A stretch of 64,000 nucleotides of DNA, taken from NCBI RefSeq assembly GCF_011038845.1, contig NZ_JAAKDW010000014.1, forward strand, positions 1-64,000. Reading direction: 5' to 3'. Every line of letters begins with the position of its first letter. The stretch's first letter is position 1. The translations under genes and the position numbers were made by a program. This DNA comes from Enterococcus sp. ZJ1622 (lineage in GTDB: Bacteria; Bacillota; Bacilli; Lactobacillales; Enterococcaceae). Of this stretch, positions 1 to 64,000 are shown piece after piece. The notes below the pieces were generated by a model. That model did no database searches. It had not been told where the DNA came from and saw only the letters and a program-made list of their open reading frames with translations.

Positions 1-80
1 ACTTCCTTTCAGATTGATGTTTTAGACGACTCTATTCTATCGGAATTTTTGTATGTCTGTTTGTTTTTTTACAAAAAAAT

Positions 81-112
81 CTAGGACCGACAGAAAATTC
101 TATCAGTCCTAG
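81..112 (-). terminator. Intrinsic terminator, minus strand
   Basis: Arms CTAGGACCGA (81-90) and TCAGTCCTAG (103-112) pair over 10 bp with one mismatch. Read on the minus strand the stem is followed by a T run (plus-strand A run at 73-79). It would stop minus-strand transcripts leaving the small gene at 190-348 or passing through the bidirectional hairpin at 126-170. Confidence 0.7.
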
Positions 113-125
113 AAATTATAGAGCC

Positions 126-173
126 AAAATCGTGTACAAAGAGCTGTAAAAGCTGTCTGTACACGATTTTTTT
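126..173. terminator. Perfect 13-bp hairpin terminator
   Basis: AAAATCGTGTACA (126-138) and TGTACACGATTTT (158-170) are exact inverse complements with a 19-nt loop, and T residues continue to 173 on the plus strand. The A/T ends allow termination in either direction. It lies just beyond the stop codon of the minus-strand small gene. Confidence 0.75.
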
Positions 174-189
174 GTCTTGCGATTGTTTC

Positions 190-348
190 TTATTTTTTGT
201 TTTCGTTTTTCTTCTCTTTTTTCTTTTCTAGTTCCGGTTTCAAAAAACGGTTGATTTCTTCTTTTGGTGCAACTGTTTTTTCCGGATCAACAGCAAAGGA
301 TTCAAATAATTTGTCTAAATTATCGGTACGTTCAAATTTAAGTCCCAT
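190..348 (-). CDS. Small conserved protein, 52 residues
   Basis: This 52-residue hydrophilic protein reads leftward from ATG at 348 to TAA at 190-192. A good ribosome site (AGGTGG) lies 6 nt before the start, and terminators follow directly, so the short frame looks like a real gene. It opens MGLKFERTDNLDKLF, has an acidic centre (ESFAVDPEKT) and ends in a lysine-rich tail. There is no signal peptide or membrane segment. The opening and size recall the uncharacterised SPJ_0845-type small proteins of streptococci and enterococci; that match is from memory. It is divergent from the gene starting at 485. Function unknown. Confidence 0.65.
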   Translation of the reverse strand: MGLKFERTDNLDKLFESFAVDPEKTVAPKEEINRFLKPELEKKKEKKNENKK

Positions 349-422
349 GGGTTTCCACCTCTTTGTTTCTTTTTGTTTTAGTTTATCATGGATTCGAAAA
401 AGAATCAGTGAAGTCGTAAGAT

Positions 423-451
423 TTTAGTTTTTTTTTATCATTCGTTATAAT
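423..451 (+). promoter_or_regulatory. Probable promoter of the 485-2036 gene pair
   Basis: A perfect TATAAT lies at 446-451, 34 bp before the start codon at 485. No good -35 hexamer stands 17 bp upstream (region 423-428 is T-rich but off consensus). The call rests mainly on the -10. Confidence 0.5.
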
Positions 452-484
452 TAAATTATAAAAAGATTTGAAAGAGGTGAGAAA

Positions 485-1813
485 ATGATTAGGGAAGACA
501 AACTGCTGATGACGATGCAACTCACTGGTCTCACGGATCTGGAAAAAGAAAAGGAATTGAATGATTGGGCTTTTCTTGCGCGTTTATTGATACAACCGAC
601 ATTTTTTCGTTCTTTCTATCATGTAGTCGAAGAATTTGATTTGAAAAAATTTCAAGAAGCACTAATGGTCGCGTGTGAAAGCGACACGGGCTGGCTGGTG
701 ATCGGAAATGCAGATAGCGAATGCAGTTTTCAGGTTGAGAATCAGCAACTAATGATAAAAAACATATTAGCGATATCTGTTTTTGAAGAGAATCAGTTTC
801 TGATACGAGATTATATAAAAAATAAAATGGCTGTTCATGGTGTCTTTGCCTATATGAGAGCATATAGTGAATTTTTGTATCACAACACAAAAGAGATCGA
901 TCAGCGATTATTGTTCGAAAGGCCAGAAGAGACGAAGAAACTGCCAAAAATGAAAGAAACTGGCGGAAGGATCGTCATCGACTGTAACCAGTTCTCTGGC
1001 TATGATTTGTTTTATGAAGGCTTATGTTTTACTTCTTGCTGGGAGATGTATTACAGTTCTTATTACTATCAAGTGATCCCAAAACCGATCATCTTGGATG
1101 TCCAGCAGGTTGAATATGTGAAGGAACTGGAAAATGATGTCGTCTGTGTCCAGCTGTATCGTGATCCGTTTAATTGGCGAAATGCTGCGAACCAGTCATT
1201 TCAAGCCTATTATCGAGATCAGCTGGGATTCGATCATCTCGCATGGGACAATGGCGTTGGGTTGTTAAAAGCTCCTTTTGTCGAATATGCGTATACCGAT
1301 CAGAATATCCAATCGGTGCAGTATCAAAATGAGCAGATGCAGCCTGTAGCAAAAAAGAAAGCCTCCTTCTTTGTTACTAGAAGCTATGATGTCAAGCAGC
1401 AGCAATACCGGGAAAGACGCGTGAAGGGCACTTTGAATGCACAAGCGTATTTTCCATGGGTGGATGAAAACAGGGCCCAGATGATGTGTTATAAAGTGCT
1501 TGATCCGACAATTGCGGTCGATAAAGGGATCGAAGCATACTGTTACTATATTCGTGAATACCTCGAAGTCGAGGTTGAGGACGAGAAGTATCAGGATTAT
1601 CTTGTATCTTTACGAATCTATATCCCGACAGAGGCACTGGCACAATTGCCGTTAAATGAGATCCGTCAGCGGCTCTCTGATGTGAAATTCAAACATTTCA
1701 GAAGAAAACGAGGAAATATCCGTTTTGATGTAAAAAAGGGTGACAATCACTTAAGAGTCGAATTTTTAGACTATCAGAAGCTGGAGCAGCTGATGACCAT
1801 ACAAAAAGCGTGA
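485..1813 (+). CDS. Hypothetical protein, 442 residues
   Basis: I do not recognise this family. The protein is soluble by appearance: no signal peptide, no clear membrane helix, many aromatic residues (motifs such as YYSSYYYQ near residue 190) and a basic stretch near the C-terminus (FKHFRRKRGN). A strong AGAGGTGA ribosome site precedes ATG 485; a second in-frame ATG eight codons on (MTMQL) is possible but less well placed. Eleven bases separate its stop from the ATG of a small membrane protein at 1824, so the two probably share one transcript. Base composition looks like the neighbours, with no sign of recent transfer. No function is proposed. Confidence 0.8.
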   Translation: MIREDKLLMTMQLTGLTDLEKEKELNDWAFLARLLIQPTFFRSFYHVVEEFDLKKFQEALMVACESDTGWLVIGNADSECSFQVENQQLMIKNILAISVFEENQFLIRDYIKNKMAVHGVFAYMRAYSEFLYHNTKEIDQRLLFERPEETKKLPKMKETGGRIVIDCNQFSGYDLFYEGLCFTSCWEMYYSSYYYQVIPKPIILDVQQVEYVKELENDVVCVQLYRDPFNWRNAANQSFQAYYRDQLGFDHLAWDNGVGLLKAPFVEYAYTDQNIQSVQYQNEQMQPVAKKKASFFVTRSYDVKQQQYRERRVKGTLNAQAYFPWVDENRAQMMCYKVLDPTIAVDKGIEAYCYYIREYLEVEVEDEKYQDYLVSLRIYIPTEALAQLPLNEIRQRLSDVKFKHFRRKRGNIRFDVKKGDNHLRVEFLDYQKLEQLMTIQKA

Positions 1814-1823
1814 GGTGGTAATA

Positions 1824-2036
1824 ATGGATAAACGACTGTATTATCGTGTGATGGGACCGACCGCATTTTTAGCAACACTCGTCCTTTTTCTTCCGAATCT
1901 TTCTATTCGTTCACTGATCGGTTTTCTGATCATGTTCAGTGGATGGGGAACCTACTACTATTTGATGCATAAAAAAGAAAAGATGCAGCCGGCATACATG
2001 AAGACGACCAGACGATCAGAAAAAGACGCAAACTAG
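1824..2036 (+). CDS. Small two-helix membrane protein, 70 residues
   Basis: The start is ATG 1824, preceded by AGGTGG at 1813-1818 with a 5-nt gap; an upstream in-frame GTG (1815) lies inside the ribosome site and is rejected. The product opens MDKRLYYRV, then has two adjoining hydrophobic stretches (about residues 10-24 and 27-46) and a basic, polar tail (KTTRRSEKD). It follows the 442-residue unknown by 10 bp and is probably co-transcribed. Positive residues on both ends suggest both termini face the cytoplasm. Family not recognised. Confidence 0.65.
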   Translation: MDKRLYYRVMGPTAFLATLVLFLPNLSIRSLIGFLIMFSGWGTYYYLMHKKEKMQPAYMKTTRRSEKDAN

Positions 2037-2081
2037 AGGAACGATCGAAAAAGCGTCAAAAATAGGGAACCATCATAAGGA

Positions 2082-2170
2082 AGAGGTTGTGACAGAAGCT
2101 ATTCCTGGAACGCCATTTATTCGGAAATAGGAGTTGTGACAAGACTTTTGTCACGGCTCCTTCTTTTTGT
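2082..2170 (+). repeat. Solo member of a modular intergenic repeat family, with terminator
   Basis: The stretch begins GAGGTTGTGACAGAAG, continues TGGAACGCCATTTATTCGG and ends in a hairpin GGAG-TT-GTGAC / GTCAC-GG-CTCC (2130-2160) followed by TTCTTTTT. The same flank words and terminator are found at 20160-20441, 32603-33230 and, inverted, at 54233-54310, but here the long hairpin unit found between the flanks elsewhere is missing. It lies after the 485-2036 genes and before fruR and would end the upstream transcript. Confidence 0.65.
2130..2169 (+). terminator. Intrinsic terminator after the 485-2036 genes
   Basis: Stem GGAGTTGTGAC (2130-2140) pairs with GTCACGGCTCC (2150-2160) except for a TT/GG internal mismatch that can wobble. 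A TTCTTTTT tract follows. It forms the 3' module of the repeat at 2082-2170. Confidence 0.75.
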
Positions 2171-2224
2171 CTAAATATCCATGATTGTTTTAGAATTTTG
2201 TTGAATGTTTTTGACTGTTTTGTA

Positions 2225-2253
2225 TTGCAGAAACAAAATAGATGTGGTACTAT
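2225..2253 (+). promoter_or_regulatory. Probable promoter of fruRKA
   Basis: TTGCAG (2225-2230), a 17-bp spacer and TACTAT (2248-2253) with a TGG extension upstream of the -10. The transcript would start only about 10 nt before the GAGGTG ribosome site of fruR, so the leader is very short. Confidence 0.45.
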
Positions 2254-2275
2254 GTGTCGTGAGGTGAACGTGGAA

Positions 2276-3025
2276 ATGCTTACAGAAGAACGCAGACAAA
2301 AGATCCTTCATTTGCTGGACCAACAGAATATCGTGAAATCTCAAGACTTGGTATCCCTCTTGAATGCCTCTGAATCAACGATCAGACGCGATCTTCAAGA
2401 ATTGGAGAATGACGGATTTCTAGAACGTATCCACGGTGGAGCAAAAAAGGAACAGCTATTGGGTTTCGAACAGAACATGAGCGAAAAAACGCTCAAAAAC
2501 GTTCAAGAAAAACAATCAATCGTCAAATTAGCTGCCGAATTGATCAATGATGAGGATGTCATCTATCTAGATGCTGGTTCGACGACGCTAGAAATGATCC
2601 CTTATCTGCAAGGAAAGCAAATTACTGTGGTGACCAATTCAGTCAAACATGCAGCTAATTTAGTAGATCTGCAACTTCCTACCATCGTTTTAGGTGGACA
2701 AGTGAAGCTGTCGACGAATGCAGTACTTGGCGCCAATACCATGCGACAATTGAGTGATTATCATTTCAACAAAGCGTTTATGGGAATGAATGGGGCACAT
2801 CTTATTCAGGGATTTACGACGCCTGATCCAGAAGAAGCAGCGCTCAAGCGTTTAGCGATGCAAAATTCTGAAGAAACTTTTGTATTGATGGATCATACGA
2901 AATTCAACAAGCTGACATTTACATCTGTTGCTCCTCTTTCAGCAGCCACGATCATAACCGAGCGTTGTCCGATGGAATTCGTCGCTGAATTTCGCGAACA
3001 GACAACAATTAAGGAGGCTATATAA
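2276..3025 (+). CDS. fruR: DeoR-family fructose operon repressor
   Basis: FruR is a DeoR-family DNA-binding repressor of fructose operons; in this family the ligand is a sugar phosphate, typically fructose 1-phosphate (family knowledge). The 249-residue product starts MLTEERRQKIL and has the DeoR helix-turn-helix at about residues 20-55 (ASESTIRRDLQELENDGFL), followed by the family's sugar-phosphate domain with the DAGSTTLEM loop and the LGGQVK and GMNGAH segments. I chose ATG 2276 because GAGGTG lies 9 nt upstream and the family motif starts at once; an upstream extension of 26 codons is unlikely. Its stop shares one base with the start of fruK, so the genes are translationally coupled. Confidence 0.9.
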   Translation: MLTEERRQKILHLLDQQNIVKSQDLVSLLNASESTIRRDLQELENDGFLERIHGGAKKEQLLGFEQNMSEKTLKNVQEKQSIVKLAAELINDEDVIYLDAGSTTLEMIPYLQGKQITVVTNSVKHAANLVDLQLPTIVLGGQVKLSTNAVLGANTMRQLSDYHFNKAFMGMNGAHLIQGFTTPDPEEAALKRLAMQNSEETFVLMDHTKFNKLTFTSVAPLSAATIITERCPMEFVAEFREQTTIKEAI

Positions 3026-3939
3026 TGATTTACACAGTAACACTCAATCCATCGATCGATTTTATCGTACGTGTCGATGGGCTAAAGCTGGGCGATCTGA
3101 ATCGCATGAAAGAAGATTTCAAATTGCCCGGAGGAAAAGGAATCAATGTTTCCCGTATCCTCAAACGAATCGGTTCAGATTCAACAGCCTTAGGTTTTTT
3201 AGGCGGATTTACCGGCGGATTTATTTCAGATTGGCTGAAAGAAGAACAGATCAATACATCATTCACGAAAGTCAGTGAGGATACACGGATCAACATCAAA
3301 TTGAAATCGGATACTGAAACTGAAATCAACGGGTTGGGTCCGTCAATCTCAGACGAAGAAATCGAAGGATTGAAACAAGCCTTGAACGATATTCAGCCCG
3401 GTGACATTGTGGTGTTGTCAGGAAGTACGCCAGCAAGCTTACGTAAAGGCTTCTATCAAGAATTGATCGATATCGTCCGAGAAAAGGGAGCAGATTTCGT
3501 AATCGATACGACAGGCGACGATCTTAAGAACGCGCTTTCGAAACAACCGCTTCTGATCAAACCAAACAACCATGAACTGGCAGAACTCTATCAGACTACT
3601 TTCAGTTCGATCGATGACATCATTCCGTACGGGAAGAAATTGCTAGCAGAAGGTGCACAAAACGTGTTGATCTCGATGGCTGGCGATGGTGCATTGCTAT
3701 TTACAGAGCAAGGAGCTTACCAGTCGAATGTACTAGTACGTCCACTGAAAAATTCCGTTGGCGCAGGTGACTCGATGATCGCAGGATTTATTGGCGCATA
3801 TAGTCGTACGCAAGATGCTGTTGAAGCATTTAAATGGGGCGTCGCTTGCGGCAGTGCAACTGCTTTTTCAGATGATCTGGCATCACGTGAATTGATTGAT
3901 GAATTACTACCTGAAGTGAAAATCACAAAAATCGATTAG
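3025..3939 (+). CDS. fruK: 1-phosphofructokinase
   Basis: FruK phosphorylates fructose 1-phosphate to fructose 1,6-bisphosphate in the cytoplasm, using ATP. The 304-residue protein is a full-length PfkB-family sugar kinase: the N-terminal sugar-binding signature GGKGINVSRIL is near residues 36-46, and the C-terminal ATP and catalytic-base signature NSVGAGDSMIAGF near 240-252 contains the conserved GAGD aspartate. The start TAATGA overlaps the end of fruR. It sits between its regulator and the fructose PTS permease, 17 bp upstream of fruA, as in most Firmicutes. Confidence 0.95.
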   Translation: MIYTVTLNPSIDFIVRVDGLKLGDLNRMKEDFKLPGGKGINVSRILKRIGSDSTALGFLGGFTGGFISDWLKEEQINTSFTKVSEDTRINIKLKSDTETEINGLGPSISDEEIEGLKQALNDIQPGDIVVLSGSTPASLRKGFYQELIDIVREKGADFVIDTTGDDLKNALSKQPLLIKPNNHELAELYQTTFSSIDDIIPYGKKLLAEGAQNVLISMAGDGALLFTEQGAYQSNVLVRPLKNSVGAGDSMIAGFIGAYSRTQDAVEAFKWGVACGSATAFSDDLASRELIDELLPEVKITKID

Positions 3940-3956
3940 TTTCTAGGAGGATAAAG

Positions 3957-5888
3957 ATGAATATCAAAGATTTAATGGTCAAAGATGCAATGATCATGGA
4001 TTTGCAAGCGACTGATAAAAAAGGCGCCATCGATGAAATGGTCCAAAAAATGTTCGACGCAGGTCGGATCTCAGACATCGACACATATAAACAAGGGATA
4101 CTGGCTCGTGAAGCACAGACGTCAACGGGACTTGGTGACGGTATCGCCATGCCCCATGCAAAAAATGCAGCAGTCAAAGAAGCTACTGTTCTCTTTGCAA
4201 AAAGCCACAAAGGTGTAGATTATGAGGCCTTAGATGGTCAGCCTACTTACTTATTCTTCATGATCGCCGCTCCAGAAGGCGCAAATGATACGCATTTACA
4301 AGCTTTGGCTGCATTATCACGGCTTTTGATCGACCCGGATTTCGTTGGGAAATTGAAAGAAGCCGATACACCAGAAGCAGTACAGGAGTTGTTCCAGACA
4401 GCAGAAGAGCAAAAAGAAGCAGAAGAAAAAGCAGAACAAGAAGAACAAGCGGCACAAGCAGCTGCGCATCCTGAAAGAAAATTCGTCGTAGCAGTCACAG
4501 CTTGTCCTACAGGGATTGCCCATACCTACATGGCTGAAGATGCCTTGAAGAAAAAAGCGAAAGAAATGGGCGTGGAGATCAAGGTCGAAACGAATGGTTC
4601 TGAAGGGATCAAAAACCGCCTGACAGCAGAAGATATCGCTCGTGCTGAAGGTGTCATCGTCGCAGCCGATAAAAAAGTAGAGATGAATCGTTTTGATGGG
4701 AAAGAATTAGTCAATCGTCCGGTCAGCGATGGTATCCGCAAACCAGAAGAATTGATTAATATGGCCCTTAGCGGTTCCGCGCCGATTTTCCATGGTGACG
4801 GCAAAGAGAATGGTTCAGATGAAGGCAATGCAGATGGTACTATCGGACAACGGATCTACAAGGATCTGATGAATGGTGTTTCTCACATGTTGCCGTTTGT
4901 TATCGGTGGTGGGATTGCCATCGCACTGTCATTCATGATCGACCAATTCATGGGTGTTCCCCATGACCAATTAGCAAATCTAGGGAATTACAACCAGTTA
5001 GCTAGCTGGTTCAACCAGATCGGTCAAGCAGCATTCGGCTTTATGTTGCCTGTATTAGCTGGGTTCATTGCTTCAAGTATCGGTGACCGCCCAGGCTTGA
5101 TTGTCGGGTTTGCAGCTGGTGCTTTGGCAAATGCTGGTGGAGCAGGATTCCTAGGAGCATTGATCGGTGGATTCTTAGCAGGTTATGTGATCGTCTTCTT
5201 GCGTAAACTGTTCAAAGGTCTTCCAAAATCATTGGACGGAATCAAGACGATTTTGTTCTACCCAGTGTTTGGTTTGTTGATCACCGGATTTTTGATGTTA
5301 CTAGTGAATGTACCAATGAAAGCAATCAATGATGCATTGAACAGCTTTTTGACAGGTATGAGCGGATCGAATGCTGCTTTACTTGGAGCTTTATTGGCTG
5401 GGATGATGGCTGCTGACTTAGGTGGACCAATCAACAAAGCCGCTTATGTGTTCGGTACAGCAACACTAGCGACAACTGTTGCAACTGGAGGTAGTGTGGT
5501 CATGGCCTCTGTTATGGCAGGCGGGATGGTTCCACCATTGGCTATTTTCGTTGCGACTCGCTTGTTCAAAAACAAATTCAGTAAAACAGATCAAGATGCT
5601 GGTTTGACAAATATCATCATGGGCTTATCGTTTGTTACAGAAGGATCGATCCCATTTGCTGCAGCTGACCCAATCCGTGCAATTCCAAGTTTCATTATCG
5701 GTTCCGCATTGACCGGCGGATTAGTTGGTGCTTTCGGTATCAAATTATTGGCTCCTCACGGCGGGATCTTTGTAGTATTCTTACTGAGCCATCCAATCAT
5801 GTATTTAGTATTTATTGCTATCGGAGCAGTTGTTTCCGGCGTTATCTACGGGTTATTGAGAAAAGCGCCTGTCACTGCAGAAGCATAA
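3957..5888 (+). CDS. fruA: PTS fructose transporter subunit IIABC
   Basis: This is the membrane permease that imports fructose and phosphorylates it at C1. The 643-residue protein carries all three PTS modules. IIA spans residues 1-150 with the phosphorylated His67 in GDGIAMPHAK. A Glu/Ala/Gln-rich linker covers 150-172. IIB runs from about 175 to 275 with the phosphocysteine Cys183 in VAVTACPTGIAHTYMA. IIC runs from about 300 to 640 with many hydrophobic segments. An AGGAGG ribosome site precedes ATG 3957. It ends the fruRKA operon before a strong terminator at 5951-5987. General PTS proteins EI and HPr are encoded elsewhere. Confidence 0.95.
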   Translation: MNIKDLMVKDAMIMDLQATDKKGAIDEMVQKMFDAGRISDIDTYKQGILAREAQTSTGLGDGIAMPHAKNAAVKEATVLFAKSHKGVDYEALDGQPTYLFFMIAAPEGANDTHLQALAALSRLLIDPDFVGKLKEADTPEAVQELFQTAEEQKEAEEKAEQEEQAAQAAAHPERKFVVAVTACPTGIAHTYMAEDALKKKAKEMGVEIKVETNGSEGIKNRLTAEDIARAEGVIVAADKKVEMNRFDGKELVNRPVSDGIRKPEELINMALSGSAPIFHGDGKENGSDEGNADGTIGQRIYKDLMNGVSHMLPFVIGGGIAIALSFMIDQFMGVPHDQLANLGNYNQLASWFNQIGQAAFGFMLPVLAGFIASSIGDRPGLIVGFAAGALANAGGAGFLGALIGGFLAGYVIVFLRKLFKGLPKSLDGIKTILFYPVFGLLITGFLMLLVNVPMKAINDALNSFLTGMSGSNAALLGALLAGMMAADLGGPINKAAYVFGTATLATTVATGGSVVMASVMAGGMVPPLAIFVATRLFKNKFSKTDQDAGLTNIIMGLSFVTEGSIPFAAADPIRAIPSFIIGSALTGGLVGAFGIKLLAPHGGIFVVFLLSHPIMYLVFIAIGAVVSGVIYGLLRKAPVTAEA

Positions 5889-5950
5889 AAAAAGCAAAAG
5901 CTGCGCGCCATGTCTAGTAATCATGTGCGTTGTACATTTTCTAAGAGAAC

Positions 5951-5987
5951 AAAAAAGGACTTTGACAGTTTGTCATCGTCCTTTTTT
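5951..5987. terminator. Bidirectional terminator between fruA and the ClC gene
   Basis: AAAAAAGGAC (5951-5960) pairs exactly with GTCCTTTTTT (5978-5987), and TGAC/GTCA form an inner stem. A/T runs at both ends let it serve the converging plus- and minus-strand transcripts. Confidence 0.85.
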
Positions 5988-6033
5988 GTATATAAAGTTA
6001 AAGTTTTTATGCAAGGATGAAAATGGTCTTTGA

Positions 6034-7596
6034 TCAGAACGACTGTTTCATGCTTGTGATAGAAGATCGCGCAGTGATTTCCTGTTTGATCGTAGAAAGA
6101 TTGGATTCGTCCGTCAGAATGACCAGTATATCGCCTACGTTCATGATCGTATCCCCATGGGTCAAGATTTCTTTATTCCCTCGGCGGATCGTCGTCAACA
6201 ACATGTTCTTAGGCCAGTTGAAGTCACGCACCATAAGCCCATCTAATGAACTTTCAGCTGTCACCGGGAAATCGAAAGTGGTCTTGGCTCCTTTGAGCGC
6301 AGCAACCTTCGTTCCGCCAAGCAGCCGTTCGAGAAGCGATTCATAGATCGGATTGCCTCCCAGAAGATCGTTCATGATATAGGCCACGAGCGCAGCAAGT
6401 CCTAAAGGCATCAAGTGATTCAAAGAACCCACCATTTCAGTGACCAGAATGATCGCTGTCAATGGTGCTTTACCGATCGCTGTGAAATAACCTGCCATCG
6501 CGATAACCACGAAATCTTTGATATAAACAGGGTCCATCCCGAAATAAAGCACCATGATCTTTCCGAACAAGCAGCCGATAAGCGCACCTAATGTCAAGAT
6601 CGGCAAGAATATCCCGCCCGGCAGCCCACTTCCATAAGAAACCATCGAAAAGACGAATCGAAGGACCAGTAAGCCCACGATCATCATAATCGGTAGAGAA
6701 GGATGTCCTAAATTCAACACGATCGGATTTCCGCCTCCTAGCGTACCCGGCCAGAAATACCCTACAGGAATCACTAAAAGAAAAGGAACAAGCCCATGAA
6801 GGTAAGAAGGCAATGGCAATTTGTCATAAAAGAAGGGCAGAGCCAGCAGGACTTTTTGATAAACGAAACCTAAAACACCTAGAAAAATGCCTAAAATAAC
6901 TAGTGAACCATAATATTTTAAAGGTAATGAGGGAAGGTCTCCCAAGTATAAAACAGGTCTGAGCCCAAAAAAATAAAGTGAAACAAAATTTGCCGTGATC
7001 GCTGAAGCAAAAGACGTCAGCCAGACTAACGGTGAAAAGGAATGATGGATTTCTTCCAAAACAAAAAGCAGACCCGCGATCGGAGCATTGAATGCTGCAG
7101 CTAGACCGCTGCTGGCTCCGCTTGAAATCAGAATCTTCTCTTCTGAAGAAGGGCTATGGAACAGTCGGCCAGTCCCTTGCCCGATAGCTGCCCCTAATTG
7201 GATAGATGGGCCTTCACGTCCTAAGAATAACCCTGCGCCCACCGAAAGAACGCCGCCGATGAACTTTTTCCATAAAACGGCAAACCAATTCATGGATAAT
7301 TCTCCTTGAAGCTGTCCTTCAACTTGGGGGATCCCGCTTCCTTTGATATCCGGCTCGCTTTTGATCAGATAGCCAACGAAAACTGCAGCTAGAACTGAAA
7401 ACAAAGCAATGAACACCAGATAAACAGGATGGTCACGGCTCGATACATAGATCTCCCGGATGAAATCACCGGATTTTTCGATCGACAAACGAAACAGGCT
7501 GACAATGACACCTGTAAGTAGTCCGACAAATATCCCTTTTAAAATAAAGTAAATCTGTGTTTTATCTAATTTTTTGATTTTTCTCTTTTTTTCCAT
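6034..7596 (-). CDS. ClC-family chloride/proton antiporter with TrkA-C domain
   Basis: ClC proteins move chloride (or similar anions) across the membrane as channels or Cl-/H+ exchangers. The 520-residue protein has the three anion-site motifs GSGIPQ, GREGPSIQLGA and GGIFLP. The gating glutamate is present in GREGP, and a second acidic pair follows NAPIAGLLFVLEE at the place of the internal proton glutamate, so an exchanger is more likely than a channel (inference from family knowledge). About 75 C-terminal residues form a soluble RCK/TrkA-C-like domain (SLDGLMVRDFNWP; GDTIMNVGDILVILTD), which may bind a ligand. It is a single gene, convergent with fruA, with its own promoter at 7618-7646. 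Confidence 0.88.
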   Translation of the reverse strand: MEKKRKIKKLDKTQIYFILKGIFVGLLTGVIVSLFRLSIEKSGDFIREIYVSSRDHPVYLVFIALFSVLAAVFVGYLIKSEPDIKGSGIPQVEGQLQGELSMNWFAVLWKKFIGGVLSVGAGLFLGREGPSIQLGAAIGQGTGRLFHSPSSEEKILISSGASSGLAAAFNAPIAGLLFVLEEIHHSFSPLVWLTSFASAITANFVSLYFFGLRPVLYLGDLPSLPLKYYGSLVILGIFLGVLGFVYQKVLLALPFFYDKLPLPSYLHGLVPFLLVIPVGYFWPGTLGGGNPIVLNLGHPSLPIMMIVGLLVLRFVFSMVSYGSGLPGGIFLPILTLGALIGCLFGKIMVLYFGMDPVYIKDFVVIAMAGYFTAIGKAPLTAIILVTEMVGSLNHLMPLGLAALVAYIMNDLLGGNPIYESLLERLLGGTKVAALKGAKTTFDFPVTAESSLDGLMVRDFNWPKNMLLTTIRRGNKEILTHGDTIMNVGDILVILTDESNLSTIKQEITARSSITSMKQSF

Positions 7597-7617
7597 TGAA
7601 ACGCCTCGCTTTCTTTT

Positions 7618-7646
7618 AATGTAGCTCGAAACAAAGGAATTGACAA
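7618..7646 (-). promoter_or_regulatory. Promoter of the ClC gene
   Basis: On the minus strand TTGTCA (plus 7641-7646) is followed by a 17-bp spacer and TACATT (plus 7618-7623), 22 bp before the start codon at 7596. Good agreement with the vegetative consensus. Confidence 0.6.
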
Positions 7647-7690
7647 GACAAAAATAGAAAAAAGGAACAAATGTTTTTTGAGTAAGCTAG

Positions 7691-7719
7691 TTTAATGAGT
7701 AGAAGGAAAATGCTATAAT
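7691..7719 (+). promoter_or_regulatory. Promoter of the pcrA-ligA operon
   Basis: Perfect TATAAT at 7714-7719 with an extended TGC before it (7711-7713) and a TTTAAT -35-like hexamer 17 bp upstream. The start codon of pcrA is 33 bp downstream. Confidence 0.6.
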
Positions 7720-7751
7720 TAACGAGATTGATAAAAGAAAGGATGTTGTTA

Positions 7752-9989
7752 ATGTCATCCAAAGCTGAACTATTAAATGGGATGAATCCTCGTCAGAAAG
7801 AAGCTGTTCTTCATACTGACGGACCACTATTACTGATGGCAGGCGCGGGAAGCGGAAAGACACGGGTCTTGACGCATCGGATCGCTTACCTGATTGAAGA
7901 AAAAGAAGTTAATCCATGGAACATCCTAGCGATTACTTTTACCAATAAAGCGGCAAAAGAAATGAAAGAACGTGTGAATGCGATATTAGAATCTGGCGGG
8001 GAAGATGTCTGGGTATCCACCTTCCACTCGATGTGTGTGCGGATCTTGAGAAGAGATGTCGATTTTATCGGCTATAACCGCAATTTTACGATCATCGATT
8101 CCTCGGAACAGTTGTCCTTGATGAAACGTATTTTGAAAGAATTGAATATCGATCCGAAGAAATACGATCCGAGAAGTATCCTCGGCACGATCTCTCAAGC
8201 AAAGAATAGCTTACAGACGCCCAAAGAATTTGCTAAGATGCAAGGCAGTTATTACGAAGAGATCGTAGCGAAATGCTATGAAGCGTACCAGAAAGAACTG
8301 CAGTACAACCAATGTATGGATTTCGATGATTTGATCATGAATACGATCCGCTTATTCGAAGAACATCCTGATTCACTGACTTATTACCAAAACAAATTCC
8401 ACTATATCCATGTGGATGAATATCAAGATACCAACCATGCCCAGTATACATTGGTCAACTTGCTTGCGGGAAGATTTAAAAATCTCTGCGTGGTCGGTGA
8501 TGCAGATCAAAGTATCTACGGCTGGCGGGGAGCCGATATGCAGAATATCTTGGATTTTGAAAAAGATTATCCAGACGCAGCAGTGATTTTGCTGGAACAA
8601 AATTACCGGTCCACAAAAAACATCTTGAGCGCCGCCAACCAAGTAATCGAAAACAACAACAACCGGAAACCGAAAAATCTTTGGACTGAGAATCGTGAAG
8701 GGAATAAAATCACGTATTATCGGGCCGACAACGAACGGGACGAAACCCGATTCATCGTCGATCGCATGCAAGCGGAGATGCGAGAAAATCACAGAGATTA
8801 CGGCGATTTCGCTGTCTTATACCGAACCAACGCCCAGTCACGTGTGATGGAAGAAACGCTCCTCAAAGCCAATATCCCTTATAAAATGGTCGGAGGTCAT
8901 AAATTCTACGATCGAAAAGAAATCAAAGATATCTTGGCGTATTTGAATGTGATCGCCAATCCTCAAGACTCCATCAGCTTTGAGCGGATCGTGAATTCGC
9001 CAAAACGTGGGATCGGACCTGGCTCGATAGACAAGCTACGCCAATTCGCTTCACTGCATGAATGGCCATTGCTTGAAGCAGCACAAAATGTGGATCTGGC
9101 TAATATCAGCGGAAAAGCAGGGCATCAATTAGGTGCTTTTGGTGAAATGATCCATGAAGTCACTCAGATGGTCCCTTATATGACCGTGACAGAGTTGACC
9201 AAAGAAGTATTGGAAAGAAGCGGTTATCTAGAAGACTTGAAGATCCAGAATACATTGGAATCACAAGCCCGCTTGGAAAACTTGGAGGAATTCCTGACCG
9301 TCACACAAGAATTCGACAAGCAGTTTGAAAAGCAGAATGAAGAAGACGCAGATGCCCCAGAAGAAAAGCTGACCGTGTTCCTCAATGATCTTGCATTAGT
9401 ATCAGACATCGATAATCTGGAAGAAGATTCGACACAAGTGACCTTAATGACACTACATGCGGCAAAAGGATTGGAATTCCCAGTGGTCTTCCTCATCGGT
9501 CTGGAAGAAGGTGTCTTTCCGCTGTCACGTGCGCTGATGGAAGAAAGCGAACTTGAAGAAGAACGTCGTTTAGCCTATGTCGGTATCACTCGGGCAGAGG
9601 AGATGTTATATCTGACCAATGCTTTTTCACGTACTTTATACGGACGGACCCAGTATAATCGTCCTTCACGCTTCGTTGAAGAGATCGATCAGGAGCTGCT
9701 GGAAATCGAAGGCATGCGACCAACGCCGAAAAAATCCGCTCCATTTGCTCAAAGAACAGCTGCACCTGCATACAAACAGCCTGCTGCTGCAGTAGTATCA
9801 TCAAGAGCTTCCACTGGTGGAGAAAACAACAGTTGGAAACCTGGCGATAAAGTCAATCACAAAAAATGGGGATTAGGAACAGTTGTCCGAGTAAGCGGGA
9901 CAGCCAAAGATCTGGAACTGGATGTTGCATTCCCGAGCCAAGGAGTCAAACGACTGCTGGCAGCATTTGCGCCAATCGAAAAAGCTTAA
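7752..9989 (+). CDS. pcrA: ATP-dependent DNA helicase PcrA (UvrD/Rep family)
   Basis: PcrA is an SF1 3'-5' helicase that unwinds DNA in repair and plasmid replication and removes RecA and RNA polymerase from DNA. The 745-residue product has Walker [13 protein letters not shown] near residue 30, the Walker B segment DEYQDTN, the motif III-IV region [20 protein letters not shown], and motifs V-VI ([29 protein letters not shown]). The C-terminal 50 residues form the Tudor-like RNA-polymerase-binding domain ([16 protein letters not shown]). I start at ATG 7752 because AGAAAGGATG lies 7 nt before it, rather than eight codons upstream. ligA follows after 15 bp in the same operon. Confidence 0.95.
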
Positions 9990-12041
<2,052 letters not shown>

Positions 12042-12075
12042 ATCTGATTTTTTTCAGACAAATTTCAAGAAATAA

Positions 12076-12104
12076 TTTCAGACTGGGAACTCTTATGTTA
12101 AAAT
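12076..12104 (+). promoter_or_regulatory. Probable promoter of gatCAB
   Basis: TAAAAT at 12099-12104 with TTTCAG 17 bp upstream, 35 bp before gatC. The -35 is weak. A small TCTGA/TCAGA hairpin around a T run just after ligA (12044-12058) may reduce read-through, but it is not a convincing terminator. Confidence 0.4.
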
Positions 12105-12139
12105 AGAGAGCAAAGTTTCGTTTAGAAAGAAGGGGTAGT

Positions 12140-12445
12140 ATGGCGATTAGTGAAGAACAAGTGAAACACGTTGCCAAATTAGCAAAGCTTGCATTCGAAG
12201 AAGAAGAACTTGCGAGCTTTACCGATCAATTGGGTAAGATCATTGATATGGTAGAAATGCTGGAATCAGTAGATACGGAAGGTGTACCTTTTACATCGAA
12301 CGTGGTCGAAACAGTGAATGTGATGCGACAAGATCGCGCACAAGCTGGCTGGAACAGAGATGAACTATTAAAAAATGTGCCGGAAACGGAAGATGGCTTT
12401 ATCAAAGTACCCGCAATTATCGATAATGGGGAGGCTGGCGCATAA
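12140..12445 (+). CDS. gatC: Asp-tRNA(Asn)/Glu-tRNA(Gln) amidotransferase subunit C
   Basis: GatC is the small structural subunit that holds GatA and GatB together in the complex that turns Glu-tRNA(Gln) into Gln-tRNA(Gln). The 101-residue protein has the typical start [19 protein letters not shown], an amphipathic helical first half ([22 protein letters not shown]) and the extended VMRQDR region near residue 71. ATG 12140 follows an AAGGGG ribosome site. Its stop overlaps the gatA start by one base, giving tight coupling. Confidence 0.95.
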
Positions 12446-13914
12446 TGACAGAATTATATAACCGTTCGTTGGAAGAATTGCACAATATGCTGGTTTCAAA
12501 AGAAATCACTGTACAAGATCTGACCAAAGCAACATTTGATCGTATCAAAGAAACGGAACCGGAAATCGAAGCGTTCATCACATTGAACGAAGAAAAAGCA
12601 ATGGCACAAGCCAAAGCGTTAGATGAAAAAGGGATCGATGAGAGCAACGTTCTTGCCGGTATTCCGATCGGGATCAAAGACAATATCGTGACAAAAGATC
12701 TCCTGACAACTGCAGCTTCGAAGATCTTATACAATTTCGAACCGATCTATGATGCAACAGTAATGGAAAAAATCTATCAGGCAGATATGATTCCAGTCGG
12801 TAAATTGAACATGGATGAATTTGCGATGGGTGGAAGTACGGAAACGTCTTACTTCAAAAAGACAAAGAACGCATGGAATCAGACAAAAGTACCTGGTGGT
12901 TCTTCTGGTGGTTCAGCAGCAGCTGTTGCAGCAGGGCAGATCCCTGTTTCTTTAGGAAGCGATACAGGAGGAAGCATCCGTCAGCCTGCTTCATTCAATG
13001 GAATCGTCGGAATGAAACCGACATATGGACGCGTTTCTCGATTCGGACTGATCGCCTTCGCATCTTCATTGGACCAAATCGGACCAATGACTCGAACAGT
13101 CAAAGACAACGCTTTGGCCTTGACAGCGATCAGCGGATATGATGAAAAAGACGGCACTTCTTCTGGCGTTTCTGTTCCTGATTTTTCAGAAGGACTGACT
13201 GGAGACATCAAAGGGATGAAGATCGCTTTGCCTAAAGAATACTTGGGCGAAGGAGTAGCCCCTGAAGTGAAAGAAACTATTTTGAAAGCTGCTGAGACTT
13301 TCCGTTCACTAGGTGCAACGGTCGAAGAAGTCAGCTTGCCTCATTCAAAATATGGTGTGGCGGTATACTATATCATTGCCTCATCAGAAGCAAGCTCGAA
13401 TCTGCAGCGTTTTGACGGTATCCGTTACGGCTATCGCTCTGAAAATGTGAAATCATTGGACGATGTATATGTCAACTCACGCTCAGAAGGATTCGGGGAA
13501 GAAGTCAAACGCCGGATCATGTTAGGGACATTCTCGTTGAGTGCCGGCTACTATGATGCTTATTTCAAAAAAGCAGGACAGGTTCGTACACTGATCAAAC
13601 GAGACTTCGAAAAAGTCTTCGCTGATTACGATTTGATCATCGGCCCAGCTTCTCCAACAGTCGCATTTGGTATCGGTGAACAGATCAATGATCCGATCAC
13701 AATGTACATGAATGACATTTTGACGATCCCTGTCAACTTGGCTGGACTTCCAGGGATGTCCGTTCCAGCAGGTCTATCAGAGAACATGCCAGTCGGACTG
13801 CAGATCATCGGTAATTACTTTGAGGAAAAAACGATGTATCAAGCAGCCTATGCATTTGAACAAGCAACAGAGTTCCATAAACAGCAACCAGCTATCTTAG
13901 GAGGGAAAGACTAA
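12445..13914 (+). CDS. gatA: Asp-tRNA(Asn)/Glu-tRNA(Gln) amidotransferase subunit A
   Basis: GatA is the glutaminase subunit: it releases ammonia from glutamine and channels it to GatB. The 489-residue protein is an amidase-signature enzyme with the complete Ser-cisSer-Lys triad: Lys78 in GIPIGIKDN, Ser153 in [12 protein letters not shown] and Ser177 in [14 protein letters not shown]. It overlaps gatC upstream and gatB downstream by single bases (TAATG junctions), so the three subunits would be made together. Confidence 0.97.
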
Positions 13915-15344
13915 TGAACTTTGAAACAATCATTGGGCTTGAAGTCCACGTTGAGTTGAAAACAAACTCAAAAATTTTCTCTCCAGCACCTGCACATTTC
14001 GGCGCTGAACCAAACAGCAACACGAATGTGATCGACTGGGGTTACCCAGGTGTGCTGCCAGTGATGAATAAAGCAGCGCTGGAATTCGGGATGAAAGCAG
14101 CTTTAGCTTTGAACTGCGAGATTTCAAAAGATACGCATTTTGACAGAAAAAACTATTTTTATCCAGACAACCCGAAAGCATACCAAATCTCACAATTCGA
14201 TCAGCCAATCGGGCATGATGGCTGGATCGAGATCGAAGTAGAAGGCAAAAAGAAAAAAATCCGCATCGAACGTGTGCATCTAGAAGAAGACGCCGGTAAA
14301 AACATGCATGGAATCGGCGGATATTCTTACGTCGATCTGAACCGTCAAGGCACACCGCTGATCGAAATCGTATCAGAAGCAGACATGCGTTCACCAGAAG
14401 AAGCTTATGCTTATTTAGAAGCATTGCGTTCTATCATCCAATTCACGGAAGTCAGCGACGTGAAAATGGAAGAAGGTTCGATGCGCTGTGATGCGAACAT
14501 CTCTTTACGTCCGTATGGGCAAGAAGAATTTGGTACGAAAGCAGAACTGAAAAATCTGAACTCTCTTTCTTTCGTGAAAAAAGGTCTGGCATTTGAAGAA
14601 AAACGTCAAGCAAAAGTTTTGTTGTCGGGCGGAGAAATCCAGCAAGAAACACGACGTTTTGACGAAACGACTAACAAAACGATCTTGATGCGTGTCAAAG
14701 AAGGATCAAGCGATTATCGTTATTTCCCTGAACCAGATATCCCTAAATTCGTGATCGATGATGAATGGATCCAAAAGGTGAAAGCGACCTTGCCTGAACT
14801 ACCTGCATCACGTCGCGAACGTTATATCCGTGAACTTGGCTTGCCTGAATATGATGCAATGGTCTTGACTTTGACAAAAGAAATGTCTGATTTCTTCGAG
14901 GCTGTTCTAGAAAACGGCGCAGATTCCAAACAAGCTTCAAACTGGCTGATGGGGGAAGTTTCTGCTTACTTGAACAGTGAAAAACTTGAACTTGCAGAAA
15001 CACGATTGACTCCTGAGAATCTGGCAGGAATGATCCGCTTGATCGCTGATGGGACAATCAGTTCAAAAATCGCGAAAAAAGTATTCAGAGAATTGATTAC
15101 TAACGGCGGCGAAGCGCAAGAAGTCGTTGAGAAAAACGGCTGGGTACAATTATCTGACCCAAGTCAGCTTCTTCCAATCATCAATGAAATCTTAGATAAC
15201 AATCAGCAATCTGTTGATGACTTCAAAAATGGGAAAGACCGTGCAGTAGGCTTCTTAGTTGGACAGATCATGAAAGCGACAAAAGGACAAGCAAATCCAG
15301 GCGTTGTGAATAAGCTGCTCAAAGATGAATTAGCGAAGCGCTAG
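13914..15344 (+). CDS. gatB: Asp-tRNA(Asn)/Glu-tRNA(Gln) amidotransferase subunit B
   Basis: GatB binds the mischarged tRNA, activates its glutamyl or aspartyl group with ATP and amidates it with ammonia from GatA. The 476-residue protein starts [15 protein letters not shown], has the conserved [15 protein letters not shown] segment and the HLEEDAGK motif, and ends in the helical YqeY-like tRNA-binding tail ([19 protein letters not shown]). The length is standard. Nine bases separate it from the lipid-kinase gene, which is probably in the same transcript. Confidence 0.97.
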
Positions 15345-15353
15345 AGGCAGAAC

Positions 15354-16409
15354 ATGAAAAAAGCACGAGTGATATATAACCCAACCTCGGGAAAAGAATT
15401 ATTGAAAAAGAATTTGGCAGATATCCTCCAGGCACTGGAGGATTCTGGCTTTGAGGCAAGTGCGTATGCAACGACACCGGAAAAAGATTCAGCAAAAAAC
15501 GAAGCGAGACGAGTAGCTGAGCTCGGCTTTGATTTAGTCGTTGCAGCAGGTGGAGATGGAACGATCAACGAAGTAGTCAATGGGATCGCACCACTAGAGA
15601 TACGTCCTAAAATGGCGATCATTCCAGCAGGTACGACAAATGATTATGCACGGGCATTAAAGATCCCCCGTGACAACATCAAAGCAGCAGCAGAAGTCAT
15701 CAAAAAGAATCAAACGGTGAAAATGGATATCGGACATTCTGACACCAGTTATTTCATCAACATCGCAGCAGGCGGCTATTTGACGGAACTGACATATGAA
15801 GTGCCTTCTGAATTGAAAAGCATCTTCGGTTACTTAGCTTACTTGGCAAAAGGAGCAGAGATGCTGCCTCGAGTCAAGCCAATCAAGATGCGACTGAAAT
15901 ATGATGAAGGAGAGTACATCGGCAATGCTTCGATGTTTTTCTTGGGATTGACGAATTCGGTCGGCGGCTTTGAACAAATCGCGCCGGATGCGAAACTGGA
16001 CGACGGGAAATTCTCATTGATCATCGTCAAGACAGCAAATATTTTTGAGATCTTGCATATCGCAGCGTTGATGCTGAATGGCGGACGTCATGTCGATGAT
16101 CCGCGGGTGATTTATACCAAAACCAGCAGCTTATACGTCGAAACAGAAGACGATATCAACCGGCCAGTCATGATCAATCTAGATGGAGAATATGGGGGCA
16201 ATGCACCTATGCACTTCCAGAACCTCCATCAGCATATCGAATTTTTTGCCAATACAGATCAGATTCCTGATGAAGCAATTACCGGTTCAGAGGAAGAAGA
16301 ACTGGATGAAGTAAGTAAAGAATTCGTCAAAGAAGTCGAACGTCTGACAGATGAAGATATTGACGGTGACGGAAAAATCGCAGACGAAACACCTAATAAA
16401 AAGAAATAA
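15354..16409 (+). CDS. dgkB: Diacylglycerol kinase (DagK/YegS family) with acidic C-terminal extension
   Basis: Soluble diacylglycerol kinases phosphorylate diacylglycerol released by lipoteichoic acid synthesis so that it re-enters phospholipid synthesis. The 351-residue protein has the nucleotide-binding GGDGT at residues 66-70 followed by INEVVNG, the PAGTTNDYARAL motif and the IAAGGYLTELTYE segment. Past about residue 305 there is an acidic tail with a calcium-loop-like sequence at residues 335-346 (D-x-D-x-D-G pattern) and a KKK end, which I do not regard as part of the core fold. The gatB-dgkB-rlmD order is familiar from enterococci. ATG 15354 has only a weak ribosome site (GGCAG) and may depend on coupling to gatB. 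Confidence 0.88.
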   Translation: MKKARVIYNPTSGKELLKKNLADILQALEDSGFEASAYATTPEKDSAKNEARRVAELGFDLVVAAGGDGTINEVVNGIAPLEIRPKMAIIPAGTTNDYARALKIPRDNIKAAAEVIKKNQTVKMDIGHSDTSYFINIAAGGYLTELTYEVPSELKSIFGYLAYLAKGAEMLPRVKPIKMRLKYDEGEYIGNASMFFLGLTNSVGGFEQIAPDAKLDDGKFSLIIVKTANIFEILHIAALMLNGGRHVDDPRVIYTKTSSLYVETEDDINRPVMINLDGEYGGNAPMHFQNLHQHIEFFANTDQIPDEAITGSEEEELDEVSKEFVKEVERLTDEDIDGDGKIADETPNKKK

Positions 16410-16412
16410 ACG

Positions 16413-16452
16413 AAAGCCGGTGCTGAAACGTAGTAAGGTCAGTACCGGTTTT
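16413..16452 (+). terminator. Hairpin after the lipid kinase gene
   Basis: AAAGCCGGTGCTGA and TCAGTACCGGTTTT pair over about 14 bp with two imperfect positions. The T tract is short (TTTTAG), so termination may be partial, with some read-through into rlmD. Confidence 0.65.
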
Positions 16453-16518
16453 AGTTGTGTATTGAACTGATTTGTAGTAGAGTCAGTATGATGAAAATGA
16501 TGCTTAAAGGAGCAAACA

Positions 16519-17889
16519 ATGACAGAACAAACAATTAAAAAAAATGAACGTTACACAGTAGATATTATCGATTTGAGCTACGAAGGACTAGGTGTAGCAA
16601 AAATCGACGGTTATCCTTTGTTCATCGAAAACGCGCTGCCAGGAGAACAAGTCGAAGTATTGGTACTAAAAGCGGGGAATAAATTCGGTTATGCAAAAGT
16701 CGAAAACTGGCTCACACAGTCACCTGATCGCCAACCTGTCGAAGATAAAGCACTACTTCGCACTGGGATCGCGCCATTAGCACATTTGAGCTATGATAAA
16801 CAATTGGCTTTCAAACAAAAGCAAGTCGAAAATGTGATGACGAAAATCGCAAAGATGCCTGAAGTGCCTATCTTGCCAACAGTCGGCATGGACGAGCCAG
16901 TCGGCTACCGCAATAAAGCACAAATCCCTGTACGACGAATCGATGGCCAGCTAGCAACTGGATTCTATAAGAAAAACAGCCATGAGCTTGTTCAGATCGA
17001 GGATTTTTATATCCAAGATCCTGCTATCGACAAAGCGATCCTAGCTGTGAGAGATATTTTGCAGCGATTCCAAGTCCGTGGCTATAATGAAGAAAAAAAC
17101 GAAGGACAGATCCGCCACATCATCATCCGACGCGGACATTATTCACATGAGATGATGGTTGTATTAGTCACTCGAAAAGAAAAATTCTTCAAGTCAAAAG
17201 AGATCGCAGAAGCTATCCACGAAGCGTTGCCAGAAGTCGTTTCTGTCATTCAAAACATCAATGAAGAAAAAACAAATGTGATTTTGGGTGACAAAGAAAA
17301 AGTCTTGTACGGCAGAAGTTATATCGAAGATCAATTATTAGGAAAAACCTATCGGATCTCTGCTAAATCTTTCTACCAAGTCAACACTCAACAGGCAGAG
17401 TATCTTTATCAAACAGCTATCGAGTTTGCTGATCTTGATAAAAAAGATATCGTGATCGATGCGTACTCAGGAATCGGTACGATTGGTCTTTCTCTAGCCG
17501 ATCGAGTAGACAAAGTATACGGAATGGAACTGATTCCGGCAGCAATTGAAGATGCGCAATTCAACGCATTGAACAATAAAATCGAAAACGCGCATTATGA
17601 AGTCGGAAAAGCGGAAAAAGTAATGAAAAAATGGCAGGAAAAAGGGATCAAGCCTTCAGTGATCATGGTCGATCCTCCTCGAAAAGGACTCGATCCACAC
17701 TTTATTGAATCTGCTATCGACATGAATCCTGAAAGAATCGTCTATATCTCCTGCAATCCGGCAACTTTTGCAAGAGATGCAAAGCTTTTTGCAGCAGCGG
17801 GTTATGAAACGAAGAAAATCCAACCCGTCGATCTTTTCCCGCAAACACATCATGTTGAATTAGTCGCTTCATTCGTTAAAGGAGAATAA
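16519..17889 (+). CDS. rlmD: 23S rRNA (uracil-5-)-methyltransferase, RlmD/RumA family
   Basis: This SAM-dependent enzyme makes m5U in 23S rRNA; Gram-positive homologues often modify two sites (RlmCD). The 456-residue protein has an N-terminal TRAM domain (about residues 8-65, DIIDLSYEGLGVAKIDGYP), a central RNA-binding part, and the methyltransferase domain with DAYSGIGTIGLSLA, DPPRKGLD and the nucleophile Cys412 in YISCNPATFARD. Cys412 is the only cysteine in the protein. The four-cysteine iron-sulfur site known from E. coli RumA is therefore absent; its region reads RTGIAPLAHLSYDKQL. Start ATG 16519 follows AAAGGAG. A small basic protein follows after 2 bp. Confidence 0.92.
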   Translation: MTEQTIKKNERYTVDIIDLSYEGLGVAKIDGYPLFIENALPGEQVEVLVLKAGNKFGYAKVENWLTQSPDRQPVEDKALLRTGIAPLAHLSYDKQLAFKQKQVENVMTKIAKMPEVPILPTVGMDEPVGYRNKAQIPVRRIDGQLATGFYKKNSHELVQIEDFYIQDPAIDKAILAVRDILQRFQVRGYNEEKNEGQIRHIIIRRGHYSHEMMVVLVTRKEKFFKSKEIAEAIHEALPEVVSVIQNINEEKTNVILGDKEKVLYGRSYIEDQLLGKTYRISAKSFYQVNTQQAEYLYQTAIEFADLDKKDIVIDAYSGIGTIGLSLADRVDKVYGMELIPAAIEDAQFNALNNKIENAHYEVGKAEKVMKKWQEKGIKPSVIMVDPPRKGLDPHFIESAIDMNPERIVYISCNPATFARDAKLFAAAGYETKKIQPVDLFPQTHHVELVASFVKGE

Positions 17890-17891
17890 AA

Positions 17892-18020
17892 ATGGACCAG
17901 AAAGAAAAAATGAAAGAATTGATCAAGAAAAAACAAGGCGGCGGACGCTCCAAACAGATGGAAACGCCGAAAAACGATCGTAAGAACATGCGAAAAGGCC
18001 CTAAGATTTTTAACAAATAA
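17892..18020 (+). CDS. Small basic protein, 42 residues
   Basis: The frame opens two bases after the rlmD stop, with GGAG (in the last rlmD codons) 7 nt upstream. It encodes MDQKEKMKELIKKKQGGG and ends RKNMRKGPKIFNK; 18 of 42 residues are Lys, Arg, Asp or Glu, with net positive charge and no hydrophobic segment. A strong terminator follows 20 bp later, so rlmD and this frame form one transcription unit. The composition suits a nucleic-acid- or ribosome-associated peptide, but that is inference. Family not recognised; existence is supported by tight coupling and the terminator. Confidence 0.6.
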   Translation: MDQKEKMKELIKKKQGGGRSKQMETPKNDRKNMRKGPKIFNK

Positions 18021-18039
18021 TTGTCTAAACGTATCTTTG

Positions 18040-18090
18040 CAAGACTGGGAACGACAAACTTCGGTTACTGTTTCCTAGTCTTGTTTTTTT
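18040..18090 (+). terminator. Intrinsic terminator after rlmD and the small basic gene
   Basis: CAAGACTGGGAA (18040-18051) pairs with TTTCCTAGTCTTG (18071-18083, one bulge or mismatch) and TTTTTTT follows immediately. Confidence 0.85.
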
Positions 18091-18192
18091 GACCCAAGCA
18101 TCCTGAAAATCTTTCTAAATGATTTGTTCCTTATCTTTATTTTAAATAGTAACAACTATTTCCATAAAAAGAAAAAAGCGTTCTTCCACCCT

Positions 18193-18447
18193 TTGAAAAT
18201 CTGTTATCTTGTTAGTAGTAGGGCGTTATTAACGGACCAGGCAATAGCCCCTCAAAAAAAGCGTGTGATTCAATTGTTTCTATGACGAAAGGAGGAAATG
18301 ACAAACAACAAGGAATAAAAAACAGCAAAAAACGTATAATCGTTTTTTGTTGTCGGGATTTTTAGAAATGTTTTGGGGAAAGCATGAATAAAAGTTGGAT
18401 AAACAAAAGAGGATGCGGCTTTGGCGGCAGCCTCTTTATTTTTTTGT
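18193..18447 (+). ncRNA. Candidate small RNA upstream of the BNR gene
   Basis: No convincing gene lies between 18021 and 18588. From 18193 there is a weak promoter-like pair (TTGAAA, 17 bp, TAGTAG). Then comes a GGGC..TATT / AATAGCCC stem (18221-18250), an AGGAGGAAATG stretch without a usable frame, and a 13-bp hairpin GCAAAAAACG / CGTTTTTTGT around a TATAAT loop (18322-18353). A clear intrinsic terminator closes the stretch at 18407-18445. The order of structured RNA then terminator, with no ORF, suggests an sRNA or leader of about 225 nt. Promoter evidence is weak, and I match it to no known RNA family. Confidence 0.35.
18407..18445 (+). terminator. Intrinsic terminator upstream of the BNR gene
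   Basis: AAGAGGATGC (18407-18416) pairs with GCAGCCTCTT (18427-18436) with one mismatch, followed by TATTTTTTT. No plus-strand coding gene precedes it closely, which is why a non-coding transcript is suspected. Confidence 0.75.
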
Positions 18448-18588
18448 TGCAGTTTCCATGATTGATGAGCGATTGTCATACATTGGATCATGCCTCATTA
18501 TTTTCTCAGCGATTTCATAAAATTTTATTAGGAGACTGGCGATTCTGCAAGTTTTGTCGCATAATGAATGGATAAAAGGAGGAAGCAA
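18448..18588 (+). other. Leader region of the BNR gene
   Basis: A/T-rich gap between the terminator at 18445 and the start codon at 18589. It ends in a strong AAAGGAGG ribosome site (18575-18582). I see no convincing promoter pair and no other feature. Confidence 0.4.
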
Positions 18589-20151
18589 ATGGATCAAGAA
18601 TTATTGATTATCGAATTGATTTCTGCAAAACCAAAAATCATCAAGATGGCAAAAAGAACAGCAAAAGCCGAGACCGTCAAACTGCTAAGCTGGATCGTAC
18701 TAAGTAGTTTGTTTTTCTTCGGTGTTGCTTCTCTTGTCTATCGAATGATGAAAGAGACAGTTCACTCGATTCAAGCAGGCCAGAGACTGAGTGATCTCTA
18801 TCATGTTTCATGGCTCATCGGTGGTGGATTGGTGTTTTTTCTAAGTCTGCTGCTTATTCTCTCATGGGTAAAATATGTTCGTTTAACTCGGCATTTTGAC
18901 CAATGGATCAGTCAACGTGCCGATTATTTTTTACATACTTCGCCTGTTTTTCATGATGATCGCTATCTATATTTTGAAAAAACTGTAAGAAACCGGGCCT
19001 TTCGCATAGAAAAAAGTGACTGCCAGCTGTTATTGCATTCACTCGATAACGAACCTATCTATATAGGACAAAGAAAATCAGGATTCGGCCTAAGCTCGAT
19101 TCACATCTTTTTACAAGAACCTGAGTTGAAAAAAGTGACCAGTACACATGGCTATTCAATCCAGCCTAAAGTAAGGATTGGCGCACTGCTCGCGGGAATC
19201 TGTTTGATCGGTCTAGCCGGTGTGGTTTATTACGGAAAATATGGCAGTCCAGGAATGTCTTCTTCCAGAATGAACGCGATGACACATATGTCGATGCCTT
19301 CTACTAGTAGTGCAACTGCAGAACGGACCACAAGTGAAGGTCTGCTGGCTGATCCGAAGCAAACCGTCCAATTCACTACCCAGCAAGTCAATGACCTTCA
19401 ACTAGACAAAACTGCACAGAACCTTTATATGACAACGGATAGTGGTAAAACCTGGACATTTGTCCCTATTGCTTCGGACTGGCTACGCTTTGGTGATTAT
19501 ACCCTGACAAGCGGGACGGTCCCAGAAGGATTTTGGATGGACAAGACCTATGATGTATCCGCAGACTTTTCGTGGTTTATTTATTCTTCTGATAACGAGA
19601 ATATATGGTTGCTGAGCTCTAGAGACAACGGAAAGACCTGGCAAAAATCCCTCGTTTCTCAACATGCGCATAATGTTCGCTATCGAAAAGCGAACTTTTT
19701 TGATGGCAGCGGAGTGCTCGTTTATTCTACGGATAGCGGAATGTCGGCGGAGACTTTGCATATCTATACGACTCGAGATGAAGGGGAGACGTGGACGAAT
19801 AGTTGAAGTACGACGATCACACAGCCGGTTCAAAACGTCAGCTTCGTCACGTCCTCTCTTGGTTTTGTTTCTACACGTGAGCAGCTTTATTATACTAATG
19901 ACGGAGGACGCTCCTTCAAAGAAGCAATCGTATCCATCCCCGAAGATTATCAGACAGGTGGCTTGGATTTGTTCCAATCACCGAATGAAGTGACTCAAAC
20001 AAGTGCCAATACATTAGAGACAAAATTCTATTTGCTGAAAAAAGGGCCCATCGATGCAGGGAAAATGTTTGCTTGTCTCTTTAGGTCGACTGACAATGGT
20101 GAAACATGGCAGTTTGTCCAGCAGCTTTCTCAGGTGGAGCAGGGGGATTGA
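18589..20151 (+). pseudogene. Membrane-anchored BNR/Asp-box repeat protein, interrupted by an in-frame TGA
   Basis: From ATG 18589 (AAAGGAGG 6 nt upstream) the frame runs to a TGA at 19804-19806 and then continues in the same frame, without any other stop, to TGA 20149-20151: 520 codons in all. The first 200 residues hold two membrane helices (about 28-50 and 70-93). A third helix at about 200-216 leads to a Ser/Thr/Met-rich linker and an outer domain of BNR (Asp-box) repeats. These read TTDSGKTW, SRDNGKTW and TTRDEGETW before the stop, and YTNDGGRSF and STDNGETW after it, so the stop splits one repeat domain. A TCA-to-TGA change would explain it. A product of 405 residues may still be made. 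BNR repeats occur in sialidases and other beta-propellers; the catalytic role is unknown. Confidence 0.8.
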
Positions 20152-20159
20152 AGCGAAAA

Positions 20160-20403
20160 GAGGTTGTGAAAAAGCTGTCCTGCATCAAGCAGTAAGAACA
20201 AATAGATAAAAACAGCTCCTCATGTTTTTCATCTGTTTGAGCTTAGTGCTGCAGATGCAAGCTTTTGAACACCGTTTAGAGAGGTTGTAAGCCTGCCGTT
20301 TAACTCTGAGGCACAAGGAACAATTTCAACAAACAGCTTCTCATGTTTGATGAATATTGTGACTTGTGCCCGAGGAGTTGGCAGGGGAACACCGTTTATT
20401 CGG
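20160..20403 (+). repeat. Two tandem hairpin repeat units (A and B)
   Basis: Unit A (20160-20279) and unit B (20281-20403) both start GAGGTTGT and end GAACACCGTTTA. Unit A folds as GCAGTAAG-AA-CAAATAGAT.. / ..ATCTGTTTG-AG-CTTAGTGC with loop AGCTCCTCAT at 20214-20223. Unit B folds as GGCACAAG-GA-ACAAT.. / ..ATTGT-GA-CTTGTGCC with loop AGCTTCTCAT at 20335-20344. Loop, flanks and a purine-purine internal loop are shared while stem sequences differ. Unit B is almost identical to the unit at 32849-32968. The pair lies downstream of the broken BNR gene and ends in a terminator. Confidence 0.8.
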
Positions 20404-20404
20404 A

Positions 20405-20441
20405 AAAGGGGCAGTGACAGTACTTTTGTCACTGCCCCTTT
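20405..20441 (+). terminator. Terminator module of the repeat cluster
   Basis: AAAGGGGCAGTGAC (20405-20418) and GTCACTGCCCCTTT (20428-20441) form a perfect 14-bp stem with loop AGTACTTTT. It has the same GTGAC..CTTTTGTCAC core as the module at 2130-2160. Confidence 0.85.
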
Positions 20442-20730
20442 GTTGTTGACAACATCAACTTTCATTTTATTTATTTTTTTTAATAAAAAGAAAAATGTTG
20501 TTTGCTTTAATATTATTATACGATAAGCTGATTTTAGAAATAGGTTTTTATGTTAGGAAGAATATGAAAGCGCTATCTTTGGATGGTAGATATGAAATGA
20601 ATGTTTGGAGTTAGGTAAACAAAAATATACGGTGGAAGAGGAAAGGATATTTCAATAAATGTTTAGTAATGGTGTATAATATGAGCTCTTGTTCGTGATA
20701 TTTGTATTTTTCCACTAGTATATTTTTAAT
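20442..20730 (+). other. A/T-rich gap without a gene
   Basis: No credible frame is present on either strand; the longest ATG frames are under 20 codons and lack ribosome sites. A TATAAT at 20675-20680 with TTCAAT 18 bp upstream (20651-20656) could start a plus-strand RNA of about 90 nt ending at the hairpin at 20731-20777, but this is speculative. Confidence 0.4.
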
Positions 20731-20777
20731 AAAAGCTATCGCGTATGTAGTATTCCTACATACGCGATAGCTTTTTT
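20731..20777. terminator. Perfect 20-bp stem bidirectional terminator
   Basis: AAAAGCTATCGCGTATGTAG (20731-20750) is the exact inverse complement of 20756-20775, with loop TATTC and T/A runs at both ends. It terminates the minus-strand ABC operon, whose last stop codon is at 20794, and any rightward transcript. Confidence 0.9.
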
Positions 20778-20793
20778 GCAATTGATAATATCC

Positions 20794-22578
20794 CTATGCT
20801 GTTTGGAACTGACTATTATAAAGGTTCGCATATAACGTAGGCGCTTGAAGCAGTTCGTCGTGCGTCCCTTTTTCAATTATGTCACCATTCTTCATCACTA
20901 ATATCATATCGGCCTTTTCGATCGTAGACAAACGATGGGCAATCACGAAGCTAGTGCGGTTTTGTGTTACGGCATCCATGGCTTGCTGGATAAGTGCCTC
21001 TGTCCGTGTATCCACACTAGAAGTAGCTTCATCTAGAATAACAACAGGCGGATCTGCTAATATGACACGTGCAATCGTTAGCAGCTGTTGCTGGCCTTGA
21101 GACAGTGTCCCGTTTTCACTGGAAATCAACGTATCATAACCGTTAGGAAGCGTACGGATAAAATGATCGCATTGGGCGATTTTAGCAGCATGGATGATTT
21201 CTTCTCGTGAAGCATCCATTTTTCCATAAGCGATGTTATCGGCAATACTTCCTTCGAATAGCCACGTATTCTGCAATACCATCCCAAAGCAACGGCGAAG
21301 TTCGCCGCGGGATAATCGAGTGATGTCGATATCATCAAATTCGATTTTTCCTTTGTTGATTGCATAAAAGCGCATCAGTAGATTGACTAGTGTGGTTTTT
21401 CCAGCACCAGTTGGACCAACGATCGCAATCGTTTGCTTCGGTTTGACAGAAAAGCTGACTTGCTTCATCAGTAACTGGTTGGGTGAATAGCCGAACTGCA
21501 CATTTTTGAAGGCGACTTTCCCTTTTGGCTCCGTCAGCATCGCTGTTTCCGTTTTATCAGGTGATTCTTCTGGTTCATCCAGTATGTCGAATATCCGATC
21601 GATCGCAGCCATCGCCGACTGGATCGAATTGATGACGTAAGAAGCAGTAGAGATCGGCTCGGAAATCTGATTGATATACTGCAAATAAGCTTGTAAGAAA
21701 CCAATCGTGATCCCGCCAGAAAGAACAAGGAAGGCACCCATGACTGCACTGAGAATGAACGCAAGCTGGTTGATGAAACGGATCGCTGGATAAATCGCAA
21801 AATTCATGAATTGGGCACGTAAAAATGCCTGTGATTGCTTTTTGCTGACTTCCTGGATGGTTTGTTCTGCTTGCTCTTGCTGGTTGAACGTTTTGATCAC
21901 GAGATTTCCTGCTAAGATCTCTTCCATCTGATTGTTCAATTCGCCAAGTTCGTACTGGTTCTGATCTGAAATGTGCTTATTTTTATTCGCGATCTTCGTA
22001 GTCATAAACGAACTGATCCCAATCAGTAAAAGGACTAGGAACGACAGTTTGATATCGATATAAAAAAGCATCGCTCCAGCTGCGAGAATCGTCACGATGG
22101 AAGTAAAGAACTGGTTGATCCCTGTCAGTAAAACTTGTGAAAGCTGATTGAGACCAGTCGTCGTACGACTGATGATATCTCCTACTTGGTGGTGATCAAA
22201 AAAAGACATCGGCAGTTTTTTGAACTTTTTCGTCATTTCTTTTCGAACACGTAACGTGATTCTTTCGCTTAACGAGGCCATTGTCCGCTCTTGGATAAAT
22301 GAGGTGATACTACTAAAGGTCGAGCAAAGTACAAGTAAAAGAACAGGGAAAAGAAGCACTTCGCGAATATCAGCGAATGACAGCTGACTGATACCGACAT
22401 CCTTTATCCTTGCCAAGAGCTGATCGATCCCGATCCCCATAATCATCGGCATGGACACGATCAGCAAATTGCCGATCAAGCTGCATAAAAAGAGGCCGTA
22501 AAAAAAGCGATGTTCCGGCTGTATCATTTTCCAGAAACGGAAGAGACTTTGAGTGTTCGCTTTTTGTTTCATATTCAT
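20794..22578 (-). CDS. ABC exporter half-transporter with the canonical ATP site residues
   Basis: This 594-residue protein has an N-terminal six-helix exporter domain (about residues 20-330) and a C-terminal ATPase domain with Walker A IVGPTGAGKTTL, Walker B VVILDEATSSVD with the catalytic glutamate, and the switch histidine in FVIAHRLST. Its signature motif is LSQGQQQ instead of LSGGQ. Paired with its neighbour's degenerate Walker B, it fits an asymmetric heterodimer of the BmrCD/TM287-288 type. Start ATG overlaps the upstream partner's stop by 4 nt. The layout with a divergent MerR gene resembles the chlorhexidine-induced efrEF-chlR locus of E. faecalis; identity as EfrE or EfrF is not assigned. 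Confidence 0.88.
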   Translation of the reverse strand: MNMKQKANTQSLFRFWKMIQPEHRFFYGLFLCSLIGNLLIVSMPMIMGIGIDQLLARIKDVGISQLSFADIREVLLFPVLLLVLCSTFSSITSFIQERTMASLSERITLRVRKEMTKKFKKLPMSFFDHHQVGDIISRTTTGLNQLSQVLLTGINQFFTSIVTILAAGAMLFYIDIKLSFLVLLLIGISSFMTTKIANKNKHISDQNQYELGELNNQMEEILAGNLVIKTFNQQEQAEQTIQEVSKKQSQAFLRAQFMNFAIYPAIRFINQLAFILSAVMGAFLVLSGGITIGFLQAYLQYINQISEPISTASYVINSIQSAMAAIDRIFDILDEPEESPDKTETAMLTEPKGKVAFKNVQFGYSPNQLLMKQVSFSVKPKQTIAIVGPTGAGKTTLVNLLMRFYAINKGKIEFDDIDITRLSRGELRRCFGMVLQNTWLFEGSIADNIAYGKMDASREEIIHAAKIAQCDHFIRTLPNGYDTLISSENGTLSQGQQQLLTIARVILADPPVVILDEATSSVDTRTEALIQQAMDAVTQNRTSFVIAHRLSTIEKADMILVMKNGDIIEKGTHDELLQAPTLYANLYNSQFQTA

Positions 22579-24314
22579 TTTTTGATCCCTTCTTTCTCTA
22601 TTCCTTGTGACTGTGCAAACTCTTGATAGGTTTGGCAGTCATTCATCAATTCCTCGTGGGTTCCTTGTCCCACGATTTTTCCTTCCTCTAAAACTAAGAT
22701 ATGATCGGCATGCATGATCGTACTGAGACGCTGTGCGACGATGATGAGCGTCTTGTCTGACATTTGCTGGTGCAATGCTGTTCGTAATGCAGCATCCGTT
22801 TGATAATCCAACGCAGAGAAGCTGTCATCAAAAAGATAGATTTCTGCTGGTTTGACCAATGCCCGCGCAATACATATCCGCTGTTTTTGTCCGCCAGAAT
22901 AATTTGAACCACTTTGAGCCACAAAACTGTTCAGTCCATCCGGCAACTCTTCGATAAATTCAGAAAGCTGTGCGATTTTGATTGCTTTTTCCAATTCTTC
23001 TTTTGTGGCTTGCTCATTGCCCATCTGCAAGTTGCTTAAGATCGTTCCGCTAAATAGAAATGCCTTTTGCGGGATATAGCTGATGAGTGAGCGAATCTGA
23101 GCTTGTTTTAGCTGCGTGACTGGGACATCAGCGAATCTGATTTGTCCTTCTGTCACATCACTGATCCGTAAAAGAAGCTTCGCTAATGTACTTTTCCCTG
23201 AACCAGTTCCGCCTACGATCGCTGTGGTTTTTCCTTTTGGTATCGTGAAATTGAGATCCTGCAGTACAGGATCTGCGGTTTTCGTATACTGGAACGAGAC
23301 ATTGTCAAACGTAACGAGTGCTTTTTGATCAAGCGAAAGTGGCTGTTCAGTCAGTGATTCTTCATTGATTTCGATCTCTGCGTCCATGACTTCTTCAATC
23401 CGGCGCAATGAAGCGATCGATCGTGGGATCACGACAAGAACCATTGCCGAAATCATCAAATAGGCGAGCGTCAGCATCGAGTATTCGACGATAGCAGTAA
23501 CGACACCGATTTGCAGCGTACCTTTACCGACAAGCTGTCCGCCAAACCAAAGGATCGAAGCATAGACGACTCCCATGAGCAAAAAGGCGATCGGAGTGAC
23601 CCATGCGAAAATGCGGTTTACTTTGATCATTTGTTCAGCGTATGCAGCAAATGTCTGATTGGTACGGTTTTCTTCATAATCCTGATTATCGAATGCACGG
23701 ATCATATTGATCCCAGTGAAGAATTCTCTCAGTGTAGTCGTGATACGATCCATCTTAGGCTGGATACTCAAGGATAAAGGCGTCCCTCGTTTCATCAGAT
23801 AATAGATGATCCCAGCGTACACGACCACAGAAATCAACGTGATCCAAGTAAGTGTCATCGAGTAACGGAACATCAGGACGATCGTAAAGAGACAAATGAC
23901 TGGTGCAGGAAGGATCATTTGACAAAACAACACGATCATTTGCTGGACGTTATCCACGTCATTCGTCATCCTAGTCAATAAAGAAGCTGAGCCGAACTGA
24001 TTGATATCTTTCATCGACAACTTCTGGAATTTCCTGAAATACTTTTCTCTCGTTTGTAACCCGAAAGCTGCTGCGACAGCTGCGGAGTAGTAACTGGATG
24101 CGACAGCTGTCACGGTGCCGAATAATGCGACGCCGAGCATCTCTAGTCCGATCGTGTAGATCCTTTCTGGTTCTTTGCTTGAGATCCCAGTATCGATCAA
24201 ATTGGCCACTAATTTAGGAACGCCTAGCGTACCGATGATCTGTAGACAGACAAAAGTAAAAGTAAGCAAGACGAGTCCTTTGTTTTTCTTCAAGAATTGT
24301 TTTAATACGTTCAT
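22575..24314 (-). CDS. ABC exporter half-transporter with degenerate ATP site
   Basis: First gene of the minus-strand exporter operon, 579 residues: six-helix membrane domain (about 15-300), then an ATPase domain with Walker A IVGGTGSGKSTL and a standard signature YSGGQKQR. Walker B reads IYLFDDSFSALD with Asp in place of the catalytic Glu, and the switch histidine is Gln (IIVAQRLST). This complements the partner encoded at 20794-22578: one working ATP site would combine the partner's Walker motifs with this signature. A GGAGGAG site precedes ATG 24314. Transcription starts at the MerR-type promoter at 24347-24377. The likely role is drug or cationic-biocide export; the substrate is not shown by the sequence. 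Confidence 0.88.
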   Translation of the reverse strand: MNVLKQFLKKNKGLVLLTFTFVCLQIIGTLGVPKLVANLIDTGISSKEPERIYTIGLEMLGVALFGTVTAVASSYYSAAVAAAFGLQTREKYFRKFQKLSMKDINQFGSASLLTRMTNDVDNVQQMIVLFCQMILPAPVICLFTIVLMFRYSMTLTWITLISVVVYAGIIYYLMKRGTPLSLSIQPKMDRITTTLREFFTGINMIRAFDNQDYEENRTNQTFAAYAEQMIKVNRIFAWVTPIAFLLMGVVYASILWFGGQLVGKGTLQIGVVTAIVEYSMLTLAYLMISAMVLVVIPRSIASLRRIEEVMDAEIEINEESLTEQPLSLDQKALVTFDNVSFQYTKTADPVLQDLNFTIPKGKTTAIVGGTGSGKSTLAKLLLRISDVTEGQIRFADVPVTQLKQAQIRSLISYIPQKAFLFSGTILSNLQMGNEQATKEELEKAIKIAQLSEFIEELPDGLNSFVAQSGSNYSGGQKQRICIARALVKPAEIYLFDDSFSALDYQTDAALRTALHQQMSDKTLIIVAQRLSTIMHADHILVLEEGKIVGQGTHEELMNDCQTYQEFAQSQGIEKEGIKK

Positions 24315-24346
24315 ATGAACTCCTCCTTTTTTCCTGACAATTAGAA

Positions 24347-24377
24347 AGTCTACACCTTAAAGCTACTTGAAGGTCAA
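24347..24377 (-). promoter_or_regulatory. MerR-type promoter and operator of the ABC exporter
   Basis: On the minus strand TTGACC (plus 24372-24377) and TAGACT (plus 24347-24352) are separated by 19 bp, the over-long spacer typical of MerR-activated promoters. The spacer contains a 21-bp dyad (plus 24354-24374): ACCTT-C-AAG-TAG-CTT-T-AAGGT, with a single non-complementary pair. This is where the divergently encoded MerR protein should bind and untwist the promoter. Confidence 0.75.
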
Positions 24378-24395
24378 TAGAAAAAAAGCTAAACT
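24367..24395 (+). promoter_or_regulatory. Promoter of the MerR gene
   Basis: TTGAAG (24367-24372), 17 bp, TAAACT (24390-24395). It overlaps the right half of the MerR dyad, so binding would probably also repress the regulator gene itself (inference). Confidence 0.5.
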
Positions 24396-24414
24396 GGAAG
24401 AAGAGGTGAGAAAA

Positions 24415-25194
24415 ATGGAAAAGATGTATACGATTGGTGAAGTATCGGAGCTTTTGAACCTGCCGAAATCGACGATCCGTTATTGGGATGAACAAGGACT
24501 GATCAGCTCAAGTAGACATGAAGACAACGGCTACCGTTTATTCGATATTGATGATATCTTCAAGCTTTATGATATTGATTTTTATCGTAATCTGGACATC
24601 CCGATCAAACAGATGAAAGATCTTTATGGCAAGACATTGAGTGATTTGTACGAAACACTTGATGAAACGGAAAAAAGGATCAGAAACGAGATCGCTGTGA
24701 TGAAAAAGAAACATCAGGAGATCGACTTTCGTAAAAAACAGCTGAAACTGATGATCGATACGAAGCAAAATGAGTTTCCTGTAGAAAGCATCCCGTTTGA
24801 TCGGATCATCTCGTCTGATTTTGAGAACTTCATGGAGATCAAGATGTTCCTGGCGAATTATTCGAGTTTCGGGATCATCAGCACCACGTCTTCCAATGCA
24901 GAAACAGCCTATGGATTATGTATTGGAAAAGCGCAGGAACATTTACCTGTCGAAGAAGCAGAAGTGATTTGGGAGAAAAACGAATCAGCTGTTTACCGGC
25001 GCTTTTTATTGAAAGTCGAAATGAATCGTACAGAAAACAATAATATAAAAGAAGTGCGTGATTTGCTGAAAACACAAGGAGTTGAAACAGGGCAAGTCAT
25101 AGGCCAGTATTTGCTGACGAATACGACAAAAGAAAACATCAGCTATGAATATTATCATGCCTGGATCGAGACAAAAAAAGCGGCGGATCGTTAA
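24415..25194 (+). CDS. MerR-family transcriptional regulator
   Basis: MerR proteins activate over-spaced promoters when they bind a ligand. The 259-residue product starts MEKMYTIGEVSELLNLPKS, the MerR winged helix-turn-helix (residues 4-70, with IRYWDEQGLISS and NGYRLF). A long dimerisation helix (about 75-125, rich in Glu and Lys) and a C-terminal half of about 120 residues follow, large enough to be an effector-binding domain. I start at ATG 24415 behind GAGGTGAG rather than 16 codons upstream. Divergence from the ABC exporter and the operator between them mark it as the local regulator. It resembles ChlR next to efrEF in E. faecalis by position and family. Confidence 0.87.
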   Translation: MEKMYTIGEVSELLNLPKSTIRYWDEQGLISSSRHEDNGYRLFDIDDIFKLYDIDFYRNLDIPIKQMKDLYGKTLSDLYETLDETEKRIRNEIAVMKKKHQEIDFRKKQLKLMIDTKQNEFPVESIPFDRIISSDFENFMEIKMFLANYSSFGIISTTSSNAETAYGLCIGKAQEHLPVEEAEVIWEKNESAVYRRFLLKVEMNRTENNNIKEVRDLLKTQGVETGQVIGQYLLTNTTKENISYEYYHAWIETKKAADR

Positions 25195-25265
25195 AAACGA
25201 GGAATACTGGAGAAATGAATATGAGTATGGTAGAAAAATGAATAGCTATAAATGTTCAGGAAAGA

Positions 25266-25293
25266 TTGATACGATCCTATGCTATGTTATAAT
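25266..25293 (+). promoter_or_regulatory. Promoter of the esterase gene
   Basis: TTGATA (25266-25271), 16 bp, TATAAT (25288-25293), with a TGT extension before the -10. The start codon is 35 bp further on. Confidence 0.65.
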
Positions 25294-25327
25294 CGTAATG
25301 CTTGAAAATAATCATTGAGGGAGCAGT

Positions 25328-26347
25328 ATGAAAAAGAAAATCATCAAATTTATCAGCTGGTTCTTAGGCATCGTCCTTGGAATCGCACTGGCAATCTTCA
25401 TTGCTTTTCAAATTTCGCCTAGACCAGGGGCGCTTTTGATCAACCATATGTTTGCTGGAGAAGTCCAGATCACAGATAAACAAACATTCGATCAATCAAA
25501 AAAACAGGTCAGCAGACAAAAAGATCTGTCCTACCAATCCACATTCGAAGACAGTACCTTTGATATTTATTCACCAAAAAATGTGAAGGGACCAGTCCCT
25601 GTCCTAGTTTGGGTTCACGGCGGCGGATTTGTTGGCGGAGACAAATCGGGGATGGAAGAATTTGCGACTCGCTTAGCAGCAGATGCAAACATTGCGATCG
25701 TTGCGATGAACTATGAGTTAGCTCCTGATTCACATTATCCCAACCAAGTGTTGCAGGTGGATGACTTGATCAAAGATATCAAAGCCAAGCAGAAAAAATA
25801 TCCGATGCTTGATCTCAATCAGGTATTCATCGGTGGAGATAGTGCAGGTGCTCAGATCGCTTTGCAATATGCAGCGATCCAGACGAACGATAGCTATGCC
25901 AAACAAATGGATATGGCGCAGACACTGGAAGACGGGACGATCAAAGGAACGATCTCTTACTGCGGTCCTGTCGATCTGAAGCTGACCGCACAGCAGCATT
26001 CGGATGATAGATTCATGAAATTTTTCGTAAAAACTGTTGCGTGGTCATTGATCGGTACGAAAGATTGGAAGAATAGTCCGCTACTGGAAGAAGCAAGCGT
26101 AGCAGATCACGTCAATCAGGCATTTCCGCCAACCTATATCACAGACGGGAATGCGTATTCTTTCCAAGAACAAGGGCAAGCATTAGAAAAAAGATTGCGA
26201 GCATTGAACGTACCTGTACAGTCATTGTTTTATTCAGATACGAAAAAAGAAATCACACACGAATATCAATTCGATTATTCGACAAAAGAAGCGCAAAACT
26301 GCTATCAGCAGACGGTCGCGTTCTTAAAGGAACAGTTAACTGATTAA
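25328..26347 (+). CDS. Membrane-anchored alpha/beta hydrolase (HSL-type esterase)
   Basis: The 339-residue protein has one N-terminal hydrophobic segment (about residues 8-29) after a KKK start, so it is probably an outward-facing anchored enzyme. The rest is an alpha/beta hydrolase of the hormone-sensitive-lipase type: oxyanion motif HGGG at 97-100 and nucleophile Ser172 in GGDSAGAQ; a C-terminal THEYQFD segment supplies the likely catalytic His. Such enzymes hydrolyse carboxyl esters, and the natural substrate cannot be read from the sequence. GGGAG precedes ATG 25328. The gene is alone and converges on the LacI gene, with only 9 bp between stops and no clear terminator. Confidence 0.82.
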   Translation: MKKKIIKFISWFLGIVLGIALAIFIAFQISPRPGALLINHMFAGEVQITDKQTFDQSKKQVSRQKDLSYQSTFEDSTFDIYSPKNVKGPVPVLVWVHGGGFVGGDKSGMEEFATRLAADANIAIVAMNYELAPDSHYPNQVLQVDDLIKDIKAKQKKYPMLDLNQVFIGGDSAGAQIALQYAAIQTNDSYAKQMDMAQTLEDGTIKGTISYCGPVDLKLTAQQHSDDRFMKFFVKTVAWSLIGTKDWKNSPLLEEASVADHVNQAFPPTYITDGNAYSFQEQGQALEKRLRALNVPVQSLFYSDTKKEITHEYQFDYSTKEAQNCYQQTVAFLKEQLTD

Positions 26348-26356
26348 CCAAGGACT

Positions 26357-27394
26357 CTAGCGTCTCCCATCATTTGGTATGAAGCTTTCTCTTATGATCA
26401 GTTTAGTGGGGTAGGTCACGATCAAGGGCTCGTCTCGAATGCCGTCGATCCGCTCAAGGGCAAGTCTCACAGCTGTTTTTCCCAGTAGCTTTGCATTGAT
26501 CTTGACGGTTGTCAAACCTGGGGAAAGCTTAGCAGCTGCTTCGATATTGTCAAAGCTTGCCAGGACGATATCGGTTCCGATCGCAATCCCCATATTTTTC
26601 AACGCCTGATAAACGCCCATAGCCATAGGGTCGCTTCCGACGAGGATTGCTGTCGGGAGCGGCTTTTTGTTTTCCTTCAGTAACGCATAGGTGAGAAGCT
26701 CCGCACTTTCTTTTGTCCATTCACCTAATTGATAAGTGATATAGTCATCTAAGTGATGATCGGCCATGAAATGAAGATAAGCTCGTATCCGTTTTTCATT
26801 CGTAGTGATCGTTTTTTTGCCAAATTCGTTTAGATCTACTTGATAGCCGCCGATATAGGCGATGCGCTGATGCCCATTCGCAAGGAAAGCTTCCAAAACC
26901 GTATTCGTCATCCTTTCCAAATCCCCATAGACCATATCGACTTCTTGTTGGATATCAGGATTGTCTACTACGACGAGGTTGTTGTTTTGTTTGAGCAGAT
27001 CATTGATCGAATCTTTTGTGACCGTCCCTACCACGATGAGTGCGCCTAACTGATCCAGATCTTTCCACTCCTTAGGCTGATCCGAAAGATTATAGAGACG
27101 GTTCATCCCCAGATGCAAACGTCGTGCTTCTTCTTCAAGGCCTAAGCGAAGTTCTTTATAGTATACATCTTGTTCTTCAGCGGATTTGCTTATCGTAGAG
27201 ATCACACCGATAGAGGGAGTCCGTTTTTTTGTATACTTCCGTTTTTTGAGATCATAATCCAACATCGCAGCAGCTTCAAAAATCCGCTCTCTGGTTGATG
27301 GGGCGACACTGATGGTTTTATCATTGTTCAACACACGAGAAACAGCTGCTGGGGAGACATTGGCTTTACGAGCGACATCTCTGATTCCGACCAT
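26357..27394 (-). CDS. LacI/GalR-family repressor of the galactoside operon
   Basis: The 345-residue product starts MVGIRDVARKANVSPAAVS, a canonical LacI helix-turn-helix with hinge helix by residue 60. A periplasmic-binding-protein-like sugar domain follows (SIGVISTIS; AYIGGYQVDL; TAILVGSDPMAMGVYQAL; VLASFDNIEAA). ATG 27394 is chosen over a GTG four codons upstream because that GTG abuts the GGAG ribosome site. It is divergent from the alpha-galactosidase gene, and an 11-bp GTTTAGTAAAC palindrome lies in that gene's promoter spacer, the expected place for its operator. The inducer is probably galactose or a galactoside (inference). Confidence 0.88.
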   Translation of the reverse strand: MVGIRDVARKANVSPAAVSRVLNNDKTISVAPSTRERIFEAAAMLDYDLKKRKYTKKRTPSIGVISTISKSAEEQDVYYKELRLGLEEEARRLHLGMNRLYNLSDQPKEWKDLDQLGALIVVGTVTKDSINDLLKQNNNLVVVDNPDIQQEVDMVYGDLERMTNTVLEAFLANGHQRIAYIGGYQVDLNEFGKKTITTNEKRIRAYLHFMADHHLDDYITYQLGEWTKESAELLTYALLKENKKPLPTAILVGSDPMAMGVYQALKNMGIAIGTDIVLASFDNIEAAAKLSPGLTTVKINAKLLGKTAVRLALERIDGIRDEPLIVTYPTKLIIRESFIPNDGRR

Positions 27395-27428
27395 TATTCC
27401 ACACACTCCTTAAAAATAAAATTTTCTA

Positions 27429-27458
27429 TTGACAAGATTGTTTAGTAAACAGTATACA
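27429..27458 (+). promoter_or_regulatory. Galactoside operon promoter with LacI-type operator
   Basis: TTGACA (27429-27434), 18-bp spacer, TATACA (27453-27458). The palindrome GTTTAGTAAAC (27440-27450) sits inside the spacer, so a bound repressor would block RNA polymerase. Confidence 0.7.
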
Positions 27459-27471
27459 GGAATCAGGAAAT

Positions 27472-27487
27472 AAGTAAACGGTTTCTA
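27472..27487 (+). promoter_or_regulatory. Candidate cre (CcpA) site of the galactoside operon
   Basis: AAGTAAACGGTTTCTA matches the catabolite-responsive-element consensus at all but two positions, with the central CG at 27479-27480. It lies just downstream of the -10, a repressing position. It might instead be a second LacI-type operator (AAAC-G-GTTT core). Confidence 0.5.
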
Positions 27488-27506
27488 TCGTTGAAGGAGT
27501 GGGATG

Positions 27507-29759
27507 ATGACAATCGAAAGCTTAGGAAAACAAGAACATCAAGCAGACCCGTTGGTTATTTTTGACAAGAAAGCAAATGTCTTCCATTTGTCGAATAAAG
27601 AAATTTCCTACTTGATGAAGATCGAAGAAGACGGTATTTTATCCCATATTTATTTTGGGAAAAAAGTCAGCAATTATCAGGATACGAAAAATTATCCAAG
27701 AAGAGATCGAGGATTCTCAGGGAATATCCCGCTGAATCCAGACCGTACATTGTCAAAAGATACGATGCCCCAAGAATATTCCGCACACGGCGGGATGGAT
27801 TATCGGATTCCTGCGACGATCATTCAGAGAAGCAATGGGTCTTCGCTTCTCGATTTACGCTACGACCGACATATCTTGCTTCAGGGAAAGCCAAAATTAC
27901 AAGGATTGCCACAAACTTATGTCTTGGATGAAAAAGAAGCACAAACACTTATCGTTACTTTGAAAGATCGGGAGACCGCAATCTACGTTGATTTGTTCTA
28001 TACGATTTATGCAGATCGGGCGGTTCTTACTCGTTCAGTCGCGATCCGAAACGAGACTGAGTCAGCGATCCGGATAAACAAAGCTGCTTCATTTCAAATC
28101 GATTTCAGCCATTCCGGCAGATTCAGCGAACTGATTGCTTTACCAGGAGCTCATGTAAAGGAACGCCAGATTTCCAGACAGACGATCACATCAGGCGTAA
28201 AATCGATTGAAAGTCGTCGCGGATCAAGCAGTCATCAGATGAACAATTTCATTGCTCTGGTCCACGAACATACGACAGAATCTGCGGGGGAAGCAATTGG
28301 TGTTCAATTCGTTTATTCCGGGAATCATTCTTTTGAGATCGAAAAAGATCAGATCAGTCAGATTCGGGTGATCGGCGGGATCAACAGCTACCAATTCTCT
28401 TGGGAACTTGTTTCAGGCGAAGTTTTCCAAACGCCGGAAATGATTTTATCCTATTCCAGCCAGGGATTGAATAAAATGAGTCAGATCCATCACGACTTGT
28501 TGCGAGAGTGTGTAGCGAGAGGATCTTATCAATATGAAGAACGCCCTATTCTGATCAACAACTGGGAAGCGACTTATTTTGATTTCACTTCCCAAAAGAT
28601 CAAGGCACTTGTCGATGAAGCAAAAACTCTTGGTATCGAACTATTTGTATTGGATGACGGCTGGTTTGGAAAAAGAGATTCGGATGATTCTTCATTAGGT
28701 GACTGGTTCGAATATGACGGGAAACTAAGCGATGGTCTGAAAGGAATCGCAGATTATGTACATGGAAGAGGCCTGAAATTCGGTTTGTGGATCGAACCGG
28801 AAATGATCTCGATCCATTCGGAACTGTATCGAAAGCACTCGGATTATTTGATGCAGGAACCAAGTAGAACGCCAGCTGCTTCAAGGTCGCAATATGTACT
28901 TGATTTTTCGAGAAAAGACGTTCGGGAGAATATCGAAAAACAAATACGCAGGATTTTAGATAGTGTGCCTATCGATTACATCAAATGGGATATGAACCGC
29001 TCACTTTCAGACAACTATTCTCCTTCTCTGAACGAACAAAATCAAGGAGAAGTCATGCACCGATATATGCTAGGGCTATATGACATGCTGGAAAAGCTGA
29101 CAGCGGATTATCCTGAGATTCTTTGGGAGGGCTGTTCAGGAGGCGGCGGTCGATTCGATGCAGGGATCTTGTATTATATGCCTCAATCGTGGACAAGTGA
29201 TAATACAGATGCGGTGGAGCGGTTGGGCATCCAATACGGGACGAGCCTTGCTTATCCTATCTCATCGATCACGGCACATGTCTCTGCTGTTCCTAATCAC
29301 CAAAGTGGCAGAATGACTAGCTTGAAAACGCGTGGCGATGTAGCGATGAGCGGTGTATTAGGCTATGAACTCGATCTGACAAAACTGTCCAAGCAGGAAA
29401 AAGAAGAGATGAAAGAACAAATCGATTTTTATCAGGAAATTCGTCAGACAGTCCAATTCGGTGACTTCTACAGACTTTCAAGCCCATTTGAGCAAAATGC
29501 GGTGGCTTGGCTGTTCGTTTCGAAAGATAAAGAAGAAGCAATAGTATTCTTAGGGCGGATACTCGCTTCTGCGCAGCCAGTGTTTGAAGAGGTCCGTCTG
29601 GCAGGATTGGATGAGCAGGCTTTGTACCAGGAAAAAAGGACGAAGCGGGTATTTTCTGGATCAGAATTGATGCATGTCGGGCTTTATTATCCAGATTTTT
29701 ATGGCGATTTCCAAACGGAACTGCTTTATTTACAAAAGATAAAAGGAGAGGAAGAATAA
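27507..29759 (+). CDS. aga: Alpha-galactosidase, GH36 family
   Basis: This enzyme removes terminal alpha-galactose from melibiose, raffinose and related sugars in the cytoplasm. The 750-residue protein has the GH36 layout: an N-terminal beta-sandwich (about 1-330), then the barrel with VLDDGWFGKRD, the nucleophile Asp495 in YIKWDMNR and the acid/base Asp565 in SWTSDNTDA, 70 residues apart as in known GH36 enzymes. There is no signal peptide. Two adjacent ATGs exist (27504, 27507); 27507 gives better spacing to AAGGAG. lacL starts two bases after its stop, so it is the first gene of an aga-lacL-lacM operon. Confidence 0.92.
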   Translation: MTIESLGKQEHQADPLVIFDKKANVFHLSNKEISYLMKIEEDGILSHIYFGKKVSNYQDTKNYPRRDRGFSGNIPLNPDRTLSKDTMPQEYSAHGGMDYRIPATIIQRSNGSSLLDLRYDRHILLQGKPKLQGLPQTYVLDEKEAQTLIVTLKDRETAIYVDLFYTIYADRAVLTRSVAIRNETESAIRINKAASFQIDFSHSGRFSELIALPGAHVKERQISRQTITSGVKSIESRRGSSSHQMNNFIALVHEHTTESAGEAIGVQFVYSGNHSFEIEKDQISQIRVIGGINSYQFSWELVSGEVFQTPEMILSYSSQGLNKMSQIHHDLLRECVARGSYQYEERPILINNWEATYFDFTSQKIKALVDEAKTLGIELFVLDDGWFGKRDSDDSSLGDWFEYDGKLSDGLKGIADYVHGRGLKFGLWIEPEMISIHSELYRKHSDYLMQEPSRTPAASRSQYVLDFSRKDVRENIEKQIRRILDSVPIDYIKWDMNRSLSDNYSPSLNEQNQGEVMHRYMLGLYDMLEKLTADYPEILWEGCSGGGGRFDAGILYYMPQSWTSDNTDAVERLGIQYGTSLAYPISSITAHVSAVPNHQSGRMTSLKTRGDVAMSGVLGYELDLTKLSKQEKEEMKEQIDFYQEIRQTVQFGDFYRLSSPFEQNAVAWLFVSKDKEEAIVFLGRILASAQPVFEEVRLAGLDEQALYQEKRTKRVFSGSELMHVGLYYPDFYGDFQTELLYLQKIKGEEE

Positions 29760-29760
29760 A

Positions 29761-31642
29761 ATGAACCCATGTATCGAATGGTTAGATGACCCTCAGGTAT
29801 TTCGAGTCAATCAGCTAGCCGCACATAGTGATCACTTTTTTTATGCTTCAAGAGAAGAAGAAAAGGCGAAGAAAAGCTCGCGCATCCAGTCATTGGATGG
29901 CCGGTGGCTCTTTAGATTTTCGCCAAATGCGAAGGAACGACCCCGCCGTTTCTTTGAAAAAGAGTTCGATTCCAGCGACTTTGACACGATCAGTGTTCCC
30001 GGGCATATCGAATTGGCCGGTTATGACAAGATCCATTATATCAATACGATGTATCCGTGGGAGGGACATGAATTCCGCCGGCCAGCTTTTACAACAGCAG
30101 AGGAACAAGCAGCAAAAGGGATGTTCTCAGAAGCAGAATACAATCCAGTGGGGTCTTATCTGACTACTTTCCGATTAGAAAAAGGAATGCAGAAAAAGAA
30201 GATCTCGATTTGCTTCGCTGGTGTAGAACAAGCGATGTTCGTGTGGCTCAATGGTCATTTCATTGGTTATGCGGAAGATTCTTTCACCCCATCCGAGTTT
30301 GATTTGACCCCCGTATTTGGAAGAAGAGAATCTATTGGCAGTCGAAGTGCATAAACGCAGTACCGCCGCGTTTTTAGAAGATCAGGATTTTTTCCGGTTT
30401 TTCGGTATTTTTCGAGAAGTCGTTTTAGTCGCACGAGGAAACAATCATTTGGAAGATCTTTGGCTGAAGCCTAAGCTAGATGATCAATACAGAAATGGCA
30501 CGCTGGAACTAGACTTGACATTCGAAAATGCGATCGCAGGCAGTCAACTCATGGTGAATATTTTAGATCCCAAAGGCCAGCAGATCTATCGAGACAACAT
30601 CATGTTAGAACCAGCAATGTCTGTCCATATCGATTTAGGTCAAGTCACGCGTTGGGATCATAATGAACCAAACCTCTATACGATCGAACTAGAGACAGTC
30701 GAAGAAGGGCGAACCACTGAATTTGTCAGTTATCCATTCGGGTTTCGGACAATCGAGATCAGGAACAAAACGATATTGTTAAATGGGAAAAGAATGATCA
30801 TCAACGGTGTGAATCGGCACGAATGGAATCCGGAGACCGGACGAGCGATCACACAGGAAGACATGGAACGGGACTTAGCGTTGATCAGATCCGCACATAT
30901 CAACGGCGTCCGCACTTCCCATTACCCAAATCAGATTCCTTGGTATTATTTGTGTGATCAAGCAGGTATCCATGTCATGGCAGAAACCAATCTGGAATCT
31001 CATGGCTCATGGCAGAAAATGGGTGCAATCGAACCATCCTACAATGTACCTGGGGCGATCCCGGAATGGCTGGCAGTCGTTCTTGATCGGGCAAAGACAA
31101 ATTTTGAAACATTGAAAAACCATACGAGTATCCTTTTTTGGTCTTTGGGCAATGAATCTTATGCGGAAGAAAACATCAGAAAAATGAATGATTATTTCAA
31201 AGAAAAAGATCCGAGTCGCTTAGTTCATTATGAAGGGAATTTCCCTAATCCGGCATTTGAAGATTCGATCTCTGATGTGAAAAGCTGTATGTACGCGCCA
31301 CCTCAAGAAATCCGGGAATATCTCGAAAAGGATGGGACAAAACCGTTCATTCTATGTGAATATATGCATGATATGGGCAATTCTTTAGGGGGCATGGATT
31401 CTTATATGAATCTCTTAGACGAATACGAGAACTATCAGGGCGGTTACATCTGGGACTTCAAAGATCAGGCAATCTTAGTGACAGATGAACTCACTGGGCG
31501 CAAAGTGATGCGCTACGGCGGCGATTTCGATGACAAACCAAGTGATTATGAGTTTTCAGGAAACGGGATCGTATTTGCAGATGGACAGGAAAAACCAGCG
31601 TTTCAGGAGGTAAGGTATTATTATGGAAAATACAGGAACTAA
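29761..31642 (+). pseudogene. lacL: Beta-galactosidase large subunit LacL, frameshifted
   Basis: LacL is the catalytic GH2 subunit of the LacL-LacM beta-galactosidase. The frame from ATG 29761 keeps family sequence up to FDLTP and then goes out of phase to a stop at 30354. The family sequence resumes one base out of frame as YLEEENLLAVEVHKRS and continues to 31642. The junction is a run of five C at 30308-30312. Removing one C restores a continuous 626-residue protein, the usual LacL length. Both catalytic glutamates lie beyond the shift (SLGNES near 31150; LCEYMHDMGNS near 31360), so the first fragment is inactive. A true mutation and a homopolymer sequencing error are equally possible from sequence alone. 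Confidence 0.88.
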
Positions 31643-32597
31643 ACAATCAGCGAAAACTCAACAAATCCGGCTCATTTTCGGCGACTGTACATTCGGCATC
31701 AAAGGGGAAGGATTCCATTATATCTTTTCTTATACAAGAGGTGGGCTCGAATCATTGAACAAAAACGGCAAGGAGTGGCTGTATCGGGAAACCTTACCAA
31801 CCTTCTGGCGTGCATTGACCGATAATGACAGAGGGAATGGATTTGGTTTCCAGTCTGCTATGTGGCTAGGCGCAGGGATGTATCAGAAAGTCAAAAATAT
31901 CCGGGTCTTCGTCAACGAACGACCAATCGAAATGCCGATCGCGCCAGTCAATAATCAGTATACTAGCCAAGAATATGCTGAAACTGCTGAGATCATCTTT
32001 TCGCTTGAGATCAATACTGTACCGAAAACAACGGTGGATGTTGCTTATCAAGTGAACGGTTCAGGTGAGATCTTTGTGAAAATGAACTATCACGGGAAAA
32101 AAGGCTTGCCGGAACTGCCGCTTCTTGGTTTAAGGTTCATCATGCCGACCCAAGCAACCTATTTTGAATATGAAGGACTTTCCGGTGAAACCTACCCAGA
32201 TCGGATGGCTGGCGGGGCCGAAGGGATTTATAAAGTCGAAGGTCTTCCTGTCCCGCCGTATCTTGTGCCGCAAGACTGCGGTGTGCACATGAAAACCAAA
32301 TGGCTCAAGATCACTCGAGATACTACGTTGAACAACGCAGATACGAGCAAAGAGGAATTCTCCTTACGTTTTGAACAAGTGAATGGCGAATTTGCTTTTT
32401 CGGCTTTACCGTTCAAAGCAGAAGAACTGGAAAATGCGACACATATCGAAGAGCTTCCGCCAGAAAGACGGACAGTACTCGTGATGATGGCAAAAGTAAG
32501 AGGTGTCGGCGGGATCGATAGCTGGGGAGCAGACGTTGAAGAAGCTTACCACATCAATGCAGAAGAAGATCATGAATTCTGCTTTCTGATCAAATAA
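31623..32597 (+). CDS. lacM: Beta-galactosidase small subunit LacM
   Basis: LacM matches the C-terminal part of single-chain GH2 beta-galactosidases (domain 5) and is needed to complete the active site of LacL. The 324-residue protein contains the conserved WRALTDNDRGNGFG and the LPLLGLRFIMP segments and ends in the HINAEEDHEF region. It overlaps the end of lacL by 20 bp in another frame, the usual arrangement in lactic acid bacteria, which implies translational coupling. It is intact here even though lacL carries a frameshift. Confidence 0.9.
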   Translation: MENTGTKQSAKTQQIRLIFGDCTFGIKGEGFHYIFSYTRGGLESLNKNGKEWLYRETLPTFWRALTDNDRGNGFGFQSAMWLGAGMYQKVKNIRVFVNERPIEMPIAPVNNQYTSQEYAETAEIIFSLEINTVPKTTVDVAYQVNGSGEIFVKMNYHGKKGLPELPLLGLRFIMPTQATYFEYEGLSGETYPDRMAGGAEGIYKVEGLPVPPYLVPQDCGVHMKTKWLKITRDTTLNNADTSKEEFSLRFEQVNGEFAFSALPFKAEELENATHIEELPPERRTVLVMMAKVRGVGGIDSWGADVEEAYHINAEEDHEFCFLIK

Positions 32598-32602
32598 AAA
32601 AA

Positions 32603-33230
32603 GAGATTGTGACAGAAGTGGGCAGCTTCAAGAAATAAGAAGAAATTGACGAAAATTGCTTCTCAAATTTTTGTGGAATTTCGGCTTATTTTCGAAGAAG
32701 TTACTTCTGGAACACCGTGAATCAGAGGTTGTAAAAAAGCTGCTCTGCATCAAGCAGTAAGAACAATCAGATAAAAATAGCTTTCCATATTTTTCATCTG
32801 ATTGGGCTTAGTGCCGTAGATGCAAGCTTTTGAACACCGTTTAGTGGAGAGGTCGTAAGTCTGACTTTTCACTTTGAGGCACAAGGAACAATTTCAAAAA
32901 ACAGCTTCTCATGTTTGATGAATATTGTGACTTGTGCCCGAGGAGTTGGCAGGAGAACACCGGTTATCGAGAGGTCGTAAAAAAGCTGTCCTGCATCAAG
33001 TAATAAGAACAGACAAACAAAAATAGTTCTCCATATTTTTCGTTTGGCTGGACTTATTACCGCAGATGCAAGCTTTTGAACACCGTTTAATGGAAAGGTC
33101 GTAAAAGAGATGTTCAGCCTTGAGCAATAAGAAGCGATTTTGAAAAATAGCTCTCCATATTTTGCATTTTTATGAGCGAATATCGAGGAGCTGAGACAAG
33201 ATTTTTTTCTCAGTTCCTCGATTTTTTCTT
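32603..33230 (+). repeat. Five tandem hairpin repeat units between lacM and the sensor kinase gene
   Basis: Units start at about 32603, 32725, 32849, 32971 and 33094, each about 120 bp, with starts GAGGTTGTAA or GAGGTCGTAA and ends GAACACCG. Apical loops lie at 32657-32666, 32779-32788, 32903-32912, 33025-33034 and 33149-33158 (AGYTYYYCAT-like; the first is TGCTTCTCAA). Stems pair in different sequences: GAAATT/AATTTC in unit 1, CAATCAGAT/ATCTGATTG in unit 2, GGCACAAG/CTTGTGCC in unit 3, TAATAAG/CTTATTA with CAAAC/GTTTG in unit 4. Unit 5 pairs poorly and runs into the terminator. No coding frame is present. Confidence 0.8.
33184..33227. terminator. Bidirectional terminator between lacM and the sensor kinase gene
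   Basis: CGAGGA-G-CTGAGA (33184-33196) pairs with TCTCAG-T-TCCTCG (33208-33220), followed by ATTTTTTC. The minus-strand gene ends at 33236, so both converging transcripts can use it. Its GAG..GACAAGA..CTC pattern resembles the module at 2130-2160. Confidence 0.8.
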
Positions 33231-33235
33231 ATCTT

Positions 33236-34951
33236 TTATTTGCTGATCAAAGGCAATCTGATCGTCACTGTCGTTCCGATCCCGACAAGTGATTGGATCG
33301 ACAAGCCGTAGTCTTCGCCATACATCAAACGGATCCGCTCATCTACGTGACTGATCCCGATCCCTGAAAAAGTATTGGTTCTGCTGCCAGTTTTGGTCGG
33401 ATCGAAGCCGTCCCCGTTATCGACTACCTCAAAGAGCAAGTCATGCTTGCTGATTCTCCCATAGATTGTGATGAATCCTTTTGTTTTCGTTTGAAAAGCA
33501 TGTAGATAGGCATTTTCGACGATCGGTTGGATGATCATATTCGGCAGATAAAGGGAATACAATTCAGTTGGGACCACGACTTTGGCAGGGATTGTTTCGC
33601 CATAGCGAAGAGTCAGGATATGGAGATAGTTCTCGACGTTTTTCAGTTCTTCTTCCACTGAGATCTCTTCTTTCTTATGGCCGATCGTATGTCTCAACAG
33701 ATCAGTGAAACGATCGATGCCCTGGATCGCCTTTTCGTTTTCCTGCTGCCAGATCAGAAATTTAAAACTGGTCAGTGTGTTATACATAAAATGAGGTTGG
33801 ATCTGTGCTTGCATCGCTTGTATTTCTAGCGTCCGTTTCTTTTTCTCATTTTGAAGCGATTCTGTGTAATACCAATCGAGATCAGTCAATAACTGATTGA
33901 GCGTATTTCCCAACAGCTTGATCTCGTGGGTGCCTTGTACAGGGATCTGGGCGTTTTTAGGATCTTCTTTGACTCCTTTCAATGAATGGATCAGCTGATA
34001 GATCGATTTTGTATGACGATTCAGATAGATGAAGACGAAGAAACCGGCAAACAAAAGCGTCACAACGTTATATAAAATGATCGGTAGAACGATCGCCATT
34101 TGATTGACTAATGATGCCAGATCCACTTTGCTGATCAAAGCTGAATTCTGACGATATAATGCAAGACGCGTCCGTTTGTTTTCTTCAATCATTTTTGTTT
34201 CGTTCTCAGCGAGTAGCGCCAAATCTTCAGAGAAGGCACCAATCTTTGAGGGATCGTTCGAAGTGAAAATCTGCTGGTCTTCGTTGACAAAATCGATTTG
34301 GACGAGCGTTGGATCGACGATGTCATTGAACAAACCAGCCAATTGGTGCGAAGTGACTGCAATCACGCCGTAACCATAAGTGCGATTCATGGAAGTAGTG
34401 AGCTTTTTGATAAAAAAGACGCTGGGCGAATGCTTTTCTCGCGTCGTCAAGCCAAAGGGCACAAAAACCATTTGGGTAGAAGCTGATGTTGCATTTACTT
34501 TTTTCAAGAGATCTAGCTGGAAAAAATCTGTAGCAGTCATCGCTGCAATCATGTCATTTCCTACGAATAGACGACCATTTTCTCCAAAAATCATCAAATC
34601 ATAATCGATAGTAGGGGATATGCCATTAAATGACTCATTCATTCGCTGAATCGCGATCAATTGATCGGTCTGTTGTGCTATGTGTTGCAGCGCATCGGTA
34701 AAATAATCTTCCACAGCCGGATTTCGATCTATTTGAGCAAGGGTGTTTTCTATTTTATCATTGAGCATCTCAAAATCATGCTGGATTTTTTTCAAGGAAA
34801 CGGCATTCGATTGATCGAAATAATCGATATAACTTTTTTTCGAATGATGGTAGATGAACATGGAAACAATCACTGCCTGTAAACACAGGGCAGCTAAGAC
34901 AACAATCAGAAGTTTCGTGAAAAGCTCGTATTCTCTCATCAGCTGCTTCAT
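33236..34951 (-). CDS. Sensor histidine kinase, YesM/LytS-type HisK family
   Basis: The 571-residue kinase has a membrane helix at about residues 12-34, an extracellular sensing region of about 240 residues, a second helix at about 283-310, a HAMP-like linker, and a cytoplasmic kinase part. The phosphorylated His387 lies in QIQPHFMYNTL, the ATP-binding N box is IIQPIVENAYLHAF, and the G boxes are DNGDGFD and GIGISHVDERIRLMYG. Its start overlaps the response-regulator stop by 4 nt. Kinases of this type paired with AraC-type regulators usually respond to carbohydrates and control a neighbouring sugar ABC importer, here the divergent operon at 36665-39810. Confidence 0.88.
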   Translation of the reverse strand: MKQLMREYELFTKLLIVVLAALCLQAVIVSMFIYHHSKKSYIDYFDQSNAVSLKKIQHDFEMLNDKIENTLAQIDRNPAVEDYFTDALQHIAQQTDQLIAIQRMNESFNGISPTIDYDLMIFGENGRLFVGNDMIAAMTATDFFQLDLLKKVNATSASTQMVFVPFGLTTREKHSPSVFFIKKLTTSMNRTYGYGVIAVTSHQLAGLFNDIVDPTLVQIDFVNEDQQIFTSNDPSKIGAFSEDLALLAENETKMIEENKRTRLALYRQNSALISKVDLASLVNQMAIVLPIILYNVVTLLFAGFFVFIYLNRHTKSIYQLIHSLKGVKEDPKNAQIPVQGTHEIKLLGNTLNQLLTDLDWYYTESLQNEKKKRTLEIQAMQAQIQPHFMYNTLTSFKFLIWQQENEKAIQGIDRFTDLLRHTIGHKKEEISVEEELKNVENYLHILTLRYGETIPAKVVVPTELYSLYLPNMIIQPIVENAYLHAFQTKTKGFITIYGRISKHDLLFEVVDNGDGFDPTKTGSRTNTFSGIGISHVDERIRLMYGEDYGLSIQSLVGIGTTVTIRLPLISK

Positions 34952-36438
34952 TTCACTAGCAGTCCTTTACGGTATTGAGAAGGCGTAAGACCCGTCTCTT
35001 CTTTGAATACTCTAGAAAAATAACCAAGTTCGGAAAAGCCGATCTTCTCACATATCTCTGACAGAGAATCATTTGTTTCAAAAAGCAGTTTTTTTGCTTT
35101 GCGTATACGGACTTTTTTGACATATTTCGTAAAGCTTACTCCGTATTTTTCCGTAAAGAGTGTGGACAAATAACTATAAGAAAAATAATATTTCTCCGAG
35201 ATGGTTTGCAAGCTGAGCTCTTTTTCGCAATTTTCCTGGATATACTCGCAAATCAGTGTCAGGATCTCCGAATTGTCAGTTTTTACTGGTGAGAGGAGAT
35301 CTTCAAGCATGTCGATCGCGGAAAAAACATCATCGGAAAAAGCGCGGATATGTTTTGCTTCTGCCAACTGTATCGGGATCGTTTGTTTCATTGAAAAAAA
35401 CTCGTCTTTTTCATAATCGTCTGCTAAAGCAGCAAGTAAAGCATAGAACCGATTGATCATCTCATGTTTCAAGAAAGATGGCGCTGCTTTCGCATTTACG
35501 AGTGCGGTCAATGCTCGTTTTAGATCCGCGATTGCTTGAAAATAATCTTTATTGATGATCATTGTCAGATAAGCTTTCGTGTCGGTCTCATAATTTGATA
35601 ACAAAGTAGGAAGTTCGTCGATACATATAAGCGGAGTATCAGAAATATAAAAACCCTGTCCTTTGCATTTTCGAAGTGCCGCAAAATGTCGGGATAGCTC
35701 ATGAAGAGCAAATGCGCTTGATAAAATAAAAAGACATTCGTTTACTGTCTGCTTCTGTTTGAACTGCTGGCAAAAAAGAGCCAGCGCCTCCATTGAATCT
35801 GCATTGATCAGATAGCCTGCTTCGTGGTCCATGGTCTCAAAAGCAAAAAGCTGGAGATGTTCATTGGCATAAGAGGGGATGTCCACTGTTAACGTGTGGG
35901 AATTGAACTGCTGGTATTCGCTGATCGATTCAGTGTAAAGCAGGAAAAACAGCGGATGCAAGAAATCTTTTTTTGTCAATATGAGCGTTGCAGCTAAACC
36001 AGAAAGGTAATCACTGATCACTCGGCTAATCCATTCTTCTCGTTGAACGGGTATATGTCTAGCATTCTCGTTTTTTGCTAATGCCTGTAACGCACTGAGC
36101 AAGTTGTCTGGATTTAATGTGGGCTTTAGAAGATAGTCAGCAGCACCTTCTTTAAATGAGTCTTTCACAAAGGAAAAATCATCATAGCTTGAAAGGACAA
36201 GGATTTGGACATCAGGCTGTAGTTTCTTGAATTGTTTGGAAAGCTCGATCCCATTCAGTTCAGGCATCATCAAATCGGTAATGACGATATCGACGCGATT
36301 GTGTTTAAAAAAAGCGAGTGCTTCTAAAGGTTTTGAAAAAGTACCAATTAATTGGAAATTATGTTTCGGCCAGTCGATCAAACGGGTCAACCCCTGTAAA
36401 ATAGTCTGTTCATCATCAATCAGTATCACGTGATTCAA
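34948..36438 (-). CDS. AraC-type response regulator, YesN family
   Basis: The protein begins MNHVILIDDEQTILQGL with a CheY-like receiver (Asp55 in IVITDLMMPELNG is the phosphorylation site; LKP near residue 105). A middle region of about 250 unassigned residues is followed by a C-terminal AraC double helix-turn-helix (YSYLSTLFTEKYGVSF; GFSELGYFSRVFKEETG). I choose the TTG at 36438 because a GGGAGGA ribosome site lies 6 nt before it; the ATG at 36453 would put that site inside the gene. Length is then 496 residues. It is the first gene of the two-component operon, divergent from the sugar importer. Confidence 0.85.
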   Translation of the reverse strand: MNHVILIDDEQTILQGLTRLIDWPKHNFQLIGTFSKPLEALAFFKHNRVDIVITDLMMPELNGIELSKQFKKLQPDVQILVLSSYDDFSFVKDSFKEGAADYLLKPTLNPDNLLSALQALAKNENARHIPVQREEWISRVISDYLSGLAATLILTKKDFLHPLFFLLYTESISEYQQFNSHTLTVDIPSYANEHLQLFAFETMDHEAGYLINADSMEALALFCQQFKQKQTVNECLFILSSAFALHELSRHFAALRKCKGQGFYISDTPLICIDELPTLLSNYETDTKAYLTMIINKDYFQAIADLKRALTALVNAKAAPSFLKHEMINRFYALLAALADDYEKDEFFSMKQTIPIQLAEAKHIRAFSDDVFSAIDMLEDLLSPVKTDNSEILTLICEYIQENCEKELSLQTISEKYYFSYSYLSTLFTEKYGVSFTKYVKKVRIRKAKKLLFETNDSLSEICEKIGFSELGYFSRVFKEETGLTPSQYRKGLLVK

Positions 36439-36511
36439 TTTAGTTCCTCCCATCTTGAAATGTCCTTATAAATTAAAAATACCGGCTATACCATTTAAAT
36501 GCAAGCATGTT

Positions 36512-36527
36512 TTTAAAACGCTTACTA
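36512..36527. promoter_or_regulatory. Second cre-like sequence in the divergent region
   Basis: TTTAAAACGCTTACTA matches the cre consensus except at two positions. It lies 75 bp upstream of the stronger site at 36586 and 74 bp from the response-regulator start, so it could serve either direction. Confidence 0.35.
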
Positions 36528-36585
36528 AAAAAGGATTGGATTTTTTTCTTATTTTTGGACTTTTTTCCGAAGAAAAGAAAATAAA

Positions 36586-36614
36586 AAGTAAACGTTTTCA
36601 ATATTTGCTATTAT
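36586..36614 (+). promoter_or_regulatory. Promoter and cre site of the sugar ABC importer
   Basis: TATTAT (36609-36614) is preceded by TGC, an extended -10. AAGTAAACGTTTTCAA (36586-36601) matches the cre consensus at all but one position and covers the -35 region, so CcpA binding would repress. The gene starts 51 bp downstream of the -10. Confidence 0.55.
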
Positions 36615-36664
36615 GAAACTACACGAATAAATGAATCAAACTTAAAGAAAGAGGCGATCAGAAA

Positions 36665-37951
36665 ATGAAGATCCACAAATGGTTTGCAAGAGCACTATGT
36701 TTCACAGCGTTGGCTATCCTACTGTCAGGATGCGGAAATTCAGTAGATTCATCAAATGACAAGGACAAAGTGACTGTGTGGGCATGGGACGAGACGTTCA
36801 ATATCAAGGCAGTGAATGAAGCAAAAGCGATGTACGACAGCGAAGAAACGGAGATAGAAGTCGTTACGATGTCTCAAGATGATATCGTTCAAAAGCTGAA
36901 TACCGGACTGGCTAGCGGCAACACCGATGGCCTGCCGAACATTGTGTTGATCGAGGATTACCGGATCCAGGGATATCTTGCTTCTTATCCAGATGCTTTT
37001 GCTGAATTGACAGCGATTGTAAAGGAAGAAGATTTTGCACCATATAAATTCGCCGTAAATAAAGTGGACGATAAGATCTATGGAGTACCATTTGATTCAG
37101 GAGTCACGGCAAATTTTTACCGGACGAATCTGATGGAAGAAGCTGGTTATTCAGAAGAAGATATGGAGAATCTTTCGTGGGACGACTACATTCAGGTAGC
37201 AAGAGATGTCAAAGAAAAAACGGGCAAGAAAATAACGGAAGTCAATCCTTCCGATCTAGGACGAGTACGGATGATCATGCAAGAAGCAGGTGAATGGTAT
37301 ACCGCAGAAGATGGGAAAACCGTAACAATCGAAAACAACAAATCACTGAAATACGGACTCGAATTGTTCGCTACGCTGTTGAAAGAAGACCTTGTGGAGC
37401 AGACCTCTGACTGGAATGCCGGTGTCACAGCGATCCAGTCAGGCGCGATTGCTTCCAGTCCAATAGGTGCATGGTATTCTTCGACGATCCAAGGGGCAGA
37501 AGATCAGACTGGAAAATGGAAAATCGCACCGATTCCGTCATTACCTGCAACGATGCAAAAAGCTCGTGCATCGAATCTAGGAGGAGCAGGCTGGTATGTG
37601 ATCAAAGGGGTCGGAGGAGAAGAGCTGGCCAAAGACTTTTTGAAAGAAACGTTTGCGACAAGTGAGGAATTGATGGGGAATTTGGCAAAAGAAATCGGAT
37701 TGGTCTCAACGATGCTGCGGGCAAAAGATCAGCCGGCGTACCAGGAAGCTTCTGATTTTTACAGTGGACAAAAAGTATTCGAAGATTTTTCAAGATGGAC
37801 CTCTGAAATACCAGAAGTCAATTATGGGCATGAAACCTATGCCATCGAAGCTGTTGTGGCAGAATCGCTTCATAGGATCATCAATGGCGAAGAGACAGAC
37901 AAGGTACTAGCAGATACTCAAAAGCAAGTAGAAGCACAACTGGCAAATTAA
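36665..37951 (+). CDS. Sugar ABC transporter substrate-binding lipoprotein
   Basis: The 428-residue precursor has a lipoprotein signal peptide (MKIHKWFARALCFTAL, lipobox LLSGC, lipidated Cys23), so the mature protein is tethered outside the membrane. The body is a family-1 (MalE/UgpB-like) solute-binding protein (VTVWAWDETFN at the start of the fold; IGAWYSSTIQG near the middle). It heads an operon with two permease genes and is divergent from the two-component system. The sugar is not evident from sequence; the galactoside enzymes upstream make a galactose-containing oligosaccharide a reasonable guess. Confidence 0.9.
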   Translation: MKIHKWFARALCFTALAILLSGCGNSVDSSNDKDKVTVWAWDETFNIKAVNEAKAMYDSEETEIEVVTMSQDDIVQKLNTGLASGNTDGLPNIVLIEDYRIQGYLASYPDAFAELTAIVKEEDFAPYKFAVNKVDDKIYGVPFDSGVTANFYRTNLMEEAGYSEEDMENLSWDDYIQVARDVKEKTGKKITEVNPSDLGRVRMIMQEAGEWYTAEDGKTVTIENNKSLKYGLELFATLLKEDLVEQTSDWNAGVTAIQSGAIASSPIGAWYSSTIQGAEDQTGKWKIAPIPSLPATMQKARASNLGGAGWYVIKGVGGEELAKDFLKETFATSEELMGNLAKEIGLVSTMLRAKDQPAYQEASDFYSGQKVFEDFSRWTSEIPEVNYGHETYAIEAVVAESLHRIINGEETDKVLADTQKQVEAQLAN

Positions 37952-37969
37952 AGATTATTGCTCATTCCT

Positions 37970-38009
37970 GCTGTCCGTCAAAAATAGTCAGACGGGTTCG
38001 ATGGACAGC
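37970..38009 (+). other. Intercistronic stem-loop between binding-protein and permease genes
   Basis: GCTGTCCGTC (37970-37979) pairs with GATGGACAGC (38000-38009) with one G-U pair, and GTC/GAC extend inside the loop. No T tract follows, so it is unlikely to be a full terminator. Such hairpins behind binding-protein genes often protect the upstream mRNA and give more binding protein than permease. Confidence 0.55.
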
Positions 38010-38056
38010 AAGAATGGAGTGCAAGCTCTCTTACTTCATAAAAAAGGAGGAAAATA

Positions 38057-38926
38057 ATGAAGCAAAAAGATCTGTTTAAAAATGGTCATGCATTTTTAAT
38101 TGTGCCAATCTTGCTGATTTCGATGATGGTATTCATTCCAATGATCCTCGCGTTGATCACTTCTTTTCAAAGCGGTCCGCCAGTCAACATGACATTCAAT
38201 GGATTGGGGAATTATCGGAGGATGCTGACGGATGCCACATTCAAGAAAGCATTTTTCAACACGTTTCTTTATTTGGTTGTCCAAGTCCCAGTCATGCTGT
38301 TTCTGGCACTTTTTATTTCCAATTTGCTAAATGATAAAAAGTTGAAGTGCAAAGGATTGTTCCGAACAGCGATATTTTTGCCTTGCATCACATCGATGGT
38401 CAGCTATTCTCTGATCATGAAAAGCCTGTTCTCGCAATCGGGCCTAGTCAATAGTTTTCTCTTGTCCATTGGCTTGCTCGATGCGCCGATTGGCTGGCTC
38501 ACACATCCATTCTGGGCAAAGGTATTGATCATTCTATCCATCACGTGGCGTTGGACAGGCTACAACATGATCTTCTTTTTATCAGGCATGCAAAACATCG
38601 ATCCTGAAATCTACGAAGCCGCATCGATCGACGGCGCTTCAAAATGGCAACAGTTCATCAAAGTCACTATACCGAATCTAAAACCGATCATTTTATTTAC
38701 GTCGATCACTTCGACGATCGGTACCTTGCAGTTGTTCGATGAAGTCCAAAATATCACTGGAGGCGGACCTGCGAACGCAACGACTACACTATCTCAATAC
38801 ATCTATAACCTGAGTTACAAATTTACACCTAATTTTGGGTATGCAGCGGCAGTTTCCTTTGTGATCGTTGTGTTTATCGTTTTGCTGTCGATCATTCAAA
38901 CAAAGCTTGGAGGTGAAAGCAGATGA
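38057..38926 (+). CDS. Sugar ABC transporter permease, MalF/UgpA type
   Basis: The 289-residue integral membrane protein has six predicted helices and the EAA loop that contacts the ATPase (EIYEAASIDGASKWQQF near residue 190). A GGAGG ribosome site precedes ATG 38057. It forms the first half of the membrane channel and overlaps the next permease gene by 4 nt. No ATPase gene is in this operon, so a shared MsmK/MsmX-type ATPase encoded elsewhere must energise it (inference from family practice). Confidence 0.9.
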   Translation: MKQKDLFKNGHAFLIVPILLISMMVFIPMILALITSFQSGPPVNMTFNGLGNYRRMLTDATFKKAFFNTFLYLVVQVPVMLFLALFISNLLNDKKLKCKGLFRTAIFLPCITSMVSYSLIMKSLFSQSGLVNSFLLSIGLLDAPIGWLTHPFWAKVLIILSITWRWTGYNMIFFLSGMQNIDPEIYEAASIDGASKWQQFIKVTIPNLKPIILFTSITSTIGTLQLFDEVQNITGGGPANATTTLSQYIYNLSYKFTPNFGYAAAVSFVIVVFIVLLSIIQTKLGGESR

Positions 38927-39810
38927 AAAGTATCGCACAAAAACAGGAGCTCGCTTCCGTGACGACTAAAAAACGATCCGTCAACCTAAGTGAGCGTTTC
39001 TTGAATAGTCTGAAGTATACAGCTCTTAGCGTCATTTCGTTCATCTCAGTGTTTCCATTCGTCTGGATGATTCTAGGAATGACGAATACACCTGTCGATA
39101 TCACAGCAGGCAAATTGAAAATCGGAGATAATCTAGTCGTCAACTTCCAGAATCTGTTTGAAAATGAACTGAATTTTTCACGTTCATTATGGAATTCTGC
39201 GATGATCGCAGTTGTCACAACGGTATTGGCACTGCTGATCTCTTCCATGGCTGGTTATGGATTCGAGATCTATAAAACAAAACGAAAAGAAAGGCTGTTC
39301 AATCTCGTATTACTGTCCATGATGGTGCCGTTTGCCGCATTGATGATCCCTTTATATCGTATGTTCTCACAGCTTAATGGCACTTTTTTAGGGATCAATC
39401 GGTTTTTTGTCGTGATATTGCCTTCAGTGAGTACGGCATTTCTGATTTTCTTTTTTCGTCAGAATGTTAAATCATTTCCAAAAGAGCTAGTAGAAGCAGC
39501 AAGACTTGACGGATTGAAAGAATGGAGTATTTTCTTTCGTGTCTATCTACCTACTGCTAAAAACACATATGCCGCTGCTGCGATCATCACTTTCATGAGT
39601 AGTTGGAACAATTATCTATGGCCATTGGTCGCTCTCCAATCGCCAGATAAACGAACCGTACCTTTAGTATTATCGGCGATGGGAGCATCTTATACGCCAG
39701 ATTACGGAATGATCATGGCAGGTTTGGTGATTGCAACGCTACCAACAGCAATCGTTTTTTTCGTGTTGCAAAAACAGTTTGTCCAAGGGATGATCGGCTC
39801 GGTGAAATAA
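38923..39810 (+). CDS. Sugar ABC transporter permease, MalG/UgpE type
   Basis: The 295-residue membrane protein has six helices after a basic cytoplasmic start. Its EAA loop reads LVEAARLDGLKEWSIFF (near residue 190), and its C-terminal half carries the SSWNNYLWPLVAL segment typical of MalG-like subunits. It is translationally coupled to the preceding permease (ATGA overlap) and is the last gene before a terminator at 39838-39866. Confidence 0.9.
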   Translation: MKSIAQKQELASVTTKKRSVNLSERFLNSLKYTALSVISFISVFPFVWMILGMTNTPVDITAGKLKIGDNLVVNFQNLFENELNFSRSLWNSAMIAVVTTVLALLISSMAGYGFEIYKTKRKERLFNLVLLSMMVPFAALMIPLYRMFSQLNGTFLGINRFFVVILPSVSTAFLIFFFRQNVKSFPKELVEAARLDGLKEWSIFFRVYLPTAKNTYAAAAIITFMSSWNNYLWPLVALQSPDKRTVPLVLSAMGASYTPDYGMIMAGLVIATLPTAIVFFVLQKQFVQGMIGSVK

Positions 39811-39837
39811 CGATGAATGAGAACTGGAGAAAGAAAG

Positions 39838-39866
39838 ATAGACGTTCGATGCGGACGTCTATTTCG
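39838..39866 (+). terminator. Terminator of the sugar importer operon
   Basis: ATAGACGT (39838-39845) and ACGTCTAT (39855-39862) pair perfectly around a 9-nt loop and are followed by TTCGTTGTT. The T tract is imperfect. Confidence 0.6.
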
Positions 39867-39980
39867 TTGTTATGGAATAAAGGGAAAACAGGCTGATGAA
39901 ATAAAAAAGTATGCGTTTTCTGTTTTTGCTCGAAAACTCTTCCAATTTAAGGTAAACTAAATAGTAAAGGAGGAGGATAC

Positions 39981-40664
39981 ATGCTAAAAAATTTTAAAGA
40001 AGTAATGATTGCCATTTTGCCGATGACCTTCCTGATCGTCATTTTAACATTTGTTTTCGCGCCTTTGGAGGGAGAAGACTTGGCTTCGTTTCTCGTAGGG
40101 GCAGCCATCATGATGATCGGGATGACACTCTTTTTATTTGGAGCTGATTATTCTATGATGGAGGTCGGTGATCTTGTCGGGAAGTTTATGATCAAAAAGA
40201 AAAGTCTGGCTATTTTAGTGAGTCTGGGCTTCATTATCGGGATCGTGATCACGATCGCTGAGCCGTCTGTCCAGGTTTTAGGCCAGCAAGTATTCGATAT
40301 TTCTGAGGGAGAGATCGGACGTGTATTGTTGATTGGGATCGTGAGTGTAGGGACAGGTGTGTTTTTAGCATTCGCTTTGCTTCGCGTGGTGTTCAAACTC
40401 TCTTATTATAAGCTAATGGCTATTGGCTACATATGTGTATTGGCCGCATCATTTTTTACCAGCAGTGAATTTATGCCGATCGCATTCGACGCGGGCGGTG
40501 TAACGACAGGACCAGTGACTGTGCCATTCATTTTAGCATTGGCAGGCGGGATGACCAGTATGATCCGTCAAGGGAAAAATGAAAATGACAGCTTTGGCAT
40601 GGTAGGGATCGCTTCATTAGGTCCGATCCTTGCTGTGATGATCCTGGGGGTGATTTTCCAATGA
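39981..40664 (+). CDS. DUF1538 membrane protein, first copy
   Basis: The 227-residue protein is very hydrophobic, with about six membrane segments. It carries two motifs also found in the next gene: AEPSVQVLGQQV near residue 93 and FDAGGVTTGPVTVPF near 170. I recognise it as DUF1538, a membrane family without an established function to my knowledge. AAAGGAGGAGG precedes ATG 39981. Its stop overlaps the next start by 4 nt. The shared motifs suggest the two proteins arose by duplication and assemble together, which is inference. Confidence 0.75.
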   Translation: MLKNFKEVMIAILPMTFLIVILTFVFAPLEGEDLASFLVGAAIMMIGMTLFLFGADYSMMEVGDLVGKFMIKKKSLAILVSLGFIIGIVITIAEPSVQVLGQQVFDISEGEIGRVLLIGIVSVGTGVFLAFALLRVVFKLSYYKLMAIGYICVLAASFFTSSEFMPIAFDAGGVTTGPVTVPFILALAGGMTSMIRQGKNENDSFGMVGIASLGPILAVMILGVIFQ

Positions 40665-41434
40665 GTTTTCTACGTCAAATATCTGATGGGATTGGAACTG
40701 TTGCTTTTGAAGTGATCTTAGCTGTCTCGCCAATCGTTGTTTTATTCATAGTGATGAATGTTCTGAGTTTCCGCATGCGAAAAAAACGATTTGCCGATAT
40801 ATTGAAAGGATTTTTACTGACTACGATCGGTCTGATCTTATTTCTGCATGGCGTCAATATGGCGTACGTGCCAGTTGGCCAGCATTTAGGTAAAGCGATC
40901 GCTGCGTTGCCGAATAATTACATTCTGGTACCCTTGGGCTTTTTGATGGGGTTTCTCGTAGGTTTTGCAGAACCGGCAATCCATGTGATGGTCAAGCAAG
41001 TAGAAGAGCTTAGCGAGGGTCGAATCCGTTCTAGAGTGATGTTATCCGTGATTTCGATCGGTATCGGCTTGGCAGTCGGCTTGTCGATGTGGCGATTGCT
41101 TGTAGGTTTCTCACTCTATTATTTTTTGATTCCGGGATATGGGCTAGTATTTCTATTCGGACGTAAAGTCGACAAGCTGTTTTTATCGATGGCTTTTGAT
41201 AATGGCGGAGTGGCAACTGGACCAATGTGCTCTACCTTCATTTTGTCTATGAGTGTGGCGATTGCTGCTCAGATCGAAGGAAGAGATCCGATCATCGACG
41301 GATTCGGGGTCGTTGCGATGATTGCCTTAACACCGATCTTATCTACTTTGGTATTAGGATATATCTATAAACGAAAAGAAGAGAAAGACAGAAAAGAAAA
41401 GGAAAAATTGCAGAACTTGGAGGAAATTAAATGA
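40661..41434 (+). CDS. DUF1538 membrane protein, second copy
   Basis: The 257-residue membrane protein parallels the preceding one: FAEPAIHVMVKQVEE near residue 104 and FDNGGVATGPMCSTF near 180, each within hydrophobic helices. It ends in a charged cytoplasmic tail (YKRKEEKDRKEKEKLQ). It is coupled by 4-nt overlaps to the first copy upstream and to the PII-like gene downstream. The acidic-Pro and GG-TGP motifs inside membrane helices look like a substrate or ion path (inference). No substrate is known to me. Confidence 0.75.
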   Translation: MSFLRQISDGIGTVAFEVILAVSPIVVLFIVMNVLSFRMRKKRFADILKGFLLTTIGLILFLHGVNMAYVPVGQHLGKAIAALPNNYILVPLGFLMGFLVGFAEPAIHVMVKQVEELSEGRIRSRVMLSVISIGIGLAVGLSMWRLLVGFSLYYFLIPGYGLVFLFGRKVDKLFLSMAFDNGGVATGPMCSTFILSMSVAIAAQIEGRDPIIDGFGVVAMIALTPILSTLVLGYIYKRKEEKDRKEKEKLQNLEEIK

Positions 41435-41826
41435 AAGATCTTGTAGCATTGAATCTTCATATGATCGTAACGATCGTGGATGGCGGTACGGGAGAAGATG
41501 TGATCGATTATGCTAAGAAAGCAGGAGCAGCAGGGGGGACGATCCTTCATGGCCGAGGCTCAGGTGTCCACGATACTGGGAGATTCTTAGGACTCGATAT
41601 CTCACCGGAAAAAGATATTGTGTTGACACTCGTGCCAGATAGTTTGACTTCGGAGATCATGGATGCGATCGGCAAAGGGATCAATATCGATGTACCGGGT
41701 AACGGGATTTGTTTCAGCATCGATGTAGACAAAGTGATAGGGATCACTAAAATCCATCAGTATCGGGAAGTCATAGGAATGGAAGAGCTGTTAGAAGATG
41801 ATGAGAATACTTTTGGAAAAGAATAG
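41431..41826 (+). CDS. PII-like signalling protein linked to the DUF1538 pair
   Basis: The 131-residue protein has the ferredoxin-like plan of PII proteins: a first strand and helix (HMIVTIVDGGTGEDVIDYAK), a loop region GRGSGVHDTGRFLGLDISPEKD in place of the T-loop, a second half DIVLTLVPDSLTSEIMDAI, and a PGNGICFSIDVDKVIGI segment in the B-loop position. There is no conserved T-loop tyrosine for uridylylation. PII relatives commonly bind nucleotides and gate transporters. The ATGA overlap with the second DUF1538 gene indicates that it regulates that membrane complex. A terminator follows. Confidence 0.7.
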   Translation: MKDLVALNLHMIVTIVDGGTGEDVIDYAKKAGAAGGTILHGRGSGVHDTGRFLGLDISPEKDIVLTLVPDSLTSEIMDAIGKGINIDVPGNGICFSIDVDKVIGITKIHQYREVIGMEELLEDDENTFGKE

Positions 41827-41840
41827 CTGAAAAGGTGGAT

Positions 41841-41875
41841 GAGGAAGAAAGAAAAATAAAAAATCCTCTTTTTTC
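41841..41875 (+). terminator. Terminator of the DUF1538-PII operon
   Basis: GAGGA (41841-41845) pairs with TCCTC (41864-41868) around an A-rich loop, followed by TTTTTT. The stem is short, but the T tract is good. Confidence 0.5.
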
Positions 41876-41980
41876 GAACAAATAATTGAGAAATAATAAA
41901 TTTTTATGAATAACTCGCCCAAATACCAGACATCTTTTATAAGATATGCTATTTTAAGGTAGAACAAAAGGGGGAGGAAA

Positions 41981-42652
41981 ATGAACTTTTTAGTTGTTTT
42001 AAAAGATACGCTGATTGAGCGATCCACATTTTTATATGTTCAATTGAATGCTCACAAAACATTGCTGCATTTTTCACCAGAGTTCCATTTAGAGGGGCTG
42101 ACCTTAGGGGAGATTTATCAGGCAGAAGGAATGCAGGCAATCATGCGTTTCTTTGAAAAAGAGCTGGAACTTCCAGTCGAAGATTATATAGAGCTTTCTC
42201 TTGGCGCTTGGGATCAAGCTGTAGCAGAGATGTTTCCGGAAGGTTTGACGATCGAAACGGAGATGGGGGAAAAGCAGTTATCGGTGAAGCAGCTGCAAAC
42301 ACAGATGCGTTACCAGGTAGATGAAGAAAATTCATTTTCGATTTTCCAACGGCAGCAAAAGATCTTGAAAAGTTTTTTAAAAGTGATCAGTAAAAAAAGG
42401 AATTTGCTGAAAACGACCCAGCTGCTGAAAAAATATCCGACATTGCTTCATACATCGATCCAATTTCCGCAATTACTGTCGATGATCCATCGCTTCATGC
42501 GTCTGCAGCAATTGCCGTCAAAAAAACTTACATTACCTTTAGCGGATACCTTCCGTGTCGTAAATAGAGAAGAAGAGAAAAAAGTGATCGTCATCGATTT
42601 TACAAGAAATCGGAACGTCCTTCATCAACTCTCGATGGGAAAGGCCAATTAA
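41981..42652 (+). CDS. Orphan LCP-like protein lacking membrane anchor
   Basis: The 223-residue protein has no signal or membrane helix. Its first 130 residues follow the outline of a LytR-CpsA-Psr (LCP) domain: STFLYVQLN, a GLTLGEIYQAEGMQAIM helix, VEDYIELSLGAWDQ and FQRQQKILKSFL, which parallel the polyprenyl-phosphate-binding core. The Pro-Arg-Asp segment reads SPEF here, so the key arginine is missing and enzymatic activity is doubtful. A very strong GGGGGAGGA ribosome site precedes ATG 41981. A weak hairpin overlaps its stop (AAAGGCC/GGCTTT). The family call is from pattern memory and uncertain. Confidence 0.55.
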   Translation: MNFLVVLKDTLIERSTFLYVQLNAHKTLLHFSPEFHLEGLTLGEIYQAEGMQAIMRFFEKELELPVEDYIELSLGAWDQAVAEMFPEGLTIETEMGEKQLSVKQLQTQMRYQVDEENSFSIFQRQQKILKSFLKVISKKRNLLKTTQLLKKYPTLLHTSIQFPQLLSMIHRFMRLQQLPSKKLTLPLADTFRVVNREEEKKVIVIDFTRNRNVLHQLSMGKAN

Positions 42653-42707
42653 GGCTTTTTCTTTTACTCTTTTTTTGTCATAATAGGATCAGAACGGAGG
42701 AAAGAAA

Positions 42708-43148
42708 ATGGGACAAATCTGGCTTGAACGACTCATACGTTTCCAAAAGAAATATCAGCAAGTGATGCGAGGCCGATACGGACGGTTCGACCAGCTGAAC
42801 CGCGCGATTCTGATTGCTGCGCTTTTTTTCAGTTTGATCAGTCCATGGCTTCCTTATGGGATCGGCCGACTGCTTTTTCTGGCTTTGATCGGACTGTTGG
42901 CATTTCGTTTTTTATCAAAGAAAATCTATCCGCGTTTGAATGAGAATCAGCGTTATTTAAGTAAAGCAGATACCGTGAAAAAATGGTTCCAACGCTTTAC
43001 CAATAAAAATAAGAGGCCGAATGATGCTATCCGCTATATCTATTTCGAGTGTCCTGCCTGTCATCAAAAACAACGGGCACCACAAGGACGCGGAAAGATC
43101 AGAGTGACCTGCAAGTCTTGCGGCACGCGGTTCGAAACCAAGGTTTAG
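42708..43148 (+). CDS. Membrane protein with C-terminal zinc ribbon
   Basis: The 146-residue protein has two hydrophobic segments (about residues 31-48 and 50-66) and a cytoplasmic tail holding two CxxC pairs (CPACHQ and CKSCGT, about 20 residues apart), typical of a zinc ribbon. The N-terminus is basic (LIRFQKKYQQVMRGRYGR). GGAGG precedes ATG 42708. The phosphoglycerate-mutase-like gene starts 11 bp after its stop and is likely in the same operon. I know of no function for the family; a regulatory or chaperone role would be a guess. Confidence 0.7.
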   Translation: MGQIWLERLIRFQKKYQQVMRGRYGRFDQLNRAILIAALFFSLISPWLPYGIGRLLFLALIGLLAFRFLSKKIYPRLNENQRYLSKADTVKKWFQRFTNKNKRPNDAIRYIYFECPACHQKQRAPQGRGKIRVTCKSCGTRFETKV

Positions 43149-43159
43149 GGGATGGAAAA

Positions 43160-43828
43160 ATGGAATTAGTGTTATTGAGACATGGGGAAAGCGAAGCAAA
43201 TTATGAAAATTACTGGACAGGCTGGCTAGATGTGGCGCTGACGGAAAAAGGAATGCAGCAAGCGGTAGAAGCAGGCAGGAAAATGATTGACGCACAGCTT
43301 CAATTCGATGCGGTCTATACTTCCGTATTGAAAAGAGCGGTGATCACTTCGCAATTTGCTCTGGAAGAAATGGGCCAGTTATGGCTTCCAGTCTATAAGA
43401 CTTGGCGATTGAACGAGCGGCATTATGGTGCTCTCGTTGGAAAAAACAAAGAGAAAATGAAAGAGATCTACGGGAAAGATCAAGTGAAAAAATGGCGGCG
43501 AGGCTACACTGAAATGCCACCGTTAGCAGAAGAAAACCATTTCGATCGGAGATATGATACATTGGATCCTCGACTGATCACACATGGCGAAAGCCTTGAA
43601 ATGACGGTTGAACGTATCATTCCTTTGTGGGAAGATCACTTGGCACCGCGTTTGAAGGATCAGCAGAGTCCACTAGTTGTAGGCCACGGAAACAGCCTGC
43701 GTGCCTTGACGAAGTATCTGGAAAATGTCCCAGCTGATCAAATGGATACAATCGAGATACCTAATGCGCAGCCGATCCAATATACTATAGACGATCAATT
43801 GCGTATCATTGACAAAAAAATCTTATAA
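43160..43828 (+). CDS. gpmA: 2,3-bisphosphoglycerate-dependent phosphoglycerate mutase family protein
   Basis: The 222-residue protein has the phosphohistidine signature LLRHGES (His8), the LNERHYGALVG segment with Glu86, the WRRGY segment and the second histidine in VVGHGNSLRAL, the complete set for a dPGM that interconverts 3- and 2-phosphoglycerate. It lacks the usual C-terminal tail of E. coli GpmA, so it could be a paralogue rather than the main glycolytic enzyme. I start at ATG 43160, behind AGGGGATGG, because MELVLLRHG is the natural N-terminus; an upstream frame overlapping the previous gene is ignored. Confidence 0.82.
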   Translation: MELVLLRHGESEANYENYWTGWLDVALTEKGMQQAVEAGRKMIDAQLQFDAVYTSVLKRAVITSQFALEEMGQLWLPVYKTWRLNERHYGALVGKNKEKMKEIYGKDQVKKWRRGYTEMPPLAEENHFDRRYDTLDPRLITHGESLEMTVERIIPLWEDHLAPRLKDQQSPLVVGHGNSLRALTKYLENVPADQMDTIEIPNAQPIQYTIDDQLRIIDKKIL

Positions 43829-43833
43829 TCAAG

Positions 43834-43881
43834 AAAAGACAAGTGTACTCAAGCATGGTGGGTGCCTATTTGTCTTTTTTT
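43834..43881 (+). terminator. Terminator after the phosphoglycerate mutase gene
   Basis: AAAAGACAA (43834-43842) pairs with TTGTCTTTT (43870-43878), and further T follow. The long loop holds a weaker inner pairing. Confidence 0.7.
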
Positions 43882-43897
43882 GTGAGAAAAAACACCA

Positions 43898-43926
43898 TTG
43901 TTTCATTTCTAAGAGTCGTTTACAAT
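43898..43926 (+). promoter_or_regulatory. Promoter of the HAD hydrolase gene
   Basis: TTGTTT (43898-43903), 17 bp, TACAAT (43921-43926), 32 bp before the start codon. Confidence 0.55.
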
Positions 43927-43957
43927 AGATAAAAACATTCAAAAAGAAGGGCAGTTC

Positions 43958-44572
43958 ATGAAATATAACAATTTTATCTGGGATTTCGATGGCACGTTGT
44001 TCGATACTTACCCGGCGATGGTCGATGGCGCATGGCACGCATTGCAGGATTTCGGCTATGTGATGGATAAGAAGGATATTTATCATATAATGAAAAAGCA
44101 TTCAACCAGTCAGCTACGAAAAGAAAAGCAGTTGACGGAGGAGGAATTCACTCCGCTATTTCATCAATACGAAGCAAAAAGCCAAGAAATATCTCGACCT
44201 TTTAAAGAAACGCAAGAAGTATTGCACACATTAAAGCAGCAAGGAGGACGCCATTTCATCCTCACGCACCGGCTCACGTCATCTACTTGGGCACTGCTTG
44301 AAACATTCGATTTAGCTCACTTGATTGATGAAGTTGTAGGGATCGACCAAGATTTCCCTCGAAAACCAGACCCGGCAGCACTGAACCACCTGATCCACCG
44401 CTTTCAGTTGGAAAGAGGGAAGACGATGATGATCGGTGATCGGCGTTTGGATATAGAAGCTGGGATCAATGCAGGAGTAACGACTTGTCTGTATGATATC
44501 GATCATTTTTTAGGGAACATTCCGGCATCCTACATCATCGGCAATCTGAAAGAAATCATTGATCTTGTGTAG
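43958..44572 (+). CDS. HAD-superfamily hydrolase, phosphoglycolate phosphatase-like
   Basis: The 204-residue protein has HAD motif I WDFDGTLFDT (nucleophile Asp9, Asp11), motif II threonine in FILTHR, the lysine in FPRKPDP and motif IV GDRRLDIEAG, all in order, with a helical cap between residues 17 and 85. Enzymes of this group dephosphorylate small phosphate esters such as phosphoglycolate; the substrate here is not known. AAGAAGG precedes ATG 43958. Confidence 0.85.
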   Translation: MKYNNFIWDFDGTLFDTYPAMVDGAWHALQDFGYVMDKKDIYHIMKKHSTSQLRKEKQLTEEEFTPLFHQYEAKSQEISRPFKETQEVLHTLKQQGGRHFILTHRLTSSTWALLETFDLAHLIDEVVGIDQDFPRKPDPAALNHLIHRFQLERGKTMMIGDRRLDIEAGINAGVTTCLYDIDHFLGNIPASYIIGNLKEIIDLV

Positions 44573-44611
44573 AATGTAAAAAAACAGTATCCCCTTTCAA
44601 TCGAGGTATGA

Positions 44612-44617
44612 TATAAT
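44612..44617 (+). promoter_or_regulatory. Extended -10 promoter of the DUF1149 gene
   Basis: TATAAT at 44612-44617 preceded by TGA (extended -10); no clear -35. The start codon lies 21 bp downstream of the -10. Confidence 0.45.
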
Positions 44618-44637
44618 TTTTGTAAAGGAGTGATTCG

Positions 44638-45024
44638 ATGGAAATCAGAAGACAAAAAGAAGTAGTAGAGGCATTCCACTATGATATGAAAATGCCGGAT
44701 CAAGAAGTTGAAACAGATTTGAAGGTCGGCTTTTCACCGTTAAAAGAAACGATCGAGAATTATCCGAAAGAACATAGCATCGTAGGCGCACGCTTAGAGT
44801 TCCGCTTAGTATTTGATACATATGTTTTATCAGGTAGCGTGAGCCAAATCAATCATATTCTTAATCGGAAAATCGAAGGCCAAAACGATGTGACTCAAGA
44901 AGAGGTTGATGAGCTTGTTGCACCTTTGTTCGATATCGTTCGCCGAATGGCTTATGAAGTCACAGAAATCGCATTGGATCAGCCTGGTGTAAAACTTAAT
45001 TTTCAATCAGAGAAACAAGAATAA
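44638..45024 (+). CDS. DUF1149 family protein
   Basis: The 128-residue soluble protein matches DUF1149, a family restricted to lactic-acid-type Firmicutes with a SecB-like fold, as I recall. Recognisable parts are the start MEIRRQKEVVEAFHYD, the RLEFRLVFDTYVLSGSVSQI strand pair and the acidic helical end. AAAGGAG precedes ATG 44638, and a strong terminator follows 5 bp after the stop, so it is a single-gene unit. Role unknown; a chaperone role is only suggested by fold memory. Confidence 0.8.
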   Translation: MEIRRQKEVVEAFHYDMKMPDQEVETDLKVGFSPLKETIENYPKEHSIVGARLEFRLVFDTYVLSGSVSQINHILNRKIEGQNDVTQEEVDELVAPLFDIVRRMAYEVTEIALDQPGVKLNFQSEKQE

Positions 45025-45029
45025 ATCAG

Positions 45030-45076
45030 AAAAAAGTGTTTGCGATAGTTTAAAGCTATCACAAACACTTTTTTCT
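45030..45076. terminator. Strong bidirectional terminator after the DUF1149 gene
   Basis: AAAAAAGTGTTTG-C-GATAG pairs with GCTATC-A-CAAACACTTTTTT over 18-19 bp with one mismatch, and T residues follow. Confidence 0.9.
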
Positions 45077-45233
45077 ATTACTAATTGTAAGCAAAAAACA
45101 TGTAAATTTTCTAGAAATAGACTAAACTGATAAAGTCACTGAAAAATTTTTCAGGAGAATGGTTGAAGAACGATTCTCGGGAACCTTTACTTCCTTCGAT
45201 GGACTTGTCATTAAAAATACAAGGAGGAGAAAA

Positions 45234-46625
45234 ATGACAACACTCATCACAGTTTTAGTGGTTCTAGTTTTTGCGGCATTATTATATGTGTTTTACCGTA
45301 TGCAAAAGCGCCATACAAAATTTTCAACACGCGTCTTTACTGCACTAGGAGCAGGGATCGTCTTCGGTGGTCTGCTGCAATTGATTTTTGGTATCGAAAG
45401 CAAGGTCGTCACACAATCAATGGAATGGATCGGCATCGTAGGACAAGGCTATGTAGCGTTCTTACAAATGCTGGTCATGCCACTAGTATTCATCTCGATC
45501 GTTGGTGCTTTCACCAAAATGAAAGTTTCTGAAAAACTGGGTAAAATTAGTGCAACTGTGCTGGCTTCTTTACTTGGTACAACAGCTATTGCGGCGTTGA
45601 TCGGAATAGGATCGACCATGTTGTTCGGTCTCCAAGGCGCGAAATTTACCCAAGGAGCAGCAGAAACTGCTAGTATCTCAGAATTAGCCACACGACAAGA
45701 AACGGTAGAAAGCTTATCGATTCCACAGCAGATCCTGTCATTCATTCCGAAGAATGTATTTGCTGATCTAGCGGGCAGCCGTGCGACAAGTACGATCGGT
45801 GTAGTCATCTTTGCAGCCTTCGTAGGAGTTGCCTACTTAGGAGTAAAAAGAAAAGCGCCGAAAGAAGCAGCATTCTTTTCTGATCTGGTCGACAGTTTGT
45901 ATAAGATCGTCATGCGAATCGTCACTCTTGTTTTGCGTTTGACACCATACGGAGTGTTCGCTTTGATGACGAATGTGTTGGCGACAAGCGATTTTGCAGC
46001 GATCGTCAACTTAGGTAAATTCGTGATTGCATCTTATGTCGCACTATTGGCTGTATTGCTTGTTCATTCATTGATCTTGTTATCTGTGAAAGTCAATCCA
46101 GTCCATTATTTCAAAAAAGCATTTCCTGTATTGAGTTTTGCGTTTACTTCCCGGTCAAGTGCAGGGGCATTGCCGTTGAATATCGAGACACAAACAAAAG
46201 CTTTAGGTGTAGATGACGCAACAGCAAACTTCTCTGCAAGTTTCGGATTATCGATCGGACAAAATGGCTGTGCAGGTGTTTATCCAGCTATGCTCGCAAC
46301 GATCGTAGCACCGACAGCTGGAATCAACGTGTTCAGTTTCCAATTCATTCTGATGCTTGTCGCAATCGTTACGATCAGCTCATTCGGCGTAGCCGGTGTA
46401 GGTGGAGGTGCAACGTTTGCTTCATTGATCGTTTTAGGTGCTATGAATCTGCCTGTAGCGATCGTAGGACTAGTGATCTCAGTTGAACCATTGATTGATA
46501 TGGCGCGTACAGCTACGAATGTCAGCGGAAGTATGGTCGCTGGCGTAGTAACGAGTGCCCGGATCAAAGATTTAGATAGAGATATCATCAATGATGATTC
46601 AAAAGTAATCGATGTAAGTGCATAA
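45234..46625 (+). CDS. tcyP: L-cystine transporter, sodium:dicarboxylate symporter family
   Basis: The 463-residue membrane protein is a DAACS-family symporter that fits TcyP-type cystine uptake permeases. It has about nine hydrophobic stretches, the serine-rich signature FAFTSRSSAGALPLN, the GQNGCAGVYPAMLA segment and a C-terminal SVEPLIDMARTATNVSG motif. I start at ATG 45234 behind AAGGAGGAG; an upstream extension of 25 codons lacks a ribosome site. It stands alone between terminators. Cystine as substrate is inferred from family resemblance. Confidence 0.82.
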   Translation: MTTLITVLVVLVFAALLYVFYRMQKRHTKFSTRVFTALGAGIVFGGLLQLIFGIESKVVTQSMEWIGIVGQGYVAFLQMLVMPLVFISIVGAFTKMKVSEKLGKISATVLASLLGTTAIAALIGIGSTMLFGLQGAKFTQGAAETASISELATRQETVESLSIPQQILSFIPKNVFADLAGSRATSTIGVVIFAAFVGVAYLGVKRKAPKEAAFFSDLVDSLYKIVMRIVTLVLRLTPYGVFALMTNVLATSDFAAIVNLGKFVIASYVALLAVLLVHSLILLSVKVNPVHYFKKAFPVLSFAFTSRSSAGALPLNIETQTKALGVDDATANFSASFGLSIGQNGCAGVYPAMLATIVAPTAGINVFSFQFILMLVAIVTISSFGVAGVGGGATFASLIVLGAMNLPVAIVGLVISVEPLIDMARTATNVSGSMVAGVVTSARIKDLDRDIINDDSKVIDVSA

Positions 46626-46645
46626 GTTCTTTATAGTCAAGATAG

Positions 46646-46680
46646 AGCCGAGTGTCATGCAAGTGATGCTTGGCTTTGTT
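46646..46680 (+). terminator. Terminator after the cystine transporter gene
   Basis: AGCCGAGTGTCAT (46646-46658) pairs with GTGATGCTTGGCT (46663-46675) using several G-U pairs, followed by TTGTTT. Confidence 0.65.
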
Positions 46681-46836
46681 TATTGGATATATATTTATTC
46701 CGAAAAGTGGAAAGGCCAAAATAAAAACAGAATAACACATTTAATCAAGGGAAAGCCGTCTAATCATGGCATTTCAATTTCGCCTGTGATAAACTAGATG
46801 GCGATTCGCGTAATGAAGTGTTATAGGAGGAAACAG

Positions 46837-47211
46837 ATGTTTAAAAATGAATTGAAAATCATGCTTTATGTCGATGATGTGGAAAAAAATGCGGCATTTT
46901 GGAAAGCTGTCGGCTTTGAAGAATTGGATCGTCAGGAAATGGATGGCACATTGGTCGTTGAAATAGGGATAGGGAAGAATGCTCAAACTTCTTTTGTTTT
47001 ATATGACCGCGCGTTTATTGAACAACATTCACCTGGAACTGCTGCAAGCTCGCCGTCTCTGATGTTCTACAGTGAAGATATTTTCGATCTGTACAAAAAG
47101 ATGGAGACCCAAGAAGTCACAATGGGAGAACTTGTGCAATTAGGTGAGGAATATGTCTTTAATTTTGCTGATCCTGATGGGAATTATTTTGCTGTGACAG
47201 GTATAGAATAA
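46837..47211 (+). CDS. VOC-superfamily (glyoxalase/bleomycin-resistance-like) protein
   Basis: The 124-residue protein shows the paired beta-alpha-beta-beta-beta plan of the VOC fold: KIMLYVDDVEKNAAFWKAVGF at the start and a second half ending FADPDGNYFAVTGI. GGAGG stands before ATG 46837; an upstream 13-codon extension is rejected. VOC proteins range from metal-dependent lyases to drug-binding proteins, and the metal ligands are not clear here, so no reaction is assigned. It is a single gene with no terminator visible downstream. Confidence 0.78.
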   Translation: MFKNELKIMLYVDDVEKNAAFWKAVGFEELDRQEMDGTLVVEIGIGKNAQTSFVLYDRAFIEQHSPGTAASSPSLMFYSEDIFDLYKKMETQEVTMGELVQLGEEYVFNFADPDGNYFAVTGIE

Positions 47212-47401
47212 GTTGTGGTTACTTCTTATGATTTTACAGAAATTTTCTAGTAAAATGCATAAGGAGTTTTTTTATCAACTATATAATTATTATGTAAACC
47301 AAATGCATACGCATGCGTAGCATTACACAAGCAAATAAATCGTCAAATTGTTTCTACTTCTTTATACTGTTTGGGAATGAAAAGAAGGAAGGAAGAACAA
47401 C

Positions 47402-48340
47402 ATGGATTATCAAGTATTGCTTTATTATAATTATACAAAAATCGAGAATGCAGAGGAATTTGCCAAAGAACATCTTGCCTATTGCAAGTCACTGAACTTA
47501 AAAGGGCGGATCCTAGTAGCAGAAGAAGGGATCAACGGTACTCTTTCGGGAACGATTGCGGATACGAATGCGTACATGGAAGCAATGAAAGCTGATCCGC
47601 GTTTTGCTGACACGATGTTCAAAATCGATCCTAGTGAAGGACATGCGTTCAAGAAAATGTTCGTACGGTATCGTCCCGAGCTGGTCAGCTTGAAGCTTGA
47701 AGAAGATGTCGATCCGAACCAGCTGACCGGTGCTTATCTTTCACCGAAAGAATTCAAAGAAGCGATTTTGGATGAAGAAACAGTTGTTATTGATGCTCGT
47801 AACGATTATGAATATGATCTGGGACATTTTCGCGGAGCCGTTCGTCCAGAAATCCGCAGTTTCAGAGAGCTTCCCGAATGGATGCGCGAACATAAAGAAG
47901 AATTTATGGACAAGCGAGTAGTGACTTACTGTACAGGCGGGATACGCTGCGAAAAATTTTCCGGCTGGCTCGTTCGTGAAGGATTCCAAGATGTAGGACA
48001 GCTACACGGCGGGATCGCTACTTACGGGAAAGATCCTGAAGTCCAAGGCGAATTGTGGGATGGGAAAATGTATGTTTTCGACGAACGGATCGCTGTAGAG
48101 ATCAATCAGGTGGATAAACAGATCGTTGGCCGGGACTGGTTTGACGGTACGCCTTGTGAACGTTACATCAATTGTGCCAATCCAGAATGTAACCGTCAGA
48201 TCCTAGCTTCTCTTGAAAACGAAGAAAAACATCTGGGGTCTTGTTCTGCTGCATGTGCGCAGCATCCTAAGAATCGTTATGTAGAAGAACATGGCCTAAC
48301 AAGAGAAGAAGCTGCTTCACGCCTTGCAGCTTTTGCTTAG
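47402..48340 (+). CDS. trhO: tRNA uridine(34) hydroxylase, rhodanese-domain protein
   Basis: TrhO makes 5-hydroxyuridine at position 34 of certain tRNAs. The 312-residue protein has the N-terminal YceA/UPF0176 domain (about 1-95; [16 protein letters not shown]), a rhodanese domain (about 115-220) with the catalytic-loop cysteine in [14 protein letters not shown], and a cysteine-rich C-terminus ([18 protein letters not shown]) that probably binds zinc. The start [11 protein letters not shown] at ATG 47402 follows AAGGAAGG. The 190-bp gap before it holds only an A/T-rich stretch and a 12-bp palindrome. Confidence 0.9.
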
Positions 48341-48405
48341 ATCGGTTTTTGTATTGCGGACGTCTCAGCCTTTGCGTTATACTGAAAAAAAGGATGGTGT
48401 CCGGG

Positions 48406-49137
48406 ATGAAAACACTTGTATATGCGATTGGAGATGTCCATGGGAAGTTCGACCTTTTCCAACAATTGGTACGTGAATATGATCCTTCATTGCATCAACT
48501 GGTGCTGATCGGGGATCTCAATGATCGTGGGCCTCAAACGAAAGAATGTTTTTTATTAGGAATGAAACTGGTGAAAGAAACAGGAGCAGTCTATCTGCGT
48601 GGGAATCACGAAGAATATTTTTTGCAGTTCCTGCAAGCCCCAGAAGACTGGTATGAACCATATTTAAGAAATGGCGGCAAAGAAACATTTGAGAGTCTGC
48701 TTCACCCAGAAGCAGCAGAAGAATACTCGCCGACAGAAATAGCCATGATGATCCGTTCGAGATACAGCGAGCTGATCGAATTCCTCGTCGAACGTCCATT
48801 GTATTTTGAATGGGGCAATTATCTGTTTGTCCATGCAGGTGTCGATCTGTCGAAAAAAGATTGGCATCAGACGAGCCCAAGGGATTTCATTTGGATAAGA
48901 GAACCATTTCATGAAGGAGCAAATCATACAGGGAAAACGATCGTCTTTGGTCACACGATCACTCCGATGCTCCATGGGGATATGCAAACGACCGATCTGT
49001 GGAGAAACGACCATAAGATAGGTATCGATGGGGGTGCAGTCTTCGGCGGATCGATGCATGGGGTCATTTTTGATCAGAACGGTATTTTACAAGATATCGA
49101 ATATCAAAACAATGAAGGACCTTGGCAAGGGATTTGA
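48406..49137 (+). CDS. Metallophosphoesterase, Ser/Thr protein phosphatase-like
   Basis: The 243-residue protein has the full calcineurin-type metal site set: GDVHG (Asp10, His12), GDLNDRGP, LRGNHEEYF, VHAGVD and FGHT. It resembles the PrpA/ApaH-like phosphatases that act on phosphoproteins or dinucleoside polyphosphates; which one cannot be decided. I start at ATG 48406 (MKTLVYAIGD), preceded by an AAGGATGG stretch, instead of 19 codons upstream. It is a single gene followed by a terminator. Confidence 0.85.
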   Translation: MKTLVYAIGDVHGKFDLFQQLVREYDPSLHQLVLIGDLNDRGPQTKECFLLGMKLVKETGAVYLRGNHEEYFLQFLQAPEDWYEPYLRNGGKETFESLLHPEAAEEYSPTEIAMMIRSRYSELIEFLVERPLYFEWGNYLFVHAGVDLSKKDWHQTSPRDFIWIREPFHEGANHTGKTIVFGHTITPMLHGDMQTTDLWRNDHKIGIDGGAVFGGSMHGVIFDQNGILQDIEYQNNEGPWQGI

Positions 49138-49150
49138 GCGAAGGAAACAG

Positions 49151-49181
49151 GGGTTGCGGGAATGACCGCAACTCTTTTTTT
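49151..49181 (+). terminator. Terminator after the metallophosphoesterase gene
   Basis: GGGTTGCGG (49151-49159) and CCGCAACTC (49166-49174) pair with one G-U wobble around a 6-nt loop, then TTTTTTT. Confidence 0.85.
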
Positions 49182-49289
49182 AGGTACAAAACAAGGAAAG
49201 ACCTTCTCTTATTCCGCTAAGTCTGTTTATTGAAGGGACAAAAGTATGGTAGAATAAAGAAGCAATTCTAGTAGAAAAGAGGCATTTTG

Positions 49290-51470
49290 ATGACAGAAAA
49301 TCTAAACCAGACGATCCTTCAGCTCGTTCAAAAAGAATTGGCTGATTATCGCCCTAAACAGCTGACGACGGTCCTTCAGTTGTTAAATGAAGGGAATACT
49401 GTGCCATTCATCGCACGTTACCGAAAAGAAATGACCGGCAGCCTAGACGAAGTACAGATCCGTGAAATCGAAGAACGCTATGCGTATTTAGAGAATCTAG
49501 AAAAACGAAAAGCGGAAGTCCTCCGTTTGATCGATGAACAAGGAAAACTAACGCCGGAACTGGAAGCCGGGATCGCCCAAGCAGTCAAGATGCAACAGGT
49601 AGAAGATCTCTACAGACCTTATAAACAAAAACGTAGAACGAAAGCTACGATAGCAAAAGAAAAAGGATTAGAGCCTCTCGCACAATGGCTGCTCCAAATG
49701 CCGACTGGTGAGATCACAGTCGAAGCAGCAAAATATATCGATGAAGAAAAAGAAGTCAAGTCAGCAGCAGAAGCTTTGGCAGGCGCACATGAAATCATCG
49801 CAGAGCAAGTAAGCGACACAGCAAAATACAGAACGTGGATTCGTTCCTTTGCTTATAATAAAGGAACTTATGCAAGTACAGTGAAAGACGCGTCCCTTGA
49901 TGAAAAAGGCGTGTACGAAATGTATTATGACTTTGCTGAGCCCGTCCATAAAATCGTCTCTCATAGGATTTTAGCGACGAATCGTGGAGAAAAGGAAGAT
50001 ATCTTAAAAGTAAGTATCCAGATAGACGAAGAAACAGTATTGAACTATCTTGAACGCCAGCTGATCACCAACCCGGATTCCACTGCTGTCTCAGTGGTCA
50101 AAGAAGCGTATCAGGACAGCTACAAGCGATTCATCCAGCCCGCTATCGAGAGAGAAGTTCGGAACGAACTGACGGAAAAAGCGGATGAACAGGCAATCGC
50201 GATCTTCGGTGAGAACCTGCGGAACCTGCTGCTTCAGCCACCGTTGAAAGGAAAAGTCGTCTTAGGTTTTGACCCAGCTTATCGAACGGGTTGCAAACTG
50301 GCGGTAGTCGATGCTACGGGAAAAGTTCTGGCAATCGATGTCATCTACCCTCACAAGCCAGCTGCTCAAGCAAAACGTGAAGCTGCAGGACTTGCTTTTG
50401 TCAAACTGATCAATCAGTATCAAGTAGATATGGTCGCTATCGGAAATGGGACAGCGAGTCGAGAATCAGAACTTTTTGTGGCGGAACAATTGAAATCAGC
50501 TGATCATAAAGCTTATTACGCGATCGTAAACGAAGCAGGTGCTTCTGTTTATTCAGCAAGTGACATTGCCCGCAAAGAATTTCCGAATCTCCAAGTCGAA
50601 GAACGTAGCGCAGTCTCGATTGCAAGACGTTTGCAAGATCCTTTAGCTGAATTAGTCAAGATCGACCCGAAAGCAGTCGGTGTCGGTCAATATCAGCATG
50701 ATGTGTCACAAAAACGTTTGGCGGAACAACTGGATTTCGTAGTAGAAACAGCGGTCAACCAAGTTGGCGTCGATGTGAATACTGCTAGTCCTCAACTCCT
50801 GCAGCATGTCTCGGGATTGAATAAAACGACTGCACAAAATATCGTCAACTACCGCGAAGAAAACGGCGAATTCACTGCCAGAACACAGCTTAAAAAAGTA
50901 CCGCGCTTAGGACCAAAAGCCTACGAGCAAGCAATCGGGTTCCTCAGAGTCCCTGGCGGAAAAAACATCTTGGATAATACCGGCATACATCCGGAAAGTT
51001 ATGCAGTAGCAAAAGAGATCTTGAAAGCCAATGCTCTTTCTGAAAAAGAATTAGGTACAGAAGCAGCCATAGAGAAATTAGCCAAACTCTCTGCTCATGA
51101 ACTTGCCAAGAGCTTAGATGTCGGTGAAGAAACACTGGCAGACATCTTGGAAGGCCTGACTCGTCCGGGAAGAGACATGCGGGAAGAAATGCCTGCACCT
51201 TTGTTGCGCTCTGATGTATTGAGCATGGAGGATCTGAAAGCAGGAATGGAACTGAAAGGGACAGTCCGAAACGTGATCGATTTTGGCGCTTTTGTCGATA
51301 TCGGCGTGAAGCAAGATGGATTAGTCCACATTTCTAAACTAAGCAAAAAATTTGTCAAACATCCGACAGATGTCGTCTCAGTAGGAGATGTCGTAACTGT
51401 TTGGGTCGAACAAGTCGATACAAAAAAAGGCAGAATCAGTTTGACGATGCTTTCACCTTATGAGGAGTAA
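49290..51470 (+). CDS. tex: Tex family transcription accessory protein
   Basis: Tex is a conserved RNA-binding protein related to eukaryotic Spt6, with roles in transcription. The 726-residue protein has the helical N-terminal region (TVPFIARYRKEMTGSLDE), a YqgF-like nuclease-fold domain near residue 325 (VLGFDPAYRTGCKLAVVD), helix-hairpin-helix repeats (GVDVNTASPQLLQHVSGL) and a C-terminal S1 RNA-binding domain (GMELKGTVRNVIDFGAFVDI). ATG 49290 is used; the TTG just before it is less likely. The SprT-like gene starts 6 bp after its stop. Confidence 0.93.
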   Translation: MTENLNQTILQLVQKELADYRPKQLTTVLQLLNEGNTVPFIARYRKEMTGSLDEVQIREIEERYAYLENLEKRKAEVLRLIDEQGKLTPELEAGIAQAVKMQQVEDLYRPYKQKRRTKATIAKEKGLEPLAQWLLQMPTGEITVEAAKYIDEEKEVKSAAEALAGAHEIIAEQVSDTAKYRTWIRSFAYNKGTYASTVKDASLDEKGVYEMYYDFAEPVHKIVSHRILATNRGEKEDILKVSIQIDEETVLNYLERQLITNPDSTAVSVVKEAYQDSYKRFIQPAIEREVRNELTEKADEQAIAIFGENLRNLLLQPPLKGKVVLGFDPAYRTGCKLAVVDATGKVLAIDVIYPHKPAAQAKREAAGLAFVKLINQYQVDMVAIGNGTASRESELFVAEQLKSADHKAYYAIVNEAGASVYSASDIARKEFPNLQVEERSAVSIARRLQDPLAELVKIDPKAVGVGQYQHDVSQKRLAEQLDFVVETAVNQVGVDVNTASPQLLQHVSGLNKTTAQNIVNYREENGEFTARTQLKKVPRLGPKAYEQAIGFLRVPGGKNILDNTGIHPESYAVAKEILKANALSEKELGTEAAIEKLAKLSAHELAKSLDVGEETLADILEGLTRPGRDMREEMPAPLLRSDVLSMEDLKAGMELKGTVRNVIDFGAFVDIGVKQDGLVHISKLSKKFVKHPTDVVSVGDVVTVWVEQVDTKKGRISLTMLSPYEE

Positions 51471-51475
51471 GAAAA

Positions 51476-51949
51476 GTGACACCAGAAGAATTACAAGAAT
51501 TAGTCGAGAAGATCTCTTTGGAAAGTTTCCGTAGACCTTTTTGTCATCAAGCAGTCTTCAATGCGCGTTTGAGGACGACAGGCGGACGTTACCACCTGGA
51601 AGACCATCATCTGGACTTCAACCCGAAGATGTTTGCGGAATCAGATGATCAGACGATTGCAGGAATCATCAAGCATGAGCTGTGTCATTATCATCTTCAC
51701 TTGATGGGAAAGGGATACCGTCACCGAGATGCAGATTTCAAATATCTCCTGAAAGCCACAGGCGGTATCCGGTATGCGCCATCGTTAACGACAAATCGAC
51801 CTAAAAAGGTCGAATGTTACCAATGCCAAAAGTGTCATACGCTGATCTATCGAAAACGAAAATTCGACACTACACGTTATCTTTGCGGTAGCTGCAGAGG
51901 GAAATTGACCTGGGTAGAAACAAAATATCCGACAGCAGAACCGATTTGA
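51476..51949 (+). CDS. SprT-like zinc metalloprotease-fold protein
   Basis: The 157-residue protein starts with GTG 51476 (GAGGAG about 10 nt upstream, inside the tex end). It has the zincin signature HELCHYHLH near residue 65 with a third ligand in the following GYRHRD stretch, and a C-terminal zinc ribbon made of CYQCQKC and CGSCRG. This is the bacterial SprT domain, related to the eukaryotic Spartan protease; activity of the bacterial proteins is not established to my knowledge. It is part of a tex-sprT-ydcF run on one strand. Confidence 0.88.
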   Translation: MTPEELQELVEKISLESFRRPFCHQAVFNARLRTTGGRYHLEDHHLDFNPKMFAESDDQTIAGIIKHELCHYHLHLMGKGYRHRDADFKYLLKATGGIRYAPSLTTNRPKKVECYQCQKCHTLIYRKRKFDTTRYLCGSCRGKLTWVETKYPTAEPI

Positions 51950-51971
51950 AAAAACAGGAGGAATAACAGAT

Positions 51972-52742
51972 ATGGAACAGCCTTCAGGAAAAAACATTTT
52001 GGACAACCGTAACGACTGGAACCTTCTTCTGTCCTTTTTAGCAGATGCTGGAAGTCAGACGTTTGACCAGTTGGACGCGCCGTTATTGATCTTGGCGGGG
52101 AACTGTTTACCGATACTTGCGGACAAAGCAGCAGAATTATATTTGAATGGACAAGTCCAGCAGCTGTTTTTTGTCGGTGGTGTGGGACACGCGACAAAAT
52201 TCCTCGTGGAGAATTTCGCAAAACAAGGGTATCATTTCGAAGACGGATTAAGTGAAAGCGAGATGTGTTATCTTTATCTGAAAGAAAAATATCAGTTGCC
52301 AGAAGATGTCGTCCTGTTAGAAAAGCAATCCACCAATTCAGGAGAAAATGCGGCATTCTCATTGGAAATCCTTCGTTCTTGCAAGACACTCCCTTCGGAT
52401 ATCTTATTGATGAACGATCCGACATTGCAGCGAAGGACCAAAGCGACTTTCGAAAAGGTCTGGGAACAAGAAGAAGTCACCTTTACGAATGCTGTGCCTT
52501 TCATCCCTGAGATCACCCAAGTGACAGAGGATTTCCTTTTTTCTGACAGCGAACTGAATCATCAATGGACGAAGGAATATTTCCAAGCCTTGGTGCTAGG
52601 CGAGATGATCCGGTTGAAGGACGACGAAAACGGCTATGGTCCCAAAGGAAAAGGATTCATCCCGCATGTCGAGATACCAGAAGAAGTCTGGTCTGCTTAC
52701 CAGCGTCTCCAAGCAACGACGCAGCATTTCTCCCGGGCATAA
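51972..52742 (+). CDS. YdcF-like (DUF218) protein
   Basis: The 256-residue soluble protein has the DUF218 outline: an alternating N-terminal fold with PLLILAGNCLPILADKAAELY, a glycine-rich FFVGGVGHAT, STNSGENAAFSLEIL and the DILLMNDPTLQRRTK segment. E. coli YdcF is a close relative in plan. No catalytic role is known for this soluble group. AGGAGG precedes ATG 51972, 22 bp after the SprT-like gene. A separate promoter for murC lies downstream. Confidence 0.75.
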   Translation: MEQPSGKNILDNRNDWNLLLSFLADAGSQTFDQLDAPLLILAGNCLPILADKAAELYLNGQVQQLFFVGGVGHATKFLVENFAKQGYHFEDGLSESEMCYLYLKEKYQLPEDVVLLEKQSTNSGENAAFSLEILRSCKTLPSDILLMNDPTLQRRTKATFEKVWEQEEVTFTNAVPFIPEITQVTEDFLFSDSELNHQWTKEYFQALVLGEMIRLKDDENGYGPKGKGFIPHVEIPEEVWSAYQRLQATTQHFSRA

Positions 52743-52785
52743 AAGAGATCTTTTATGACAGATAACGCCTTTCGAATAAATTTGG

Positions 52786-52814
52786 TTGAAATTTTTTAGC
52801 GTTTATAAGATAAT
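52786..52814 (+). promoter_or_regulatory. Promoter of murC
   Basis: TTGAAA (52786-52791), 17 bp, GATAAT (52809-52814), 50 bp before the start codon. Confidence 0.6.
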
Positions 52815-52863
52815 GGGGAGCGTGTTGAATGTAATGGACGCTAGATAAGAGAAGAGGATTCAA

Positions 52864-54198
52864 ATGGAAAATCAAAATAAATTGTATCATTTTGTTGGTA
52901 TCAAAGGTTCAGGAATGAGTTCCTTGGCACTTGTCCTACATGAACAAGGCTTGAAAGTTCAAGGATCAGACATTGAAAAATATTTCTTTACACAACGTGA
53001 TCTAGAAAAAGCAAACATAACGATTTTGCCTTTTAATGCAGACAATGTAAAACCAGGTATGACAATTATTGCAGGAAATGCATTTCCTGATACGCACGAA
53101 GAGATCCAAAGAGCGAAAGAACTTGGGCTGGAAGTCGTTCGTTATCACGACTTCATTGCTGACTTTATCGAAGACTATACAAGCATCGCTGTGACAGGTT
53201 CTCACGGAAAAACAAGTACGACAGGCTTGCTTTCTCACGTATTGAGCGGCGTTCGTCCGACAAGTTATCTGATCGGTGATGGTACAGGTCATGGCGATCC
53301 GCAAGCAGAATTCTTTTCATTCGAAGCCTGCGAATACCGTCGTCACTTTTTAGCTTATTCGCCTGACTATGCGATCATGACGAATATCGATTTTGACCAT
53401 CCTGATTACTATACGAGCATCGATGATGTCTTCACTGCTTTTCAAACGATGGCTACTCAAGTCAAAAAAGCCATTTTTGCCTACGGTGATGACGAATACT
53501 TGAGAAAACTGGAAGCAGATGTACCGATCTACTATTACGGTGTGACAGAAAATGATGACATCCAAGCACGTAATATCGAACGCACGACGACAGGTTCTGC
53601 TTTTGATGTCTACCATGATGATGAATTTGTGGGACATTTCGCTGTTCCGGCTTTTGGAAAACATAATATCTTGAATGCACTTGGCGTAATCGCTGTGGCG
53701 TATTTCGAAAAACTGGATCTTCAGGAAGTGGCAGAAGAAATGCTGACATTCCCAGGAGTAAAACGCCGCTTCAGCGAAAAGATCGTCGCAGATATGACCG
53801 TCGTGGACGATTATGCGCACCATCCAGCAGAAATCAAAGCAACGATCGATGGCGCCCGTCAAAAATATCCTGATAAAGAAATCATCGCCGTGTTCCAGCC
53901 ACATACATTCACGCGTACGATTGCTTTGATGGACGACTTTGCAGAAGCACTTGATCTAGCTGATAAAGTCTATCTGTGTGATATCTTTGGTTCTGCTCGT
54001 GAAGAACAAGGTAACGTAAAAATCGAAGACCTTGGCGACAAGATCAAAAAAGGCGGCGAAGTCATCAAAGAAAACAACGTGTCTCCATTACTTGACTACC
54101 ATGATGCTGTAATGATCTTCATGGGAGCCGGAGATGTACAGAAATTTGAACAAGCATATGAAAAATTATTGAGCAGTACGACGAAAAATGTATTGTAA
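52864..54198 (+). CDS. murC: UDP-N-acetylmuramate--L-alanine ligase
   Basis: MurC adds L-alanine to UDP-MurNAc, the first peptide step of peptidoglycan synthesis in the cytoplasm. The 444-residue protein has the UDP-binding start [20 protein letters not shown], the ATP loop [14 protein letters not shown] near residue 116, the [12 protein letters not shown] segment and the C-terminal domain with [14 protein letters not shown] and FQPHTFTR. The length and motifs are standard for Firmicutes. It is a single-gene unit with its own promoter and a terminator in the repeat module behind it. Confidence 0.97.
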
Positions 54199-54232
54199 TC
54201 TATAAGATACAGGTTCTAATAAAAGAAAGAGG

Positions 54233-54310
54233 GGGGAGTGACGAATATTTTGTCACGCTCCTTTTTTTCGAATAAATGGTGCTGACTATTTCTGTCACAT
54301 CTTTTTTTCA
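54233..54310 (-). repeat. Solo member of the modular repeat family, inverted
   Basis: Read on the minus strand this is GATGTGACAGAAATAG..CACCATTTATTCG followed by a GGAGC-GTGAC hairpin. That matches the order of words in the element at 2082-2170 (TTGTGACAGAAG, CGCCATTTATTCGG, GGAGTTGTGAC). No hairpin unit is inserted. The element lies between murC and the MaoC-like gene, in the opposite orientation to both genes. Confidence 0.6.
54235..54268. terminator. Terminator of murC within the repeat element
   Basis: GGAG-TGAC (54235-54242) pairs with GTCAC-G-CTCC (54252-54261, one extra base), followed by TTTTTTT on the plus strand. Confidence 0.75.
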
Positions 54311-54410
54311 AAAACATAGGATTGTCTAAAATCAGGGGAATCAAGCTTGCCTTTTCCGCTTCTTTTGGTACAATGAATAATGATTAAAAATAAACTGGAG
54401 GGTTTCTATC

Positions 54411-54896
54411 TTGAACATAGGTAAGCCGCGAAAATTAGGAAAAACAATCAATGAAATCGAGGAAGGCGACTCGTTGTCTCTGACAGAATCGATCGAAGAC
54501 AACCAGCTGCTGCTTTATTTAGGACTGACGAATGACGCTAATCCATTATATATCCAGCATGATTTTGCACAGAAAACAGAGTATCATCAGCCAATCGTGC
54601 CGTCTGTCATGTTGATGGGGATCATCACAAGTGCAGTATCGAAGCATCTTCCTGGACCAGGCTCTCACGTCGTAAACTTTTCCGTGAATTTTATCGAACC
54701 GGTTTTCCATTACGAAACACTGACTTTTCAGTTTGAGGTCATAAAAGTAGACAAAATGAAGGATGTAGTGACGATTTCCGTGGAAGCATCGAACAGCGAA
54801 GAAAATCGTGTGCTGGATGCAGTAGTCATGGTACAGCCGCCACAAGCTCCTGAGTTGGAATTAGCATTTGAAAGTGAAGGTGAATTAAATGAATAA
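54411..54896 (+). CDS. MaoC-like hot-dog domain protein
   Basis: The 161-residue protein starts with TTG 54411, which is the right distance (8 nt) from GGAGGG. It has a single hot-dog domain with the MaoC hydratase motif region: LTNDANPLYIQHDFA followed by QPIVPSVMLMGIITSAV. The Asp of the ND-xNP-x-H motif and the His are present, so hydratase or binding activity toward acyl groups is possible. The C-terminus is acidic. It overlaps the next gene by 8 nt, so the two are co-expressed. Whether it takes part in fatty-acid synthesis is not clear. Confidence 0.78.
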   Translation: MNIGKPRKLGKTINEIEEGDSLSLTESIEDNQLLLYLGLTNDANPLYIQHDFAQKTEYHQPIVPSVMLMGIITSAVSKHLPGPGSHVVNFSVNFIEPVFHYETLTFQFEVIKVDKMKDVVTISVEASNSEENRVLDAVVMVQPPQAPELELAFESEGELNE

Positions 54897-55572
54897 TCAA
54901 ACAACATCGATATCTGGTATCAATCGTTTTTACGCAAAGATCTATGGATTCCTAGGGTTAGGACTAGGATTGAGTGCGATCACTTCTTACTTGGCATTAC
55001 AAGTATTCCCAGTGCAAGTCGCAACGTTTATCAACAACTTCCCGCTAGGTTTTATGGGTCTATGGATCGTTGAATTGATCTTAGTCATGGTTTTAGGCGT
55101 AAAAGCACAAAAAAATCCTAGCCTTGCGATCGGCGGATTCATCGCTTATTCCTTACTGAATGGTCTAACATTGGCAGTCACTCTTGCTTATTATGATATT
55201 GGTACGGTCACCGAAGCCTTTATCACGGCAACCTTGACATTCATGGGGATGGCTGTGGTCGGCGCTACGACGAAACGCGATCTTAGCGGGATCGGACGAG
55301 CTGGTTTGGCCGCATTGATCGGTGTCATCATCGCTATGTTCTTGAACATATTCATTTTGAGAAGCAGTGCAGTCGAATTGTTCATTTCGTTGCTGCTTGT
55401 CCTGATCTTTTCAGGGATCACTGCTTATGATAACCAAAATATTCGAAATATCTATGTGCAGACAAATGGAACAGCACATAACGGGATAGCTGTTTTCATG
55501 GCTTTACAGCTGTATCTGGATTTCATCAACTTGTTCCTAGCTTTCCTGAGAATCTTCGGACGGAACAATTAA
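54889..55572 (+). CDS. Bax-inhibitor-1/YccA-like membrane protein
   Basis: The 227-residue protein has seven predicted membrane helices and the BI-1 family ending AVFMALQLYLDFINLFLAFLRIFG, including the conserved Asp pattern (ITAYDNQNIRNIY) associated with pH-dependent calcium leak in the Bacillus homologue YetJ. The function in enterococci is not established. It overlaps the MaoC-like gene by 8 nt and ends before a strong terminator. Confidence 0.88.
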   Translation: MNNQTTSISGINRFYAKIYGFLGLGLGLSAITSYLALQVFPVQVATFINNFPLGFMGLWIVELILVMVLGVKAQKNPSLAIGGFIAYSLLNGLTLAVTLAYYDIGTVTEAFITATLTFMGMAVVGATTKRDLSGIGRAGLAALIGVIIAMFLNIFILRSSAVELFISLLLVLIFSGITAYDNQNIRNIYVQTNGTAHNGIAVFMALQLYLDFINLFLAFLRIFGRNN

Positions 55573-55597
55573 TAAAAAAGAAAATGTTTTTCTTAAA

Positions 55598-55636
55598 GGG
55601 GCTGCGCCAAAATATTTGGTGCGGCCCCGCTTTTTC
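55598..55636 (+). terminator. Terminator after the Bax-inhibitor-like gene
   Basis: GGGGCTGCGCCAAA (55598-55611) pairs with TTTGGTGCGGCCCC (55615-55628) with only G-U exceptions, followed by GCTTTTTC. Confidence 0.9.
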
Positions 55637-55700
55637 TTTTCGCATTCCGAATGATTCTTTGTTAGAATGAATAAGAACTTTACAGTAAGGAGTTAAGCAG

Positions 55701-58346
55701 ATGACAAAAAATAAATTATTACTCGTTGACGGGAACAGTGTGGCTTTTCGAGCGTTCTTCGCACTGCACAATTCGCTTGAACGATTCAAAAACAGGAATG
55801 GTCTTCATACTAATGCGATCTACGCATTCAATACGATGTTCGAAAACGTCATGCAAAAAGAACAGCCGACACATGTGTTAGTTGCCTTTGATGCCGGGAA
55901 GACGACTTTCCGGACAGAGATGTATGCAGAATACAAAGGCGGTAGATCGAAAACACCTGGCGAATTCAAAGAACAAATGCCTTATATCCGAGAGCTGCTT
56001 ACAGGTTTGGGTGTCCAGTATTATGAACTGCCGAATTACGAAGCAGATGATATCATCGGAACACTGGCAGAGACGGTAGATAAAGAAAAATTCGATGTCG
56101 TGGTGCTTTCTGGTGACCGGGATTTGACACAATTAGCTAGCAATGAGATCAAAGTCGATATTACAGTAAAAGGCGTCAGTGATATCGAAAGCTACACACC
56201 AGAACATGTCGCAGAAAAATATGACGGCTTGTCACCAAAACAGATCATCGACATGAAAGGATTAGCTGGTGATGCTTCTGACAACATTCCTGGTGTGACA
56301 AAAATCGGTGAGAAAACAGCGATCAAACTATTGAAGCAATATGGCTCTGTTGAAGGAATCTATGAGCATATCGATGAAATGAAACAAAGTAAAATGAAGG
56401 AAAACCTGATCAATGACAAAGAACAGGCTTTTTTGTCCAAACAGTTAGCCACTATCAATACCGCAGCGCCAGTAGAAGTCTCCATCGATTCCCTGAAGTA
56501 TGAAGGGAAAAATCTGGAAAAACTAGTGCCTTTCTACAAAGAAATGGATTTCAATCAGTTCTTATCCAAATTGAATGTCGTAGAAGAAGAAACACAAATG
56601 GAAGATATCCTCTTCGAAGTGGTCAACGAATACAAGGAAGAGATGTTCACGACAGACATGGCTTTGTATGTAGAGATGCTAGGCGACAATTATCATACAG
56701 AAGAGATCGTCGGGATCGCTTGGGGCTCGAAAGAAAAGATCTATGTTACGGATGACCTGTCTATTTTTGAAAACAAAGCATTCCATGACTGGCTGACCGA
56801 TGCTACTCGTCTGAAAAAAGTCTATGATGCGAAACGCACTTATGTCGCGTTGAATCGGTATACTGCAAAAACCAAAGGCATCGATTTTGACGTGCTATTA
56901 GGTGCTTATCTGCTCGATACTAACGAAAAAAGCAGTGACATCGAAGGAATTGCCGTACACTACGGCTATCATGAGATCCAGACAGATGAAGCCGTATATG
57001 GAAAAGGAGCTAAAAAAGGATTGCCGGAAGATCAAGAGGTCTTTTTTGCACACTTAGCCCGTAAAGTAGCGGCTATCAATGTATTGACACCCAAATTGAC
57101 GCACGAACTGGAAGAAAAGAACCAAGCGGATCTATTCCACAAGATGGAACTGCCTCTTTCGATCATCCTCGCAGAGATGGAGATCAGTGGGATCAAAGTA
57201 GATGCTGCACGATTACAGGAAATGAAGATCGAATTTTCTGATCGGTTACGAGAGATCGAAGAGAAGATCTATGAAGAAGCCGGAGAAGAATTCAATTTGA
57301 ATTCGCCAAAACAATTAGGTGTCGTCCTTTTTGAAAAAATGGGGCTGCCTGTCATCAAAAAAACAAAAACCGGCTACTCGACTGCCGTCGATGTGCTAGA
57401 GCAGCTTAGAGAACAGGCACCGATCGTCGAAGATATCCTGACCTATCGTCAGATTGCCAAAATCCAGTCGACTTATGTGGAAGGTCTGCTGAAAGTCATC
57501 CAATCTGATGGCAAAGTGCACACCCGCTACGTTCAGACTTTGACGCAAACAGGTCGCCTAAGCTCTGTCGATCCTAACTTGCAAAATATCCCGATCCGAC
57601 TGGAAGAAGGAAAGAAAATCCGACAAGCCTTTGTCCCAAGAGAAAAAGACTGGCTGATTTATTCTTCGGATTATTCACAAATCGAGTTGCGCGTTTTAGC
57701 CCATATCTCGAACGATGAACATCTGAAAGCCGCTTTCTTAGAAGGACAGGATATCCATGCAAGTACAGCCATGCGTGTATTCGGGATCGAAAAACCGGAA
57801 GATGTCACACCGAACATGCGCCGACAGGCAAAAGCAGTGAACTTCGGGATCGTCTATGGGATATCCGACTACGGCCTTTCCCAAAATCTAGGGATCAGTA
57901 GGAAAGCAGCCCAACAATATATCGATACCTACTTTGAAAAATATCCAGGTGTGAAAGAATACATGGAACGTATCGTAAGAGAAGCGAAAGAGCAAGGATT
58001 CGTTGAAACCTTGTATCATCGACGTCGCTATTTGCCAGATATCAATTCAAGAAATTATAACATCCGTTCCTTTGCAGAGAGAACAGCAATCAATACACCG
58101 ATCCAAGGAAGCGCAGCGGATATCCTGAAAATCGCTATGATCGAATTGGACAAGCGATTGAAAGCAGAAGGACTTAAAGCTACAATGCTTCTTCAAGTCC
58201 ACGATGAACTTGTTTTTGAAGTCCCCGAAAATGAATTGGAGACTTTGGATAAATTAGTCAGCGAAGTAATGGAGAATGCAGTTTCCCTACATGTACCGCT
58301 AGTAACAGATAGCAGTTGGGGAAAGACATGGTACGAAGCTAAATAA
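55701..58346 (+). CDS. polA: DNA polymerase I
   Basis: PolA fills gaps and removes RNA primers. The 881-residue protein has an intact 5'-3' exonuclease domain (1-290; DAGKTTFRTEMYAEYKGGR, NYEADDIIGTLAE, GDRDLTQL), a middle 3'-5' exonuclease-fold domain in which the DxE motif is replaced (ALYVEML), so proofreading is probably lost as in Bacillus and Taq enzymes, and the polymerase domain with motif A SSDYSQIELRVLAH, motif B RRQAKAVNFGIVYG and motif C QVHDELVFEVP. AAGGAG precedes ATG 55701. mutM follows after 55 bp. Confidence 0.97.
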   Translation: MTKNKLLLVDGNSVAFRAFFALHNSLERFKNRNGLHTNAIYAFNTMFENVMQKEQPTHVLVAFDAGKTTFRTEMYAEYKGGRSKTPGEFKEQMPYIRELLTGLGVQYYELPNYEADDIIGTLAETVDKEKFDVVVLSGDRDLTQLASNEIKVDITVKGVSDIESYTPEHVAEKYDGLSPKQIIDMKGLAGDASDNIPGVTKIGEKTAIKLLKQYGSVEGIYEHIDEMKQSKMKENLINDKEQAFLSKQLATINTAAPVEVSIDSLKYEGKNLEKLVPFYKEMDFNQFLSKLNVVEEETQMEDILFEVVNEYKEEMFTTDMALYVEMLGDNYHTEEIVGIAWGSKEKIYVTDDLSIFENKAFHDWLTDATRLKKVYDAKRTYVALNRYTAKTKGIDFDVLLGAYLLDTNEKSSDIEGIAVHYGYHEIQTDEAVYGKGAKKGLPEDQEVFFAHLARKVAAINVLTPKLTHELEEKNQADLFHKMELPLSIILAEMEISGIKVDAARLQEMKIEFSDRLREIEEKIYEEAGEEFNLNSPKQLGVVLFEKMGLPVIKKTKTGYSTAVDVLEQLREQAPIVEDILTYRQIAKIQSTYVEGLLKVIQSDGKVHTRYVQTLTQTGRLSSVDPNLQNIPIRLEEGKKIRQAFVPREKDWLIYSSDYSQIELRVLAHISNDEHLKAAFLEGQDIHASTAMRVFGIEKPEDVTPNMRRQAKAVNFGIVYGISDYGLSQNLGISRKAAQQYIDTYFEKYPGVKEYMERIVREAKEQGFVETLYHRRRYLPDINSRNYNIRSFAERTAINTPIQGSAADILKIAMIELDKRLKAEGLKATMLLQVHDELVFEVPENELETLDKLVSEVMENAVSLHVPLVTDSSWGKTWYEAK

Positions 58347-58401
58347 TCAGAGGAATCATCAGATAGAAGAAATCAGCAAAATTGAAGGTGAAGAAAAAGA
58401 A

Positions 58402-59250
58402 ATGCCAGAATTACCAGAAGTAGAAACGGTCCGTAAAGGATTAGAACGACTAGTGTCCGGAAAAACGATCCAGAAAGTACAAGTGTTATGGCCAAAAATC
58501 ATTGAGCAGCCAGAAGCGCCGATCTTTGAAGCTTCCTTAGTCGGCGAGACGATTGAATCAATTGGACGAAGAGGCAAATTCTTGATTTTCCACTTGAGCC
58601 ACTATGAATTGATCTCTCATTTGCGTATGGAAGGGAAATATCAATTTACTGAAAAAAACGAACCAATCGACAAACACACGCATGTGATTTTCTTTTTTGA
58701 AGACGGAAGCCAGCTGCGTTATAACGACGTACGGAAATTCGGGCGCATGACGATCGTCGAGAAGGGTGCAAGTGATACGTACCGAGGGATCATGAAATTA
58801 GGGCCTGAGCCCTTACCGGAATATTTTACTCTTGATGTATTCGAAGCAGGGTTGAAAAAGTCGCATAAAGCGATCAAGCCGCTGCTGCTGGATCAGCGTT
58901 TAGTGACAGGTCTAGGCAATATTTATGTGGATGAAGCACTTTGGGAAGCGAAGATCCATCCTGAACAGCCAGCGAATACGTTGCGACCAAAAGAAGTCGA
59001 GCGTTTGAGACTTTCGATCATCGATGTATTGTCTCGTGCGATTGAAGCAGGCGGAACGACGATCCGAAGCTATTTGAATGCATTAGGCGAATCAGGTGGT
59101 TTCCAAGTAGCATTGCATGTGTATCAGCAAACTGGAAAGCCATGCATCCGTTGTGGTACACCAATCATCAAGACGAAAGTAGCGCAAAGGGGGACTCACT
59201 ATTGTCCAAATTGCCAGCAGTTGAGAATACCAAAAAAGGATACGTACTAG
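58402..59250 (+). CDS. mutM: Formamidopyrimidine-DNA glycosylase
   Basis: MutM removes 8-oxoguanine and formamidopyrimidines and nicks the DNA. The 282-residue protein has the N-terminal catalytic PELPEVETV (Pro after the cleaved Met, and Glu), the H2TH region near VTGLGNIYVDEALW, the catalytic-loop lysine LLLDQ context, and a C-terminal zinc finger CIRCGTPI..CPNCQ. The last 49 bp overlap the start of coaE in another frame. The polA-mutM-coaE order is conserved in Firmicutes. Confidence 0.96.
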   Translation: MPELPEVETVRKGLERLVSGKTIQKVQVLWPKIIEQPEAPIFEASLVGETIESIGRRGKFLIFHLSHYELISHLRMEGKYQFTEKNEPIDKHTHVIFFFEDGSQLRYNDVRKFGRMTIVEKGASDTYRGIMKLGPEPLPEYFTLDVFEAGLKKSHKAIKPLLLDQRLVTGLGNIYVDEALWEAKIHPEQPANTLRPKEVERLRLSIIDVLSRAIEAGGTTIRSYLNALGESGGFQVALHVYQQTGKPCIRCGTPIIKTKVAQRGTHYCPNCQQLRIPKKDTY

Positions 59251-59837
59251 GATTGACCGGCGGGATCGCCACTGGAAAAAGTACAGTTGCTGTTGTATTT
59301 CAAAAGCACGGTATCCCGATCATCGACGGCGATCTCATCGCTCGAGAAGCAGTGGCTCCTCAAACACCGGGACTTGCTGCGATCGTGAAAGAATTTGGCA
59401 AAGAAATGTTGCAAGAAGACGGTCAGCTCGATCGGAAAAAGCTGGGGAACATTATCTTCTCGTCTGAAGAAGACCGGCATCGATTGGATCAGCTGCTTGA
59501 CCCGTTCATCCGTACACGTATAAAAGAACAGATCAATCGTCAACGTGAAGTTTCTTCTTTAGTGGTCGTGGATATCCCTCTGCTCTACGAAGGGCACTAC
59601 GATCGTTATATGGACGCGGTTGCGGTCGTCTATACAACGGAGGCAGTACAGATTGAGCGGTTGATGGCACGAAACCAGTTGACCGAAAAAGAAGCAAAGC
59701 AACGAATCGCAAGTCAGCTTTCCGTGGAAAAGAAAAAGCAGTTAGCTGATATCGTATTCGATAATAATGGCACGAAAGAACATCTGACGACTCAAGTCGA
59801 AAAGTGGCTTTTTGCCTTCTTCGATCGCTTTCTTTGA
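59202..59837 (+). CDS. coaE: Dephospho-CoA kinase
   Basis: CoaE phosphorylates dephospho-CoA in the last step of CoA synthesis. The 211-residue product starts at TTG 59202 behind AAAGGGGG (about 8 nt away); there is no ATG near the expected N-terminus. The P-loop GLTGGIATGKST lies near residue 15, with the IIDGDLIAREAV and VVVDIPLLYEGHYD segments downstream. It overlaps mutM by 49 nt, so its ribosome site lies inside the mutM zinc-finger codons and expression is probably coupled. A TTG further downstream (59211) would shorten it by three codons. Confidence 0.9.
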   Translation: MSKLPAVENTKKGYVLGLTGGIATGKSTVAVVFQKHGIPIIDGDLIAREAVAPQTPGLAAIVKEFGKEMLQEDGQLDRKKLGNIIFSSEEDRHRLDQLLDPFIRTRIKEQINRQREVSSLVVVDIPLLYEGHYDRYMDAVAVVYTTEAVQIERLMARNQLTEKEAKQRIASQLSVEKKKQLADIVFDNNGTKEHLTTQVEKWLFAFFDRFL

Positions 59838-59862
59838 GTATATCCGCGGACTTTGCTATGCT
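59834..59862 (+). promoter_or_regulatory. Promoter of the CsbD-like gene
   Basis: TTGAGT (59834-59839), 17 bp, TATGCT (59857-59862); it begins on the coaE stop codon. The start codon is 28 bp downstream. Confidence 0.6.
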
Positions 59863-59889
59863 AAGATTATAGAAAAGGGAGGGATAGCG

Positions 59890-60222
59890 ATGGGAACGAT
59901 TAAGAACCAGAAAGACAAAGTTTTAGGAACGGCAAAAGAGAAACTTGGCGAGATTCTTAACAAAGAAGAGCTGAAAGATGAAGGTCGTGCACAAACAGAA
60001 GCCGCAGAAGAAAAAGCAGCGCAATATCAAGCACGTATCGATGAACTTGAAGACCAGCAGGCAGAAAAAGAAGCGAAAACGCAGGATCTGACACAAGAGC
60101 GCAAAAAAGACCAGCCTGATCGATCAAAAACGCCTCTTCCCGAAGATGAGCATATCCCCGATCAGCAAAAAATCGAAGAGCAGCGGATGAAGCATTATAC
60201 TGGGATCGAAGAAAAGCTGTAG
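59890..60222 (+). CDS. CsbD-like stress protein
   Basis: The 110-residue highly charged protein opens MGTIKNQKDKVLGTAKEKLGE, a CsbD-type helix repeat, and continues as a long polar helix rich in Glu, Lys, Gln and Ala (residues 25-75), then a disordered acidic tail. CsbD-like proteins are induced by general stress in Bacillus; the molecular role is not known. GGAGGG precedes ATG 59890 and a terminator follows. It is a monocistronic unit with its own promoter. Confidence 0.8.
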   Translation: MGTIKNQKDKVLGTAKEKLGEILNKEELKDEGRAQTEAAEEKAAQYQARIDELEDQQAEKEAKTQDLTQERKKDQPDRSKTPLPEDEHIPDQQKIEEQRMKHYTGIEEKL

Positions 60223-60258
60223 ACACAGTGCTGGAACGAAAATAGCTTCAAGCATGAG

Positions 60259-60290
60259 AGGTAGGGACAAATCTGTCCTTGCCTTTTTTT
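60259..60290 (+). terminator. Terminator after the CsbD-like gene
   Basis: AGGTAGGGACA (60259-60269) pairs with TGTCCTTGCCT (60274-60284) with two G-U pairs, then TTTTTT. Confidence 0.8.
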
Positions 60291-60450
60291 GCTTGGTAAA
60301 AAGCAGTTTTTTCAAGAAAAAGATATGTATTTGTATTGCCTCGGCTGTCCCGATTTGCTTTTTTGAACTTTTTACGCACAAAAGCAGAAAAAAATGTTCT
60401 TATATTCGTGCTTTTTTTAGCTTGGACAGTCGCGTTTCACATTTGTTTCG

Positions 60451-60472
60451 TGTTATAATACAACTAGTTGTA
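60451..60472 (+). promoter_or_regulatory. nrdR-dnaB-dnaI promoter with 14-bp palindrome
   Basis: TATAAT (60454-60459) with TGT before it makes an extended -10; no good -35 is visible. TACAACTAGTTGTA (60459-60472), a perfect palindrome, directly follows and would cover the transcription start, so a repressor could act there. It does not look like the known NrdR box (ACAC(A/T)ATAT-type). The nrdR start is 52 bp downstream. Confidence 0.55.
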
Positions 60473-60523
60473 AAGAAGAAAGCATTCCTTAGATAAATAC
60501 AGTCATGCAAGAGGTGAAACCAA

Positions 60524-61024
60524 ATGAGATGTCCGAGATGTCAACACAATAATTCCAGAGTAATCGACAGCCGGCAAGCAGATGACGGACGGGCGATCCG
60601 CCGCCGTCGCGAATGCGAGAATTGTTCTTTCCGTTTCACAACATTTGAACGGATCGAAGCCGCACCGCTGCTGGTCATCAAAAAGAACGGCGAACGTGAA
60701 GAGTTCAATCGAGACAAGATCCTGAGAGGGCTGATCCGTTCTGCAGAAAAAAGACCTGTTGCAATGGAACAAATGGAACAGATCGTCAATCATGTGGAGA
60801 ACCGTGTCCGCAGCTTAGGAGAGAATGAAGTATCGACAAATCTGATCGGCGAATATGTGATGGAAGACCTAGTCGATCTTGATGAGATCGCTTATATACG
60901 TTTCGCAAGTGTCTACCGGCAATTCAAAGATATGTCTGTTTTTCTGAAAGAATTACAGGAAATTGTTGATAAGGCAAAAGAAAACAACAAAGAAACAACG
61001 AAAGAAAATGATAAGAACGATTAA
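60524..61024 (+). CDS. nrdR: Transcriptional repressor NrdR
   Basis: NrdR represses ribonucleotide reductase genes in response to the ATP/dATP balance. The 166-residue protein has the N-terminal zinc ribbon (MRCPRCQ and [13 protein letters not shown]) and the nucleotide-binding ATP-cone domain ([21 protein letters not shown] onward), both complete, plus a Lys/Asn/Glu-rich tail. AAGAGGTGA precedes ATG 60524. The nrdR-dnaB-dnaI order is standard in Firmicutes. Confidence 0.96.
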
Positions 61025-61066
61025 TCAGTCATAAGTAAGAATTGAGAAGTAAAAGGGGGCATTTCC

Positions 61067-62440
61067 TTGGAAAATGCTTGGAAAGAGCTTCAGCCGAAAA
61101 ATATTTACCAAGGAAGAAAAGCTGGTCCGTTGAAAGAAGAAAGCCGATCAGCTTTGCTCTATCTGTACCAGCCACTGATTGGCGGAGAAGCCTTGAGTAT
61201 CTATTTCACGCTTTTAACAGAAGTCTCGCAAGAAACAGGACAAGGACCAGAAGGACTCCATGCAGATCTTCTGAGCAGTCTAAACTGTGGGATACCACAA
61301 TTTTATGAAGCGCGAAAAAAACTGGAAGGGATCGGCTTGTTGGAGGTCTATTACAAAGAAGATCCGAGTTTAGGCTCTTGCTTTATCTATGAGTTGTTAG
61401 AACCTATCGCGCCGCAGGAATTTTTCAAAGATTCTGTTTTAGCCTTCTTATTGCTGGAAAAAGTTGGTGAACGCCGCTTCAATCAACTGGTCCGATTGTT
61501 CGAACCTAAAACATTCTCTGGCGAAGGCTATCGGAAAGTAACCAAAAAATTCCTAGAAGTCTATCGTTTCAGTGAGGATGCCTATGCGGCAGATCAAAAG
61601 AAAATCGAATCACTAGCTGACACATTTGCGAAGGCTGCCAAGAAACCGCTGCTTGAAAACCGTTCGGCGATCGACTGGCAGTTTTTGACTGACTGGCTTG
61701 AAAAAAAACACATCGCAAAACTCGAAAAGCAAGTGGTCGATCAAATCGACATGTATCATCAGCTCTATGGATTCGATGAATTGACACTAGGTGATCTGAT
61801 CGTTCAAGCGTATGATTTTACGGAAGAAAAAGTCTCTATCAAAGAGATGCAGAAAATCGTGCTGGCACTGAATCGGACGTCAAGGCCTCAAGCCAAGGAG
61901 AAACAGATAGAAGACAAACCGGAAGTAGTGATACAGACAAAAGAACCACTTCCTAATGCAGCGGTCCAACTGATCAAGGAGGCACAAAGCATCCCGCCAA
62001 TGAAATATTTGGAAGCAATAAAAAGAGAAAAAGGCGGGTATGTCTCGAAACAGGAGAGCTGGCTGATGCAAGATCTCATCTCGCAATCCGGCCTTTCGAA
62101 CAGCGTGATCAACATATTGCTGAACTACGTACTGGTTATCCAGGATCGCGCTAGTCTGACGGCTTCCTATGCCAATGCAATCGCAAATGAATGGGCACAA
62201 AAGAAGATCACGACAGCTGAAGAAGCAATCCAGCATATACGAAAGATCAGCAGTGAAGCAAAACAAACGAAGCAAAACAAACAGCAAAATTATCCAGCGA
62301 ATCGACGGAAGGTCCGGCGGGAAAAGCTGCCTGACTGGGTGAACCAGCCAAAAGATGAAACTCAGATCAGCAGCGAGAAAAAAGCAGAGATCGACCGGCG
62401 CTTTAAAGAATACCTTGCAAAAAAGGAGGGTGACAGCTGA
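61067..62440 (+). CDS. dnaB: Replication initiation and membrane attachment protein DnaB
   Basis: In Firmicutes this DnaB is a primosome protein (not the replicative helicase) that helps load the helicase at oriC and at restart sites. The 457-residue protein has the N-terminal DnaB winged-helix region (NIYQGRKAGPLKEESRSALL), DnaD-type helical domains, a second with GYVSKQESWLMQDLI near residue 325, and a basic C-terminal end. It starts with TTG 61067 behind AAGGGGG. Its stop overlaps the dnaI start by one base. Confidence 0.92.
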   Translation: MENAWKELQPKNIYQGRKAGPLKEESRSALLYLYQPLIGGEALSIYFTLLTEVSQETGQGPEGLHADLLSSLNCGIPQFYEARKKLEGIGLLEVYYKEDPSLGSCFIYELLEPIAPQEFFKDSVLAFLLLEKVGERRFNQLVRLFEPKTFSGEGYRKVTKKFLEVYRFSEDAYAADQKKIESLADTFAKAAKKPLLENRSAIDWQFLTDWLEKKHIAKLEKQVVDQIDMYHQLYGFDELTLGDLIVQAYDFTEEKVSIKEMQKIVLALNRTSRPQAKEKQIEDKPEVVIQTKEPLPNAAVQLIKEAQSIPPMKYLEAIKREKGGYVSKQESWLMQDLISQSGLSNSVINILLNYVLVIQDRASLTASYANAIANEWAQKKITTAEEAIQHIRKISSEAKQTKQNKQQNYPANRRKVRREKLPDWVNQPKDETQISSEKKAEIDRRFKEYLAKKEGDS

Positions 62441-63366
62441 TGGAAGACGTAGGAAAAGAATTAAAAAAAATCATCAGCAGACGAGACTATCAGGAGAAGT
62501 ATGCTGAAATGATCGCTGAAGTCTTGGATGATACGGATGTTCAAACCTTTCTTGCTGCACATCGTGAAGAATTGACACAAGCAGACATCGAAAAAAGCTA
62601 CGCGAAATTATATGAATTCGTGCAGGAAAAACGGAAATATCAACGAAACGATCCTACGATGATCGCACCAGGCTATGAACCGAAATTAACATTGAATTTC
62701 CATTATGTGGACGTCACTTATGTACCGACTGAAGCATTGCTGGCTCGCCAGAAACAAGAAGAGATCAGAAGTCGAGTGAAGGCGATGGACATGCCGAAAG
62801 ATATCCAATCGGCCTCATTCGAGAATTTCGAACGAACCGATGGACGCGGGTACGCTAGTTTAGAGGCATTGGATTTTGTCGAGCAGTATACAGCGGATCC
62901 GAAAGGGTATCATAAGGGACTCTACCTAGTAGGGAGCTTCGGCATCGGAAAAACCTATCTTCTTGGCGCTACGGCACGTGAACTTGCAATTGCTGGATTC
63001 ACGACGACTCTGGTCCACTTCCCGACATTCGCTGTTGAGATGAAGCAAGCGATCGGAAAAGATCAGGTGGCTGAAAAACTTGATGCGGTAAAACGTTCGC
63101 CTATTTTGATGATGGATGATATCGGAGCAGATGCGATGAGCAGTTGGATACGTGATGAAGTATTCGGCGTTATCTTACAATATAGGATGCAAGAACAATT
63201 GCCGACCTTCTTTTCATCAAATTTCACCATGGATGAATTAGAGCAGCATTTGGCCGTGACACAGCGCGGAGACGAAGAACCATTGAAAGCAAAACGGATC
63301 ATGGAACGAATCCGCTATTTGACCAAAGAGATTGAAATGACAGGGCGCAACCGTCGCAATGGCTGA
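62440..63366 (+). CDS. dnaI: Primosomal protein DnaI, helicase loader
   Basis: DnaI is the AAA+ ATPase that loads the replicative helicase with DnaB and DnaD. The 308-residue protein has an N-terminal helicase-binding region, then Walker A VGSFGIGKTYLLGA near residue 168, Walker B ILMMDDIGAD and the sensor I segment TFFSSNFT. ATG 62440 overlaps the dnaB stop (TGATG). It is the last replication gene of this operon. Confidence 0.93.
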   Translation: MEDVGKELKKIISRRDYQEKYAEMIAEVLDDTDVQTFLAAHREELTQADIEKSYAKLYEFVQEKRKYQRNDPTMIAPGYEPKLTLNFHYVDVTYVPTEALLARQKQEEIRSRVKAMDMPKDIQSASFENFERTDGRGYASLEALDFVEQYTADPKGYHKGLYLVGSFGIGKTYLLGATARELAIAGFTTTLVHFPTFAVEMKQAIGKDQVAEKLDAVKRSPILMMDDIGADAMSSWIRDEVFGVILQYRMQEQLPTFFSSNFTMDELEQHLAVTQRGDEEPLKAKRIMERIRYLTKEIEMTGRNRRNG

Positions 63367-63386
63367 TCTTGATAAGGAGAGACGGA

Positions 63387-63809
63387 GTGAAAAAAATAAC
63401 CTTGTACTTGTTAACTGCTAGCACATTGCTTTTTCTATTTGGCTGTTCCAGCACAGTCGATTCAGATGTGACAGACATGGAAAAAGAAACGGTGAATGAG
63501 CAAATAGATGAATTGGCTGAAGATGAATACACGATCATCGAAGCAACAGTGAAATCAATTCATCCGAGCGGTTCAGCCATCTTCCACCATCTGAAAACTA
63601 TAAAAGAAGCACCCGATACAGTAAAGTTTCATGGGGAATGTGAGACAACTATCTCTTTGATTACGAAAAAGCTAGCGGATGTTGCTGCTTTACGTTTACA
63701 AGAAGGGGATAGGGTCGCAGTGACGGTCAAGGCACGTTTCTCGCAAACGAGAGAATATCCAGGCAAAATTCACGAAAGCTTTGTTATGAAGATAGATCGT
63801 GCAAAATGA
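63387..63809 (+). CDS. Putative lipoprotein
   Basis: The start is GTG 63387 (MKKITLYLLTAS) with AAGGAGAG about 6 nt upstream. A lipobox LFGC at residues 17-20 follows a hydrophobic signal, so the mature 121-residue protein is probably lipid-anchored outside. The mature part is acidic at first (STVDSDVTDMEKE), then strand-rich (EYTIIEATVKSIHPSG; GDRVAVTVKARF), as in OB-like or beta-barrel folds. It follows dnaI by 20 bp and may share its transcript. Family not recognised. Confidence 0.7.
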   Translation: MKKITLYLLTASTLLFLFGCSSTVDSDVTDMEKETVNEQIDELAEDEYTIIEATVKSIHPSGSAIFHHLKTIKEAPDTVKFHGECETTISLITKKLADVAALRLQEGDRVAVTVKARFSQTREYPGKIHESFVMKIDRAK

Positions 63810-63895
63810 TAAGCACTCTATCGCTTGAAAATGTAAAATAACCAAATGATATACACCGAAATAAGTAGTGCAAAAACTTACACGGAGGATGTTAT

Positions 63896-64000
63896 ATGAA
63901 GGCTATTTTTTCTTGTTTGGCTGCTGCAGGGGTACTTTTCGTTCTTGCAGGCTGCGGCAACTCAGAAAACGATACAGGATCGATCGATTCGATCGATGCA
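63896..64000 (+). CDS. Putative lipoprotein, cut by the window end
   Basis: ATG 63896 follows CGGAGGA. The visible 35 residues are a lipoprotein signal (MKAIFSCLAAAGVLF, lipobox VLAGC with Cys20) and the start of a polar mature part (GNSENDTGSIDSIDA). The frame is open to the last base. Nothing can be said about its function. Two lipoprotein genes in a row suggest a related pair. Confidence 0.65.
   Translation, partial: MKAIFSCLAAAGVLFVLAGCGNSENDTGSIDSIDA

Follow-up and report, generated by a model that had tools for sequence, protein, structure and literature searches.

Hairpin units of an Enterococcus genome as probable EFAR-type mobile elements amplified into mosaic arrays

We found that seven hairpin units in a 64,000-nucleotide stretch of Enterococcus DNA (the window) belong to a family of which this Enterococcus has some two hundred copies, and that the fold of their plus strand is itself under selection. 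The best reading is that they are mobile elements of a sort known from E. faecalis; we set them beside EFAR by description. We put at about 0.7 the probability that they represent non-autonomous elements of the EFAR type, which replace stem-loops and have been amplified into mosaic arrays in this genome. Each unit would then be the left part of a small non-autonomous mobile element of the EFAR/Efa-1 kind.

All seven units lie on the plus strand, and their positions, borders, apical loop and paired stem changes are as an earlier note, made from the sequence alone, had described them. Array 1 consists of unit 1 (20160-20278, subtype A, GAGGTTGTGA...GAACACCGTTTA, 118.8 bits with model R1) and unit 2 (20281-20398, subtype B, 124.2 bits), and its end module comprises TTTATTCGGAAAA followed by a terminal hairpin, GGGGCAGTGACAGTACTTTTGTCACTGCCCC, and a T-run (20408-20438, plus strand). 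The note had spoken of a built-in terminator; we found none inside the units, and in array 1 the hairpin is a separate one after the last unit. Array 2 begins 5-6 bp past the stop codon of a beta-galactosidase small chain gene (31623-32597, plus strand, Pfam PF02929), with a convergent sensor histidine kinase gene downstream (33236-34951, minus strand, Pfam PF06580). It comprises unit 3 (32603-32721, subtype C, a type resembling the units of other genera, 108.6 bits), unit 4 (32725-32843, subtype A, 121.0 bits), unit 5 (32849-32966, subtype B, 104.2 bits), unit 6 (32971-33089, subtype A, 118.7 bits) and a truncated, D-like unit 7 (33094-33205). Unit 7 is absent from the model R1 matches and has lost its GAACACC end; its 3' arm continues into a fused terminator hairpin identified by eye, CGAGGAGCTGAGACAAG...CTCAGTTCCTCG (33184-33220, plus strand), with a T-run to about 33228. 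Judged by eye, units 1, 4 and 6 form one subtype, units 2 and 5 another, unit 3 a third and unit 7 a fourth, and they are thus not copies of one recent duplication. The apical loop, which had been called invariant, is conserved but does vary, and the two-by-two internal loop beside the AAG/CTT pair is present by eye in the six intact units, but its purine-purine make-up is not family-wide (CC opposite GA in L077).

The two window arrays belong to 91 found in this 3.02 Mb genome, of whose gene gaps at least 91 carry such arrays. A two-ended pattern matched 177 times in the genome, whereas the same pattern read backwards matched 0 times, which excludes chance, and model R1 gave 243 matches, partial ones included, in 500,268 bases (chosen stretches plus the window). 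The left hairpin occurs in at least seven subtypes, assigned from seeds that we chose ourselves, which left 4 of 195 units unassigned here and 14 of 72 in E. lactis. Neighbouring units tend to differ: only 4 of 99 adjacent pairs here were of the same subtype (17.5 expected), and in E. lactis 0 of 20 (5.0 expected). On this rarity of like neighbours we rejected simple tandem duplication as the origin of the arrays. None of the 91 arrays, including all 60 with several units, mixed strands. Directly after the array we found TTTATTCG and the hairpin core in 36 of 91 cases and the module without a recognised core in 11; another 37 arrays continued into a degenerate unit (6 of these with a module within 800 bases), and 7 ended otherwise, three of them (L110, L133, L152) module-like by eye. 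Many arrays close with a hairpin that scores as an intrinsic terminator when read in one direction or in both, as it would if the conserved hairpins were plain transcription terminators that share their sequence through gene conversion. We consider that account very improbable, as the units precede the terminator in mosaic arrays, end in GAACACCG without a plus-strand T-run, and have features unnecessary for a terminator, namely a conserved loop and internal loops.

That selection acts on a single-stranded fold, and that the units are not decaying simple repeats, had also been proposed in the note, and here structure-blind alignments, 79 outside units, a tree-aware count and a strand test on G-U and A-C pairs agree. 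In a structure-blind MAFFT alignment of the seven window units, 21 of 35 consensus pairs showed at least one double compensatory change, and six of the seven had fold z-scores of -3.7 to -7.9; unit 7 showed no significant fold (z -0.95, with 41 of 200 shuffles equally good). Among 79 distinct units of other genomes and records, drawn from 47 loci (alignment A5), double changes occurred in 34 of 38 pairs, and all five measures stood out against shuffles. In alignment A4, two of the five measures were unremarkable (pairs with changes on both sides, 25 vs 23.9; further pair types, 73 vs 76.6). Tree-aware parsimony counted 187 pair-keeping double changes, compared with a mean of 13 and a maximum of 27 in 40 re-pairings. 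For A4, A5 and the tree-aware count, sequences were aligned by fitting them to the model; the structure-blind alignments A1 and A3 agree with these results. G-U exceeded A-C within stems and not outside them, which indicates that one strand is selected, although the test may lean towards G-U, which the model scores above A-C.

Conservation of one strand's fold is not in itself proof of an RNA: in co-directional gaps, antisense copies come close to sense copies in number and match them in fold stability. Arrays lie mostly at gene 3' ends, some of them at positions where sister species have terminators. The 86 array-bearing gene gaps comprised 39 convergent, 40 co-directional and 7 divergent ones, compared with 23, 86 and 30 among 139 array-free gaps of the same stretches (p = 6e-6). 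The array started within 45 bp of the upstream stop codon in 53 of the 66 arrays with a same-strand upstream gene, 39 of which lie in convergent pairs, where such a gene is present by definition. One could suppose a host-useful RNA, in the form of 3' UTR structures that protect the upstream mRNA or are excised as small RNAs and have spread through host benefit; plus-strand selection, the conserved apical and internal loops and the array starts near stop codons would all suit it. We think this unlikely, given that co-directional gaps showed no orientation preference (25 sense vs 18 antisense, p = 0.36), that sense and antisense copies were alike in fold stability (45 against 55 units, p = 0.24), and that array positions turn over between species. 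Because of the equal folding and the lack of an orientation preference, we also rejected the idea that the hairpins are selected for stabilising mRNA in cis.

Turnover is seen at the queA site, which holds five units here and none in E. durans, E. lactis, E. villorum or E. mundtii; there the array adjoins the native terminator, which was kept and not replaced. At five E. lactis element sites compared by eye, this genome has a terminator-like hairpin at sites B, C and E and a solo terminal hairpin at site D. About 10 of 41 E. lactis arrays lie at sites common to this genome, mostly with a different unit order, and many arrays could, given these common sites, be old and immobile.

The reading as EFAR-type elements draws on copies in E. 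faecalis, where model R1 found 10 in a 747,526-base record. Nine of the 10 were read, all but L319: eight consist of a unit and a second hairpin over about 175 bp, and L321 is a longer form. Two copies checked against the annotation were both intergenic. EFAR elements (Venditti et al. 2007) are reportedly mostly 170 bp long and modular, with two stem-loops, and are said to insert into stem-loops, most of the target being lost. The E. faecalis copies resemble EFAR/Efa-1 in their intergenic position, their length of about 175 bp and their two adjacent stem-loops, with EFAR compared by its general description. Efa-1 is described as a 163 bp intergenic sequence with two adjacent stem-loops (Petrillo et al. 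2008, PMC2267715). What sets the elements studied here apart is that copies of the first hairpin stand together in mosaic arrays, with at least seven subtypes among them; units are also about four times denser than in E. faecalis (177 exact matches in 3.02 Mb vs 10 in 0.75 Mb, the latter found by model). BOX and RUP of Streptococcus pneumoniae (listed in PMC2267715), and ERIC, are likewise small intergenic structured repeats, a likeness drawn from descriptions.

On its left, a complete element would begin with AAAAA-GAGG(T/C)(T/C)G(T/G/A)GACA and continue into the long hairpin, the unit of about 120 nt; on its right, TTTATTCGGAAAAA or a similar sequence would lead into a second hairpin, GAGGCTGGGACA-loop-TGTCCCAGCCTC, with the element ends forming inverted repeats. 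Such an element would take the place of the native terminator hairpin that relatives have at the gene 3' end and bring its own terminator, which may make insertion tolerable in both orientations; the locations and orientations are observed, and the tolerance is what they suggest. Diversification of the left hairpin and its joining into head-to-tail mosaic arrays would have taken place in the E. faecium group.

An IS1182-family-like transposase may move the element in trans, a proposal that draws on the likeness of the terminal hairpin to one IS1182-family repeat type and on the published stem-loop replacement by IS1272, a member of that family (PMC5678879, PMC4923244). With arms picked by hand, the terminal hairpin agreed with the repeat GAGAGTGGGACAATAGTC at 14/18 and 15/18 positions in E. 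faecalis, 15/18 in E. lactis, 15/18 and 12/18 for the two arms in G094, and 12/18 for the consensus here. The unit start was less similar (12/18 here and 10/18 in E. faecalis, with arms and register chosen by hand). Among 13 IS1182-family loci with inverted repeats, the element-like type was confined to two, both in G005, plus one relic here; the other 11 carried CAGAYTGTAGACAAAG, which is less like these elements, and at several of these the target hairpin was duplicated and not replaced. The intact family copy in this genome is IS1182 by NCBIfam. An IS1182-family gene was detected in 11 of 15 genomes of the genus; none was detected in G001, G003, G010 and G013, yet these hold 53 to 128 units each. 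Like the IS1272/IS1182 family, the elements are found at terminators or stem-loops, would replace the hairpin that they target and, for one repeat type, have similar inverted repeats; unlike that family, they are protein-free and far shorter.

If the enzyme were a DDE transposase working on double-stranded DNA, this would not account for the conservation of the interior hairpin on just one strand. Moreover, insertion into a palindromic terminal hairpin would be expected to yield mixed-strand arrays, and 0 of 60 multi-unit arrays were mixed. The plus-strand hairpin may be recognised as RNA or single-stranded DNA during mobility. REP/BIME sequences are known as hundreds of intergenic hairpins in mosaic arrays. 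Their association with RAYT transposases (PMC2817692) offers a comparison, in which a Y1/HUH transposase would recognise the hairpin as single-stranded DNA. The strand-specific fold, a bulged pyrimidine in the basal stem, the mosaic arrays of numerous related intergenic hairpins and the lack of orientation preference fit this account, which we nevertheless judge improbable: unit length, border motifs and the terminal terminator are unlike REPs as generally known, and the four Y1 matches in the genome are one ordinary-looking IS200 gene, one broken gene and two divergent small proteins, both of which miss the second His of the HUH motif. Within 2-3 kb of these matches there was no complete unit, only one isolated 9-base border match. 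REP/RAYT membership was rejected, as no single RAYT gene flanked by repeats was found in this genome.

It is possible, though we hold it only tentatively, that some trans-acting partner binds the plus-strand hairpin, whose conserved loop reads G(C/T)TnnnCA, and that this hairpin represents a Lactobacillales-wide, uncatalogued class of structured RNA or single-stranded DNA carried on terminator-replacing elements. Mobility would then depend on a folded nucleic acid, although the element ends would belong to a DDE-type system. The comparison with Rfam that the earlier note had called for gave no gathering-score match in the window, nor in six other loci, and a relaxed search of 32500-33300 returned only unrelated microRNA families. 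Our search of the literature on enterococcal repeats found nothing specific to E. faecium, and a term search of two transcriptome papers (PMC7724050, PMC10117718) brought up no mention of repeats like these. At least one sRNA screen in E. faecium (PMC5593968) dropped candidates occurring at least 10 times elsewhere in the genome, and with such a multi-copy filter elements of this family would be missing from RNA catalogues. The family shapes terminators across enterococci and offers a test bed for stem-loop-replacing transposition and for a strand-specific fold in a mobile DNA element. Relatives occurred in 81 of 105 Enterococcaceae and 76 of 395 Lactobacillales genomes, a host range that leaves out records named Listeria phage and Klebsiella as likely Enterococcus contamination, and 12 of 15 genomes of the genus held at least 100 units each.

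Two arrays, head-to-tail runs of intergenic hairpin units of ~120 bp with fixed borders, lie in the window. The first has two units (20160-20398) and ends in a terminal hairpin (20408-20438); the second has four intact units and a truncated last one fused to a terminator hairpin (32603-33205). The gene upstream of the first array (18568-20151) gave a weak Sortilin-Vps10 match, under the Pfam cut-off; it carries an in-frame stop at 19804-19806, beyond which the frame continues until a stop 8 bases short of the first unit. The host genome (Enterococcus, 3.02 Mb, 55 contigs) falls near the E. faecium/hirae/durans group, since of the species representatives scanned with its QueA (so named by NCBIfam), E. 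durans and E. lactis came closest, at 95%. A pattern with both borders fixed matched this genome 177 times, vs 0 when read backwards. R1, a model built from 27 units, yielded at least 150 matches across the whole genome and, partial matches included, 243 in 500,268 bases made up of the window plus 69 regions selected around arrays.

In alignments made without structural guidance, double changes were present in 21 of 35 pairs among the seven window units and in 28 of 38 pairs among 27 units. For 147 distinct units of the host genome, 96.2% of cells were paired and the covariation score reached 0.589, against 0.182 shuffled and at most 0.100 slid; in this set neither the pairs with double changes (25 vs 23.9; 13 of 500 shuffles as high) nor the further pair types (73 vs 76.6 in shuffles) were outstanding. 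We also assembled 79 distinct units from 47 loci in other genomes and records. Here the covariation of paired stems that the earlier note had proposed was borne out, with double changes in 34 of 38 pairs (24.4 shuffled), 104 further pair types (76.9 shuffled), a covariation score of 0.559 (0.186 shuffled, at most 0.120 slid) and all five covariation measures beyond every shuffle. On a tree of these units we counted 187 pair-keeping double changes, compared with a mean of 12.8 and a maximum of 27 when the same columns were re-paired at random 40 times, and 93 pair-breaking changes, compared with a mean of 130. Apical loops approximate G(C/T)TnnnCA, and the best loop columns are conserved in 71 to 78 of 80. 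Five units of ~173 bp (L121 2267-2439, L157 2194-2366, L096 7194-7366, L130 2547-2719 and L092 2270-2442) contain an extra conserved stretch of ~55-60 bp (CCAAGTAGGTA...CATCGAATC...TTCTTCGTG) that folds as an added hairpin, and a similar insert was recognized by eye in the E. faecalis unit L321 and in L167, as though units of several species carried a second, nested structured module.

The plus strand is the selected strand, which is compatible with both RNA and single-stranded DNA. Within 82% clusters, single changes away from Watson-Crick pairing gave G-U rather than A-C in 38 vs 14 cases in the host genome and 34 vs 7 in other genomes. The alignments had been fitted to a model in which G-U scores higher than A-C, so some bias is possible. 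The equivalent transitions outside stems stood at 37:38 and 39:50 (Fisher p = 0.010 and 2.5e-5, respectively), and the remaining cluster thresholds gave p values of 0.004 to 0.011. When 190 units were folded, the plus strand was more stable by 7.1 kcal/mol on average.

None of 91 arrays mixed strands. With genes taken as long open frames, independently of annotation, array-bearing gaps were enriched in convergent ones (39 convergent, 40 co-directional and 7 divergent, vs 23, 86 and 30 without arrays; p = 6e-6). In co-directional gaps with close genes, 25 sense and 18 antisense arrays showed no significant orientation bias (p = 0.36). Where the upstream gene was on the same strand, 53 of 66 arrays started at most 45 bp from its stop codon. 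At the other end, the last unit is followed by an end module, TTTATTCGGAAAAA and a hairpin close to RGGAGCTGTGACAAGACTTTTGTCACAGCTCC. By a strict count, module and hairpin core directly followed 36 of the 91 arrays, and the module with no recognized core followed 11; a degenerate unit continued the array in 37, six of which had the module within 800 bases, and the remaining seven ended otherwise, three of them module-like by eye. Terminator scoring picked out the terminal hairpin in one direction or in both at many arrays, and in neither at some.

We assigned units to seven subtypes from seeds chosen by hand. Neighbors of the same subtype made up 4 of 99 adjacent pairs in the host genome, with 17.5 expected (0 of 5000 permutations as low), and 0 of 20 in E. 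lactis, with 5.0 expected (p = 0.003). In multi-unit arrays, subtype C, the type resembling units of other genera, opened the array in 11 of 14 occurrences (p = 0.001) and subtype G in 7 of 8 (p = 0.004). The subtype order and the rarity of like neighbors suggest that arrays are assembled polarly or that like neighbors are lost by recombination.

Among the described repeats of E. faecalis, EFAR is reportedly mostly 170 bp long and modular, has two stem-loops and targets stem-loops. Efa-1 is listed as intergenic, 163 bp long, with two adjacent stem-loops and 65 copies, with 18 in parentheses (PMC2267715). R1 found ten matches in an E. faecalis record of 747,526 bases; among the nine read (all but L319), eight combined the unit with a second hairpin and one, L321, was a longer form. 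The element there runs AGAGGTCGGGACAGAACCG, hairpin, CCGCCGTTTATCAGTTTTT and then GAGCGTGGAGC...GTCCCACGCTCTTTTT. These members fit the descriptions of both Efa-1 and EFAR, and we therefore assign the units to this already described kind of element; what is new is the form seen in the E. faecium group, with its mosaic arrays. The literature searched yielded no account of strand-specific structural selection or of an order-wide spread of such elements, and our analysis adds evidence for both. Genes on NZ_CP143580.1, a 747-kb E. faecalis record labeled a plasmid, include murQ, udk and one for superoxide dismutase, and the record resembles a piece of the chromosome.

Units were found in all 15 genomes of the genus, with 34 to at least 150 matches each. 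Under stricter filters, matches occurred in 81 of 105 genomes and 14 of 17 genera of the family, and in 76 of 395 genomes (53 of them Enterococcaceae) and 23 of 80 genera of the order. A good part of the other-genus elements read also share the layout of unit plus end module. Eleven of 20 named species had matches: E. durans and E. lactis (at least 150 each), E. villorum (128), E. mundtii (110), E. italicus (53), E. dispar (52), Vagococcus fluvialis (31), E. cecorum (7), E. sulfureus (6), E. pallens (3) and E. asini (1); the nine with no match included Tetragenococcus halophilus, Pediococcus acidilactici and Streptococcus peroris. A plasmid element of Lactiplantibacillus and Lacticaseibacillus (L036 3001-3120, L071 1501-1675) is 99.4% identical to one in genome G094, and in L. 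plantarum plasmid Lp16F the element sits directly 3' of aspT; the plasmid elements likely moved along with aspartate genes. Matches also came from 143 records named Listeria phage LM 4-11-1 or 4-14-1 (e.g. OR846741.1, OR848927.1), some of which match window genes at ~72-82% identity; these records look like Enterococcus contamination.

Among 80 queA loci from other records, units lay directly 3' of queA in one (L167); L181 had a weak reversed match near queA, L162, L193 and L197 had matches elsewhere in the stretch, and 75 had no unit match. At the host queA site, five units are joined to a native terminator that is also present in E. lactis. About 10 of 41 E. lactis arrays, drawn from 40 stretches around well-scoring matches, share a site with a host array; sharing was judged by flank matches with a cut-off chosen by eye. 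The subtypes at shared sites mostly differ. At five sites with an element in E. lactis and no unit in the host, the host has a terminator-like hairpin at three (B, C and E) and a lone terminal hairpin together with a decayed unit at D; A is ambiguous. A hairpin with a conserved stretch after it that looks non-coding (CTCGGAAGGAATCAAATAAACAGAA...CTTGTTTTCGTTACATC) is found repeatedly 3' of queA across species (L123 ~12010-12300, L160 ~1610-1750 and the same place in several Enterococcus loci); it gave no Rfam match for L123 or L160 and is possibly an antisense small RNA gene.

As for a mover, stem-loop replacement is reported for IS1272, of the IS1182 family (PMC5678879; PMC4923244). IS1182-family genes are present in 11 of the 15 genus genomes, and NCBIfam names the intact host copy as this family. 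Among the 13 loci with readable inverted repeats, 11 have type CAGAYTGTAGACAAAG and two have type GAGAGTGGGACAATAG, the latter also found on a relic in the host genome. Several CAGAYTGTAGACAAAG-type repeats lie inside terminator hairpins duplicated on both sides. Hand-picked terminal-hairpin arms agree with the GAGAGTGGGACAATAG type at 12 to 15 of 18 positions; for unit starts the agreement is 10 to 12 of 18. The other four unit-bearing genomes have no detectable IS1182-family gene, and the family is therefore an inferred mover of the elements. The family copies in L282, L285, L287, L295 and L303 lie between inverted copies of the target terminator hairpin, flanks resembling the duplication pathway discussed for IS1272. 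Two loci encode small Y1-like proteins with a degenerate HUH motif (L032 1501-1842, L033 1501-1836), each adjoining an open frame that by eye is repeat-rich and surface-protein-like.
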